Below, piece after piece: positions 1-42,293 of a stretch of 42,293 nucleotides of DNA. Under the pieces are notes generated by a model, which was not told the origin of the DNA, ran no database searches, and saw only the letters and a program-made list of their open reading frames with translations. The stretch comes from a virus: the IMG/VR virus record IMGVR_UViG_3300005613_000135, positions 1 to 42,293 of that record; one strand, written 5' to 3'. The translations under genes were made by a program, and so were the position numbers. Positions within the stretch are counted from its first letter, which is position 1. Each line of letters begins with the position of its first letter.

Positions 1-189
1 TAGTACATCTAGCACTAGCAGTAGTTCATTAACAAGTAGTAGTAGTTCCACTTCCAGTACTAGTAGTACATCTAGCACTAGCAGTAGTTCATTAACAAGT
101 AGTAGTAGTTCCACTTCCAGTACTAGTAGTACATCTAGCACTAGCAGTAGTTCATTAACAAGTAGTAGTAGTTCCACTTCCAGTACAAG
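1..189 (+). repeat. 63-bp tandem repeat, three copies, coding for Ser/Thr-rich protein
   Basis: Three head-to-tail copies (1-63, 64-126, 127-189) are nearly identical; the last differs at its 3' end. Each starts with TAGTACATCTAGCAC. The period is a multiple of three, so it keeps frame and encodes a 21-residue Ser/Thr block with one Leu. The left edge of the window cuts the array, so its full copy number is unknown. Such arrays commonly expand and contract by slippage or recombination. Confidence 0.95.
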
Positions 190-796
190 TTCTACATCAA
201 GTCAAGCATCCACAAGTTCCTCTAGTAGTACTAGTTCTTCGTTAGGAACATCTTTAAGCAGCCCAATAGAAGTTGATTGCTGTGGTAATGCTTTTTCTAG
301 AAAATTTGATTGTGCTGTTACATCCTCTTGTGCTGGAATACCAGCACAAGATATAGTATTGACTTGGAGTGACATAAATGAACAATGGGAAGGTACTATA
401 AATTGCACAAATGGTCCAGACATTTCTATTGAATTCTGGTGTGAAGCTCTTTCTACAAGTAGTTCCAGTAGTGAATCTATAACTTCTTCTAGTAGTTCGT
501 CTCAAACAGGAACAACAGGAACAACTGGAGAAACAGGTCAGATGGAGACTTCTTCATCTAGCTCTGTTACTAGTTCAAGTAGTAGTTCCAGTAGTTTTGG
601 AGGAGTGGATGTTTGGTGTGTTAGATTGGATTGTCCTGTAGTAGATACTATATGCTTAGCTCCCGATGATATGGAATGTGGTAATAGTAGTGTTCCATTT
701 GAGTGGCAAGACTCTTTTGATATTTTAGAAAATGTAGATCCTTGTTGTGATTGTGACAGTAGTCAAATGATAGACATAACAATAACCAGGCCATAG
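2..796 (+). CDS. Serine-rich repeat, Cys-rich surface/tail-type protein (5' partial)
   Basis: The frame is open from base 2 to a TAG at 796 (264 codons visible) and its start lies left of the window. It begins with about 63 residues of Ser/Thr repeat, then a longer Ser-rich linker. A first Cys-containing module follows (residues about 90-150, with paired CC and an LTWSDIN-type stretch), then a second Ser run. A short collagen-like GTTGTTGETG stretch lies near residues 177-186, then more Ser, then a second Cys-rich module ending in CCDC. There is no visible catalytic motif. The composition resembles long repetitive phage fibre or bacterial serine-rich adhesin proteins, which are often O-glycosylated; that function is inference. 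Only 1 nt separates it from the next gene. Confidence 0.85.
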   Translation, partial: STSSTSSSSLTSSSSSTSSTSSTSSTSSSSLTSSSSSTSSTSSTSSTSSSSLTSSSSSTSSTSSTSSQASTSSSSSTSSSLGTSLSSPIEVDCCGNAFSRKFDCAVTSSCAGIPAQDIVLTWSDINEQWEGTINCTNGPDISIEFWCEALSTSSSSSESITSSSSSSQTGTTGTTGETGQMETSSSSSVTSSSSSSSSFGGVDVWCVRLDCPVVDTICLAPDDMECGNSSVPFEWQDSFDILENVDPCCDCDSSQMIDITITRP

Positions 797-797
797 A

Positions 798-1217
798 ATG
801 GTAGTAGAACCTTGTAGATGCACTAAACCAGGATGGTGTGATCGTTATAAAAGGGAAATGACACCAAAACTGTTTCATTTGTGCCAAACAAATGAACAGT
901 ATAGAAAATTATGGGATGATAAAGTAAATGGTATTAAAAAGAAACCTGTTAAAATAAATAAAAAAGAAAAGGAGATTTCTACTACTAAAAAATTAAGTAA
1001 TTATAGAAAAGCAATAGTAAAATGGATTTCTGCTGGAAGACCTGTTCGATCTGACGAGGAGGTAGAAAGGATTTATAATCAGTTTTGTAATAGTTGTGAA
1101 TTCAAGTTAAATAGATCTTGTATCTTGTGTGGTTGCAAAGTGAACAAAGCTAAAAGTGCTTTGTTCAACAAAATTAAAATGGCTACAGAAGAATGTCCCA
1201 AAGGATTTTGGAAATAA
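798..1217 (+). CDS. Cys-rich zinc-ribbon-like protein
   Basis: 139 residues. An N-terminal C-x-C...C cluster (residues 6-14) is followed by a Lys-rich linker and a C-terminal block with CNSC, CILCGC and a final CP-x-x-FWK. That spacing (two CxxC-type pairs plus Cys-Pro near the C-terminus) looks like a zinc ribbon. Similar Cys-rich C-terminal segments occur in phage proteins near glycan genes, but I cannot assign a function. The ATG lies 1 nt after the upstream TAG, and the stop overlaps the next ATG (TAATG), so the three genes are probably co-translated. Confidence 0.75.
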   Translation: MVVEPCRCTKPGWCDRYKREMTPKLFHLCQTNEQYRKLWDDKVNGIKKKPVKINKKEKEISTTKKLSNYRKAIVKWISAGRPVRSDEEVERIYNQFCNSCEFKLNRSCILCGCKVNKAKSALFNKIKMATEECPKGFWK

Positions 1218-2710
1218 TGCCTGCTGGAAGACCTTGTTGTTGTCCTGATTATTGTGTGTATTATCCAGAATGGTCTGGTAAGGGGTATGAAGAATCTGAT
1301 TTTGAGCAGGTATTTGGTACATGGACTGTAAATAATGAAAGTATTGTTACCAACGATTCAAATGCTTTGTTAAAATGTGAGGCTGTAAATGATGAAGATG
1401 AGCACGTAGTCCAAGTTGTGTTTAATGATATTAGTTTGGGCGATCAGATAAGAGTGATAAGTAATTATAGAACTAATGCAGATTATTGGTATGGAGAATT
1501 AGAATTTGGTTTATATGGTGATGGAAGAACTAAAGTAACTTTTAGAATTGTACGTGTAGAAGGTGGTGCTCACACACAAGTAGAAGATGATGTATCATTA
1601 CCAATTGATGTATTACCAGGACCAACGGCTATTATTGAAGTAGCTTTTAGTAAAAACGTAGTTTGCTTAAACTATGGGTCTGGGGGAACTAAAACATTTC
1701 ATTATCATAATAACAGTCTAACTGACAACTGGGGAGGAGTAGGAACAGGTAATATTACGGGTCCGGTTACTTTTACTGATTTCAAATTACTCTATCATGG
1801 TGTGCGTAGAGAGGGTTGTCCTGGTTGTTTTATTCCTTTTGATCCTCCTACTTGTTTAAAAATTGTAATAAATGGTCTTACCGAAGGACCAGATTGCTTT
1901 CAAGTTCCTTGTGGTTGTTATAATGACACTTATTATTTACAAGGTGCTTTTGCTGAAATACCTGGGGCAGTAGCACCTCTTCCAGTGCGTTGGTATAAAT
2001 CTTCTAATAGTACTGGTTATTACCCTCAATGGTGCAATGAATTTCAAGAGGCTAGATACTATAAAGACGGAGATAATTACTATTTAGAAATAAAAATTAA
2101 TCCAATAGAGGATTTTCCACTTCCTGTTACTTATACTATATTTAGAGTATTAGTAGGAGATGAGGCTAATGACATTATAGATGTGGAAAATCTTAATGTT
2201 CCTTTAATAGAAAATAATGGTGCTTGTGATGCTTCTGGTGCAACTTGTGTAGTAACTGCTGTAGATGGAGATGATTGTCCCGGTTCTGATTTAGAATGTC
2301 CCGCTTGTTCTAATTGTGGACAGACCAAACCAGAAGAATATTCTATGATAATGAATGGATGGCCTGCTACTGGAAGTTTTATAAATGCTCACCTTATTAA
2401 TGGGGTTGAATTAATTGCTCAGCAATATGTAACTACACTAGGCCCTTGTTATTGGGGCACTCCTTTGTTTTACTACGATCCTGATAGTGGATTTAATTTT
2501 AGATATTTTGTAATGAGTATTCATTTTAAATGGGTTCATTTGGAGGGAGGTGGAACGGAGGTTACTATCAATGTTTCTTACGGTATCAATGACGGTTTTG
2601 GAGTCTTTACTAAAACTGTGACTGAAACAATAAATGGTCCCATTGATTGTAGATTTGAAAGAACATTTGATATGGGAGTTGGAAGGACTATTGCCGTAAA
2701 ATCATTATGA
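1217..2710 (+). CDS. Large Cys-rich beta-type virion/surface protein
   Basis: 497 residues from the ATG at 1217, which overlaps the previous stop as TAATG. An in-frame ATG at 1193 would add eight residues. It opens with MPAGRPCCC. A first domain (about residues 25-210) is rich in beta-strand patterns, Gly and aromatic residues. A CPGC linker leads to a second domain (about 215-340) with Cys pairs, and a third (about 360-497) follows a CPACSNCG motif. No signal peptide, transmembrane segment or enzyme motif is visible. The modular Cys/aromatic beta composition fits a receptor-binding or decoration protein; that is inference. The last 4 nt overlap the next start (ATGA). Confidence 0.75.
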   Translation: MPAGRPCCCPDYCVYYPEWSGKGYEESDFEQVFGTWTVNNESIVTNDSNALLKCEAVNDEDEHVVQVVFNDISLGDQIRVISNYRTNADYWYGELEFGLYGDGRTKVTFRIVRVEGGAHTQVEDDVSLPIDVLPGPTAIIEVAFSKNVVCLNYGSGGTKTFHYHNNSLTDNWGGVGTGNITGPVTFTDFKLLYHGVRREGCPGCFIPFDPPTCLKIVINGLTEGPDCFQVPCGCYNDTYYLQGAFAEIPGAVAPLPVRWYKSSNSTGYYPQWCNEFQEARYYKDGDNYYLEIKINPIEDFPLPVTYTIFRVLVGDEANDIIDVENLNVPLIENNGACDASGATCVVTAVDGDDCPGSDLECPACSNCGQTKPEEYSMIMNGWPATGSFINAHLINGVELIAQQYVTTLGPCYWGTPLFYYDPDSGFNFRYFVMSIHFKWVHLEGGGTEVTINVSYGINDGFGVFTKTVTETINGPIDCRFERTFDMGVGRTIAVKSL

Positions 2711-2949
2711 GACAAAGATTGTGTAAATTTGAATCAACAGAACTTGGTAAAGGTAAATGTACTGTTTGTGGTTATGAGTACAAGGGACCACCTTGGCCCA
2801 TTAGAGCTTGTCCAGGAAAAGGAAAGTCTAGAGGTTTAGGAGACACAATAGCAAAACTAACTTCTGCTGTTGGAATTAAACCCTGTGGTGGTTGTAAAAA
2901 AAGACAAAAGAAATTTAATGAGATGTTTCCTTATAATAAGAAGTCGTAA
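2707..2949 (+). CDS. Small basic CxxC protein
   Basis: 80 residues, Lys/Gly-rich, with CTVCGY near the N-terminus and a C-terminal core GLGDTIAKLTSAVGIKPCGG followed by CKKRQ. The core looks like a short conserved segment that recurs near phage structural genes, but I cannot name the family. The ATGA overlap couples it to the upstream protein. A 70-nt gap with no obvious terminator separates it from the glycan cassette. Confidence 0.7.
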   Translation: MRQRLCKFESTELGKGKCTVCGYEYKGPPWPIRACPGKGKSRGLGDTIAKLTSAVGIKPCGGCKKRQKKFNEMFPYNKKS

Positions 2950-3019
2950 ACTTTAATGATTTCCAATTTGTTAAAATAATAAGTCTAGAATTTTAACGCC
3001 AAAGTACATTAAAACTAAA

Positions 3020-4072
3020 ATGACAGCAGAACATTGTGTTTATTTTGGTGACGACACTGGAAAGAAAGAAAATGATCTTCCAGTACACAAATGCAGAATA
3101 CATGAATTCTGCATTAATAGTAAAAGTAATGCAAAAGTAGCTGGATGTGAAGAGTGTAAAGACAAGCTTCAATTGGATGATCCTGAATTTTCTAAAAAGT
3201 GGCTTGATCCTCTGATTGTCACAGACCGATTTAAAAAGCCTACAGAGGTGCTTAGGAACCTTCTGGCTGGCAGGAGTACATTCCTAGCTGGGGGTGGTCC
3301 CTCTACGAACGAGCAGCCCCTAGAGGAATTAAATGAACGTGGTATGTGGACGTTGGCTATCAACAACATGGCAGGGCATGCCAGATTGAAACCGCAAGCG
3401 TTCGTTTGTTCTGATCCTCCTAAAAAGTTCTCCAGTAGCATTTGGCTTGATCCTGGGATAATGAAATTTATTCCTTCTCCTAAGCTATCTGGTGGACGTT
3501 CTGCTTTAAGAAAAAAAGTAGGAAAAGATAAATTTGAGTCTATAAAGGAAAGGACTGCTGATTGTCCTAATGTATGGGGATTCCAAAGAAACAGTTGGTT
3601 GTTGCCTAATAATGATTTTTTCTTAGAAGATGGGGCCTCTTGGGGTAATTTACAAAAGGGAGTTGATAAAACAGGACAGCCAAAAACCGTTTGTACTATG
3701 CTGTTGGGTATTAGGTTGCTATATTACTTAGGAGCTAGGAGAATATATTTAATAGGCTGTGATTTTAGAATGGCAGATGGATATGGTTATTCCTTTGGAC
3801 AAGGAAGAACATCAGGAGCATGTAATTCTAATAATTCTCAATATGGTATAGTAGCTAATTGGTTACAGCAGTTACAAGATAATGGTATTTTTAGTAAATT
3901 CGGATTAGAAATATATAACTGCTTTGAAAAATCTTCTCTTAGAGCTTTTCCTTACGTTCCATTTTGTAATGCCGTGGATGACGTTAGAGGAGAAGTAGAA
4001 GTAGAACCGGATTTAGAAGGTTGGTATGAGAAGAAAGATAATAAAAAGAAAAAAAGGAGAAGTAGAAGATGA
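3020..4072 (+). CDS. DUF115/MptE-like Rossmann-fold protein (possible glycan transferase)
   Basis: 350 residues. The segment FLAGGGPST (about residues 91-99) is the glycine-rich nucleotide-binding loop typical of DUF115 / 6-hydroxymethylpterin diphosphokinase-like proteins. LIGCDFRM (about 243-250) matches the second conserved strand of the same fold. DUF115 proteins occur in flagellin-glycosylation (Maf-type) and capsule loci, and the fold resembles sialyltransferases. An N-terminal extension carries six Cys/His (residues 5-50), possibly a metal-binding appendage. The C-terminus is very basic. It is the first gene of the glycan cassette. Bases about 3241-3420 are unusually GC-rich compared with the rest of the gene. 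Confidence 0.6.
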   Translation: MTAEHCVYFGDDTGKKENDLPVHKCRIHEFCINSKSNAKVAGCEECKDKLQLDDPEFSKKWLDPLIVTDRFKKPTEVLRNLLAGRSTFLAGGGPSTNEQPLEELNERGMWTLAINNMAGHARLKPQAFVCSDPPKKFSSSIWLDPGIMKFIPSPKLSGGRSALRKKVGKDKFESIKERTADCPNVWGFQRNSWLLPNNDFFLEDGASWGNLQKGVDKTGQPKTVCTMLLGIRLLYYLGARRIYLIGCDFRMADGYGYSFGQGRTSGACNSNNSQYGIVANWLQQLQDNGIFSKFGLEIYNCFEKSSLRAFPYVPFCNAVDDVRGEVEVEPDLEGWYEKKDNKKKKRRSRR

Positions 4073-4446
4073 AATTTGAATGGGAAGAGAAGGTATGGGG
4101 TAGAGTTGTTCACATTTTTCAATCTGCTAGTGCTGCTGTAAGTTTTTTAGAAGTAAATAAAGGTTTCCAATGCTCTAGACATTACCATAACTTTAGAGCA
4201 AATCAATTTTCAGTTATAAGTGGTCATATTTGTATAGAGGTATGGGTAGGAGAAAAGGATTATAGAAGTATTAATTTACATTCTGGTGAGACTTATGTAG
4301 TTCCCAGTGGACGTGTACATAGATTTAACGTAATTGAATCTGGAAGTATGATTGAAGTATACTGGCCGGATAAGGAAAATAATTACGTTTCTATTTCGGA
4401 TATAGAAAGAATAGATACAGGTGGTCTTATAGAGGATCAAAAATGA
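4069..4446 (+). CDS. Cupin protein, mannose-6-phosphate isomerase type II-like
   Basis: 125 residues forming one cupin beta-barrel. Motif 1 is RHYHNFRANQFSVISG (about residues 37-52), and motif 2 is VVPSGRVHRF (about 76-85). Pairs of His with Gln/Glu would bind a metal. The spacing matches the C-terminal cupin of bifunctional mannose-1-phosphate guanylyltransferase / mannose-6-phosphate isomerase or stand-alone sugar-binding cupins. It likely acts on a sugar or sugar nucleotide in the surrounding pathway; the exact substrate is not readable. ATGA overlaps tie it to both neighbours. Confidence 0.75.
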   Translation: MKFEWEEKVWGRVVHIFQSASAAVSFLEVNKGFQCSRHYHNFRANQFSVISGHICIEVWVGEKDYRSINLHSGETYVVPSGRVHRFNVIESGSMIEVYWPDKENNYVSISDIERIDTGGLIEDQK

Positions 4447-5237
4447 ATGTACCTGATTACACTTTAGTAATAGGTGTAGACAAAAAACATTTAAGGCAAT
4501 TAATTCAGGTATGGCCTACTTTTATAAAACATAAACCTTCATTACTAAAACAACCTATGGTTGTTTTCTATGATAAATATGAAGTTAATCCTACATATAT
4601 ATATGAATATGTAAAACATCCTAATATACGTACTCATAAATGGCCTATAGATAATATAGAGTATGAAGGACAGGCTGATAGTAAATGGACTAATCCACAA
4701 AGATATAAGATGTTAGCTGGATTTGTTCATGTACCTAGTATGTGTGTAGAAACAGATTATTGGTTGAAACTAGATACTGATACTGTTGCTACAGGAAATG
4801 ATGATTGGATAGATTCAAAATGGTTTGAAGGTAGTCCTGCTATAATCTCTCAAAGATGGGGATTTACTAAACCAGCAAATCAAATGCTATTATTAGATGC
4901 TTGGGTTAAAGAAAACAAAGAATTACTTTCAGAAATGGATCAATCTAGTCCATTAAATTTAACACCAAATGAAGGTTCTAGTAGATTAAATCATAAGAGA
5001 ATCATTTCTTGGTGTTCTTTTTTCAATACAGCTTTTACGACTACTTGTTCTGATTTTGCAAATAGAACTTGTGGATGGTATAAATTACCTGTTCCTTCCC
5101 AAGATGGTTACGTATGGTACTTAGCTAAAAGAATGAATAAGAGAATAGTAACTACTAATATGAAAGCAAGAGGATTCAAACACCGAAATACTGAGAGAAA
5201 TATAAAACAGGCCATAAGTGAGTCTTTATATGCTTAG
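4443..5237 (+). CDS. GT-A type glycosyltransferase
   Basis: 264 residues. A short N-terminal beta-alpha unit is followed by WLKLDTDTVATG (DxD near residue 110), the metal and nucleotide-sugar binding signature of GT-A transferases. A conserved-looking segment (SKWFEGSPAIISQRWG) lies after it. There is no membrane segment, so it probably works in the cytoplasm. The donor and acceptor are not predictable. Start and stop overlap neighbours (ATGA upstream; the FkbM start lies inside its 3' end). Confidence 0.75.
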   Translation: MNVPDYTLVIGVDKKHLRQLIQVWPTFIKHKPSLLKQPMVVFYDKYEVNPTYIYEYVKHPNIRTHKWPIDNIEYEGQADSKWTNPQRYKMLAGFVHVPSMCVETDYWLKLDTDTVATGNDDWIDSKWFEGSPAIISQRWGFTKPANQMLLLDAWVKENKELLSEMDQSSPLNLTPNEGSSRLNHKRIISWCSFFNTAFTTTCSDFANRTCGWYKLPVPSQDGYVWYLAKRMNKRIVTTNMKARGFKHRNTERNIKQAISESLYA

Positions 5238-5931
5238 TAGAGCGAAAAGAAGAAGTGGTATTGCTTTTTGTAAGATAATGGAATTATTAAATTGGAAGCC
5301 AAATACAATATTTCAAGTTGGTGTAGGTATTTACTTTGGAGAAACAATAGAGTTTTTAAAATGTTGGCCTGATGTTAAATTAATAGGTTTTGAGCCCAAT
5401 TCTTTGATTGTTGAAACTGTTAAAGATGAATATCCTGGTACTATATTGCCCTATGCTATAAGTAACAAAAATGGAAGTTGTACTTTATACAACAAGAAAA
5501 AACACAAAGATGGTTCTTCCTTATTTAAGCATTTGAAACATCATGACATAGAAAAGTATGGAGAGGAACAAGTTGAAGTAAAATTATTAGACTCCCTTTT
5601 TCCTAATCCAGAAAGATATGGGGATATAGTACTTTGGTTAGATTGTGAAGGAAGTGAATTAGATGTATTAGAAGGTAGTGAAAACTTTGTAAAATATGTT
5701 GGTGTTATTAATGTAGAAATGACAGCAAAACCTATGTTGGAGAACCAATGTGATACAGTTTCTTTACATAATAGGATAACTGATTTAGGATACAAAAAAC
5801 AATGGATACATACACAAAGATCAAGCCAAGGTCAATATGATTCCATTTATGTAAAGGATAATCTATTTGATCCAGAACATTGTTGTTGTCCTTTTACTAT
5901 AGAGAAATATAGAAAAAATAAAGAATCATGA
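5230..5931 (+). CDS. FkbM-family SAM methyltransferase
   Basis: 233 residues from the ATG at 5230; a GTG at 5218 would add four. The N-terminal SAM motif I reads FQVGVGIYFGETIEF, followed by LIGFEPN (acidic end of strand 2). The C-terminal FkbM signature is LWLDCEGSELDVLEG with VINVEM after it. FkbM enzymes O-methylate sugars or polyketides, so sugar O-methylation fits here. The start is embedded in the 3' end of the glycosyltransferase gene and the stop overlaps the sulfotransferase start. Confidence 0.85.
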   Translation: MLSRAKRRSGIAFCKIMELLNWKPNTIFQVGVGIYFGETIEFLKCWPDVKLIGFEPNSLIVETVKDEYPGTILPYAISNKNGSCTLYNKKKHKDGSSLFKHLKHHDIEKYGEEQVEVKLLDSLFPNPERYGDIVLWLDCEGSELDVLEGSENFVKYVGVINVEMTAKPMLENQCDTVSLHNRITDLGYKKQWIHTQRSSQGQYDSIYVKDNLFDPEHCCCPFTIEKYRKNKES

Positions 5932-6524
5932 GATGTTCTATTTTTGAGATAGGTTTGGGTAGAAATGGTTCTAGAAGTATATGCAGGGCTGTTAAATTAT
6001 TAGGATTGAAAACTAGACACGGTTTTGATAATAAATTTGAATTAAGACAAGATGCTGTAAAGAAGTTTCTAAGTGGTTCTTATAGGTTTAATTTGTATAA
6101 TGATTGTGATTACTGTGGGGATATACCTGTAATACATTGGAAAACTTTATTTGAAAACGAACCAAATGCTAAATTTGTTTTGCCTATAAGACCTATAGAT
6201 AGTTGGATTTCTTCTTTGTTACATGCAGATACAAGTATTAGTAATAAAAAGTTAGAAGATATTTTCAATGAAGGAACAGTAAACTGGCGTCATATTTTTA
6301 GATTACATTGTTTTGGCACAATAAGATATGAAGTAGATTTGATAAAACAAAAATATATTGAACATACAATAGAAGTGACCAATACAATAACAGATGATAG
6401 ATTATTAGTATTAGATATTTTTAGTATGAAAAGCAAAGTTGTTTGGCAAAAACTTTGTTGGTTTCTAAAAACAGATGTACCTGATATTGAATTTCCACAT
6501 GTTGGAAAAGGAGGAAGGGCTTGA
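5928..6524 (+). CDS. P-loop sulfotransferase (1 of 3)
   Basis: 198 residues. The N-terminal loop IFEIGLGRNGSRSICRA (about residues 4-20) occupies the 5'-phosphosulfate-binding (PSB) position of PAPS sulfotransferases. KFVLPIRPIDSWISSL (about 84-99) matches the 3'-phosphate-binding strand-helix. Family members move sulfate from PAPS to a hydroxyl of a sugar or other acceptor. No PAPS synthesis gene is visible in the window, so the donor would come from the host. The short length suggests a minimal catalytic domain. ATGA and TTGA overlaps join it to both neighbours. Confidence 0.75.
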   Translation: MRCSIFEIGLGRNGSRSICRAVKLLGLKTRHGFDNKFELRQDAVKKFLSGSYRFNLYNDCDYCGDIPVIHWKTLFENEPNAKFVLPIRPIDSWISSLLHADTSISNKKLEDIFNEGTVNWRHIFRLHCFGTIRYEVDLIKQKYIEHTIEVTNTITDDRLLVLDIFSMKSKVVWQKLCWFLKTDVPDIEFPHVGKGGRA

Positions 6525-7396
6525 AAAGGCAAGTTACTTACTTGATGAGTGGACAAGCACATTTACCTTACTTAGTGGTTAGTCTTGATACATTAAGAAG
6601 ATATTGGAAGGAAGATATAGTTGTTTATGCTTGGCCCGAATCTTTTGATATTGTAGAAGAAATAGCAAGGGATAAAAATCTAAACATAAAATGTTATAAA
6701 AGAGAACCTTCTTATAGAGGTAAAAATGCACAGTTTTTAGATAAAATAGAATTAACACAATCATTGGATTGTGGTATTTCTATGTATTTAGATGCAGACA
6801 CTTCCGTACATGGAAGCATAGAAGTACTGTTCGATAGAGGGCTTCAATTTGGTTTTGCTGCTACACAGTTCAATGAGTGGCTTACAGGTCCAAAGGGAGT
6901 TGTAGCGGCTAGAGTGAAACGTCTTAAGGATCACAAAAAAATAGAACAAGTATATGTAAAAGAGATACTTAAAAATAGATGGCCCAGTGTAAACGGGGGT
7001 GTGTGGACAGCCAGACCAAATTCTGAAGTACTTCCTTTATGGTATGAATGGACGATGATTGCTAGGAAGATATTTATAGCTGATGAAACAGTACTGCATG
7101 TACTACAACCGAAATATATTCCTTTGCACAAAATGACAGTAGTTTGTGAAAATGGAAAATATAATAGTTCTCCTAAACACAAGTCACCTAATATTCCTCA
7201 TGAAGATGTATCTATATATCATTATCACGGAGATAGTAATGTACGTCCTCAAAAGACAGAAAGAGGATTAGAATTATGGTGGCCTATGTATATGGATTGT
7301 ATACGTAGAAATGTAGGAAGTATTTCAAAATGGCACACAGAAGTTAGAAATAAATGGATAGACAAATTGTTAAAAGAGAGAAATATGTATGTTTGA
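6521..7396 (+). CDS. GT-A type glycosyltransferase
   Basis: 291 residues from a TTG start that overlaps the previous stop (TTGA). The strand MYLDADTSVHGSI carries the DxD motif at about residues 89-91. FAATQFNEWL and NGGVWTARPNS resemble the acceptor-side motifs of glycosyltransferases that act on nucleotide sugars. A C-terminal HYHGDSN segment supplies another His cluster often seen as a metal ligand in such enzymes. No transmembrane segment. It is the second of three GT-A-like enzymes in the cassette and shares little obvious identity with the first. Confidence 0.75.
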   Translation: MKRQVTYLMSGQAHLPYLVVSLDTLRRYWKEDIVVYAWPESFDIVEEIARDKNLNIKCYKREPSYRGKNAQFLDKIELTQSLDCGISMYLDADTSVHGSIEVLFDRGLQFGFAATQFNEWLTGPKGVVAARVKRLKDHKKIEQVYVKEILKNRWPSVNGGVWTARPNSEVLPLWYEWTMIARKIFIADETVLHVLQPKYIPLHKMTVVCENGKYNSSPKHKSPNIPHEDVSIYHYHGDSNVRPQKTERGLELWWPMYMDCIRRNVGSISKWHTEVRNKWIDKLLKERNMYV

Positions 7397-8099
7397 AGAC
7401 ATTCCAAGGGTTACTTTAGAATTATCTAATCTTTGTAACTATTCTGAAAAACACACTAAATGTCCTACAGGAAGAACAGATGAGGTATGTATTCTTCCTT
7501 TATCTATAATAAAAAGTGTTATAACCGATTTGAAAATTTCCAATTGGGGAAATAATAGGACTATTTGTTTTCATGTTTATAATGAACCAACAATAGATCC
7601 TAGATTGTACTGGTTAATTGAATATGTTTGTAAAGAATTACCTAGTATAAAACCCTTACTGTTTACCAATGGATGGTATATGAATGAAAATCTGATGAAG
7701 GAATTATTTAATATTGGCTTGGATAAAATGTTGATTACTCTGTATACTAACAGAGAAACAGAAAAATTAGTTCCTTTATCTAAGAAATTTCCAGGCATAT
7801 CTTTTCATAAGGCTGTGCTTAAAGACTCTTTGTTGAATCCAGGTGATGGTCCTCCTTTTTATAAAAGATGTCATGCTCCTCTATGTGATTTAACTATAAG
7901 GTCTAGTGGTAATGTTGGTCTTTGTTGTTTAGATTATGATGAAACAGTTGTTTTTGGTAATTTATATAAAGATAGTCTTTTAGATGTAATGTTTAGGGAA
8001 TACAAAAAGATGAAAAGGTTAAGGGATCGTCTTACAAGAAGAAAAAGGGATTTACCTGTATGTAAGCTTTGTTATCGTAGAAGAATAGAGCATAAATAG
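7389..8099 (+). CDS. Radical SAM/SPASM-like protein with non-canonical cluster motif
   Basis: 236 residues. The N-terminal VTLELSNLCNYS is where radical SAM proteins place CxxxCxxC, but here the visible ligands are C16, H22 and C25 (C-x5-H-x2-C). The barrel continues with FHVYNEPTIDP and LLFTNGW, both typical of radical SAM/SPASM proteins. The C-terminal part has Cys pairs and SSGNVGLCCLDYDE followed by VFGNLYKDSLLDV, a good SPASM auxiliary-cluster pattern, then a final CKLC. The role in the glycan pathway is unknown; sugar or peptide modification is possible. The ATG overlaps the upstream stop. Confidence 0.7.
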   Translation: MFEDIPRVTLELSNLCNYSEKHTKCPTGRTDEVCILPLSIIKSVITDLKISNWGNNRTICFHVYNEPTIDPRLYWLIEYVCKELPSIKPLLFTNGWYMNENLMKELFNIGLDKMLITLYTNRETEKLVPLSKKFPGISFHKAVLKDSLLNPGDGPPFYKRCHAPLCDLTIRSSGNVGLCCLDYDETVVFGNLYKDSLLDVMFREYKKMKRLRDRLTRRKRDLPVCKLCYRRRIEHK

Positions 8100-8113
8100 G
8101 AGTATATACTATT

Positions 8114-8737
8114 ATGAAATCAGTAGGCATAGATAGATCACAACATAATTTTGATTTCACCAGAAGGTGGTTTTTGAATAGAAATGCCTCTACCTTTTGC
8201 AAGTACATATTACCTAAATGGAAAGACAAAAAATTAATATATCTTGAATTAGGTGTGTTTGAAGGAATGTCAATGGTATGGATGATGCAAAATATATTGA
8301 CTCATCCAGAATCCTATGCAGTAGGAATAGATCCTTGGTTAATTACTAGAAAATTACTTGGAAATGTAATGGAACAAGTTATGGAAAGGGCTTTCCATAA
8401 TACAAAATGTTTTCCTAATTGCAAATTGATAAGAGGCAGTAGTGTAGAAGTTCTTAACAGAATGCGGGGAAAAAAGGGATTTGAAGGCATAAAGAAAAAT
8501 ACTGTAGACTTATGTATGATTGACGGAGATCATAATAGTTTGGGGGTGTTAAGTGATTGTTATGCCTGTTATAATCTTATAAAAACAGGTGGTTGGATGT
8601 TATTTGATGATGTAGAAAATAGAATAGAAAAGAAAGATCATGTAAAGCAAGGTTTAAGTAGATTTTTAGAAGAATATGAAGGAAAGGTAAAAATGATTTG
8701 GAAACACAACTTTATGGAATGTTATGAAAAATTATGA
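8114..8737 (+). CDS. Class I SAM-dependent methyltransferase
   Basis: 207 residues. Motif I is YLELGVFEGMSMVWM, strand 2 ends in AVGIDPW, and LCMIDGDHN plus GGWMLFDDV are the conserved strand 4 and 5 segments of the Methyltransf_24 type, which includes sugar and macrocin O-methyltransferase-like proteins. A Shine-Dalgarno AGGAG lies at 8098-8102. It stands apart from the tandem pair at 10.2-11.4 kb in sequence but shares the same fold and the IDGDH/IDANH-type signature. Confidence 0.75.
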   Translation: MKSVGIDRSQHNFDFTRRWFLNRNASTFCKYILPKWKDKKLIYLELGVFEGMSMVWMMQNILTHPESYAVGIDPWLITRKLLGNVMEQVMERAFHNTKCFPNCKLIRGSSVEVLNRMRGKKGFEGIKKNTVDLCMIDGDHNSLGVLSDCYACYNLIKTGGWMLFDDVENRIEKKDHVKQGLSRFLEEYEGKVKMIWKHNFMECYEKL

Positions 8738-8779
8738 CAATTCTTTTATATTTATTTAATAACCCAAGAAGGTGTACTA

Positions 8780-9415
8780 ATGCAATTAAAAGTATACGAT
8801 GATTATTATAAGTATGTACGTTCACAGCAAAAGACCGTACATAGGAGGGGCATAGCTTGTTATTTTACAGATGTAGAAATACAAAAAATATGTGAGTGGA
8901 TAAAAGCAAAAGGTATAGAACCTCTAAAAGCTGTTTGTCATGGAGCTAGGAATGGGGCAGAAGCGGATGAATTTGTAAGCAATTTTCCAGGGTTGGAAGC
9001 TTTTGGAACTGATTTATTTCCTTATTCTGGACGCAGTGTAAAAATAAAGACCAATTCTAAAGTAATAGAACACGATTTTTCTAAAGAAGTGAAGGAATGG
9101 AAAGATTCTTTTGATATTGTTTATACAAATAGTTTAGATCATGCAAGATACCCTGAAAAAACTTTGCGTGTTTGGTTAGATCAATTAACGGCAAATGGGT
9201 TTTTATTTGTACAATGGACTTCTGGGCATGTGATAGCAAGTGGAGGGGATTGTTTTGGAGCTACATTATATGAGTATATACAATTGATAAATTCTGTAGG
9301 TACAGTTGTTGATTTAATATACAACAAATCGCCTTATATGAAACACAATAATAGAAGAAGAAGGGCTTTAGAATCTATTGTTGTTGTAGGATGTAAAGAT
9401 GACAAGAAAAGCTAG
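8780..9415 (+). CDS. Class I SAM methyltransferase-like protein
   Basis: 211 residues. The segment AVCHGARNGAEADEF replaces the usual GxGxG loop. GTDLFPYSG and FDIVYTNSLDHARYPEKTL follow the pattern of Methyltransf_11-type enzymes, the latter normally reading NSLEHV. The deviating glycine loop makes SAM binding less certain than for its neighbours. A Shine-Dalgarno AAGGTG lies 7 nt before the ATG. The 3' end overlaps the GSCFA gene by 17 nt. Confidence 0.65.
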   Translation: MQLKVYDDYYKYVRSQQKTVHRRGIACYFTDVEIQKICEWIKAKGIEPLKAVCHGARNGAEADEFVSNFPGLEAFGTDLFPYSGRSVKIKTNSKVIEHDFSKEVKEWKDSFDIVYTNSLDHARYPEKTLRVWLDQLTANGFLFVQWTSGHVIASGGDCFGATLYEYIQLINSVGTVVDLIYNKSPYMKHNNRRRRALESIVVVGCKDDKKS

Positions 9416-10244
9416 AAGATTAAGGTTTTATAAAAAGGGTTTGTTTATAAAATCTAAAAAACATTCGTTGATCAATAAGGACTCTAAAATATTAACAATA
9501 GGAAGTTGTTTTGCTTTAGAACTAAGAAAATGGCTTACGAACAATGGTTACAATGCCTTTGAGCAAGATAAGTATGAATTGATTTGGTATAATACTTATA
9601 CCATTCTTTATGAGTTTGCAAGAATAGTTAATAAATGGAAACAAAAAGACAAAGACATATGGCAATTATCAGATGGTAGATGGCAAGATCCATACAGAAG
9701 GTGTGTATTTTCAGACACTAAAATAGAATTACTATTAGAAATAAGAAGACTGGATAATATTTTAGGAGAAGCTATAAAAAGTTCTAATGTAATTATTATT
9801 ACATTGGGACTAACAGAAGTATTTGTAAAAAGAGACGGAAATGTTATTTGTGGTGTTCCTGGATATTGTGGTGGGGGAGGACACGATTGCTCTTTTTTAG
9901 CTAGTAATTATGTACAGAATTACGAAAATATAAAGAAAGTTGTAGAATATCTAGCAGAAGTTAATCCAACTTGTAATTTAGTCTTGACGGTATCTCCGGT
10001 TCCTTTCTTTGCTACTTTTAGAGAATTAGATCATTTAGTGGCTAACACAGCTAGCAAATCTATATTAAGGGCTGTAGCTGATGAAATAACTAAAAATTGT
10101 AATAATGTGTATTACTTTCATAGTTACGAAATGGTAGCTTGTGAAGACAGACAGAATGTATACAAACCAGATGGAAGGCATATCAGATCCAGTTACGTAA
10201 AAAAAATAATGGGTGAATTTGAAAGGTTTTTTATAGAAAAATGA
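9399..10244 (+). CDS. GSCFA-domain SGNH-type hydrolase
   Basis: 281 residues. ILTIGSCFALELRKWL (about residues 30-45) is the family-defining GSCFA motif carrying the candidate nucleophilic Ser. VIIITLGLTEVF supplies the block with a conserved Gly, and the C-terminal YKPDGRHIR gives the Asp-x-x-His pair expected for an SGNH catalytic dyad. Family members are presumed esterases/acyl hydrolases, some tied to surface polysaccharides. A role in de-acylating or acyl-transferring the glycan is inference. Overlap with both neighbours indicates coupled translation. Confidence 0.75.
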   Translation: MTRKARRLRFYKKGLFIKSKKHSLINKDSKILTIGSCFALELRKWLTNNGYNAFEQDKYELIWYNTYTILYEFARIVNKWKQKDKDIWQLSDGRWQDPYRRCVFSDTKIELLLEIRRLDNILGEAIKSSNVIIITLGLTEVFVKRDGNVICGVPGYCGGGGHDCSFLASNYVQNYENIKKVVEYLAEVNPTCNLVLTVSPVPFFATFRELDHLVANTASKSILRAVADEITKNCNNVYYFHSYEMVACEDRQNVYKPDGRHIRSSYVKKIMGEFERFFIEK

Positions 10245-10795
10245 AAACACATTCAAGATCGTTAGTAGGTATAATAAAAGAAAATAATGAGAATCCTAAA
10301 ATAGGATGTGAAGTGGGTGTATGGGAAGGGGGCAATAGTACAAGTCTACTTAAATCATTTAGTGATTTACATTTGATAATGGTGGATCGTTATGGATTGT
10401 TAACTAAGAAAGAAAAAAGATCGGATAGACGATTAGCAAGGAAAACACAAGATGAGATGTATGAAGCTATGCTGGTAGCTTTGAAAAGGACTGAACCATT
10501 TTGTAATAGAAGGACTGTTTTAGTAGGTAATTCTTTAGATTGCTCTTTTCTTGTTAAAGACAATTTACTTGATTTCATATTTATAGATGCTAATCACACT
10601 TATGAGTCTGTAAAGATAGATATAAATACTTGGTATAGTAAAGTGAAAAGTGGAGGAATATTGTCCGGTCATGATTACAGAAGTTCTGGTAGAAAAGCTG
10701 GTGTAAAAAAAGCTGTGTTAGAGTTTGCAAAACAAATAGATATAGAAAAGGTTGAAACTGCTCCTGGTTTAGTTTGGTGGTTTATAAAGAAATGA
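10241..10795 (+). CDS. Class I SAM methyltransferase (tandem paralogue A)
   Basis: 184 residues. GCEVGVWEGGNSTSLL is motif I, MVDRYGL ends strand 2, DFIFIDANHTYESVKIDI is the strand-4 signature, and GGILSGHDY marks strand 5. These are hallmarks of Methyltransf_24-type enzymes. The next gene is a clear paralogue with the same motifs in the same order. The GHDY near the end may bind a divalent metal, as in related O-methyltransferases. The ATGA overlap with the GSCFA gene suggests co-translation. Confidence 0.8.
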   Translation: MKTHSRSLVGIIKENNENPKIGCEVGVWEGGNSTSLLKSFSDLHLIMVDRYGLLTKKEKRSDRRLARKTQDEMYEAMLVALKRTEPFCNRRTVLVGNSLDCSFLVKDNLLDFIFIDANHTYESVKIDINTWYSKVKSGGILSGHDYRSSGRKAGVKKAVLEFAKQIDIEKVETAPGLVWWFIKK

Positions 10796-11361
10796 AAAGG
10801 GAAAGTTTTTCTCCTACAGAAGTTTTAATAGAGTTGATAAAGGATCATATAGGTGTTCCTAAATTAGGATGTGAAATAGGTGTTTGGAAGGCTAAGAATG
10901 CCTGTTTACTTTTAAAGGAATTTACTGGACTTCATTTGTTATTAGTTGATCGTTATAAAGTATATGATGAGGAAGAAAAGAAGCATTCAAGAGTATGTGG
11001 AAGAGTAAATCAAAATGATATGTATAGGATATTGAAAAATAGTATCTCTAGGACTAGAAAAATATCTACTCCAAGTATTTTTATGATAAGCGATTCTACT
11101 TTGCCAATTGATATAATAGAGAATGAACAATTTGACTATGTATTTATAGATGCTAACCATACATATGAAACAGTTAGTAAAGACTTATTAAATTGGATAC
11201 CAAAGGTAAGACTTGGGGGTTTGGTTTGTGGTCATGATTATGGTGGAGGACGAAACAAAAGAGGATTTTTCGGAGTGACTAAGGCGGTAAACGACTATGC
11301 ATTAAAACACGGTATAAAAATAAAGGAATCACCTGCCTGTATTTGGAGTTTTGTGAAGTGA
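10792..11361 (+). CDS. Class I SAM methyltransferase (tandem paralogue B)
   Basis: 189 residues from the ATG at 10792, which overlaps the previous TGA; an in-frame GTG at 10774 is less likely. Motifs match paralogue A: GCEIGVWKAKNACLLL, LVDRYK, YVFIDANHTYETVSKDL, GGLVCGHDY. Retention of two diverged copies side by side suggests duplication followed by specialisation, for example for two hydroxyls or two sugars. Confidence 0.8.
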   Translation: MKRESFSPTEVLIELIKDHIGVPKLGCEIGVWKAKNACLLLKEFTGLHLLLVDRYKVYDEEEKKHSRVCGRVNQNDMYRILKNSISRTRKISTPSIFMISDSTLPIDIIENEQFDYVFIDANHTYETVSKDLLNWIPKVRLGGLVCGHDYGGGRNKRGFFGVTKAVNDYALKHGIKIKESPACIWSFVK

Positions 11362-11900
11362 TTGATTATGGTTCTTTTCTATTTGCTTGTCCACCTAGAA
11401 CTGGTACAACATGGTTTGTAAAAGCTTGTCAATTGGTTGGGTTGGGTGTAGGTTTTACGGACAAAGCCCACACACCTTTCTGTTGTAAAAAAGATTGCAA
11501 TATAAAAATCTCACTAGTAAGACATCCTTGTAATTGGATAACAAGTTGTTACTCAGCAGTAGTTAATAAAGATCCTTGTTATTTATTTTTAGGACCATTT
11601 ACTTGTTTGGACACAACTTCTTTGAATTCATTTGTAAGGGATTATTTAAATAAGTTCCCAGGTTATATAAGTATACTGTTTTCAAAGTATAAAGCGGATA
11701 CTTATATGCGATTAGAAGATATGCCTTGGGCTTTCATAGAATTTGCTGAATCTTTGGGGTCTGGTTTGTATAATATAGACTTATGTAGAAACTTAAAAAA
11801 ACAAAATGTAACTGAGACTTTATATTTTATGAAACCTGAATATAGAGACAAATTAAGGGAGTCCGATCGGTTATTATATGACACTTACGATTATTACTGA
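11358..11900 (+). CDS. P-loop sulfotransferase (2 of 3)
   Basis: 180 residues from the GTG at 11358, which overlaps the upstream TGA (GTGA). FACPPRTGTTWFVKA (about residues 9-23) is a strong PAPS 5'-phosphosulfate loop. KISLVRHPCNWITSCYS (about 53-69) is the 3'-phosphate motif with the conserved Arg and downstream Ser. The rest is short, as in bacterial and phage minimal sulfotransferases. It presumably sulfates a glycan component made by the neighbouring enzymes. Confidence 0.8.
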   Translation: MIDYGSFLFACPPRTGTTWFVKACQLVGLGVGFTDKAHTPFCCKKDCNIKISLVRHPCNWITSCYSAVVNKDPCYLFLGPFTCLDTTSLNSFVRDYLNKFPGYISILFSKYKADTYMRLEDMPWAFIEFAESLGSGLYNIDLCRNLKKQNVTETLYFMKPEYRDKLRESDRLLYDTYDYY

Positions 11901-11909
11901 GGCACTAAC

Positions 11910-12638
11910 ATGAAATCATATATCATTATTCCTGCTAGAATGGAAAGTGAAAGACTTCCTAATAAACCTCTATTGGAAATGAATGGTAAACCTTTATTGC
12001 AATGGACACATGAAAGAGCTTTACAAGTAGGGGCTGATAATGTTTTAGTTACTACACCAGACCAAGAGATTATTAATTTTTGCAATAAGAACAACATGGA
12101 ATGCTATGAGTCAAGTTATGATAATCCTACAGGAACTCACAGATGTGCTGAGATTATTTTTAGGTTAGAAATTGAACAGGAAAATGATATACAAAATGAA
12201 AATGAACGAACAGTAATAGTGAATTGGCAATGTGATGAACCTCTTATTGAGCCAGATGATGTTTTTAAATTAATGAATGCAGTGGATTTGTTTTTTGATA
12301 TAGGGACGTTAGTAGCTCCATTATGGCCTGGTTTGATGGAGGATAGAAACATTACTAAAGCAATAGTAGGTAAAAACGCGATTGCTCATTGGTTTACCAG
12401 AACTCCTACTAATTATGCCAAAGGACATATAGGTATTTACGCATTTCGACAACCCACTTTGAAGAAACTAAAGAAATTACGTGTTACCGAACTTAGTAAA
12501 CAAGAATCTTTAGAACAATTAACATGGATAGAAAATGGATTTACTATTGGTTCTATAGGAACAAAAGAAATGCCCTTATCCATAAATTGTCCTGAAGATA
12601 TTGAATTATTTAATGAGTTGCACAATGCCAGCTTGTAG
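11910..12638 (+). CDS. kdsB: 3-deoxy-manno-octulosonate cytidylyltransferase-like (KdsB-type)
   Basis: 242 residues, close to the usual ~250 for KdsB. IIIPARMESERLPNKPLLEM is the CTP-binding N-terminal signature. DNPTGTHRCAEI aligns with the sugar-recognition block (usually SGTERxAEV), and VNWQCDEPLIEP aligns with VNxQGDEPxI, with Cys replacing Gly. KdsB makes CMP-Kdo from CTP and Kdo. Related CMP-sugar synthetases use other ulosonates, so the substrate here could be a Kdo-like acidic sugar. It has its own Shine-Dalgarno (GAGG at 11899-11902). Confidence 0.85.
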   Translation: MKSYIIIPARMESERLPNKPLLEMNGKPLLQWTHERALQVGADNVLVTTPDQEIINFCNKNNMECYESSYDNPTGTHRCAEIIFRLEIEQENDIQNENERTVIVNWQCDEPLIEPDDVFKLMNAVDLFFDIGTLVAPLWPGLMEDRNITKAIVGKNAIAHWFTRTPTNYAKGHIGIYAFRQPTLKKLKKLRVTELSKQESLEQLTWIENGFTIGSIGTKEMPLSINCPEDIELFNELHNASL

Positions 12639-12693
12639 TAAATGCAAATAATTTTTATTTTGAGTATGTAGGAAAGTAGAAGGTAGTTTTTAT

Positions 12694-13446
12694 ATGATAA
12701 AAGTGGAATTAGTAAGTCATTGTTATTCTGCTGTTTTTTCACATTATGCCAGTGCTCTTTGTTATCAATTGAGTTCTTTTATTTTGTATAGACAAAGGTA
12801 TCCTTCAAATATAGAAGTAGTAGCTACAATATGTTGTACAAAAGAAGACATTAGGACCAGAAAAGTATTGGCTTGGTATGATTTAGAAAGATTAAAATAC
12901 CATGGACTTTCACTTAATGTCTATTATTTAGAACCTAGCTTTTTAGGACGTAGAGCTATTGGAAGAAATATAGTAGCCAAGAAAAGTAAATCAGATATTG
13001 TCTGGTTTGCTGATGTAGATCAGGTTTATAAGAATGGTTGTTTAGATGATTTGGCAGAAATGGATTGGCCTAGAGATTCTGTAATGGTATATCCAAAGAA
13101 AATAAAAATACACAAGGATCATGCTATAGGAGATAAAGCTACATCACTTGTAGAAAATGATCCTAAGTTAGTGGATATAAATATAGATGATTTTGTAGAC
13201 AAACGATATGGAAAGGCTATTGGTGGAGTACAAATAGTCCAAGGTGATTTCGCTAGAAAACATGGTTATTTACAAAACAACCATAAATGGCAAAAACCCA
13301 CAAATGGTGAATTTGTTGCCTGCAGATGTGATATTCCATATAGACGTTATTGTAAAGAATATGGAGAAATAACTGGTATTGATTTACTTGGAATGTACCG
13401 TATCAGGCATACGGAAGCTGCACATGGAAGACCTCCAAAGGTATAA
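12694..13446 (+). CDS. GT-A type glycosyltransferase
   Basis: 250 residues. The N-terminal HCYSAVFSHYASALCYQL is followed by a beta-alpha segment. IVWFADVDQVYKNGCLDD (about residues 103-120) carries a D-x-D metal-binding motif. A later GGVQIVQGDFARKHGY fits the acceptor side of family 2-like or phage-type glycosyltransferases. No membrane helix. A leader of 55 nt with SD-like AGAAGGT precedes the ATG. Confidence 0.7.
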   Translation: MIKVELVSHCYSAVFSHYASALCYQLSSFILYRQRYPSNIEVVATICCTKEDIRTRKVLAWYDLERLKYHGLSLNVYYLEPSFLGRRAIGRNIVAKKSKSDIVWFADVDQVYKNGCLDDLAEMDWPRDSVMVYPKKIKIHKDHAIGDKATSLVENDPKLVDINIDDFVDKRYGKAIGGVQIVQGDFARKHGYLQNNHKWQKPTNGEFVACRCDIPYRRYCKEYGEITGIDLLGMYRIRHTEAAHGRPPKV

Positions 13447-13448
13447 CA

Positions 13449-14153
13449 ATGTCTGCACTAATAAAACAAAATAGGGTTTTGTTTTTACACATACCAAGAA
13501 CTGGTGGGACTTGGGTAAAAAAAGCTATAAATTTGTTGGAAATACCGGTAACTAATTATAATGTCAGATTTCAAATTTATATTGCTAAGAAACATGGCTT
13601 ATTAGCTCATATTAGACGTCCTTTTAGAGCTAGAATTGACAGTACTTTTTGTTTTGTAAGACATCCTATAACTTTTTATGAATCTGTTTGGAAATATATA
13701 ATTACTACAGATTATAATGGTAAAAGATATATAAAATTATCTAATAAATGGAGATGGCATCCACTTACTAAAGCTGTTGAACAGTACAAGCAATTAGCTA
13801 ATGATAAAAGAAATAAGGAAATAGATTTTAATGATTGGGTTACGTTAATGTTGTGTAATGAACCTATGTGGTGTACAAGATTAATGGAACAATATATAGG
13901 ACCAGAAGGAGGTGAGTTTTGTAAATTCATAGGAAGAACTGAAACACTTTCAAATGATTTTGTAGAAGCTCTTAATTTCTTTAGAATAAAAACGAACGTA
14001 GATTTAAGTGTATTAAATACACTAAAAAAACAAAACACAAGAGAAGGTGTTATTAGATGGGATGAGGATGTTAAGTCTTTTGTTTTAGACACAGAAAGAC
14101 TTTTTATAAGACGTTTTTACGATAGCAATAAAGATAAGCGTATTTATGTTTAA
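13449..14153 (+). CDS. P-loop sulfotransferase (3 of 3)
   Basis: 234 residues. LFLHIPRTGGTWVKKA (about residues 11-26) is the PAPS-binding loop with the HIPRTGGT form found in Sulfotransfer_2-type enzymes. STFCFVRHPITFYESVWKYI (about 59-78) is the 3'-phosphate motif. LKKQNTREG near the C-terminus resembles the K/R-N basic patch that contacts the nucleotide. It is the longest and most canonical of the three. The next ATG starts inside its 3' end. Confidence 0.8.
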   Translation: MSALIKQNRVLFLHIPRTGGTWVKKAINLLEIPVTNYNVRFQIYIAKKHGLLAHIRRPFRARIDSTFCFVRHPITFYESVWKYIITTDYNGKRYIKLSNKWRWHPLTKAVEQYKQLANDKRNKEIDFNDWVTLMLCNEPMWCTRLMEQYIGPEGGEFCKFIGRTETLSNDFVEALNFFRIKTNVDLSVLNTLKKQNTREGVIRWDEDVKSFVLDTERLFIRRFYDSNKDKRIYV

Positions 14154-14439
14154 CTGGCTTAAAAATATAATACGTAATTGGCTAGAGGAAGATGAATTAA
14201 ATTTCGATTTGGAATGTATTATTTGGGAAGAAAATACTACTAAATTTATTAACTATAATATAATTGGAAGCAATGGGGTATATTTAATAGGAGTTCCCAT
14301 AAATGAAAAAGCTGGTTGTCGTATGATAAGGATAGAGGAAGCTAAGAATAAAAAGCAATTTACTAAGCTATGGATGCACTTTTGTAAAGACAAACAAGTT
14401 ACTTGGGAAGACGGTACTCCTTATGTTCCTAATCGATAG
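14146..14439 (+). CDS. Hypothetical protein
   Basis: 97 residues with an amphipathic N-terminus (MFNWLKNIIRNWLEED) and no recognisable motif. It overlaps the upstream sulfotransferase by 8 nt. Its 3' end runs 19 nt into the convergent epimerase gene. It is the last plus-strand gene of the glycan cassette. Confidence 0.6.
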   Translation: MFNWLKNIIRNWLEEDELNFDLECIIWEENTTKFINYNIIGSNGVYLIGVPINEKAGCRMIRIEEAKNKKQFTKLWMHFCKDKQVTWEDGTPYVPNR

Positions 14440-15377
14440 GACTTGTACCAATTAGTAAATTTCTCTAAGCCTATTTCTATTGATGTACAAGGTCCAAACC
14501 CTACTTGTTTTATAGTTTCTTTCATATCTGCATAAGTAACTAACATCTCTCCTGGTTGCATAGGAATCATTATTTTCTCTGCCTTCTTACCTAAATATTT
14601 TTCAAGCAGAGAAATCATATGTAGTAAATGAATTGGTTTATTATTACCTATATTAAATACGCTGCAAGTTTCTTCTACATCCAATAAACCAATTGTTATC
14701 TTTACCGCATCATCTATGTAGGTAAAATCTCTTTTCATTTCACCTTTATTATGAATGTAAATTGGGATGTCATTCGTAATAGCCTCAGAGAACAAAAATA
14801 TAGACATATCAGGTCTACCCCAAGGACCGTATACTGTGAAGTAGCGTATGCCTGTGGTTTTCAATCCGTACAGATGAGAATAAGAATAAGCCATTAGCTC
14901 ATTCGATTTCTTAGTAGCTGCATAAAGATTGATTGGGGCATTTGTATTATCTTCTATGGAAAAGGGAATATCTGCATTTCTACCATAGACGGAACTGGAA
15001 GAAGCATAAATGAATTGCTTTACTTTGTACTGTCTACACAACTCTAAGATATTTCCGAAACCCAGTAGGTTTGTAGTAAAGTACTCGTAAGGATGATCGA
15101 ATGAATGACATACACCTGCTTGTGCTGCTAAATGAATTACTACCTCTGGTTTTTCATAGTTAAATATAGGTACTAATAAATCCCCATTATTTATATCTCG
15201 TTTTGTAAAAAGAAATCTTTGTTGATTTTGTAATTGTTTTAACCTATCATATTTCAGATGAGGTGAATAATAATCATTTAGATTATCAATTCCAATTACA
15301 CTATGACCTTGTTTCAGTAATTGTTTGGTAACATGGAAACCAATAAAACCCGCTGCACCAGTTACAATTATTTTCAT
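14421..15377 (-). CDS. UDP-glucuronate 4-epimerase-like NAD-dependent epimerase
   Basis: 318 residues on the minus strand, the only clear minus-strand gene in the window. The Rossmann NAD loop is VTGAAGFIGFHV (residues 5-16). The catalytic Y-x3-K is YAATK (Y152, K156), preceded by YASSSSVYG. IRYFTVYGPWGRPDMSIFLF is characteristic of the UDP-glucuronate 4-epimerase subgroup (CapI/LpsL type), which makes UDP-galacturonate. It would supply an acidic sugar donor to the cassette. AAGGAG lies upstream of its ATG, and a good sigma-70-type promoter lies further upstream. It converges on, and overlaps by 19 nt, the gene ending at 14439. Confidence 0.9.
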   Translation of the reverse strand: MKIIVTGAAGFIGFHVTKQLLKQGHSVIGIDNLNDYYSPHLKYDRLKQLQNQQRFLFTKRDINNGDLLVPIFNYEKPEVVIHLAAQAGVCHSFDHPYEYFTTNLLGFGNILELCRQYKVKQFIYASSSSVYGRNADIPFSIEDNTNAPINLYAATKKSNELMAYSYSHLYGLKTTGIRYFTVYGPWGRPDMSIFLFSEAITNDIPIYIHNKGEMKRDFTYIDDAVKITIGLLDVEETCSVFNIGNNKPIHLLHMISLLEKYLGKKAEKIMIPMQPGEMLVTYADMKETIKQVGFGPCTSIEIGLEKFTNWYKSYRLGT

Positions 15378-15412
15378 TTGAAATAACTCCTTCTGTTTTA
15401 AAATACTCGAAC

Positions 15413-15441
15413 ATTATAAGATAACTGATAAAAATGTTCAA
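15413..15441 (-). promoter_or_regulatory. Sigma-70-type promoter for the epimerase
   Basis: Read on the minus strand, TTGAAC (15436-15441) is followed by a 17-nt spacer and TATAAT (15413-15418), close to the consensus for both boxes. The epimerase start codon is about 35 nt downstream, with an AAGGAG site between. This would let the epimerase be expressed by host RNA polymerase independently of the plus-strand cassette. Confidence 0.7.
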
Positions 15442-15547
15442 TAGAGTATTCTGTGAATCTCAAAATTTCTTGCAGAGATTTCCAATAATCTACAATGCCG
15501 AGCGAATTGCTTTCCAGTAACTAACAGACACTTACCGAGGAAAAACA

Positions 15548-15640
15548 ATGGATTCATATCAAGATTTCAAAGAAAATCTAGAAGAATTAGTAACTGAATG
15601 GGTAAAGAAGTTTCCTTCCAGTGAACTAAAATCATTTTAA
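15548..15640 (+). CDS. Small acidic hypothetical protein (30 aa)
   Basis: An ATG with a good Shine-Dalgarno (GAGG at 15537-15540, spacing 7) opens a 30-residue ORF ending in TAA. The product is amphipathic and acidic (MDSYQDFKENLEELVTEWVK...). No homology is recognisable. It is the only candidate gene in the 456-nt gap between the epimerase and the sigma factor. The stretch before it (15442-15547) shows only a weak possible promoter. Confidence 0.45.
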   Translation: MDSYQDFKENLEELVTEWVKKFPSSELKSF

Positions 15641-15695
15641 TTTTTGTATGCCTGTACAAAGGCTTTGTATTTGTGACGTGACGTGATAAACTGTA

Positions 15696-15772
15696 CCCGC
15701 TGCAACGGGGGCTCGATTCTAATAGTTACTGAGCAGACTCGTCTGGGTAAATTAAAAATCGAGCCTACCCAG
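15696..15772 (+). ncRNA. Candidate structured RNA with pseudoknot upstream of the sigma factor
   Basis: Three perfect helices can be drawn. P1 is CCCG (15696-15699) with CGGG (15706-15709). P2 is GGCTCGATT (15710-15718) with AATCGAGCC (15757-15765). P3 is CTGGGTA (15743-15749) with TACCCAG (15766-15772). P3 pairs the P2 loop with bases immediately after P2, giving a pseudoknot, or an alternative fold if P2 and P3 exclude each other. There is no ORF in it, and a terminator follows at once. It does not fit a tRNA cloverleaf. No known class is recognised. Confidence 0.55.
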
Positions 15773-15777
15773 CAATA

Positions 15778-15814
15778 GCCTCTAGTAGGTTGCAGCCTAC
15801 TAGGGGCATTTTTA
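15778..15814 (+). terminator. Rho-independent terminator
   Basis: A 12-bp stem (15778-15789 with 15796-15807, one G-T pair) closes a 6-nt loop and is followed by CATTTTTAG. It ends the structured RNA and lies just before the SD (GGGAGAGG) of the sigma-like gene. It could either release a small RNA or attenuate transcription into the next operon. Confidence 0.8.
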
Positions 15815-15833
15815 GTTTAATGGGAGAGGAAAG

Positions 15834-16340
15834 ATGCTTACTTGTGCAGAAACGTACAATAGTGTAGAGCCTTTACTTAAAAGGATTTGCTGTAACTACA
15901 TTACTAAGTACGGAGGTGATTTTGAAGAGTATTTTTCCGTAGCCAACGAAAGTTACATGAAAGCTTATGATAAGTATGTTCCTAATAAAGGAGCGTTTTC
16001 CACATTTCTATGGAGGGTAGTTTGGAATTCATTACTAGATGAATCCAGAAAGAAAACCAGATTGAAACGTACTATGATTACTTATAATAGTATTGCAGTA
16101 GAAGATTATCAGGATACTAAACAAGATACTTTTTTAGTATTAACCAAGGGATTATCCAAAGATGCTTGCAAAGTGGTCGAATTACTAATGGACAGTGGGG
16201 ACGAAATTGCTAAAGTATTAGATTTGAAGGGAAAACCTTCAGCATTTAATTACATAAGGAAATGCTGTATGGATATAGGTTGGTCTGTAAGGCAGGTCAC
16301 AGAAGCTTTTATTGAGATCCAGAAATTTGTAGGCAGATGA
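15834..16340 (+). CDS. Sigma-70-like transcription factor
   Basis: 168 residues with a strong SD (GGGAGAGGAAAG). NKGAFSTFLWRVVWNSLLDE followed by SRKKTR (about residues 52-77) matches sigma region 2 (the F-x-T-W/F-x-x-x-x-x-N-x-x-D/R-x-R pattern that binds core polymerase and the -10 element). The C-terminal third (about 115-165) is helical and could be a diverged region 4. It probably redirects host polymerase to phage promoters. A structured leader and terminator lie immediately upstream, so its own expression may be attenuated. Confidence 0.7.
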   Translation: MLTCAETYNSVEPLLKRICCNYITKYGGDFEEYFSVANESYMKAYDKYVPNKGAFSTFLWRVVWNSLLDESRKKTRLKRTMITYNSIAVEDYQDTKQDTFLVLTKGLSKDACKVVELLMDSGDEIAKVLDLKGKPSAFNYIRKCCMDIGWSVRQVTEAFIEIQKFVGR

Positions 16341-16609
16341 TTATTATGAAGTTGAAAAAAAGAGCAGATTTTTATTGTTTAATAGGATTAATAGGAATTG
16401 GAATTACATGTTGTTTCCCTTTTCTAATTTGTATTACTTTAGATAATGTAAGTTGGTTAAAAAGAACTACTAGTGGACTTGGATTTATAATAACTGGAAC
16501 TTTATTGTGTTTGTTTTCTTTTTTTATGAGTTGTTCATTTATATCTCATGCTAATAGACTATACAAATATAATTATAAACACAGTTCAGAAGATAGGCCA
16601 AAAGATTGA
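16337..16609 (+). CDS. Small two-TM membrane protein
   Basis: 90 residues. Two hydrophobic segments (about residues 14-36 and 47-70) are separated by a short polar loop with KR, and a charged C-terminal tail follows. The topology suggests both ends in the cytoplasm. Function unknown. The ATG overlaps the sigma-factor stop (ATGA), and the stop overlaps the next TTG start. Confidence 0.7.
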   Translation: MIIMKLKKRADFYCLIGLIGIGITCCFPFLICITLDNVSWLKRTTSGLGFIITGTLLCLFSFFMSCSFISHANRLYKYNYKHSSEDRPKD

Positions 16610-16800
16610 AACTAATTATAAAGAAAATAAATGGTAAGTGGTGGATACGTGGGGATGATGATGCTGGTCCTATGGGACCATACGATAGAAGAGAAGAAGC
16701 TGCAGAGGATCGTGATGGTGTTTTAGAATTCTACAGGTGCAGGTTATTGCCTGGTTATATAAGTAGTGAAAGTTACAGAAGGAAAAATGCGTCTTTATAA
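16606..16800 (+). CDS. Small conserved-looking phage protein
   Basis: 64 residues from a TTG start overlapping the upstream TGA. It begins with a beta hairpin (MKLIIKKINGKWWIRG) followed by GPMGPYDRREEAAEDRDGV, a pattern seen in small phage proteins beside helicase genes, whose function I do not know. The 3' end overlaps the helicase start by 14 nt. Confidence 0.65.
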   Translation: MKLIIKKINGKWWIRGDDDAGPMGPYDRREEAAEDRDGVLEFYRCRLLPGYISSESYRRKNASL

Positions 16801-18136
16801 TTATCAAGGGGATTGTCTTACTAAGATAGACTATTTTAATAGGAGAATAGGTCTATTTTTAGATCCAGGTTTAGGTAAAACAATCATAGTACTAGAGTGG
16901 TTACTAGAACATCCTAACGAATTACCTGCAATAATATTATGTCCTGCCAGTGTTAAGTGGCATTGGCAGTATGAAGCAAACCAGTTGTTTGGAATGTCTT
17001 TAAATATATGTAGTGGAAAGAAAAAGAAAGAAATAATAGGAGGAGATAGTACTACTTGGGTAGCTAACTATGATATTCTAAATAGTTGGGTTACTTACTT
17101 TAAAGACATTAAACCCAAAACAGTAGTAATAGATGAATGTCAATACATAGCTAATCATAAAAGTATTAGAACTAAAGCTACTAAGGAGTTATGTAAAGGT
17201 GTTCCTAATGTAATTGCTCTTAGTGGTACTCCTATATTGAACAGACCTATAGAACTTTTTAGTACATTAAATTTATTAAGACCTCGTTTGTTTCCTTCCA
17301 GATGGAATTATGCTAAAAGATATTGTAATTTAAAGAAAACTTATTGGGGTTGGGATTTTAATGGTTCTTCTAATCTAAAGGAACTACATGAAGTATTAGT
17401 AAATAGTTGTGTAGTAAGAAAGAAGAAATCTGTAGTACTGCCTGATTTGCCTCCTAAAACAATTTCAGTAATTCCTTTACCTATTAAAAATCCAGCAGAG
17501 TATGCCAAAGCAAACCATAACTTTCTTAAATGGTTAGAAGGAAAAGACAAAGACAAAGCCAAAAGAGCTAGAAGGGCAGAGAGTTTCGTAAAAGTAGAAT
17601 ATCTAAAACAGCTTGCAGCTAAGCTTAAACTATACTACGTAATCAAATGGATAAACGAACTTCTAGAAAAAACAGATGAGAAACTTATAATATTTGCTTC
17701 TCATAGGAAAATGATTGAAGCTTTAGAACGCAGATGTAAAGCTAAATCAGTTGTACTTTATGGAAAAACTAAGGGCAGTGATCGACAAGCTATTATAAAT
17801 CAGTTTCAGAACGATTCAGAAACTAGGTCATTTATAGCAAATACTAAGTCTGCTGGAGTAGGCACTAAACTTACTGCTGCTAATATTGTAGCTTTTACCG
17901 AGTTGGAATGGCAATCAGCTATCCATAATCAAGCTGCTGATAGACCACACAGAATAGGACAGACTAAGCCTGTTTTTGTGTATTATTTAATAGCTCATGG
18001 AACAATCGAAGAACATTTGTGTAGAATAATTCAGAGGAAACAACGAATTATTAGTACCGTTTTAGATGGAGAGTCTAATGAAGATGATCTATCTATTTTT
18101 GATGAACTTATGAAAAGTTTGAAATCAGGAGATTAG
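16787..18136 (+). CDS. SNF2-family DEAD/DEAH-like helicase
   Basis: 449 residues from the ATG at 16787, with AGAAGGA just upstream; an in-frame GTG at 16766 is less likely. Motif I is DPGLGKT (residues 26-32), motif II VIDECQ (about 113-118), motif III ALSGTP, and motif VI ADRPHRIGQ (about 383-391). The compact size and DRPHRIGQ motif place it with phage SNF2/SMARCAL1-like annealing or replication-fork-remodelling helicases. It likely helps replication start or fork restart. Confidence 0.9.
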   Translation: MRLYNYQGDCLTKIDYFNRRIGLFLDPGLGKTIIVLEWLLEHPNELPAIILCPASVKWHWQYEANQLFGMSLNICSGKKKKEIIGGDSTTWVANYDILNSWVTYFKDIKPKTVVIDECQYIANHKSIRTKATKELCKGVPNVIALSGTPILNRPIELFSTLNLLRPRLFPSRWNYAKRYCNLKKTYWGWDFNGSSNLKELHEVLVNSCVVRKKKSVVLPDLPPKTISVIPLPIKNPAEYAKANHNFLKWLEGKDKDKAKRARRAESFVKVEYLKQLAAKLKLYYVIKWINELLEKTDEKLIIFASHRKMIEALERRCKAKSVVLYGKTKGSDRQAIINQFQNDSETRSFIANTKSAGVGTKLTAANIVAFTELEWQSAIHNQAADRPHRIGQTKPVFVYYLIAHGTIEEHLCRIIQRKQRIISTVLDGESNEDDLSIFDELMKSLKSGD

Positions 18137-18138
18137 AA

Positions 18139-18546
18139 ATGGCAAAAAGAGCTAAACAAGAAAATCTGTTTGAGGCTGCTATTACTAAGTTAGTTGAAAG
18201 TATGATAAAAGATCAATTTGAAGATGCTTTTATTAATGTAACAGATGATCCTGAAAAGAAAGTAGAGGAAATCCTTTCTGAATTACTAGGAAGAAAAGTA
18301 AATTATAATGGTCGTGTAGATAGTTATGAGAAAAACAATGAACAATCTTATTTAATGTACTTAGCTAGACCTATACTGGAAAGACTCATAAAGGAAGAAC
18401 TATTTAAATACATAGAAGAATATAACGAAAAGTTTAGACAAATGATAAAGGATCAATTAGAAAGTGTATTGGAATCTTTTGTAGGAATAGTAAATAAAGA
18501 AGTACAAAAGGTGCTTGAAAGAAACTTTAAATTTATGAGTTATTAA
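18139..18546 (+). CDS. Hypothetical helical protein
   Basis: 135 residues, highly charged and predicted largely alpha-helical, with heptad-like Ile/Leu/Phe spacing in the C-terminal half. No enzymatic motif. It starts 2 nt after the helicase stop, with AGGAG in the helicase's last codons, so it is in the same operon. Confidence 0.65.
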   Translation: MAKRAKQENLFEAAITKLVESMIKDQFEDAFINVTDDPEKKVEEILSELLGRKVNYNGRVDSYEKNNEQSYLMYLARPILERLIKEELFKYIEEYNEKFRQMIKDQLESVLESFVGIVNKEVQKVLERNFKFMSY

Positions 18547-18560
18547 ATAGGGAGCTAAAA

Positions 18561-18791
18561 ATGACATACGAGTTTGAATGGATAGATATAAAATCTGCAT
18601 TACCTGAGATTATTGCTGGAACATTCAGATCGGAACGTGTTCTTATAGTCCATTCTGATGGATTTATAAAAATAGGACGATTATGGATACAACACAAAGA
18701 TAAACCAAATACCGTATGGGTAGACGATTCTGGTTTTGTTTCTCCACATATTACTCATTGGGCTAAATTACCTGCAATAGAAAGCAATTAA
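18561..18791 (+). CDS. DUF551-like small protein
   Basis: 76 residues. FEWIDIKSALPE at the start, RVLIVHSDG in the middle and ITHWAKLPAIES at the end follow the DUF551 pattern (W-I-x-V-x-x-x-L-P ... V-L-V ... V-T-H-W-x-x-L-P). The family is common in phages; function unknown. The SD is AGGGAG at 18549-18554. Confidence 0.65.
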   Translation: MTYEFEWIDIKSALPEIIAGTFRSERVLIVHSDGFIKIGRLWIQHKDKPNTVWVDDSGFVSPHITHWAKLPAIESN

Positions 18792-18995
18792 ATGGCTAGG
18801 TCTTGGATAGGTTTAATTCCTTGGAGATGTGATTACAAGGTTTTAGTACATGCTAAGAATAGACAGGAGGCTATTAAGATTTTAAGAGAAGATCCAGAAA
18901 GTGATAAAGTAGAATACGTAGAAGAAATGTGGGAACAAATAGGTTGGGGTAGAGTAATTAGAGAGAATAAAAAGGAGCCTCCATTTTACGTATGA
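18792..18995 (+). CDS. Small hypothetical protein
   Basis: 67 residues, directly abutting the previous gene. A strand-helix unit (YKVLVHAKNRQEAIKILRED) resembles the small alpha/beta domain in which a helix follows an A/S-x-x-x-EA pattern. An acidic EEMWEQ and a Trp-rich region follow. No function assigned. The ATGA overlap joins it to the primase gene. Confidence 0.6.
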   Translation: MARSWIGLIPWRCDYKVLVHAKNRQEAIKILREDPESDKVEYVEEMWEQIGWGRVIRENKKEPPFYV

Positions 18996-19912
18996 ACGTA
19001 CGAGAAATACTAGACACTTATAAAATACCTTACAGAGAAACAGGTCAGCACAAAAATATTAGATCAGGCTGGCTTGCAATGGATTGTATTTGGTGTGGAG
19101 TAGACACAAATAAATTCCATTTAGGAATCGAAGAACGTACAGGAAGGTGTAATTGTTGGAACTGTGGACCACATAATCTTTTTGAATTATTAAGGATTCT
19201 GACTCGTGAATCTCCCAAGAGACTCATGGTCCTGCTGGAGGACGTTCATAGAGCTTCTAAAACAGCTCCTAAGAGCCTCAAGCGGACTGGGAGGCTACAG
19301 ATACCCTCTGGGATCGAGGAGCTTACAGACAGCCATAGAACCTATTTATTTGGACGTGGATTAGATCCAGAAAATATGGTAAAATTATGGGGATTAAAGG
19401 GTACTAGGATAAACAGTAGAATCCCTTGGAGAATTTGGATACCAGTACATTACAAAGGGAAGACGGTTTCTTGGACTAGCAGAACAATTGGAGAAAAAGG
19501 TAATAAATATATCTCTGCAAAACCCGAAGAGAGTGATATACCAATTAAGGAATTGTTGTTTGGTGAGGACTACTGTAGACATGCTGTGATTGTAACTGAG
19601 GGACCATTTGATGTATTTAGGATAGGACCAGGAGCAGTAGCTACATTTGGTTTAACTTATACAGATGCTCAAGTTAATAGAATTGCCAAGTATCCTATTA
19701 GAGTGCTTTGTTTTGATAGTGAAAAAATAGCTCAAAGAAAAGCCAGAGGATATTCTCATGCATATAATACTGGGTGTGATTTTAGAGGGCTAACTGAATA
19801 TTTAAGTGCTTTACCAGGAGAAACACACGTAGTTGAATTAGAAACTGGTAATGATCCTGGGGAAGCCAGTAAAGAAGAAATAGAAGAACTTAGAAAGGAA
19901 TTTTTAGAATGA
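18992..19912 (+). CDS. DNA primase with zinc finger and TOPRIM domain
   Basis: 306 residues. An N-terminal zinc-finger-like Cys set (C32, C35, C55, C58) matches the CHC2-type template-binding element. The TOPRIM core shows VIVTEGPFDV (Glu near residue 203) and RVLCFDSE (second acidic motif). The length is short for bacterial DnaG and typical of phage primases without a helicase-binding domain. It makes RNA primers for the DnaB-like helicase/polymerase encoded downstream. Bases about 19210-19330 are clearly richer in GC than the rest. Confidence 0.85.
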   Translation: MNVREILDTYKIPYRETGQHKNIRSGWLAMDCIWCGVDTNKFHLGIEERTGRCNCWNCGPHNLFELLRILTRESPKRLMVLLEDVHRASKTAPKSLKRTGRLQIPSGIEELTDSHRTYLFGRGLDPENMVKLWGLKGTRINSRIPWRIWIPVHYKGKTVSWTSRTIGEKGNKYISAKPEESDIPIKELLFGEDYCRHAVIVTEGPFDVFRIGPGAVATFGLTYTDAQVNRIAKYPIRVLCFDSEKIAQRKARGYSHAYNTGCDFRGLTEYLSALPGETHVVELETGNDPGEASKEEIEELRKEFLE

Positions 19913-20097
19913 GAGTAATTTGGTTTATAGCTGGTTGTTTTTCATTACTTGCCGTTTTTACAGTATTAGTAGGTTTTTCCTGTGCTGAAAGTGCAATACA
20001 AGAATGTAGTGTGACATCTACTGCTTTATGCTTTACTATTATTCCTTATTGCTTTGCTAGATCTGTAGAAAAGTTAGCAAGAAAGGGCAATAAGTGA
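19909..20097 (+). CDS. Small membrane protein, copy 1
   Basis: 62 residues with two hydrophobic stretches (about 3-24 and 34-52). IIPYCFARSVEKL at the C-terminus recurs in the gene at 20255 as VIPYCIARSLERL, showing a duplication. The ATGA overlap follows the primase. Function unknown. Confidence 0.65.
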   Translation: MRVIWFIAGCFSLLAVFTVLVGFSCAESAIQECSVTSTALCFTIIPYCFARSVEKLARKGNK

Positions 20098-20258
20098 TTA
20101 AATATTTAGAAGATATAATTAGTGGATTAAACTATTTTATATGTATAATCATTATGGTTTTAAATTACGATAAATTTACTATAACTCAAGCCTTACTTAT
20201 GCTTATTTTAATAACAGTAAGTGTAGGTTTAATGAGAATTAAGAAAGAAATAGTATGA
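20094..20258 (+). CDS. Small membrane protein
   Basis: 54 residues from a GTG that overlaps the previous stop (GTGA); its own TGA overlaps the next ATG. Two hydrophobic segments (about residues 13-25 and 34-48) and a basic C-terminus (MRIKKEIV). It lies exactly between the two copies of the duplicated membrane gene. Confidence 0.55.
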   Translation: MIKYLEDIISGLNYFICIIIMVLNYDKFTITQALLMLILITVSVGLMRIKKEIV

Positions 20259-20452
20259 GATACATTTGGTCAGCGGTAATAATATTTTCCATTTATGGGT
20301 ACTTAGAACTCTGGTTTGGTATACAATCAGCACATAATGTTACTGAACAGTGTTATTTAACTGGTTACGCTTTATGTTGTGCTGTAATACCATACTGTAT
20401 TGCTAGGTCTTTAGAAAGATTATTGTTTCCTTTGGAAAGTAAAGGTACATAA
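20255..20452 (+). CDS. Small membrane protein, copy 2
   Basis: 65 residues, paralogue of the 19909 gene. MR-x-IW at the start, E-x-C in the middle, ALC followed by IPYC-x-ARS at the end are shared, although overall identity is low. Two hydrophobic segments. Unknown function; it could act at the host membrane. Confidence 0.65.
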   Translation: MRYIWSAVIIFSIYGYLELWFGIQSAHNVTEQCYLTGYALCCAVIPYCIARSLERLLFPLESKGT

Positions 20453-20453
20453 A

Positions 20454-20615
20454 ATGGAAGATATCATTACAGATGTAGAACAAAGAGATGATGGAAGTCT
20501 TTATTTCGTATGTGACGTTGCTGATGGTAGATATATGGAATGTGTTATTGAATATGATAATAGAATAAACAAACTTATTCTACGTGTAAATGATTACATA
20601 GAAGCAAAATTTTAA
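20454..20615 (+). CDS. Small hypothetical protein
   Basis: 53 residues (MEDIITDVEQRDDGSLYF...). An acidic N-terminus is followed by alternating strands ending in NDYIEAKF. No motif recognised. It begins 2 nt after the previous TAA, and the next SD (AGGAA) follows its stop. Confidence 0.5.
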   Translation: MEDIITDVEQRDDGSLYFVCDVADGRYMECVIEYDNRINKLILRVNDYIEAKF

Positions 20616-20628
20616 AAAGGAACTCAAG

Positions 20629-20724
20629 ATGAAAAGGTATTTAACGAAGTACTTACTAGACATTGTTATACTTTTGTGTGCTTTTGGGATAGTAGTCCAC
20701 GTAATTCTAAACAGTATGAAGTAA
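20629..20724 (+). CDS. Single-TM mini-protein (31 aa)
   Basis: An ATG with SD AAGGAACT 6 nt upstream opens a 31-residue product. A basic N-terminus (MKRYLTKY) and one hydrophobic helix (about residues 9-27) suggest a single-pass membrane peptide. Its stop is followed directly by the next ATG. Function unknown. Confidence 0.45.
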   Translation: MKRYLTKYLLDIVILLCAFGIVVHVILNSMK

Positions 20725-20826
20725 ATGAAAAATAATATAGTAAATGATATTTTCGTAGCTATAGCTACAGTACTAGATTTACTTCTACTTATTTTGCTAG
20801 CTGCAATAGCTTGGAGGATAACTTAA
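20725..20826 (+). CDS. Single-TM mini-protein (33 aa)
   Basis: 33 residues abutting the previous ORF with no gap. One long hydrophobic helix (about residues 9-30, with a run of Leu) ends in WRIT. Its TAA abuts the next ATG. It is part of a run of five small membrane ORFs between 19.9 and 20.8 kb. Confidence 0.45.
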   Translation: MKNNIVNDIFVAIATVLDLLLLILLAAIAWRIT

Positions 20827-21024
20827 ATGAACAAGAAAGAAATTAAAAGAAGAATAAGGGAAATAAAGTATTTTCAGTCCGATGATGAAAAGGCTCATAA
20901 CTGTGAAGGCGAACTGTATTCTGATTTCATTTTATATGTAGCCAATACTGAAGGGGAATTAGCAGAGATGGCCAAAATGGTGTTAAAAACAAAAGACATA
21001 GACTTTAATAGGTGGTGTGGGTAA
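20827..21024 (+). CDS. Small hypothetical protein, tandem copy 1
   Basis: 65 residues. The N-terminus is basic (MNKKEIKRRIREIKY), followed by ANTEGELAEMAKMV and KDIDFNRW. The next gene has the same length and the same order of motifs (ANTKGSLGDRAKLV, KDIEFERW), so the pair is a tandem duplication. Function unknown. Confidence 0.65.
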   Translation: MNKKEIKRRIREIKYFQSDDEKAHNCEGELYSDFILYVANTEGELAEMAKMVLKTKDIDFNRWCG

Positions 21025-21221
21025 TGGATACCAAAAAAATACTAAGAAGGATTGACTTTATAGAAAAATGTAAAGACAATCCGAAAATGGCTCATGCACT
21101 ACAAGATATGTTGTATGAGGAGTTTATTAGTGGTATAGCTAATACCAAAGGATCTTTAGGAGACAGAGCCAAACTAGTCATGTCTGTTAAAGATATTGAA
21201 TTTGAGAGATGGTATAGTTAA
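21024..21221 (+). CDS. Small hypothetical protein, tandem copy 2
   Basis: 65 residues from the ATG at 21024, which overlaps the upstream TAA. An in-frame GTG at 21012 would add four residues, but the ATG makes the length equal to its paralogue. It is the last gene before the 253-nt structured intergenic region. Confidence 0.65.
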   Translation: MDTKKILRRIDFIEKCKDNPKMAHALQDMLYEEFISGIANTKGSLGDRAKLVMSVKDIEFERWYS

Positions 21222-21233
21222 ATAGATTTCTCA

Positions 21234-21262
21234 TTGACTGAGAACAGAATATGTAGTACAAA
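21234..21262 (+). promoter_or_regulatory. Possible sigma-70-type promoter of the intergenic RNA
   Basis: TTGACT (21234-21239), a 17-nt spacer and TACAAA (21257-21262) give a moderate match to sigma-70 boxes. The -35 box sits in a small hairpin (TTCTCA 21228-21233 with TGAGAA 21239-21244). Transcription would start near 21269, giving about 175 nt to the terminator at 21444. The -10 match is imperfect. Confidence 0.4.
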
Positions 21263-21274
21263 CAGGGGAATCGT

Positions 21275-21403
21275 AGCACTGATGGTGACCAGTGCTTTAA
21301 CAAAAAATTAGGGTAACACTAACATGAAACACCTTGCAAATGAGATATAGCAACGTACAATTAGATACTAGATCACCGCAAGTGTTTCATAGCGGTGTTA
21401 CCC
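21275..21403 (+). ncRNA. Candidate structured noncoding RNA upstream of the replication initiator
   Basis: This stretch has no plausible ORF but dense pairing. Helix A is AGCACTG (21275-21281) with CAGTGCT (21290-21296). Helix B is GGGTAACAC (21311-21319) with GTGTTACCC (21395-21403). Nested inside B, helix C is ATGAAACACCTTGC (21324-21337) with GCAAGTGTTTCAT (21378-21390), with a one-base bulge. A 40-nt loop remains inside C. A strong terminator follows 1 nt later. No tRNA or known riboswitch consensus is recognised. It may be a small trans-acting RNA or a cis leader. Confidence 0.65.
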
Positions 21404-21404
21404 C

Positions 21405-21444
21405 AAGCCCAGCCAAGTCACCAACCTGGCTGGGCTTTCTTTTT
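21405..21444 (+). terminator. Strong Rho-independent terminator
   Basis: A perfect 11-bp stem, AAGCCCAGCCA (21405-21415) with TGGCTGGGCTT (21427-21437), is followed by TTCTTTTT. It closes the intergenic structured RNA and separates the early block from the replication-initiator operon. Confidence 0.9.
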
Positions 21445-21474
21445 GCCTAGTGATCATTAGGTATTAGGGAGGTA

Positions 21475-22482
21475 ATGATGTCATTCCAAGGGTTTAGACA
21501 ACCAAAACAGAATTGGTTTAAATTACCTAATGAATGGATAAATGTAATGTCGGAAATTAAAAGCATTTCCGAATTAAAAGTGATAATGTATGTACTTAGA
21601 CATACATGGGGTTATGGTGAATACGATACTCCAAAATGTATTTCTGTAGAAGAATTTACAAATGGAAGAAAGAAAAAAGATGGAACCAGAACAGATAAAG
21701 GAACTGGTTTAAGTGATAGATCGGTTCAAAGAGGTTTACAGGAAGCATTAGATCATGGTTACTTACAAGTAGAAATTGATGATAAAGATAAGGGTAGAAT
21801 TAAGAAATATTATAACTTAAGAATGAAGGACGATGAACCAAGATTGTCCGCCAAGGATGACAAAGTTTCACCCGGTGGGGAAAATGTTTCACCCCGATCT
21901 AAGAAAGACACTTATAGAAAGACACCCTCTACTCGTTACACTCGTAGAGAGGTACGCCCAAGTTTTCTTAATAATAAACAGGAAAAAAAATCTGGTTTAG
22001 ATAAGTTTATAAGTAATTGTGCTAAGAAATTAAGAACAAAGATTCTGGAACAAAATCCGAATATACTCAAAGCTATTAATAATAAAAAGATACGAAGTAA
22101 ACTACTTGTGGATGAAAGTAGGATCAGGAAAGAAATAGTAAAGTTATTTGAAGTAGTTACATATCCTTCTGATGAGGTAAAAAAACTTTTGTACTGGTAT
22201 GTAAACTATTACGAAATGAAGTATGTTCCAAAGATATATAAAGGAGATGATTTAATAAAGTACATAGATAAAATAAAGGAGATAAAAGCAATATATGATG
22301 AAAAAGGTGATTATGAAATAGATTTAAGAGAATTAAATAGAGACTTAATCAATAAATGTTGGGAGGTACTAGTACAACAAGGATGGAGGAGACATGGGGA
22401 ACCACCTAATCAAGAAACATTAGATGAGGTACTAGTAGAGTTAGGTTACAATTCTGGTGAATTAGATGTGAACTTGCTATGA
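21475..22482 (+). CDS. Replication initiator / helicase-loader-like winged-helix protein
   Basis: 335 residues with SD GGGAGG just before two adjacent ATGs (21475 and 21478). The N-terminal ~110 residues read like a phage replication protein O/DnaD-type winged helix: WFKLPNEWIN, ELKVIMYVLRHTWGYGE, GLSDRSVQRGLQEALDHGYL. The middle is basic and disordered. The C-terminal ~150 residues are helical and may contact the helicase, whose gene overlaps by 4 nt. It probably binds the origin and loads the DnaB-like helicase. Confidence 0.7.
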   Translation: MMSFQGFRQPKQNWFKLPNEWINVMSEIKSISELKVIMYVLRHTWGYGEYDTPKCISVEEFTNGRKKKDGTRTDKGTGLSDRSVQRGLQEALDHGYLQVEIDDKDKGRIKKYYNLRMKDDEPRLSAKDDKVSPGGENVSPRSKKDTYRKTPSTRYTRREVRPSFLNNKQEKKSGLDKFISNCAKKLRTKILEQNPNILKAINNKKIRSKLLVDESRIRKEIVKLFEVVTYPSDEVKKLLYWYVNYYEMKYVPKIYKGDDLIKYIDKIKEIKAIYDEKGDYEIDLRELNRDLINKCWEVLVQQGWRRHGEPPNQETLDEVLVELGYNSGELDVNLL

Positions 22483-23849
22483 AATCTATATCAGTACAAA
22501 ACAGACCTATTAAAATCTTGGCAGGAATGATAGTAGATGCTGTGGTTTGTAATAAAATAGCTTCTAAATGGGAAAAGCCTGGATTGTTTGGTACTAATAT
22601 AAATAATCAAATAGGTAACTGGTGTGTAGATCATTTTCGTAAATATGGTACTTGTCCTAGAGAAACAATAGATTCTTATTTTGAGGACTGGTCTAGTAAT
22701 AAGAATTTAGATTACGATAGAATAAGAAAGTTAGAGGCCACTTTTTTGCAAGTGCAGAAACTTTACAAAGACTTTCCATTTGCTACCGAATACATCTTAG
22801 ACCTTGCCGATAAATACTTCAATGAATATAGATTAAGACAAGTAATAGAAAATACAGTAGATTACTTAGATAATAGGGAAATAGAAGAGGCTCATAAACT
22901 ATTAGAAAGAAATCATAAGATAAATTTTAATCAAGCTTCTAATGTTATTAACTTGGTTGAGGATGAGGAAGCTTGGAAGAATGCTTTTGATTTAGAAAAT
23001 GATGTATCTATGATTACTTATCCAGGTGTGTTAGATGAATTTCTTGGTAGAGCTATGGTAAAGGATTCCCTTATTTCTTTTATGGCTCCAGATAAATCTG
23101 GAAAGACCACTTGGTTAGTGGATTCAGCAGTAAGGGCTTTAAGAAATAAAAGGAAAGTAGCTTACTTTGAAGTAGGAGATATGGGAGAAAGAGGAGTAAT
23201 TCGTAGATTTGGTCAGCGTATTACTGGTCTTCCTATGAGGAAAGGCAGATACAAGTATCCACTTTTTTTGTCGAAAGAGGGAATTCCTAGACAAGAAATT
23301 AGGGACTTCAACGAAGTACTTACATACTCAAGAGCACTGGAAAGATTAAGGAAGCTTACTAATGAAAAGAATTTGCTTAAACTTTCTTGTCATCCTAACA
23401 GTTCTATTAACGTAGCTCAGATTGATTCCATTATTAGAGATTGGGACGATTGGATACCTGACGTAGTAGTGATTGATTACGCTGACATTTTAGCTCCACC
23501 TACAGGGTACAGAGAAAGTTTAGACCAAATAGATGAGACTTGGAAACAATTACGTAGGCTATCACAAGAGCTACATTGTTTGGTAGTAACTGCAACTCAG
23601 GCTAGTGCTGCGGCGTATAATGATAGTAAGGGAACACTAAAGAAAAGGCATTTCTCTGGACGAAAGACAAAGTTAGCTCATGTGAATGGTATGATTGGTT
23701 TGAATGCTACGTCAGAGGAAAGGAAGAATGGGATAACCAGAGTTAATTGGATTGTAAGACGTGATGATTTTCATGACGAAATTTTTTACGAATATGCTGC
23801 TGGGTGTTTAGCTATAGCTAGACCAGTAATTAAAGCCGTGGAAGCTTAA
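22479..23849 (+). CDS. DnaB-type replicative DNA helicase
   Basis: 456 residues. The N-terminal ~170 residues are helical, like the DnaB N-domain. Walker A is APDKSGKTTW (about residues 203-212), an unusual form of GxxxxGKT. A DnaB-specific YFEVGDMG follows, and Walker B is VVVIDYADIL. ATQASAA fits the sensor/H4 region. It unwinds DNA 5'-3' at the fork with the primase at 18992. The stop is followed by two small paralogous genes. Confidence 0.85.
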   Translation: MKSISVQNRPIKILAGMIVDAVVCNKIASKWEKPGLFGTNINNQIGNWCVDHFRKYGTCPRETIDSYFEDWSSNKNLDYDRIRKLEATFLQVQKLYKDFPFATEYILDLADKYFNEYRLRQVIENTVDYLDNREIEEAHKLLERNHKINFNQASNVINLVEDEEAWKNAFDLENDVSMITYPGVLDEFLGRAMVKDSLISFMAPDKSGKTTWLVDSAVRALRNKRKVAYFEVGDMGERGVIRRFGQRITGLPMRKGRYKYPLFLSKEGIPRQEIRDFNEVLTYSRALERLRKLTNEKNLLKLSCHPNSSINVAQIDSIIRDWDDWIPDVVVIDYADILAPPTGYRESLDQIDETWKQLRRLSQELHCLVVTATQASAAAYNDSKGTLKKRHFSGRKTKLAHVNGMIGLNATSEERKNGITRVNWIVRRDDFHDEIFYEYAAGCLAIARPVIKAVEA

Positions 23850-23856
23850 AAGGAAA

Positions 23857-24198
23857 ATGAAAATGGATTCTTATATTACTCCTGTTTTAAAGAAAACTGA
23901 AATAAATGATTATTTTGTAGATAAAACAGGTTGTCCCTATCTTTCTTGGGAATTTCTGTCAAATTATATTGATATACCTGACGCTAAACATTATTGGGTA
24001 GAATTTTCTAAGAAACAGTTTAAAGAACGAAACGGTATTTTAATATCATTTGTATATACTGGTTGGGAAGTACATATGTTTATGGATAGGAAATTTAGTT
24101 ATGTAGATTATGTACTTGAATCTTTTTTTGAAAGTGTTTTACCTAGAGAAGATAAACTGTGTGATGTTGATTTGTATGTAAGAGTTTGGTATAAATAA
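23857..24198 (+). CDS. Hypothetical protein, tandem copy 1
   Basis: 113 residues (ATG at 23857; the ATG at 23863 has better SD spacing). The central block LSNYIDIPDAKHYWVEFSKK repeats in the next gene as LSEYIDIPDAKYYWIEISNK, and both end in DLYVR(V/I)WYK. The pair arose by tandem duplication. Function unknown. Confidence 0.65.
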   Translation: MKMDSYITPVLKKTEINDYFVDKTGCPYLSWEFLSNYIDIPDAKHYWVEFSKKQFKERNGILISFVYTGWEVHMFMDRKFSYVDYVLESFFESVLPREDKLCDVDLYVRVWYK

Positions 24199-24230
24199 TA
24201 CAATATATGTATTGGAAATAGGAGTGAGCC

Positions 24231-24554
24231 ATGATTACTAAAAGACTACACAAAAGTGCTGGTTGTTGTTATTTAATGGATGATTCTGGTCAAGGATATT
24301 TAAATTGGGAATATTTATCGGAGTACATTGATATTCCTGATGCTAAATATTATTGGATAGAAATATCAAATAAACAATTTAAAGAAAAGAATGGTGTTTT
24401 ATTTCCTACCTTGTATACTGGACTGAGTTTTCATTTTGCTAAAGATGGACACTACAGTCTTCTAGGTTATGGAATGGTATACGGAATTAAAAAAGTTAGT
24501 GAGTTTGGACTTGAACTGTGTTTTGATTTGTACGTTAGGATTTGGTATAAATAA
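24231..24554 (+). CDS. Hypothetical protein, tandem copy 2
   Basis: 107 residues, paralogue of the previous gene along its full length. A clear SD AGGAG (24221-24225) lies before the ATG. Divergence is largest in the C-terminal half before the shared DLYVRIWYK. Downstream comes a T-rich gap and the next promoter. Confidence 0.65.
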   Translation: MITKRLHKSAGCCYLMDDSGQGYLNWEYLSEYIDIPDAKYYWIEISNKQFKEKNGVLFPTLYTGLSFHFAKDGHYSLLGYGMVYGIKKVSEFGLELCFDLYVRIWYK

Positions 24555-24611
24555 CCATTACTAATTTTCTAAAGTTACTTTGTTGTTTTGTTTTTTTATC
24601 GTAAATGGGTA

Positions 24612-24639
24612 TTTACAGGAAACGTATAATTGTTATGAT
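24612..24639 (+). promoter_or_regulatory. Extended -10 sigma-70-type promoter
   Basis: TTTACA (24612-24617), a 16-nt spacer and TATGAT (24634-24639) preceded by TG-T at 24631-24633 form a promoter with an extended -10. The acidic protein gene starts 60 nt downstream behind GAGGAG. The terminator at 25388-25431 ends the unit, so this gene may be transcribed separately and strongly. Confidence 0.6.
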
Positions 24640-24698
24640 ACTCATAAGAATGCCTAGTGAAGGGCTAAAACCAATTTTTTTCAAATGAGGAGTCTGAG

Positions 24699-25364
24699 AT
24701 GATTCAAGTGTTGCGTGATGATGTTGTTGCGATTTATGTTGCTGCTGGTTACGGAAAGGCTGGTAGTTGGAATGATGACAAGTTGCTGGCCAAGTTGGGA
24801 GGTCTTGTTAATTTGGCTGCTGAGGGTGGGGTAGAACTAGAAGATGATCTGAAGGAGATTCTAGACCAGATTATAGGAGAGGGTGTTGAGGAAACTGAGA
24901 TTGTAGCAAATGTTGATGAGGATGATGAGGATCAACAGGAAGATGATCAAGAGGAAGATGATCAAGAGGAAGATGATCAAGAGGAGGAAGAAGTTGATCC
25001 TGACATTGAAGCAGTAGAAACTGAAATGGAGAAGCTTGAAGCTTTAATGAAGAAGCAGAAGGAGGAGATTAAAGCTAAGAAGGCTGCTTTGCGTAAGAAG
25101 AAGACGGAAATTAAGCGTAAGAAGGGTAAGTCTCGTACTAGGGGTATTCCTGGTCCTGATGTTGGTAATCCCGAGGATATTAAGTCTCTAAAGAATCGTT
25201 TGTTCTTTGCAGGAATTGCAATTAGAGAACTTGGCATTGAGAAGGGATTGACTGACGAGCTTGTAGCTAAGATTGATGGCATGGCTGAAAAGGAGAATCC
25301 CAAGGCTTCTAAGAGTCAAGCAGCTTTTGCTTGGCATGCCATTAACGGATACCTGAACGGTTAG
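24699..25364 (+). CDS. Acidic, coiled-coil, basic-linker protein (probably highly expressed)
   Basis: 221 residues. Residues 1-65 form a helical domain. About 66-105 are almost entirely Asp/Glu/Gln and include three EDDQE repeats. About 106-150 are a strongly charged coiled coil turning into a Lys/Arg-rich segment (KKKTEIKRKKGKSRTRG). About 150-221 form a second helical domain. Codons differ from neighbours: Lys is mostly AAG, with more GAG and CTG, as expected for strong expression. Own promoter, strong SD and terminator support that. No family recognised; nucleic-acid or protein-charge mimic roles are possible. Confidence 0.7.
   Translation: MIQVLRDDVVAIYVAAGYGKAGSWNDDKLLAKLGGLVNLAAEGGVELEDDLKEILDQIIGEGVEETEIVANVDEDDEDQQEDDQEEDDQEEDDQEEEEVDPDIEAVETEMEKLEALMKKQKEEIKAKKAALRKKKTEIKRKKGKSRTRGIPGPDVGNPEDIKSLKNRLFFAGIAIRELGIEKGLTDELVAKIDGMAEKENPKASKSQAAFAWHAINGYLNG
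24939..24983 (+). repeat. 15-bp tandem repeat, three copies, in acidic domain
   Basis: GAAGATGATCAAGAG occurs three times in a row (24939-24953, 24954-24968, 24969-24983), each coding for EDDQE. The frame is kept, so copy-number changes would only lengthen or shorten the acidic tract. Confidence 0.9.
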
Positions 25365-25387
25365 AAATAAAACCTTCCGGTGGTGTG

Positions 25388-25431
25388 ATGCTTGGGGAAG
25401 TGGGCAGGACGCCCTGCCCCAAGCATTTTTT
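25388..25431 (+). terminator. Terminator/leader hairpin with AGGA apical loop before csrA
   Basis: Outer stem ATGCTTGGGG (25388-25397) pairs perfectly with CCCCAAGCAT (25417-25426), followed by a T run (to 25431). Inside, across a small internal loop, GGGC (25402-25405) pairs with GCCC (25411-25414) around the loop AGGAC (25406-25410). It terminates the upstream unit. A GGA in a hairpin loop is the classic CsrA recognition form, and csrA itself begins 17 nt later behind a second AGGA in its SD. Confidence 0.8.
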
Positions 25432-25447
25432 AGTTTAGGAGATACTT

Positions 25448-25645
25448 ATGTTAGTTTTATCTAGATACGCTGGTGAAAGTATTAAGATTGGAAACATTGT
25501 TACTGTTAAAGTAGTAAGAGTAGAAGGGAACAAAGTAAAGTTAGGAATAGAAGCCCCAGACCATATAGTTGTAGACAGAACTGAAATTGCTGAGTTAAAG
25601 GCTAAGCAAAATAATGAAAATAAACAGGAAAGAGTTACTTGGTAG
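25448..25645 (+). CDS. csrA: CsrA-family RNA-binding translational regulator
   Basis: 65 residues, the normal CsrA length. The sequence follows the family throughout: MLVLSRYAGESIKIG, VTVKVVRVEGNKVKLGIEAP, VVDRTEI. The RNA-contact residues L4 and R44 are both present, so it should bind GGA-loop RNA as a dimer. SD is TTAGGAGAT. The 3' end overlaps the sliding-clamp gene by 32 nt in another frame. A phage-borne CsrA could retune host carbon storage, motility or biofilm mRNAs, or control phage mRNAs. Confidence 0.92.
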   Translation: MLVLSRYAGESIKIGNIVTVKVVRVEGNKVKLGIEAPDHIVVDRTEIAELKAKQNNENKQERVTW

Positions 25646-26606
25646 TTTACTTTCTGTTTCATCAGGAGTAACTAAAAAGGAGATAACAGGACAAAGTAAT
25701 TCTTTCGTGTTTGGTAATAGGGAAGTCAGAACTTACAGTAATGATATTGTAGGTTCCTGTTCTGTTCCTTTAGGAATAGAAGGGGTAGTAGTAGGTCATC
25801 CTTTACTAGAGACACTAAAGAAATTACCTGATGAAGATTTAGATTTGTCTGTGGACAATGATAAATTAGTTGTAAAAGGAAAAAGACGTAGAGTCACTTT
25901 TTTACTTGATAAAGAAGTGATTATGCCAAAGATAAATACACTTGGTGATTATTTTGAAATCGACCCAGAATTTTTCAAAGCTGCTGAAATAGTTTGTGAC
26001 TGTGCTAGTAACGATACAAGTAAATTAGTTCTGTGTTGTGTTCATTGGTATTCCGATTACTTAGAAGCCATGGATGGCTTTCAGTATATTAGGTACTGGT
26101 TATCGAAAGACAATGAAAAAGACGTTCTAATTAGACACCAAGGATTAAGAGGGATAATAGACAGGCCCTTAAATCTATGTAGGATAGCAGACAATTGGAT
26201 TCATTTTTGTAACAATGATGGTCTTACTCTATCTTGCAGAAGTTTTTTAGAGAGTTACATAGACACAGATCAGATAGTGGAAAGGACAGGAAGTCCCATG
26301 GAACTACCTGATCTAACTGGAGTAGTGGAAAGAGCTAAGATATTTAGTTCCGAAAGAAAACTAAGTAATCGAATTATAGTAGAACTGAAATCAGGTGCAA
26401 TTAGATTATCTGGTCGAGGAATGACTGGCCAGTATCAGGAAGTACTAGACGTAGAATATGATGGACCCAGATTGAAATTTAAGATTTCTCCCAAGATGCT
26501 GCTGCAAATTACGAAGTACTCTGGAGAGTGTTTGGTATCTGATAACAAACTCATGATTGTTTCAGATAAGTTTATTTACGCAGTATCTTTAGGACAAATC
26601 AAATGA
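25614..26606 (+). CDS. DNA polymerase sliding clamp (DnaN-like)
   Basis: 330 residues, somewhat shorter than bacterial DnaN (~366). The N-terminal MKINRKELLGSLLSVSSGV, the segment VDNDKLVVKGKRRRVTFLL, and C-terminal FKISPKMLLQI with KLMIVSDKFIYAV have the repeating strand pattern of beta clamps. The middle domain is diverged and Cys-rich. It would tether the split family A polymerase, with the ATPase at 35732 as loader. It starts inside csrA, so its translation may be coupled to csrA. GGAA of CAGGAAAG lies only after the start, so the SD is weak. Confidence 0.8.
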   Translation: MKINRKELLGSLLSVSSGVTKKEITGQSNSFVFGNREVRTYSNDIVGSCSVPLGIEGVVVGHPLLETLKKLPDEDLDLSVDNDKLVVKGKRRRVTFLLDKEVIMPKINTLGDYFEIDPEFFKAAEIVCDCASNDTSKLVLCCVHWYSDYLEAMDGFQYIRYWLSKDNEKDVLIRHQGLRGIIDRPLNLCRIADNWIHFCNNDGLTLSCRSFLESYIDTDQIVERTGSPMELPDLTGVVERAKIFSSERKLSNRIIVELKSGAIRLSGRGMTGQYQEVLDVEYDGPRLKFKISPKMLLQITKYSGECLVSDNKLMIVSDKFIYAVSLGQIK

Positions 26607-26971
26607 GTGAAATTTACCCTAAAATAGATTATAGAGATGGAAAATGGTTCCTAATATATGCTGATAATGGTGAATTAGAATTTAGTAGTAAATTTGAACT
26701 AGAAGACTACTTGGATTATATAGGGACGGTATATAAGACTGTTAATTTTGTTGCAGAAGAATTAAATTTGAAGTCGCTATTAAAAAAATACAAGGATAGT
26801 TTACTTTATTATGGAGGAAACATATGTTTACATGATGGTATGTGGTGTTTTTACAGGGAAGATACTAAGATATTATTTACTTGGAAACATGAACTAGAAA
26901 CATTCTTAGATAATTTACATTTATTTTATAAGGACAAGCAATGTCAGAAAATGAAACACAATCATTATTAA
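26603..26971 (+). CDS. Hypothetical protein with two copies of a GxW motif
   Basis: 122 residues. Two similar halves are visible: YRDGKWFLIYADNGELEFSS...LEDYLD (about 8-37) and LHDGMWCFYREDTKILFTW...LETFLDNLHLFY (about 75-112). The second half is repeated again in the next gene. ATGA overlap with the clamp. Function unknown. Confidence 0.6.
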   Translation: MSEIYPKIDYRDGKWFLIYADNGELEFSSKFELEDYLDYIGTVYKTVNFVAEELNLKSLLKKYKDSLLYYGGNICLHDGMWCFYREDTKILFTWKHELETFLDNLHLFYKDKQCQKMKHNHY

Positions 26972-27159
26972 AGCATATACATAGGGTATACGATTCTATG
27001 GCAGATAAATACAAAGGAAAAGTAATTTATGCTGATGGTTTATGGTGTTTTTGTAAATCATCATCTAAAGTAATGTTTACTTCTAGCTGGGATTTTCAAA
27101 TATTTTTGGAGAATTTGTACTTATTTTATGAGGAAGATTTATGTCAGAAGGATTCTTAG
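26941..27159 (+). CDS. Hypothetical protein, paralogue of preceding gene
   Basis: 72 residues. YADGLWCFCKSSSKVMFTSS and FLENLYLFYEEDLCQK match the C-terminal half of the upstream protein. The duplication includes the gene boundary: the upstream gene's CQK codons overlap this gene's MSE start, and this gene's CQK codons overlap the MSE start of the UDG gene in the same arrangement. Confidence 0.6.
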   Translation: MSENETQSLLKHIHRVYDSMADKYKGKVIYADGLWCFCKSSSKVMFTSSWDFQIFLENLYLFYEEDLCQKDS

Positions 27160-28334
27160 ACACTGGTACTTTGGTTAATCCAGATACTATTAATCTTAGT
27201 CCAGCTTGTGGTTCTTGTGGACTTTACAAGACTTGCAATTCTCCCAAGATGAAACCACACGGACGAGGGGAGAAAAAGGTCTTAATAGTAGCTGAAAGCC
27301 CTGGAAAGAACGAGGATATACATAACGTACAATTGATAGGAGATTCAGGTCAATTACTTAGAAGCTTCCTAAAGAAATTGAATGTTAAGTTAGATAGGGA
27401 TTGTTGGAAGACAAACGCAGTAATTTGTTTTTCAGGCAAGAACCCTACTGATAGTCAAATAAAGTACTGCCGTCCTAATCTACTAAATACTATTAAGAAA
27501 CTAAACCCTGAAGTAGTCATTCTACTAGGTGCTACATCAGTTAAATCTTTAATAGGTCACATTTGGAAGGAAACTCCTGGACCTATTTCTCAATGGGTAG
27601 GTTGGCAAATTCCATCACAACAATTAAACGCTTGGATTTGTCCTACTTATCACCCATCTTTTTTACTCAGGACAGATGATCCTGTACTTGATCTTTACTT
27701 TGAGAAACACCTAAAAGCTGCTTTTCAGTTAAAGGGTAGACCGTGGAAAGAACTACCAGACTATCCCTCTATGGTAGAATGTGAATTAAAACCAAGTAGA
27801 GCTGCTAAATTTCTTAGGATGATTCAGAGGGAGGGCGGACCGATTGCGTTTGACTTTGAAACAGACCGATTGAAGCCTGACCATCCAGACGCCCGTATCG
27901 TGTGCTGTAGCGTGTGCTGGAGGGGCGAGAGGACTGTGAGCTACCCGTGGGTCGGAGAGGCTAGAATAGCCTCACAGGAGTTATTATTGGGTGCCGAATT
28001 AGGTATCGGTTGGAACATTAAGTACGAGGATAGGTGGTGCAGGAAAAAGTTGGGTTATAAAGCTGGTAATTGGTTATGGGATGGTATGTTAGCAGCTCAT
28101 GTACTGGACAATCGTTCAGGAATTACTAGCTTGAAAATGCAAGCGTTTTTGAGGTTAGGGGTATCACCTTACGATAGAGTAGTCAATTCTTATTTGAAGG
28201 ATACTGATGGTGGTAATCAGAAAAATAGGATTGATGAGCTAGAAATCCAAGAACTTTTATTTTATTGTGGGTTGGACAGTTTGCTTACCTATCAAATAGG
28301 AATGCAACAGAGGAAAGAATTAGATTTGTTTTGA
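27141..28334 (+). CDS. Uracil-DNA glycosylase + 3'-5' exonuclease half of a split family A DNA polymerase
   Basis: 397 residues. Cys23, Cys26 and Cys32 (ACGSCGLYKTC) with a later Cys fit the Fe-S binding set of family 4/5 UDG. VLIVAESPGKNED is the catalytic GEAPGxxED-like loop and CPTYHPSFLLR the C-terminal His motif. From about residue 232 a DnaQ/PolA exonuclease begins: IAFDFETDRL (motif I), NIKYEDRWCRKK and LFYCGLDSLLTYQIG (motif III). The gene stops exactly where a family A polymerase would continue into its thumb/palm. That part lies at 33022. UDG-exo-Pol fusions are known from SPO1-type phages. Bases 27831-27960 are about 60% GC. Confidence 0.85.
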   Translation: MSEGFLDTGTLVNPDTINLSPACGSCGLYKTCNSPKMKPHGRGEKKVLIVAESPGKNEDIHNVQLIGDSGQLLRSFLKKLNVKLDRDCWKTNAVICFSGKNPTDSQIKYCRPNLLNTIKKLNPEVVILLGATSVKSLIGHIWKETPGPISQWVGWQIPSQQLNAWICPTYHPSFLLRTDDPVLDLYFEKHLKAAFQLKGRPWKELPDYPSMVECELKPSRAAKFLRMIQREGGPIAFDFETDRLKPDHPDARIVCCSVCWRGERTVSYPWVGEARIASQELLLGAELGIGWNIKYEDRWCRKKLGYKAGNWLWDGMLAAHVLDNRSGITSLKMQAFLRLGVSPYDRVVNSYLKDTDGGNQKNRIDELEIQELLFYCGLDSLLTYQIGMQQRKELDLF

Positions 28335-30562
28335 AAAACAATCCAAGGTGTTTGAAATCGAAAATAAAACGTTATTATTTGTGGAAAAAGCATAAAGGTA
28401 AATGTGCTTTGTGTGGAAGGAGTGTGTCTTTTACTAGTTTTCACGCAGATCATATAAAGCCTTGGAAATTAGAGAAACGTACCAATTTATATAATTTGCA
28501 GGTGTTGTGTAAAGAATGTAATTTAAGAAAAGGAGCTTTTTGGATGAATTTTGATGATATAAAAGCAAGAATGCGTGTAGGACAAAGAGAGTGTTTTGAA
28601 GTTTTTATGGAATGCCTTGAGGAACAAAGGAATTATTTTTCGGGAATATTACCAACGCGATATGGGAAAAGTGATGTAATAAGAGTGCTAGCACTTGCAG
28701 CTAAATATAAGGGATTAATTTCAGGTACTATTTGTGTGTCTCCTTATGTTGTGCTACAGAATCAAATAATAAATGAACATAAATTAGAGGCAATGTCTAT
28801 AAGATATAAGATACCTAAAAAAGAGGTAAAAAAAGTACGCAGGTTTACATTTGATGATTATGCTACACCTTTTGTTAATAATGAGTATTTGTTATCTAGT
28901 ACTATACAATTTTTACAACGTCATGATGAATTAGGACTAGTAGACGACTTGGTAGACAAACTGTATAGCGATACTGGGAAGCCTCTTTTGTTTTTAGTTG
29001 ATGAAGCTCATGTTTTTAGTGTAGAAAATACTAGGGGAGTTTTTTTTGATAAATATAAAGGGGATGAAAGGGTTAGATTTGCATTATTAACAGCTACTCC
29101 ATATAGGTATGATAAAAAAGGTATACCCGGATTTGTATATGATAAAGAGGAAATCAATGAAATAAATTTTTCTAAATGTATAGGTGTAAGTGAAGAAACA
29201 GATATGGTTAAGATGGCTTATTATGAGGGAGTAGAGTGTGTTTATAAATTAAGAGCAGATTATCAAGGGGTCGGATTTAGGCAATGTTGGAGTGATCAGA
29301 TACTATGTAGACTTGAACGTATTTCTATAGGATCTGATTTTAGTTCAGATGATGGAGATAAGTTGGAACCCCTGTCAGAAATGAAGGGGTCAAGGGCTAG
29401 GAAGTGTTTGTACAAAGCATTAACTTCTGATGAGGTGATTGAGGAAGGAGTGAATATTTTGTTGAAGAAAATAAAGGAATACAGGGATGTTAAAGGTTTG
29501 AGAGATGTAGCAGCTATAGTATTTACAGTAAATGACAGAAAAGGGCAGGATAACTATCATGCGAATAAAATTAAAAAGGTCATAGAAAAGTGCCAGATAG
29601 ATTATAATTTACGTTTAGATTGTAACATAGCTACCTTGGACGAAAAGAAAAGCAATTCCAAAGCTAATAAAATAATTGAATCGTTTTGTGATGAAAAAAG
29701 ACCTGAGGGGGATGTTCTTATTGTAAAACAAATGGCTGGGGCTGGATTGGATTGTCCACGCATGAAAATTATATTGGATTTATCTGCAATAAGATCTCCA
29801 GCGTCTTGTATACAGAGATGGACAAGAGTTGCTACACCTTATGGAAAACAAAAAGAGGGAGTAGTAATCATTTTAAATGACTGTATAAGTAGAGCAATAT
29901 GGGAGAACTTTATTACGAAGGAAGGGGGAGATATAAGTTGTCGTGTAGCTGATGTTGAGAAGGTAAGAGAATATGAAGTACCAAGAAAAGAAAAGGAAGA
30001 GAATAATTTTAAGTTAGTTGGGTCTTATATCGAAGGCTTTGAGGATAGTGATGGAAATATTGGGGATATTACGTTATTTTTTGACGTATTGAATTACAAG
30101 GAAATGTTTCCAGAATATTGTAAAGACAAGACGGATGCACAAATTTCATGTATATTGAAAAGACATGAGGATTTTTTTGGTAAGGCAGAAAGTGAAAAGG
30201 GCATAGGATCAAAAAAGGGGAAAGGACATAACAATGAAGTCGGAAGTTCTTTTAGTTATGAAGCAGATTTACAGAAATATAAAGAAAGAAGAGAAGAACA
30301 CATGAAAAGTATTTTTGGAAAAGTAATACCAAGGATGAAGGTAGGAAGTAAGAATGAAAAATGCAAAAACGTGGCTAGAATATTATGGCCGTTGTTTAAG
30401 AAACGTACTGGAATAACAGGACCACCGTCCAAAACAACAGACATGAGCAAGATTGAAAAACTGGATAAAATAATGCTAAAGTGTTTAAGGAGGTTTAAAA
30501 ATCCTAAGATGGTGGAAAAATTTTTGAGAGATAATAATATACAAGTTAAAGGGATTGAATGA
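28331..30562 (+). CDS. HNH endonuclease fused to SF2 helicase
   Basis: 743 residues from a TTG at 28331 that overlaps the upstream TGA (TTGA). The frame stays open back to a TTG at 28265, which is less likely. The HNH domain (residues 25-68) reads CALC...SFHADHIKPW...NLQVLCKECN. The helicase follows: PTRYGKS (108-114, Walker A), LFLVDEAHVF (about 223), LLTATPYR (motif III) and CIQRWTRVATPYG (motif VI, about 494-505). The C-terminal ~200 residues are basic and unassigned. It sits in the gap of the split polymerase, as homing nucleases do, but the helicase is unusual. Could be a mobile element or a defence-type nuclease. Confidence 0.85.
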   Translation: MKNNPRCLKSKIKRYYLWKKHKGKCALCGRSVSFTSFHADHIKPWKLEKRTNLYNLQVLCKECNLRKGAFWMNFDDIKARMRVGQRECFEVFMECLEEQRNYFSGILPTRYGKSDVIRVLALAAKYKGLISGTICVSPYVVLQNQIINEHKLEAMSIRYKIPKKEVKKVRRFTFDDYATPFVNNEYLLSSTIQFLQRHDELGLVDDLVDKLYSDTGKPLLFLVDEAHVFSVENTRGVFFDKYKGDERVRFALLTATPYRYDKKGIPGFVYDKEEINEINFSKCIGVSEETDMVKMAYYEGVECVYKLRADYQGVGFRQCWSDQILCRLERISIGSDFSSDDGDKLEPLSEMKGSRARKCLYKALTSDEVIEEGVNILLKKIKEYRDVKGLRDVAAIVFTVNDRKGQDNYHANKIKKVIEKCQIDYNLRLDCNIATLDEKKSNSKANKIIESFCDEKRPEGDVLIVKQMAGAGLDCPRMKIILDLSAIRSPASCIQRWTRVATPYGKQKEGVVIILNDCISRAIWENFITKEGGDISCRVADVEKVREYEVPRKEKEENNFKLVGSYIEGFEDSDGNIGDITLFFDVLNYKEMFPEYCKDKTDAQISCILKRHEDFFGKAESEKGIGSKKGKGHNNEVGSSFSYEADLQKYKERREEHMKSIFGKVIPRMKVGSKNEKCKNVARILWPLFKKRTGITGPPSKTTDMSKIEKLDKIMLKCLRRFKNPKMVEKFLRDNNIQVKGIE

Positions 30563-30607
30563 GTATTACAAAAAGAAGATAGCAAATAGACTATTAGGAG
30601 ATTAGAT

Positions 30608-30889
30608 GTGTCTGAGATTAGTGAAAAAGATGGGGTACGTATTGGTGGTTTTTCTGATAAGGAGAAACAATCAATGTCTGGTAAAAGTCTACAGGATATT
30701 TGTTATGAAAATAATCTTATTGAAGAATATGTTATATGGGTTATAGAGGCTATGAGAATGTCACGTATTTGTGGTAGTGAGTGTGCTAAGAACGGATCAG
30801 AGTCAGTTTATATAAACAATCAGTTTGTTATTGAGAATGTGTCATCTGCTTTAATGAACACATTTAAATATGGTTTTAATAATGCCTGA
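30608..30889 (+). CDS. Hypothetical protein
   Basis: 93 residues from a GTG with a good SD (AGGAG at 30597-30601). An N-terminal polar region is followed by a helical domain. No motif recognised. The 3' end overlaps the next gene. Confidence 0.6.
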   Translation: MSEISEKDGVRIGGFSDKEKQSMSGKSLQDICYENNLIEEYVIWVIEAMRMSRICGSECAKNGSESVYINNQFVIENVSSALMNTFKYGFNNA

Positions 30890-31145
30890 ATTAACACCAG
30901 AACAAGAAATACATCTAATCGAATGGTTAGATAGGGAAAAACCTCATGTTGTCCCAGACAACGTAAAGAAATTTCTACGGGAATACAAAGACTTATGTGA
31001 TAAGTATGAATGTTTTGTAGTGGGAGAAACTAAGGGGTCGGCTGAAGTATGTACTTATGAAAAAAATGGATTAGAAGTTGATCCCATAGATTGGTACAGC
31101 TTGGATTACAACACCTATTGGTATTATAAGGAAGGAAGAGATTAA
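30882..31145 (+). CDS. Hypothetical protein
   Basis: 87 residues from the ATG at 30882; an in-frame ATG at 30870 would add four. MPELTPEQEIHLIEWLDREK begins a helical region, and the C-terminus YNTYWYYKEGRD has a decayed copy at 31886-31939. It is followed 3 nt later by a TM mini-protein that is also duplicated downstream. Confidence 0.6.
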   Translation: MPELTPEQEIHLIEWLDREKPHVVPDNVKKFLREYKDLCDKYECFVVGETKGSAEVCTYEKNGLEVDPIDWYSLDYNTYWYYKEGRD

Positions 31146-31148
31146 ATA

Positions 31149-31241
31149 ATGGCTATACTAGAAATAATAGTAATGATAGTACTTTGTATTATTGTTTTTG
31201 ATTGGATGGACAAACATAAGGAAGATCAAAATGACCAGTAA
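31149..31241 (+). CDS. Single-TM mini-protein, copy 1 (30 aa)
   Basis: MAILEIIVMIVLCIIVFDWM then a charged tail. One membrane helix (about 3-17) precedes a conserved DW(M/I)DK. The ORF at 31939 is a clear paralogue. Its 3' end overlaps the next ATG (31231) by 11 nt. Confidence 0.55.
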   Translation: MAILEIIVMIVLCIIVFDWMDKHKEDQNDQ

Positions 31242-31473
31242 AAAAGTTTATCTAAACCATTTAGTGTTTTGCTTTTTTTCAAGGTCTAGTTTTGTTTCAT
31301 TTAGTCCAGATAAAAATGTAGTGGATTTGAAAGAAGGTGATTTGTTTGAATTGTATACTGCTCCTGGATGGGATATGCGTTATATAGGACCATTTCAAGT
31401 TGTGGGAATAAGTAAAACTGGAGATGTCGTAGAATTAGTACAGGCAATGACTGTTAGTGTCTACGAGTGTTAG
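31231..31473 (+). CDS. Hypothetical protein with SH3-like strand pattern
   Basis: 80 residues from the ATG at 31231, preceded by AAGGAAGAT. LKEGDLFELYTAPGWDMRYIGPFQVVGI resembles a small beta barrel. No family named. Its region (31231-31736) is the segment without a counterpart in the duplicated block downstream. Confidence 0.55.
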   Translation: MTSKKVYLNHLVFCFFSRSSFVSFSPDKNVVDLKEGDLFELYTAPGWDMRYIGPFQVVGISKTGDVVELVQAMTVSVYEC

Positions 31474-31500
31474 TTGTTCCTATTCAAAGGAGGACAAGTA

Positions 31501-31737
31501 ATGGCAGTTTTTCTAGAGATGACAGATGTATTTACCAATAAGTTGGTTTATTGTAGATTGAATTTTATTCGTACAATCAATCGTATAAAAGGAGTAAAAG
31601 ATAATGAAATTCTTAAAATGGGAGGTTTTCCAGAACATACTAGGATCTATACAGACAGTGGGGAAGTGTTTTTTGTAAAAGAATTGCCTGAGAATTTGTT
31701 GAAAGATAAAAGTCTTAGGAAGTTGGATATTGAGTAA
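31501..31737 (+). CDS. Hypothetical protein
   Basis: 78 residues from the ATG at 31501, chosen because AAAGGAGG lies 8 nt upstream; a TTG at 31474 is unlikely. Mixed strands and helices, no motif. The stop overlaps the next ATG by one base. Confidence 0.6.
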   Translation: MAVFLEMTDVFTNKLVYCRLNFIRTINRIKGVKDNEILKMGGFPEHTRIYTDSGEVFFVKELPENLLKDKSLRKLDIE

Positions 31738-31895
31738 TGACAAGTATTCAAAGATCAAAACAAGTATTAAATCGTTGCATAACGGAAGCTAAGGGCTATC
31801 TAGAGTTAGCTAAAATTGCTGAAGCATGTGGTAGATCCAGTTACGTTTTGCAGCAAAGAGCAATGGAAGCTATACAACACTTTGGGATGATATAA
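31737..31895 (+). CDS. Helical small protein, copy 1 (52 aa)
   Basis: TAATG overlap start. The product (MTSIQRSKQVLNRCITEAKG followed by YLELAKIAEAC and VLQQRA) is a close paralogue of the 69-residue gene at 32022, but it ends earlier. Its tail runs into remnants of another duplicated gene, so it may be a truncated copy. Confidence 0.6.
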   Translation: MTSIQRSKQVLNRCITEAKGYLELAKIAEACGRSSYVLQQRAMEAIQHFGMI

Positions 31896-31939
31896 ATTAT
31901 AACACCTATTGGAAACACAGAAAAGGAGATAAGACATAA
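31886..31939 (+). pseudogene. Fragment of a second copy of the 30882 gene
   Basis: In the frame ending with TAA at 31937-31939 the sequence encodes NYNTYWKHRKGDKT, matching YNTYWYYKEGRD at the end of the 30882 product. It is followed, as there, by the TM mini-protein start. Only the C-terminal codons remain and there is no start, so this marks the edge of a duplicated block. Confidence 0.6.
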
Positions 31940-32022
31940 TGGCTACACTAAAAATAATTGTAATAGTTGTAATTTGTATTATTGTATACGATTGGATAGA
32001 CAAGCTTAAAGAGGAGGATTAA
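31939..32022 (+). CDS. Single-TM mini-protein, copy 2 (27 aa)
   Basis: MATLKIIVIVVICIIVYDWI followed by a charged tail. It aligns over its length with the copy at 31149. SD AAGGAG lies upstream, and the stop overlaps the next ATG (TAATG). Possibly a membrane-inserting peptide. Confidence 0.55.
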   Translation: MATLKIIVIVVICIIVYDWIDKLKEED

Positions 32023-32231
32023 TGGTAAGTGTTCAAAGATCCCACCAAGTTTTAAACCGTTGTGTTGAAGAAGCTATTGGCTATTTAGAGCTAGCCAAGA
32101 TGGCAGAGGCATGTGGTAAATCCGGTAGGGTACTACAGCAGAGGGCAATAGACTCTATTCAAAGGTGGAGTAGGGACGATGCTTTAGTAGATGCAGCTTA
32201 TAGGGAATGGCTTAAACGAGAGCAGTTATGA
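32022..32231 (+). CDS. Helical small protein, copy 2
   Basis: 69 residues (MVSVQRSHQVLNRCVEEAIG followed by YLELAKMAEAC, VLQQRA). It shares most positions with copy 1 at 31737 and has a longer C-terminus. SD is GAGGAGG. Function unknown. Confidence 0.65.
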   Translation: MVSVQRSHQVLNRCVEEAIGYLELAKMAEACGKSGRVLQQRAIDSIQRWSRDDALVDAAYREWLKREQL

Positions 32232-32287
32232 ACAAAATAAAAATGATAGAAGGTGGGAAATGGGAGGCTCAGTATTCTTATAAGTGA
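32228..32287 (+). CDS. Very small ORF (19 aa)
   Basis: ATGA overlap with the previous stop. Product MNKIKMIEGGKWEAQYSYK. It resembles the start of a hairpin domain cut short, so it may be a leader peptide or a gene remnant. Weak call. Confidence 0.25.
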   Translation: MNKIKMIEGGKWEAQYSYK

Positions 32288-32302
32288 GGATCTATACATT
32301 CT

Positions 32303-32518
32303 ATGGAAGGAAATATTGAGATAAAACAGGAAATGGATATGGGTGATGTTTATGGAGTAGTATTGTTTGGAAGGGTCATAGTAGTAGCCACAATATTATT
32401 TATGTATTTTGATGGTTTAGATTATTATGAATGGAAGAGCACTGATAGGTTTGAGCCTACTATTAAGGATGAGATTCTTAGAGGGAGTAGGAGCCTTATT
32501 TTCAAAGTAGAAAAATGA
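32303..32518 (+). CDS. Hypothetical protein
   Basis: 71 residues. One moderately hydrophobic stretch (GVVLFGRVIVVATILFMYF, about 15-33) could be a membrane segment or buried strands. No SD stronger than GGA near 32288. The stop overlaps the next ATG (ATGA). Confidence 0.5.
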   Translation: MEGNIEIKQEMDMGDVYGVVLFGRVIVVATILFMYFDGLDYYEWKSTDRFEPTIKDEILRGSRSLIFKVEK

Positions 32519-32607
32519 CAATAGAAACTTTTATATTTATATCTACGATTGTTGTAGTAAGTGTCTTTCTAATAGTACTTAGATGGTTACAGGATCATGC
32601 AGACTGA
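32515..32607 (+). CDS. Single-TM mini-protein (30 aa)
   Basis: MTIETFIFISTIVVVSVFLI followed by VLRWLQDHAD: one strong membrane helix with a charged tail. It is similar in design, not in sequence, to the mini-proteins at 31149 and 31939. The 3' end overlaps the next gene by 11 nt. Confidence 0.5.
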   Translation: MTIETFIFISTIVVVSVFLIVLRWLQDHAD

Positions 32608-32812
32608 ATTAGAACAACTAAAAGAAATAGCAGAAAGACTTTCTGATTATGATGCTCAAATGATTGCTATGAGTGATTGTAATAAATCTAGAGCAGTACA
32701 TGGTTCTATCTATTCGGTATACGCCCAGCAGCATTATGAAAAAGCTACTCAATCTTTATATAAAGCCATTGAACTAGTAAGAGAATATTATACTACTATT
32801 AAAGAAAGATAG
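32597..32812 (+). CDS. Helical small protein, tandem copy 1
   Basis: 71 residues starting MQTELEQLKEIAERLSDYD; the next gene starts MKTELEQLKEIVNKLIEYD. Both end with helices of the A-x-x-L-(V/A)RxY type. A tandem duplication. Function unknown. Confidence 0.65.
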   Translation: MQTELEQLKEIAERLSDYDAQMIAMSDCNKSRAVHGSIYSVYAQQHYEKATQSLYKAIELVREYYTTIKER

Positions 32813-32821
32813 GTTTGTAAC

Positions 32822-33025
32822 ATGAAGACTGAATTAGAGCAGTTGAAAGAGATAGTAAATAAATTAATCGAATACGATGACCATAATATTTCAGCAGATC
32901 AGTTTTGGCGGGATGGTGAAATAGACACAACTTGCTATGATGAAGCATATGATTTTCAAAAGTTAGCAGAGGAATGTTTAGTAGAAGCTGTACTATTGGC
33001 AAGAAAGTATTGTAGAAATAAATGA
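32822..33025 (+). CDS. Helical small protein, tandem copy 2
   Basis: 67 residues, paralogue of the preceding gene, with a different middle (DQFWRDGEIDTTCYDEA). Its stop overlaps the start of the polymerase-domain gene (ATGA), so translation of the polymerase may be coupled to this small protein. Confidence 0.65.
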   Translation: MKTELEQLKEIVNKLIEYDDHNISADQFWRDGEIDTTCYDEAYDFQKLAEECLVEAVLLARKYCRNK

Positions 33026-34398
33026 CAGCTACACTTAAAGACGCATACAAGTTGTTGCATGATGGCACGTTAGCACTAGCTAATGTAGAACATAACGGTA
33101 TGCGTATAGACACTAAGAAATTAGATAAGACAATAGACAATGTAAATAAAGAGATAGAGAAGAGGGAAACTAAACTTAAAGACACTAAAGTTTGGAAAAA
33201 GTGGAAAGACAGATACAAAGACAAAGCAAATATTGATAGCCGTTTCCAGCTTGGAATAGTATTTTTCCAAGACATGGGATTTGAAACTGACGCTAGGACA
33301 GAGACAGGTAGACCCAAAACAGATGAAGAAACACTGTCTAAAGTCAACCATCCATTTGCTAAAACTTATTTAGGTTTACAGAAATTAAAAAAGCTTGCTT
33401 CTACTTATCTTAAAGGGATACGTAAAGAAGTCTGCAATGGTTTTCTTCATCCAGCGTTTAACTTAAATCTTGTAAAAACTTTTCGCGGAAGTAGCTCAGG
33501 ACCGAATTTTCAGAACATTCCCATTAGAGATAAATCTATAGGAAGACTTATCCGTTCTTGTTTTATCCCTAGAGAAGATCACATACTTGTAGAGTTAGAT
33601 TACGGGCAATTAGAGGTACGTATTGCTGCTTGTTACAACAAAGACCCTGTACTTATTGAATACATTAATGACCCTACTAAAGACATGCACAGGGACATGG
33701 CAGCAGAATGCTACATGCTAACACAAGAGCAAGTATCTAAAACTGCTAGATTCTGTGCAAAGAATCAATTTGTTTTCCCACAATTCTATGGATCTTATTA
33801 CATAGATTGTTCTAGAAATCTATGGAATGCAATAGATACAGACAATCTAGAAACTGCTGATGGTGTTTCTCTAAAAGAACATCTTAGATCGAAAGGTATC
33901 AAGAAACTAGGGAATTGTAATCCTTCTATATCTCCAGCAGATGGTACTTTTGAAAGACATATCATGGAGGTAGAGCAGGACTTTTGGGGTTTACGATTCC
34001 AAGTTTATGATGAATGGAAAAAGGAATGGTGGGCTAAATATCAAGAGACTGGTACGTTTAAGATGCTCACTGGTTTTGAAGTTAAAGGAGTTTACAGACG
34101 CAATGAAGTAATTAATAGTCCCGTACAAGGTACAGCGTTTCACATTTTACTATGGTCTTTAATTCAGTTAAATAACTGGTTAGTAAATCATAACAAGAAA
34201 ACTAAACTGATAGGACAAATACATGATTCGATTTTAGCTGACGTTCATAAGTCGGAATTAAAAGGATTTCTGAAACTCGCGAAACGTATAATGACTGTAG
34301 AGGTTCGGAAACATTGGGATTGGATCATTGTTCCTTTGGAAGTAGAGGCTGAGGCTTCTAACGTTAATTGGTTTGAAAAACAGGAGATAGAAATATGA
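33022..34398 (+). CDS. Family A DNA polymerase, polymerase domain (second half of split gene)
   Basis: 458 residues. It starts at AYKLLHDGTLALANVEHNGM, which is where family A polymerases leave the exonuclease domain. Motif A is LVELDYGQLEVRIA (about residues 188-201). Motif B is ARFCAKNQFVFPQFYGSYY (about 241-260), keeping R, K and YG. Motif C is IGQIHDSI with catalytic D402 followed by Ser403 where most PolA have Glu. No exonuclease domain is present; it lies in the 27141 gene. No strong SD precedes the ATG, so coupling to the upstream gene is likely. The two halves may assemble, with the clamp, into one replicase. Confidence 0.9.
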   Translation: MTATLKDAYKLLHDGTLALANVEHNGMRIDTKKLDKTIDNVNKEIEKRETKLKDTKVWKKWKDRYKDKANIDSRFQLGIVFFQDMGFETDARTETGRPKTDEETLSKVNHPFAKTYLGLQKLKKLASTYLKGIRKEVCNGFLHPAFNLNLVKTFRGSSSGPNFQNIPIRDKSIGRLIRSCFIPREDHILVELDYGQLEVRIAACYNKDPVLIEYINDPTKDMHRDMAAECYMLTQEQVSKTARFCAKNQFVFPQFYGSYYIDCSRNLWNAIDTDNLETADGVSLKEHLRSKGIKKLGNCNPSISPADGTFERHIMEVEQDFWGLRFQVYDEWKKEWWAKYQETGTFKMLTGFEVKGVYRRNEVINSPVQGTAFHILLWSLIQLNNWLVNHNKKTKLIGQIHDSILADVHKSELKGFLKLAKRIMTVEVRKHWDWIIVPLEVEAEASNVNWFEKQEIEI

Positions 34399-34601
34399 GT
34401 TCTTGCGAGGGTTGTAAGTTTTGGTCGTCACTTAATTATTCTACTCAAGGTGATATACCATTCAGATGTATTTGTTTGAATGAGGAATCGGAACATCATG
34501 GTAAGCTGTTTTATGAAGGTTGTGACAAAAAAGAATATGGTGATGCCATAGATAGAGTACCGGACAAAACAAATATAGGTGGCAACGATTATCAGATTTA
34601 G
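34395..34601 (+). CDS. Small Cys-containing protein
   Basis: 68 residues with CEGC near the N-terminus and C-x-C and C in the middle, spaced like a zinc knuckle. The rest is polar. ATGA overlap with the polymerase. Function unknown. Confidence 0.6.
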   Translation: MSSCEGCKFWSSLNYSTQGDIPFRCICLNEESEHHGKLFYEGCDKKEYGDAIDRVPDKTNIGGNDYQI

Positions 34602-34609
34602 GAGTTATA

Positions 34610-34783
34610 ATGAGTACAGGTAAGATAACTCATTGGGATGAATGCTGGAAAGTTCATCACGATTGTGCTGTTAGAAAAATAGAAGATTTAGAAAAGGAAT
34701 TGACAAAAGCTAGAAATAAAATAGACGAGTTGAATTTTGAAATAGATAGATTGGAAGAAGAAAATTGTGGAGATGATTTATGA
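34610..34783 (+). CDS. Small coiled-coil protein (57 aa)
   Basis: ATG at 34610 behind AGGAG (34600-34604). An N-terminal HWDECWKVHHDCAV segment with Cys/His is followed by a ~33-residue coiled coil (heptads of Leu/Ile with Glu/Lys). The stop overlaps the MazG start (ATGA). Confidence 0.6.
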   Translation: MSTGKITHWDECWKVHHDCAVRKIEDLEKELTKARNKIDELNFEIDRLEEENCGDDL

Positions 34784-35136
34784 GTGATTATCTGTCTTTA
34801 AATGAAATACAGAATCAAATATCTATATGGTCTAGAAAGAATTTTGATACTCAGGTAAGTAAAGTTTGTCCTAATCTTGTACTAGATTCTCTAGCTCCTT
34901 TACTGGGGATAGTAGAAGAAGTGGGAGAGCTGTGTCATGCTACTCTTAAACACCATCAGGGAATTAGAGGTTATGATAATTTAGAGTATTATAGGAATCA
35001 GAGGGATGACGCTGTAGGTGATATAATGGTATATCTTTGTGACTACGCTTCTAGAGAGGGTATAGATCTACAGCAAGTGCTTAACGACGTATGGAAGCAT
35101 GAGGTTTCTAAAAGAGATTGGACTAATGGTAAGTGA
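34780..35136 (+). CDS. MazG-like nucleotide pyrophosphohydrolase
   Basis: 118 residues. LLGIVEEVGELCHATLKHHQ (ExxE...E metal-binding helix) and DDAVGDIMVYLCDYA (ExxD-type second helix, here DDAVGD) are the MazG fold signatures. Such enzymes hydrolyse dNTPs or non-canonical NTPs; phage versions have been linked to ppGpp or dUTP control. It lies among replication genes, consistent with nucleotide-pool cleaning. Confidence 0.8.
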   Translation: MSDYLSLNEIQNQISIWSRKNFDTQVSKVCPNLVLDSLAPLLGIVEEVGELCHATLKHHQGIRGYDNLEYYRNQRDDAVGDIMVYLCDYASREGIDLQQVLNDVWKHEVSKRDWTNGK

Positions 35137-35554
35137 GACGGATACTAGGTACGAAATAGGTCAGAATGTTTCGGTGCATGCTACTGTCCGATTTGTTCGT
35201 AGAGGAATGAAAAGAGTCTTAATTCATACCAAATGTGATCCCTTTGTAGCTAAAATAGTAGGAGCAACTAAAAAGCAGATAGGTGTATATAAGACATCAG
35301 GGGACAATTGGGATGCTTATGAAGAATGGTTTGAACAAACTAATCAGCTTTTTGTATGGAAGGTAATAAGGGGATATTTTAATAAGTCTTTATTTGTTTT
35401 TCCCAACGATTTGAAACCAATTGAATATGACTACGAATTTCCTTGGTTATGGAAGGTGCCTACTATATGGTCTTGTAAAGACAGAGAAGCATTAAGAAAA
35501 GATGTAAAGACTTGGAAAAGAGATAGTGTAGGAAGGTTTCTAAAGCAATTTTAG
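35126..35554 (+). CDS. Hypothetical protein
   Basis: 142 residues from the ATG at 35126; another ATG at 35099 lies deeper in the MazG gene. It has a beta-rich first half (IGQNVSVHATVRFVRRGMKR) and Trp-rich second half (FPWLWKVPTIW). No family recognised. Confidence 0.6.
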   Translation: MVSETDTRYEIGQNVSVHATVRFVRRGMKRVLIHTKCDPFVAKIVGATKKQIGVYKTSGDNWDAYEEWFEQTNQLFVWKVIRGYFNKSLFVFPNDLKPIEYDYEFPWLWKVPTIWSCKDREALRKDVKTWKRDSVGRFLKQF

Positions 35555-35567
35555 AAAGGAATTTAAA

Positions 35568-35735
35568 TTGGCTTGGCATTTACGTAATGTAGTTCATACT
35601 TGTCAAGGGTGTGGTAAGAGAGCTTCTCATCAGTTATATAATACACGTAACGCTCCCTGTGGTTATTATTGTAAAAGGTGTGGGAAAAGAATAGTAAAAG
35701 AAAATAATAAGCGGGATGGTCTTGTTTACAAATGA
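35568..35735 (+). CDS. Zinc-ribbon mini-protein (55 aa)
   Basis: TTG start with AAGGA 9 nt upstream. TCQGCGKR and YYCKRCGKR give a CxxC...CxxC zinc ribbon with an intervening Cys and basic surroundings. The stop overlaps the clamp-loader ATG (ATGA). Clamp-loader ATPases normally carry a zinc module, which the neighbour lacks. Confidence 0.6.
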   Translation: MAWHLRNVVHTCQGCGKRASHQLYNTRNAPCGYYCKRCGKRIVKENNKRDGLVYK

Positions 35736-36655
35736 CGGAACTTTACAAAAAATATCGTCCGAAAGTTTTATCTGATGTAGTTGGTCAAGCTACAGCAATA
35801 AAGCCATTAGAAAAGTTAATTGATAAGGAAGAAATACCTCATGCACTTTTACTGACTGGTCCATCCGGTGTAGGTAAGACTACAACAGCTAGAATCTTAG
35901 CTGATAAATTGGGCTGCACTGGTTTTGATTTAGTAGAATTGAATGCCGCTTCTTTCAGGGGTATAGACACTATAAGAGAAATAGAAGAGGAATGTTCTTT
36001 AGGTGCTTGGTTAGGAAAGAACAGGGTTTGGATTATTGAGGAAGCCCACCAGATTACTTCCCAAGGACAGCAATCTTTTCTTAAATTACTAGAAGATACA
36101 CCAGACCATGCTTACTTTATACTGACTACTACAGAACCTCAGAAACTATTAAAGACAATTAGGACTAGGACAACCGAGTTAAAATTCAAACTGTTATCTG
36201 ATAAGGATATTAGAGAAGTCTTGTACAGAGTTGCTGCTGAAGAAGGAACAGCTGTCTTTGAAGAAGTAATTGAAAGAATAACAAATGTATCTGATGGTAG
36301 TGCTAGAAAAGCTTTGGTAATATTGAATCAAATTGCTGTATTGGATGATGAAGATGAACAGTTAGACGCTATTCAATCTGGTATGTCAGAGACATCAGCT
36401 ATTGATCTTGCTAGGGCTTTACTTGATTATAAATCCAACTGGTCTAAAGTGTCTTCAATTATCAAATCAATTAAAGATGAACCAGAGACAGTGAGGTATA
36501 CCGTACTGGCTTACAACGCAAATGTAGCTATAGGTAATGCAAAGTTAGCTCCTAAAGCTATAAGGATTATAGACTGGTTTATGGAATCGTTTCAATACAC
36601 GGGGAAAGCAGGTTTAGTTAGTGCTTGTTATAATATACTAAAAGGAAAGAATTAA
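35732..36655 (+). CDS. Clamp-loader ATPase (DnaX/gp44-like)
   Basis: 307 residues. An RFC/DnaX-type start YKKYRPKVLSDVVGQ leads to Walker A GPSGVGKT (43-50), Walker B-like WIIEEAH (100-106) and sensor 1 LTTTEPQKLL. RTRTTELKF fits the SRC-like region. GSARKALVILNQ is sensor 2. It loads the sliding clamp at 25614 using ATP. It lacks the zinc-binding Cys of bacterial DnaX and is short, as in phages. Confidence 0.88.
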   Translation: MTELYKKYRPKVLSDVVGQATAIKPLEKLIDKEEIPHALLLTGPSGVGKTTTARILADKLGCTGFDLVELNAASFRGIDTIREIEEECSLGAWLGKNRVWIIEEAHQITSQGQQSFLKLLEDTPDHAYFILTTTEPQKLLKTIRTRTTELKFKLLSDKDIREVLYRVAAEEGTAVFEEVIERITNVSDGSARKALVILNQIAVLDDEDEQLDAIQSGMSETSAIDLARALLDYKSNWSKVSSIIKSIKDEPETVRYTVLAYNANVAIGNAKLAPKAIRIIDWFMESFQYTGKAGLVSACYNILKGKN

Positions 36656-36658
36656 GAA

Positions 36659-36949
36659 ATGGGAACTACAGTATCCAAAAGTTTAACTGGTTCTTCTGTG
36701 CATAAAAGTAGAGGAACTGAAGTAGAAAAGCAAGTAGAGGGAGAACTGTTAGAAATGGAAGTAGCCGATAATATGGGTGTAGTTACTTACGAATTGAGTA
36801 GGACTATCAATTTAGGTAACTATGAAAGTGTTAAGGTGGGAGTAAGTCTTTCTTTTCCTTGTAAAGTAGGACAGGAAAGTAATGTATATGAGGACGTTAA
36901 GAAATTTGTGACTGAAAAAGTAGAAGAGGAGGGGGACAGGTGGAAGTAA
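36659..36949 (+). CDS. Conserved-looking small replication-block protein
   Basis: 96 residues. The central beta segment VVTYELSRTINLGNYESVKV then GVSLSFPC is a pattern I associate with small proteins in phage replication modules, without known function. The N-terminus is polar and the C-terminus helical. It overlaps the next gene by 10 nt. Confidence 0.6.
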   Translation: MGTTVSKSLTGSSVHKSRGTEVEKQVEGELLEMEVADNMGVVTYELSRTINLGNYESVKVGVSLSFPCKVGQESNVYEDVKKFVTEKVEEEGDRWK

Positions 36950-37449
36950 GTTTAGATACATTGAACGTAGCAGAATTAAAAATAAATAAACATATAGATA
37001 AATTTAAATTAGATGAGGAGTGGGAAAGACAACCAGATTTAGTAGATGATGCTGGTAATTACGTTACAGCAGCTAGAAAAGAAAGAGACATAGCTAAGTC
37101 TAGATTAGAACTAGTAAAAGCTGACCTGTATCAGAAAATTACTAAAGACCCAGCAGAGTACGGATTATCTAAAACGACAGAGAAAGCTATTGATTCCACT
37201 ATAATTCTACAAGCTGATTATATGGTTGCAACTAAGGCAGTAATTGAAACTAATTATCTTTTAGGATTATTAGAGTCATACTTAAATTCATTGGGAGATA
37301 AACGTAAGTCAATGGAAGCGTTAATGAAGTTTTACGAATTTAGTTACTATGCTAAACCTACTGGGGCTTCAGAACATGCTCAGGAGCAAATGGAAAAGAG
37401 GAAGTCTCGTAGGTTAGCCATGAAAAATAGAAGGTCAACCGATGATTGA
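36940..37449 (+). CDS. UvsY-like helical protein (tentative recombination mediator)
   Basis: 169 residues from a GTG with SD GAGGAGG. The protein is almost all helix. A regular helical middle (residues 45-140, KERDIAKSRLELVKADLYQK ... TEKAIDS ... YLNSLGDKRKSMEALM) is followed by a basic tail. The layout resembles T4 UvsY, which loads the RecA-like recombinase onto SSB-coated DNA, and the gene lies just before the SSB and near RecA. Sequence identity to UvsY is not claimed. Confidence 0.45.
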   Translation: MEVSLDTLNVAELKINKHIDKFKLDEEWERQPDLVDDAGNYVTAARKERDIAKSRLELVKADLYQKITKDPAEYGLSKTTEKAIDSTIILQADYMVATKAVIETNYLLGLLESYLNSLGDKRKSMEALMKFYEFSYYAKPTGASEHAQEQMEKRKSRRLAMKNRRSTDD

Positions 37450-37582
37450 TCTGACTTTAGTTTGCATGGTACTACTTTGCTTGATTGGTTTTCCATTTTT
37501 GGTTTACACTAGCGTAAAGCTAGCTACTTATGCTTTTTTTAATGCGAGAAAACTGTTTCACGAAACTGAGGAAAAGAAATGA
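37442..37582 (+). CDS. Small membrane protein (46 aa)
   Basis: The ATG is inside the previous gene's end and the TGA overlaps the next ATG. One or two hydrophobic stretches (about residues 3-22, then 25-33) and a charged C-terminus. Function unknown. Confidence 0.55.
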   Translation: MIDLTLVCMVLLCLIGFPFLVYTSVKLATYAFFNARKLFHETEEKK

Positions 37583-38634
37583 AAAAGAGACTATCTGCCA
37601 GGAAAAGAGCTGTAACACATAAAACAGGAATGCAGAACACCTGTTTGGATTTACCTGATGGTTTAGAACTGTTTGAGTTAAGCAGAGAAGAGATTAAGCG
37701 TATTGATATTATTCCTTTTATTCTTACTAGGAATAATGAATATGGATACGATGAAGGGGATGCTTACTTTGAGCATACTTACTTTAGACACCAAGGCATT
37801 GGTCCTAACAATCTAAGATACGTCTGTCCTGCTAGGACTTTAGGAAAGCCTTGTCCTATCTGTGAGCACATTGCAGAGCTTAGGAAAGATCCTGATGCCG
37901 ATCAGGACGTGATTTCTGCTTTGTATCCCAAAGAGAGACAGTTGTTTAACATCATTGATTTGGATGATAAGGAAAAAGACATTCAGATTTGGGATGTGAG
38001 TTTCCATTTGTTTGGTAAACGATTGGATGCTGAGGTTAAGAATGCTGATGAAGATGAGGACTTTCAGTATTTTGCCGATCCTGAAGATGGTTACACATTA
38101 AAGATAGGAGTAGTGCAAAAGGCACTTGGCACAAATAAATATTATGAAGTGGAAACAATTGGGTTCAAGGCAAGGAAAGAACCATACGATGAGTCAATTG
38201 TTAAGAAAGCTTTTCAATTAGACAATATGCTTATCATTCCTTCCTATGATGAATTGAAAGCTATTTTCTTGCAAGAGCCTGACAAGGAAGATAACGATGA
38301 CGATGATGGTTTTGAGGAAAAGCCTGTAAGAAAGACTAGGAGACCTGCAAGGAAGCCTGAAGAGGAGGAAGATGAAGAACCAAAAAAGACTACAAAGAAA
38401 GAAATCACTACTGAGTCTGGTTTGAAAGTAGGAGATAATGTAAAATACGAGGGAGAGATTTGTACTATTGTAAAGATTAGTGGTGATGGAACGTCACTGA
38501 CTTTAGAAGATATGGATGATAATATTTACAAAGCAGTGGCAGATGATGAAGTTACTGCAATCAAAAAGAAGTCCAAGTCAAAGTCTAAGAAGGAGGATGA
38601 TGAGGACTGGGACGATTGGGATGAGGATGATTAG
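37579..38634 (+). CDS. gp32-like single-stranded DNA-binding protein
   Basis: 351 residues. RHQGIGPNNLRYVCPARTLG followed by KPCPICEHI (Cys83, Cys92, Cys95, probably with a His) is the zinc-containing OB-fold of T4 gp32-type SSBs. Residues about 235-280 are acidic/basic linker. About 285-325 form a small barrel (GLKVGDNVKYEGEICTIVKI). The C-terminus is strongly acidic (DEDWDDWDEDD), the protein-interaction tail of SSBs. AAG and GAG codons are enriched, consistent with high expression. The extra barrel between core and tail is unusual. Confidence 0.88.
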   Translation: MKKRLSARKRAVTHKTGMQNTCLDLPDGLELFELSREEIKRIDIIPFILTRNNEYGYDEGDAYFEHTYFRHQGIGPNNLRYVCPARTLGKPCPICEHIAELRKDPDADQDVISALYPKERQLFNIIDLDDKEKDIQIWDVSFHLFGKRLDAEVKNADEDEDFQYFADPEDGYTLKIGVVQKALGTNKYYEVETIGFKARKEPYDESIVKKAFQLDNMLIIPSYDELKAIFLQEPDKEDNDDDDGFEEKPVRKTRRPARKPEEEEDEEPKKTTKKEITTESGLKVGDNVKYEGEICTIVKISGDGTSLTLEDMDDNIYKAVADDEVTAIKKKSKSKSKKEDDEDWDDWDEDD

Positions 38635-38659
38635 TTTCTAGTAAAGAAAGGTTAAACAA

Positions 38660-38869
38660 ATGTCTAGAGAAGAATTATATTTGTATGCTGTATTAAAGCA
38701 GCCTACAGATGAGGAGAAAAAGAAGGGGGTTCGTGCTGAGTTAGTGCATGGGCCTGGTCATATGGTGGCTAGGAATGAGCAGGAAGTTATTTTAAGTGTA
38801 AGTAGGGCTTTGTCAGAAGATGTATTGAAGTTTGCAGACCGCTTGGAGGTAGCGGTGCGTCCCTTTTGA
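38660..38869 (+). CDS. Hypothetical protein with possible +1 frameshift extension
   Basis: 69 residues; SD AAAGG. Strand-rich ending in DRLEVAVRPF, then TGA. The stop context is CCC TTT TGA T. A +1 slip of TTT on the four-T run would bypass the TGA and continue 36 codons to a TAA at 38976-38978 (DVTKSVSNSSASLL...KRKATYNKLS). The extension may instead be chance or a separate short ORF. Confidence 0.6.
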   Translation: MSREELYLYAVLKQPTDEEKKKGVRAELVHGPGHMVARNEQEVILSVSRALSEDVLKFADRLEVAVRPF

Positions 38870-39000
38870 TGTAACAAAAAGTGTATCAAATTCATCCGCT
38901 AGTTTGCTTGCAAGTGTTTCTTCTATGAGTAGTAAAGCTATAGAGAAACGTAAGGCTACATACAATAAATTGAGTTAATTTTTCAGAAAGGTAATTAGTT

Positions 39001-39192
39001 ATGAGTTATACGTATACATTTAAGTATAATATAGGTGATACGATTACAACAGTACTTGGTGATGTGGGTGTAATTAGGACAGCAACGGTTGGAAGAGGAA
39101 ATTATATTGGTTATTATGTTATGTTTAAGGAAGGGAGAAGTAATTATGTAGAGGAGGAAGATATTGAAACTGTAAAATCTAGACTTGATTAG
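39001..39192 (+). CDS. Small SH3-like hypothetical protein
   Basis: 63 residues with SD AAAGG. FKYNIGDTITTVLGDVGVIR and YYVMFKEGRSNYVEEEDI give the strand pattern of a small barrel, like phage SH3/KOW-type accessory proteins. It is followed by the structured leader of the RecA gene. Confidence 0.6.
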   Translation: MSYTYTFKYNIGDTITTVLGDVGVIRTATVGRGNYIGYYVMFKEGRSNYVEEEDIETVKSRLD

Positions 39193-39205
39193 AAAGCGAC
39201 TCGGG

Positions 39206-39282
39206 ACACTCAAGTGGATTTTGATTGGTTGTGACGTATGTCATGGTCCTCACCAACAAATGAAGCTTGAGTGTTCTTTTTT
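39206..39282 (+). promoter_or_regulatory. Terminator-like structured leader of the recA-like gene
   Basis: ACACTCAAG (39206-39214) pairs perfectly with CTTGAGTGT (39266-39274) and is followed by TTCTTTTTT (39274-39282). The loop contains TTGGT...ACCAA and TGAC-gtat-GTCA pairings. The structure ends 5 nt before the likely RecA ATG (39287), and no clear SD is left outside it. It may be an attenuator, or a terminator for the upstream gene. Confidence 0.55.
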
Positions 39283-39286
39283 AATT

Positions 39287-40372
39287 ATGTTAGACCCTAA
39301 GAAAGTGAGAGAAGCTTTGGCAGAGACAGAAAAGAAAGAAATCATAAGTAAAGCTGACTTACTTTCTACAGGCAGTGCCCTACTTAATCTAGCTTGTACC
39401 AATAGAGTTGAAGGGGGTTTTGTAAAGGGTCATTTCTTCTTTATAGTAGGTGATAGTTTTAGTGGTAAAACTTTTCTATCTCTTACTTGTCTAGCAGAAG
39501 CTTCTATCAATCCTTTCTTTGATGACTACAGATTTATTTATGATGGATCGGAACGTGGGGCTTTGATGGACATAGAAAAGTTCTTCGGAAAGAAAGTAGC
39601 TGAAAGAATAGAACCTCCTGAAGAGGACGAAAGTGGTCCTGTTTACAGTTATACAATAGAGGAATTTTACTATCATGTAGATGATGCATTGTTAGGTGAA
39701 AAGCCGTTCATTTACATACTGGATAGTATGGACGCTTTGAGTAGTGAATCGGAAGGGGAGAAATTTGATAAGACTAAAGAGGCTTACAGGTCTGGTAAAG
39801 CTATTGCTGGTAGTTATGGGGATGGTAAAGCTAAAGTCAATTCCTCCAATCTTAGAAAATTAATAGGCCCTTTGCATGACACCAAGAGTATCTTAATTAT
39901 TTTGAATCAGACTAGGGATGACATAGGATTTGGATTCAATAAGAAGACTAGAAGTGGTGGCCATGCTCTAAAGTTCTATTCTACAATTGAGTTGTGGTCT
40001 AGTGTTAAAGGAAGACTAGAAAAACAGATAAACGGAAAGAAAAGACAGGTAGGTATTAATTGCAAGATTGTTATAAAAAAGAATAGAATTACTGGCAAGG
40101 ATACAGTAATTGAAATACCTATTTACAATTCCTATGGTATAGATGACATAGGAAGTTGTATTGACTTTTTAGTTGACGAGGGTGTTTGGAATAAAAAAGG
40201 TAAAGGAATAGTTTGTGACAGGTTAGGACCGACTATAGAAGGACCAGTAGAAAAGGTTATTAAAGAAATAGAAGAAAAAGAATTAGTTGAAGATTTACAT
40301 GATTTGGTTGAAGAAATATGGTATGAGATAGAGGAAGCTACATCATTAAAAAGGAAGCCTAAGTATAATTAA
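39287..40372 (+). CDS. RecA-like recombinase
   Basis: 361 residues from the ATG at 39287; in-frame TTG 39185 and ATG 39260 would read through the hairpin and give a poor N-terminus. Walker A is GDSFSGKT (55-62), Walker B FIYILDSMDAL (about 138-148), and LIILNQTRDD with KTRSGGHALKFYST fits the L2/strand region of UvsX/RecA. It drives strand exchange in recombination-dependent replication with the SSB and the tentative UvsY-like protein. The C-terminus is acidic. Confidence 0.85.
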   Translation: MLDPKKVREALAETEKKEIISKADLLSTGSALLNLACTNRVEGGFVKGHFFFIVGDSFSGKTFLSLTCLAEASINPFFDDYRFIYDGSERGALMDIEKFFGKKVAERIEPPEEDESGPVYSYTIEEFYYHVDDALLGEKPFIYILDSMDALSSESEGEKFDKTKEAYRSGKAIAGSYGDGKAKVNSSNLRKLIGPLHDTKSILIILNQTRDDIGFGFNKKTRSGGHALKFYSTIELWSSVKGRLEKQINGKKRQVGINCKIVIKKNRITGKDTVIEIPIYNSYGIDDIGSCIDFLVDEGVWNKKGKGIVCDRLGPTIEGPVEKVIKEIEEKELVEDLHDLVEEIWYEIEEATSLKRKPKYN

Positions 40373-40421
40373 CTTATGTAAAGTTGACCATATTATTTTA
40401 ATTGAGAGGAGGTGATGCTCA

Positions 40422-40592
40422 ATGAGGACGCAGAAGTGTGCTAGGTGTGGACAATACCATCATCCAGATTGTGCTTGCGTCACGCAATCAGGCCGGGGTG
40501 AGCCCGGCTTGACTAATGACGAGTTATTAAAATTAGCAAAGCAGTTTCCTCCTCCACAAGAATGGTATGATGAAGAATTTGACTTGTTCTAG
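40422..40592 (+). CDS. Zinc-knuckle mini-protein (56 aa)
   Basis: The SD is AGGAGGTGAT (40407-40416), complementary to the whole anti-SD core, so translation should be very efficient. KCARCG...HHPDCAC is a zinc-binding arrangement; a helical PPPQEWYDEEFDLF tail follows. The mid part is GC-rich and contains an internal hairpin (GCCGGG with CCCGGC). Function unknown. Confidence 0.65.
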   Translation: MRTQKCARCGQYHHPDCACVTQSGRGEPGLTNDELLKLAKQFPPPQEWYDEEFDLF

Positions 40593-40632
40593 TTGGATTT
40601 AATAATTGTAAATCCCGTTAATGATTTGAAGC

Positions 40633-40764
40633 ATATGATATGGGGTGTTAATTCGATGTCCAATATACCACTTAGGTGGGGAGCATTCGATAGCAGGGGA
40701 AAATGACGTTGGCCGATAACCCTGTGTGCGTCCTGAGTTGGAGGACATCCCATATCATATTTTT
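40633..40764 (+). ncRNA. Candidate large structured RNA with a long closing helix
   Basis: ATATGATATGGG (40633-40644) pairs perfectly with CCCATATCATAT (40749-40760) across 104 nt. With one G-U pair the helix extends to about 16 bp. Inside are CCAC-ttag-GTGG, CAGGG...CCCTG, and GTCCT...AGGAC hairpins and two direct ATTCGAT copies. A short T run (40760-40764) follows the closing helix. There is no ORF. No known riboswitch, tRNA or ribozyme class is recognised. It precedes the operon for the 82-aa protein and 5'-3' exonuclease. Confidence 0.65.
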
Positions 40765-40793
40765 AATAATTAAAGACATGAGAGGATCTTCAA

Positions 40794-41042
40794 GTGATTG
40801 AATATACACTGACAGACATAGCTGAAATGAAACAGTTGTGCAAAGAGTTTGAAATAGATACAGAGAAACAAAGTATAGGAAAGTTAAAGTCAAAAGTAGT
40901 TGATCTTATTAATTACTACAATAGAATACTTAATATAATAAACCAAGAAATATCTTATGATTTTGAGATTACAGAATCTCAATTTGTTCTTCCTTTCTTA
41001 GGATCTTTAGCAGATAAATTAACTAAAAAGACACTGGAATAA
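40794..41042 (+). CDS. Hypothetical helical protein
   Basis: 82 residues from a GTG with SD AGAGGA. Mostly helical, acidic, no motif. The stop overlaps the exonuclease ATG by one base (TAATG). Confidence 0.6.
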   Translation: MIEYTLTDIAEMKQLCKEFEIDTEKQSIGKLKSKVVDLINYYNRILNIINQEISYDFEITESQFVLPFLGSLADKLTKKTLE

Positions 41043-41899
41043 TGAAAGACCAAACTTGGATTTTAATAGACATAAGTAATTTGGCCTACCGTGCTTTTTA
41101 TACTGTAGGCCATTTTACTTATGAGAACATAAAGACTGGTGTACTATTTGGTGTCTTCAGAGACATTCTTAAATTAGTAGAAAGATTCAGTACGAATCAA
41201 TTTGCTTTCTGTTTTGATTCAGATACAAGTTTAAGAAAGAAAATTTATCCAGAGTATAAAGCCAATAGACGTAATCCAGAAAAGTTTTCTGATGCAGAAA
41301 AGGAAGCTAGAAAAGCATTACATAAACAAATAGATGATCTTAGATTAAAATATCTACCGTCTATGGGTGTAGGCAGTAACATTTTCGTAGAGGAAGGGTT
41401 TGAAGCTGATGATTTAATAGCATCTATTTGTAAAGGTCTTTGGGAACATCAGAAAGCAATAATAGTAAGTACTGACCAAGATTTATATCAGTTATTAAAA
41501 GCTGATAAGGTATCTATTTATAATCCAGTGAAAAAGAAAATGTTTACGGAGGTAGATTACTTTCGTAAGTACAAAGTAAATGCTTGTTATGCTTCAACAA
41601 TTAAAGCAATGGCAGGTTGTCCTTCTGATAACATTAAAGGGATTCAGGGAGTAGGAGAAAAGACTGCTATAAAATATATTTTAGACATACTTAAAGAAGA
41701 TTCTGTAGCTTATAGAAAGATAAAAGCATCAGGTGATTTGTTTGTATTAAATAGGAAACTTACTAAGTTACCATTTGAAGGTACACCTATACTTAATTTA
41801 CATTCATATGAAGTAGATGAAACTAAATGGAAAGACACTTTGAAGTCTTTAGGTATGCGTTCGTTGTTATCTAGATCATTGGAGACTGTTGATGCTTAA
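41042..41899 (+). CDS. 5'-3' exonuclease (FEN / PolI N-domain type)
   Basis: 285 residues. ILIDISNLAYRAFY, FCFDSDTSLRKKIYPEYKANR, EEGFEADDLIASI, VSTDQDLYQLL and GIQGVGEKTA are the conserved acidic and helix-hairpin-helix motifs of flap endonucleases. It removes RNA primers, a function the polymerase genes here lack. It thus completes a family A polymerase system spread over three genes. Confidence 0.92.
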   Translation: MKDQTWILIDISNLAYRAFYTVGHFTYENIKTGVLFGVFRDILKLVERFSTNQFAFCFDSDTSLRKKIYPEYKANRRNPEKFSDAEKEARKALHKQIDDLRLKYLPSMGVGSNIFVEEGFEADDLIASICKGLWEHQKAIIVSTDQDLYQLLKADKVSIYNPVKKKMFTEVDYFRKYKVNACYASTIKAMAGCPSDNIKGIQGVGEKTAIKYILDILKEDSVAYRKIKASGDLFVLNRKLTKLPFEGTPILNLHSYEVDETKWKDTLKSLGMRSLLSRSLETVDA

Positions 41900-42068
41900 T
41901 GATAAAGAAATAGCACAAATGGATCAGGCTATTTCTCTAGTATCTGAGACACTCCCTCCTTTATGGTGGAATTTATATAATAATTTAGTAAAGGAAGGGT
42001 TTACACCCGAACAGGCTTTTGATTTATTGAAATCATATATTACTAGTATGCTAGCTCCTGGGAATTGA
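41892..42068 (+). CDS. Small helical protein
   Basis: 58 residues; ATG overlaps the exonuclease stop. LPPLWWNLYNNLVKEGFTPEQAFDLLKSYI is a compact helix pair of the kind common next to phage replication nucleases. Function unknown. Confidence 0.6.
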   Translation: MLNDKEIAQMDQAISLVSETLPPLWWNLYNNLVKEGFTPEQAFDLLKSYITSMLAPGN

Positions 42069-42069
42069 T

Positions 42070-42293
42070 ATGGCTGGTAAATTCTCAAGGAACAAAGGTG
42101 CTAATGGGGAACGAGAGCTAGCCAAAGAGATAGCTAGGATCTTTGGTGTAGAGGCTTATAGAGGACGACAATATCATGGTGGGTCTGATGCACCTGATAT
42201 TGTTACTGACTTAGATGGGTTGCACTTTGAGTGTAAGCGTACTGAGAAGCTTAGTATCTATCCAGCTTTAGAACAATCTGCTGGGGATTGTGG
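42070..42293 (+). CDS. Holliday-junction-resolvase-like nuclease (3' partial)
   Basis: Only the first 74 codons are in the window. RNKGANGERELAKEI, GSDAPDIV and FECKRTEKLSIYPALEQ match the E...D...ExK core of the resolvase/PD-(D/E)XK fold of phage Hjc-like enzymes. It would resolve recombination branches. Confidence 0.8.
   Translation, partial: MAGKFSRNKGANGERELAKEIARIFGVEAYRGRQYHGGSDAPDIVTDLDGLHFECKRTEKLSIYPALEQSAGDC

Follow-up and report, generated by a model that had tools for sequence, protein, structure and literature searches.

The stretch of viral DNA analysed here, referred to as the window, comprises 42,293 nt (IMG/VR record IMGVR_UViG_3300005613_000135). At positions 3020-15377 it carries a block of genes that an earlier note, made from the sequence alone, had read as a phage-borne glycan pathway; all of the genes named in that note were found in place. 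The genes are designated below by their start positions. Tail genes lie on one flank of the block and replication genes on the other. Of the 16 junctions on the plus strand, 11 are overlaps and another two have gaps of 2-9 bp, so that the description "nearly all translationally coupled" is fair. The cassette ends with a gene for a small protein (14146..14439, +) that has homologues in 7 contigs. A terminator-like hairpin (15778..15807, +; a 13-pair stem with a run of T behind it, found by consensus scan only) separates the glycan block from the first replication-side gene, which encodes a sigma-70-like factor (15834..16340, +; PF04542, E 2.3e-12) and keeps its place after the cassette in relatives. 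The block indeed exists and is carried by a phage, and the relevant unit reaches upstream of 3020 to Ser-rich structural genes at positions 2-2949.

Relatives of the block were recovered starting from its KdsB-like gene; scans from 3020 or 5928 alone were empty, their patterns being too specific. The defining part of the system is a set of four transferases (3020, 4443, 6521 and 12694) and a cupin (4069..4446, +; PF07883, E 1.8e-6; 44/50 contigs). This core is present in about 45 uncultured phage contigs, immediately after the tail genes, and the cassette stands directly behind the tape measure and fibre-like genes wherever a contig has enough upstream sequence. Among the contigs that contain all five core families, order and strand were identical in 28 of 28. 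The remaining genes are variable extras around this fixed core. The protein called "DUF115-like" in the note is present as well, with the correction that its gene is the most conserved of the block.

Three GT-A enzymes had been proposed, and all three can be upheld. The profile of 6521 (6521..7396, +; 42/50 contigs) reaches glycogenins (E 0.014), which makes it GT8-like, and its fused homologue in contig L050 matches PF01501. The profile of 12694 (12694..13446, +; 39/50) reaches chondroitin synthase and other GT2 enzymes (E 2.4e-5). The putative transferase 4443 (4443..5237, +; 48/50) gave no match to a known family in profile searches and was assigned by an invariant DxD motif and a weak profile match to 6521. 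Three of the four core transferases, 3020, 4443 and 6521, were compared with 50,697 phage records and matched none of them, and the system is therefore invisible to isolate-based annotation. Likewise, megablast and tblastn comparisons with annotated phages found no relatives of 3020, 4443, 6521 or 13449.

The first core gene, 3020 (3020..4072, +), whose family occurs in 46/50 contigs, encodes a Maf/GT42-like transferase of the sialyltransferase fold, which we propose as the initiating enzyme. In a fold search of its AlphaFold model (pLDDT 90.9) against the PDB, the best 19 matches were all sialyltransferases, with CstII of Campylobacter first (E 1.8e-4, probability 1.00, TM-score 0.50 by target length); the profile search also reaches CstII. 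Identity to the GT42 sialyltransferases is about 12%, and the GPS, GxDF and Y-x-F motifs are common to 3020 and CstI/CstII. A possible difference is that the column of the catalytic His188 of CstII, where the alignment is weak, holds Gln in 15 sequences (including that of the window), His in 5 and Leu in 1; a further one is that the acceptors of CstII are glycans. A designed TIM barrel, the top PDB sequence match of 3020, was rejected as a relative because the match is a repeat artefact.

A CstII-like catalytic domain is also found in the Maf flagellin glycosyltransferases (pfam01973), whose published members, acting in the cytoplasm, move CMP-activated ulosonic acids, Neu5Ac and Kdo among them, onto Ser/Thr of filament proteins (PMC11339370). 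The likeness extends to gene linkage with a structural protein, flagellin for Maf and phage tail proteins for 3020. Unlike Maf, 3020 has 350 aa, which leaves no space for the flanking Maf domains described in PMC11339370, and is accompanied by further transferases and decorating enzymes. It scores 15.3 bits against PF01973, and its best homologue 27.3 bits, both under the gathering cut-off of 34.6. The sialyltransferase-type fold and the location in the tail module also speak against the transferases acting on phage DNA bases. Phage glycosyltransferases acting in DNA hypermodification are known (cited in PMC12619734), but thymidylate-synthase-family genes, which represent one route to hydroxymethyl bases, were seen in 1 of 20 records, several of them fragmentary, and we regard DNA hypermodification as highly improbable.

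The genes upstream of 3020 include that of a proposed acceptor. The window begins within a gene for a Ser/Thr-rich virion protein (2..796, +), of which the C-terminal part is present and the rest is cut off by the window edge. Ser and Thr make up 95% of its composition across 60 residues, a 63-bp tandem repeat spans positions 1-198, and a similar ORF occupies the equivalent position in L009. It is followed by genes for (i) a small Cys-containing tail-end protein (798..1217, +), with homologues directly upstream of 3020 in 7 contigs, (ii) a Cys-rich, probably fibre-like protein (1193..2710, +), whose distant homologues in L010, L016 and L017 immediately precede the cassette, and (iii) a small Cys-rich protein (2707..2949, +) matching phrog_32048 (function unknown; E 1.7e-12).

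Long Ser/Thr-rich tracts, frequently forming C-terminal tails of tail proteins, are encoded by 32 of 33 cassette contigs, the remaining one being incomplete and uncheckable. One example is a 253-aa Ser-rich tail protein encoded at 3965-4726 in L007. In 25 of the 33 the Ser-rich ORFs lie inside the flank; seven of the other eight could be extended, and all seven were positive. A search based on the tail protein found a Ser-rich ORF directly upstream at 62 of 66 loci. The linkage was also observed outside phages: of 12 planctomycete and verrucomicrobial genomes with a cellular homologue of 3020, 8 had a Ser-rich ORF no more than 10 kb away from it, compared with 0 of 18 control regions, some of these ORFs being several kb from the homologue. 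In the 62-kb contig L198, which has no 3020 match, the tail protein is kept with nine serines only. This contig, possibly incomplete, is the sole comparison lacking the cassette, since a missing 3020 match was not scored as absence in short contigs stopping soon past the tail genes.

The serine tracts could instead be co-occurring flexible linkers, with glycosylation directed mainly at other structural proteins such as the capsid, the tail tube or the Cys-rich fibre. The cassette does stand immediately behind fibre-like genes, Cys-rich ones included, and mycobacteriophage glycans are carried by capsid and tail-tube subunits (work cited in PMC12619734). However, cellular 3020 homologues have neighbouring Ser-rich ORFs that do not encode tail proteins, L029 being an example, and the Ser tail is shorter in the single contig without 3020; we therefore think this alternative unlikely. 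The Ser-rich tails may also be an ancestral trait of the lineage that simply co-occurs with the cassette.

Three sulfotransferase-fold proteins are supported by different routes. The product of 5928 (5928..6524, +; 5/50 contigs) passes Pfam as PF17784 (E 1.4e-24). That of 11343 (11343..11900, +; 34/50) was assigned by its fold (AlphaFold pLDDT 90.2): the top PDB matches listed were exclusively sulfotransferases, and both the 5'-PSB loop (PPRTGTTW) and the 3'-phosphate motif of the RHP...S type (SLVRHP / SLVRHPCNWITS) are recognizable, the former being degraded in some relatives (L005, L008). The third, 13449 (13449..14153, +; 11/50; motifs HIPRTGGTW and VRHPITFYES), proved to be a homologue of 11343 when their profiles were compared (E 1e-15), and weakly matches a phage galactose-3-O-sulfotransferase family. 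Neither 11343 nor 13449 obtained a meaningful match when its profile was searched against the PDB. No more than 3 of 50 relatives possess the full set of three, and "triple sulfation" can no longer serve as a hallmark of the system.

Four of the five methyltransferases proposed pass Pfam: the FkbM-type 5218 (5218..5931, +; PF05050, E 1.3e-10; TIGR01444 above cut-off; 27/50 contigs) and three Methyltransf_24 proteins, namely 8114 (8114..8737, +; E 1.1e-14; 22/50), 10241 (10241..10795, +; E 2.6e-13; family in 36/50) and its paralogue 10774 (10774..11361, +; E 2.2e-12). The fifth, 8780 (8780..9415, +; 16/50), is methyltransferase-like, with a Methyltransf_12 match (E 9e-4) below the cut-off. The radical SAM assignment of 7389 (7389..8099, +; 1/50) stands in part: a SPASM domain is present (PF13186, E 2.3e-10), but Radical_SAM remains below the cut-off and the usual CX3CX2C cluster motif is replaced by CX8C (CNYSEKHTKC). 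Radical SAM proteins, cupins and methyltransferases are also known from natural-product pathways, and the block might instead make a soluble acidic or sulfated compound with no involvement in virion structure. The core, however, consists of transferases without synthases, and its order and adjacency to tail genes are conserved, which makes a secreted or metabolic product very unlikely.

The KdsB-like CMP-sugar synthetase 11910 (11910..12638, +; PF02348, E 1.4e-31; 25/50 contigs) and the GSCFA-family protein 9399, a probable esterase (9399..10244, +; PF08885, E 4.3e-43), are profile-supported, as is the cupin. All 13 PDB matches of 11910 were KdsB, the best (3oam, E 1.2e-25) covering residues 4-235, which indicates full-length homology. 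The protein stays under the NCBIfam equivalog and subfamily cut-offs (best 174.6 bits against 193; TIGR00466 109.4 against 155.2), and it lacks the Asp of the VDTPED motif, which we take to be the second metal-binding Asp of KdsB (the window reads SINCPED, L002 SVDTPED). In 7 of 20 large records 3020 is present without any cytidylyltransferase. This weakens a strict partnership of KdsB and 3020, and the donor may come from a source other than the phage.

The epimerase (14421..15377, -; PF01370, E 5.8e-53; 2/50 contigs) is a nucleotide-sugar 4-epimerase, probably of the UDP-glucuronate type. The earlier assignment as a 4-epimerase-type enzyme is supported, but the gene lies on the minus strand, convergent to the block and outside the core operon. 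Its nearest structures are 5u4q (named dTDP-glucose 4,6-dehydratase; E 2e-104) and 6zl6 (E 1.9e-53), and no NCBIfam cut-off was reached. The GSCFA, radical SAM and epimerase genes are nearly private to the window contig; GSCFA was found in none of 19 related records. Since the epimerase very closely resembles bacterial enzymes and is almost absent from relatives, single genes were probably acquired recently. The same features would fit an ordinary bacterial capsule locus that a phage has lately taken up or that was binned together with one. This explanation is scarcely credible for the block as a whole, because the 3020 proteins of cassette phages form their own clade of 38 sequences with no cellular members (support 96/95) and because the block lies between tail and replication genes. 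The link to a phage, the cytidylyltransferase for an acidic sugar, methylation and sulfation are all supported. Most of the motifs named in the earlier note survive profile or fold searches, and neither of the two outcomes by which that note would have been refuted came about.

That note had left the target open between the virion surface and the envelope of the infected host. Phage glycosyltransferases are known to cause seroconversion, Kdo is a sugar of the host envelope, and a chromosomal cluster in L050 contains all four core transferases; the cassette might remodel the infected cell's LPS, S-layer or capsule, for example to exclude other phages. However, no cassette protein has a predicted membrane segment, hence flippase, polymerase and polyprenyl-phosphate transferase are absent from the block, and the cassette is placed in the tail module, preceded by Ser-rich structural genes, and not with early genes. 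That the block is linked to Ser-rich tail proteins and contains no membrane proteins favours the virion, and we hold envelope modification to be rather unlikely.

A conserved enzyme set beside tail proteins with long serine runs suggests a coat of acidic sugars that these phages would put on their own tails. The identities of the genes by family or fold, the ordered core and the linkage to Ser-rich proteins in phages and cells are established; acceptor, donor sugar, order of steps and biological role are what we infer. With moderate confidence, we interpret the block as a module for O-glycosylation of the virion in which the acidic, methylated and sulfated decoration varies, its chemistry being deduced. 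In this module the sugar would be an acidic ulosonate, Kdo or a relative, which the phage KdsB-like enzyme or the host would have converted to its CMP form, and 3020 would attach it to Ser/Thr of the serine-rich tracts and C-terminal tails of tail proteins. Transfer would take place in the host cytoplasm, ahead of virion assembly. The glycan would then be lengthened by 4443, 6521 and 12694 and variably decorated by methyltransferases and sulfotransferases, in the window phage also by the GSCFA, radical SAM and epimerase products. The outcome would be a negatively charged, brush-like tail coat with quickly diversifying chemistry, plausibly involved in host-surface binding or shielding.

Long Ser-rich tracts glycosylated stepwise by linked transferases are a feature of the Gram-positive serine-rich repeat glycoproteins. 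The cassette resembles these systems in its linked transferase set and long Ser-rich tracts, with stepwise glycosylation proposed here. It differs in that GtfA/GtfB and accessory Sec genes were not seen here, and in the different initiating enzyme and the acidic and sulfated decoration proposed. Encoding transferases alongside virion genes is common to the cassette and to phage virion glycosylation systems, such as those of mycobacteriophages, in which phage-encoded transferases glycosylate the capsid and tail-tube C-termini (Freeman et al. 2023, as cited in PMC12619734); in comparison, the window adds Ser-rich tails, an acidic-sugar activator, and methyl- and sulfotransferases. Glycan modules of cyanophages are also comparable; the genome of Synechococcus phage S-SCSM2R, for instance, encodes KdsA/KdsB, many glycosyltransferases, a radical SAM protein, a sulfotransferase and epimerases. 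Its KdsB shares 25.5% identity with that of the window and its gene order is different; it showed no core-family match, and no Ser-rich ORF within the stretch examined.

The cassette phages are uncultured, tailed and of one family; their hosts are probably planctomycete-like bacteria, and the collections searched contained no isolate of this lineage. A broader reading, which we offer tentatively and consider possible but doubtful, is that of a mucin-like viral O-glycosylation: a Maf-type enzyme would place CMP-ulosonic acid directly on dedicated C-terminal serine tails, and the three-transferase core with the sulfo- and methyltransferases would build a sulfated acidic brush. Such a system would occur widely among the uncultured phages of a Planctomycetota/Verrucomicrobiota lineage and extend to some jumbo phages; its cellular counterparts would act on Ser-rich proteins of the RHS type. 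Sulfated phage glycoproteins are predicted, of which no description was found in the literature searched; nothing specific was found on sulfotransferase-bearing or planctomycete phages. If the proposal is true, scattered hints of phage virion glycosylation would become a defined pathway with candidates for enzyme, donor and acceptor, and a Maf/sialyltransferase-fold family would be tied to serine-rich tails in both phages and bacteria.

The window, a 42,293-base IMG/VR virus record, is probably about half a genome, since contigs of its relatives reach 80-100 kb. The initial 3 kb, which open inside an ORF with 95% Ser/Thr over 60 residues, resemble the end of a tail module. The replication side starts at 15.8 kb and carries genes for a sigma factor, an SNF2-type helicase, a primase, a DnaB-like helicase, a sliding clamp, a divided DNA polymerase, a clamp loader, an ssDNA-binding protein, a UvsX-like recombinase and an exonuclease. 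The epimerase and sigma factor genes are separated by a gap that contains a strong terminator-like hairpin (13 pairs and a T run; 15778-15807). The two polymerase ORFs, at 27141-28334 and 33022-34398, match positions 477-825 and 835-1236 of the phrog_17 profile and are separated by ∼4.7 kb of other ORFs, including one of 765 aa (28265-30562) with an HNH-endonuclease-like N-terminus and a helicase-like region.

The earlier note had proposed that genes at 3020-15377 encode a pathway for an acidic, methylated and triply sulfated glycan. All of the genes that it named are present, and most are supported by profile or fold searches. The three sulfotransferases (named, like the other genes, by start coordinate) differ in this respect: 5928 gave a clear Pfam match, while 11343 lacked sequence-profile support and was recovered by its predicted fold, the AlphaFold model (pLDDT 90.2) having only sulfotransferases among the top matches listed; 13449 aligned to the 11343 family (E 1e-15). 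Genes overlap at 11 of the 16 plus-strand junctions, and the epimerase gene lies on the strand opposite to the rest of the block. The radical SAM protein 7389 has a CX8C motif, not CX3CX2C; the closest annotated-phage match of this SPASM/radical SAM-like protein (7389-8099) is only 26%.

A search with the KdsB-like protein uncovered the cassette in three phage contigs, and most of the proteins that they share with the window are 30-55% identical. A search with an alignment of 3020 gave 24 loci, and an independent scan with the transferase 4443 gave 49, on 26 previously unseen contigs. Among 50 contigs, the most frequent families were 4443 (48), 3020 (46), the cupin (44) and the transferases 6521 (42) and 12694 (39); three of the four contigs lacking 3020 are cut just upstream. 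These five families had identical order and strand in all 28 dereplicated contigs holding all five. Other families were patchier: one Methyltransf_24 family (36), 11343 (34), FkbM (27), KdsB (25), the methyltransferases 8114 (22) and 8780 (16), 13449 (11) and 5928 (5). The three sulfotransferases occurred together only in the window and in three related contigs (L005, L091, L103), GSCFA was confined to the window among 20 records, and the radical SAM and epimerase genes were found again in one and two contigs, respectively. Thus, the core is fixed while the decoration turns over. A distant version of the cassette (L118, L120, L121, L132) was found on contigs of 161, 476 and 296 kb; L132, from the 476-kb contig, encodes several Ser-rich proteins.

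The AlphaFold model of 3020 (pLDDT 90.9) matched CstII best (E 1.8e-4, probability 1.00), followed by CstI and mammalian sialyltransferases; all 19 top matches were sialyltransferases, and the sequence profile also reached CstII. Across the family alignment, the GPS, NN and Y-x-F motifs do not vary and GxDF hardly does; the column of the CstII catalytic His contains Gln (15), His (5) or Leu (1). The central pfam01973 domain of Maf enzymes, which are able to place Neu5Ac and Kdo on flagellin Ser/Thr, resembles CstII (PMC11339370). PF01973 (MptE/Maf) matches in 3020 homologues were sub-threshold. Taking these results together, we name 3020 Maf-like and do not class it as Maf.

Ser-rich ORFs (≥45% Ser/Thr over 60 residues) were sought beside the cassette in 33 dereplicated contigs that extend 6 kb or more upstream, and were present in the flank of 25. 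They made up 35 of 726 ORFs, compared to none of 267 in regions from lambda, T5, HK97, T1 and S-SCSM2R; the controls were modest, comprising these five regions from isolates and 18 stretches of chromosome. Seven of the eight remaining contigs could be extended, and all seven showed Ser-rich ORFs further out; the eighth (L023) breaks off at the adjacent tail gene. The tracts are often C-terminal, 30 of 46 complete Ser-rich ORFs ending no more than 30 residues beyond them. When the conserved neighbouring tail protein was used as the query instead of the cassette, a Ser-rich ORF ended just upstream in 62 of 66 loci. Only one long contig (L198, a 62-kb record) lacks both a 3020 match and a Ser-rich match in the stretch examined; this single case still encodes the orthologous protein (1506-2102), whose tail has just nine serines. 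Its fibre genes are followed by an ORF (10759-11859) for what is, by eye, a different glycosyltransferase-like protein. The phage lineage may have inherited its Ser-rich tails from a common ancestor, so that contigs within it cannot each count as independent evidence of the co-occurrence; more weight falls on the cellular cases and on L198.

Among the genomes sampled, 8 of 294 from Planctomycetota and 2 of 289 from Verrucomicrobiota encode 3020 homologues; a whole-collection scan gave further cellular ones. A Ser-rich ORF lay within 10 kb of the homologue, often adjoining it, in 8 of 12 genomes, compared to none of 18 control regions drawn from five of these genomes at the same threshold (Fisher p 8.5e-5). 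Several cellular loci (L047, L052) resemble the tail regions of prophages and encode tape-measure proteins. One such region is common to four planctomycete genomes (L046-L049), where it encodes a putative fibre rich in Ser together with a distantly related 3020 homologue and, often, another glycosyltransferase; these could be prophages or domesticated tails. In one verrucomicrobial locus (L029), a longer 3020 homologue is divergently transcribed from a Ser-rich RHS-type protein. Two verrucomicrobial homologues (L029, 3374-11476; L054, 5062-11552) are near Ser-rich proteins and, at about 630 aa, have an extra C-terminal region that is 2OG-Fe(II) oxygenase-like by eye and not recognized by Pfam. 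In another cellular locus (L050), all four core transferases have homologues in one chromosomal cluster. In the 3020 tree, 38 cassette-phage sequences form one clade (support 96/95) without cellular members, and the distant L116, L118 and L120 fall with the cellular sequences. From these relatives and the tree, the phage host is likely, albeit not proven, to be planctomycete or verrucomicrobial.

No membrane segments were predicted in any cassette protein, and until assembly the tail proteins are in the host cytoplasm together with the soluble enzymes. In the simplest reading, the Ser tracts would be O-glycosylated, with 3020 initiating from a CMP-activated ulosonate, the three core transferases extending the glycan, and methyl and sulfate groups decorating it; we infer the sugar identity, linkage order and targets. 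A cytidylyltransferase is encoded in 13 of 20 large records; elsewhere (7 of 20) the donor must come from the host or be a different one. In one contig (L019), a second CTP_transf_3-family protein, which by eye resembles NeuA, is encoded immediately 5' of the cassette (8742-9434), hinting at donor variation. Such a tail coat might serve in host binding, shielding or stiffness.
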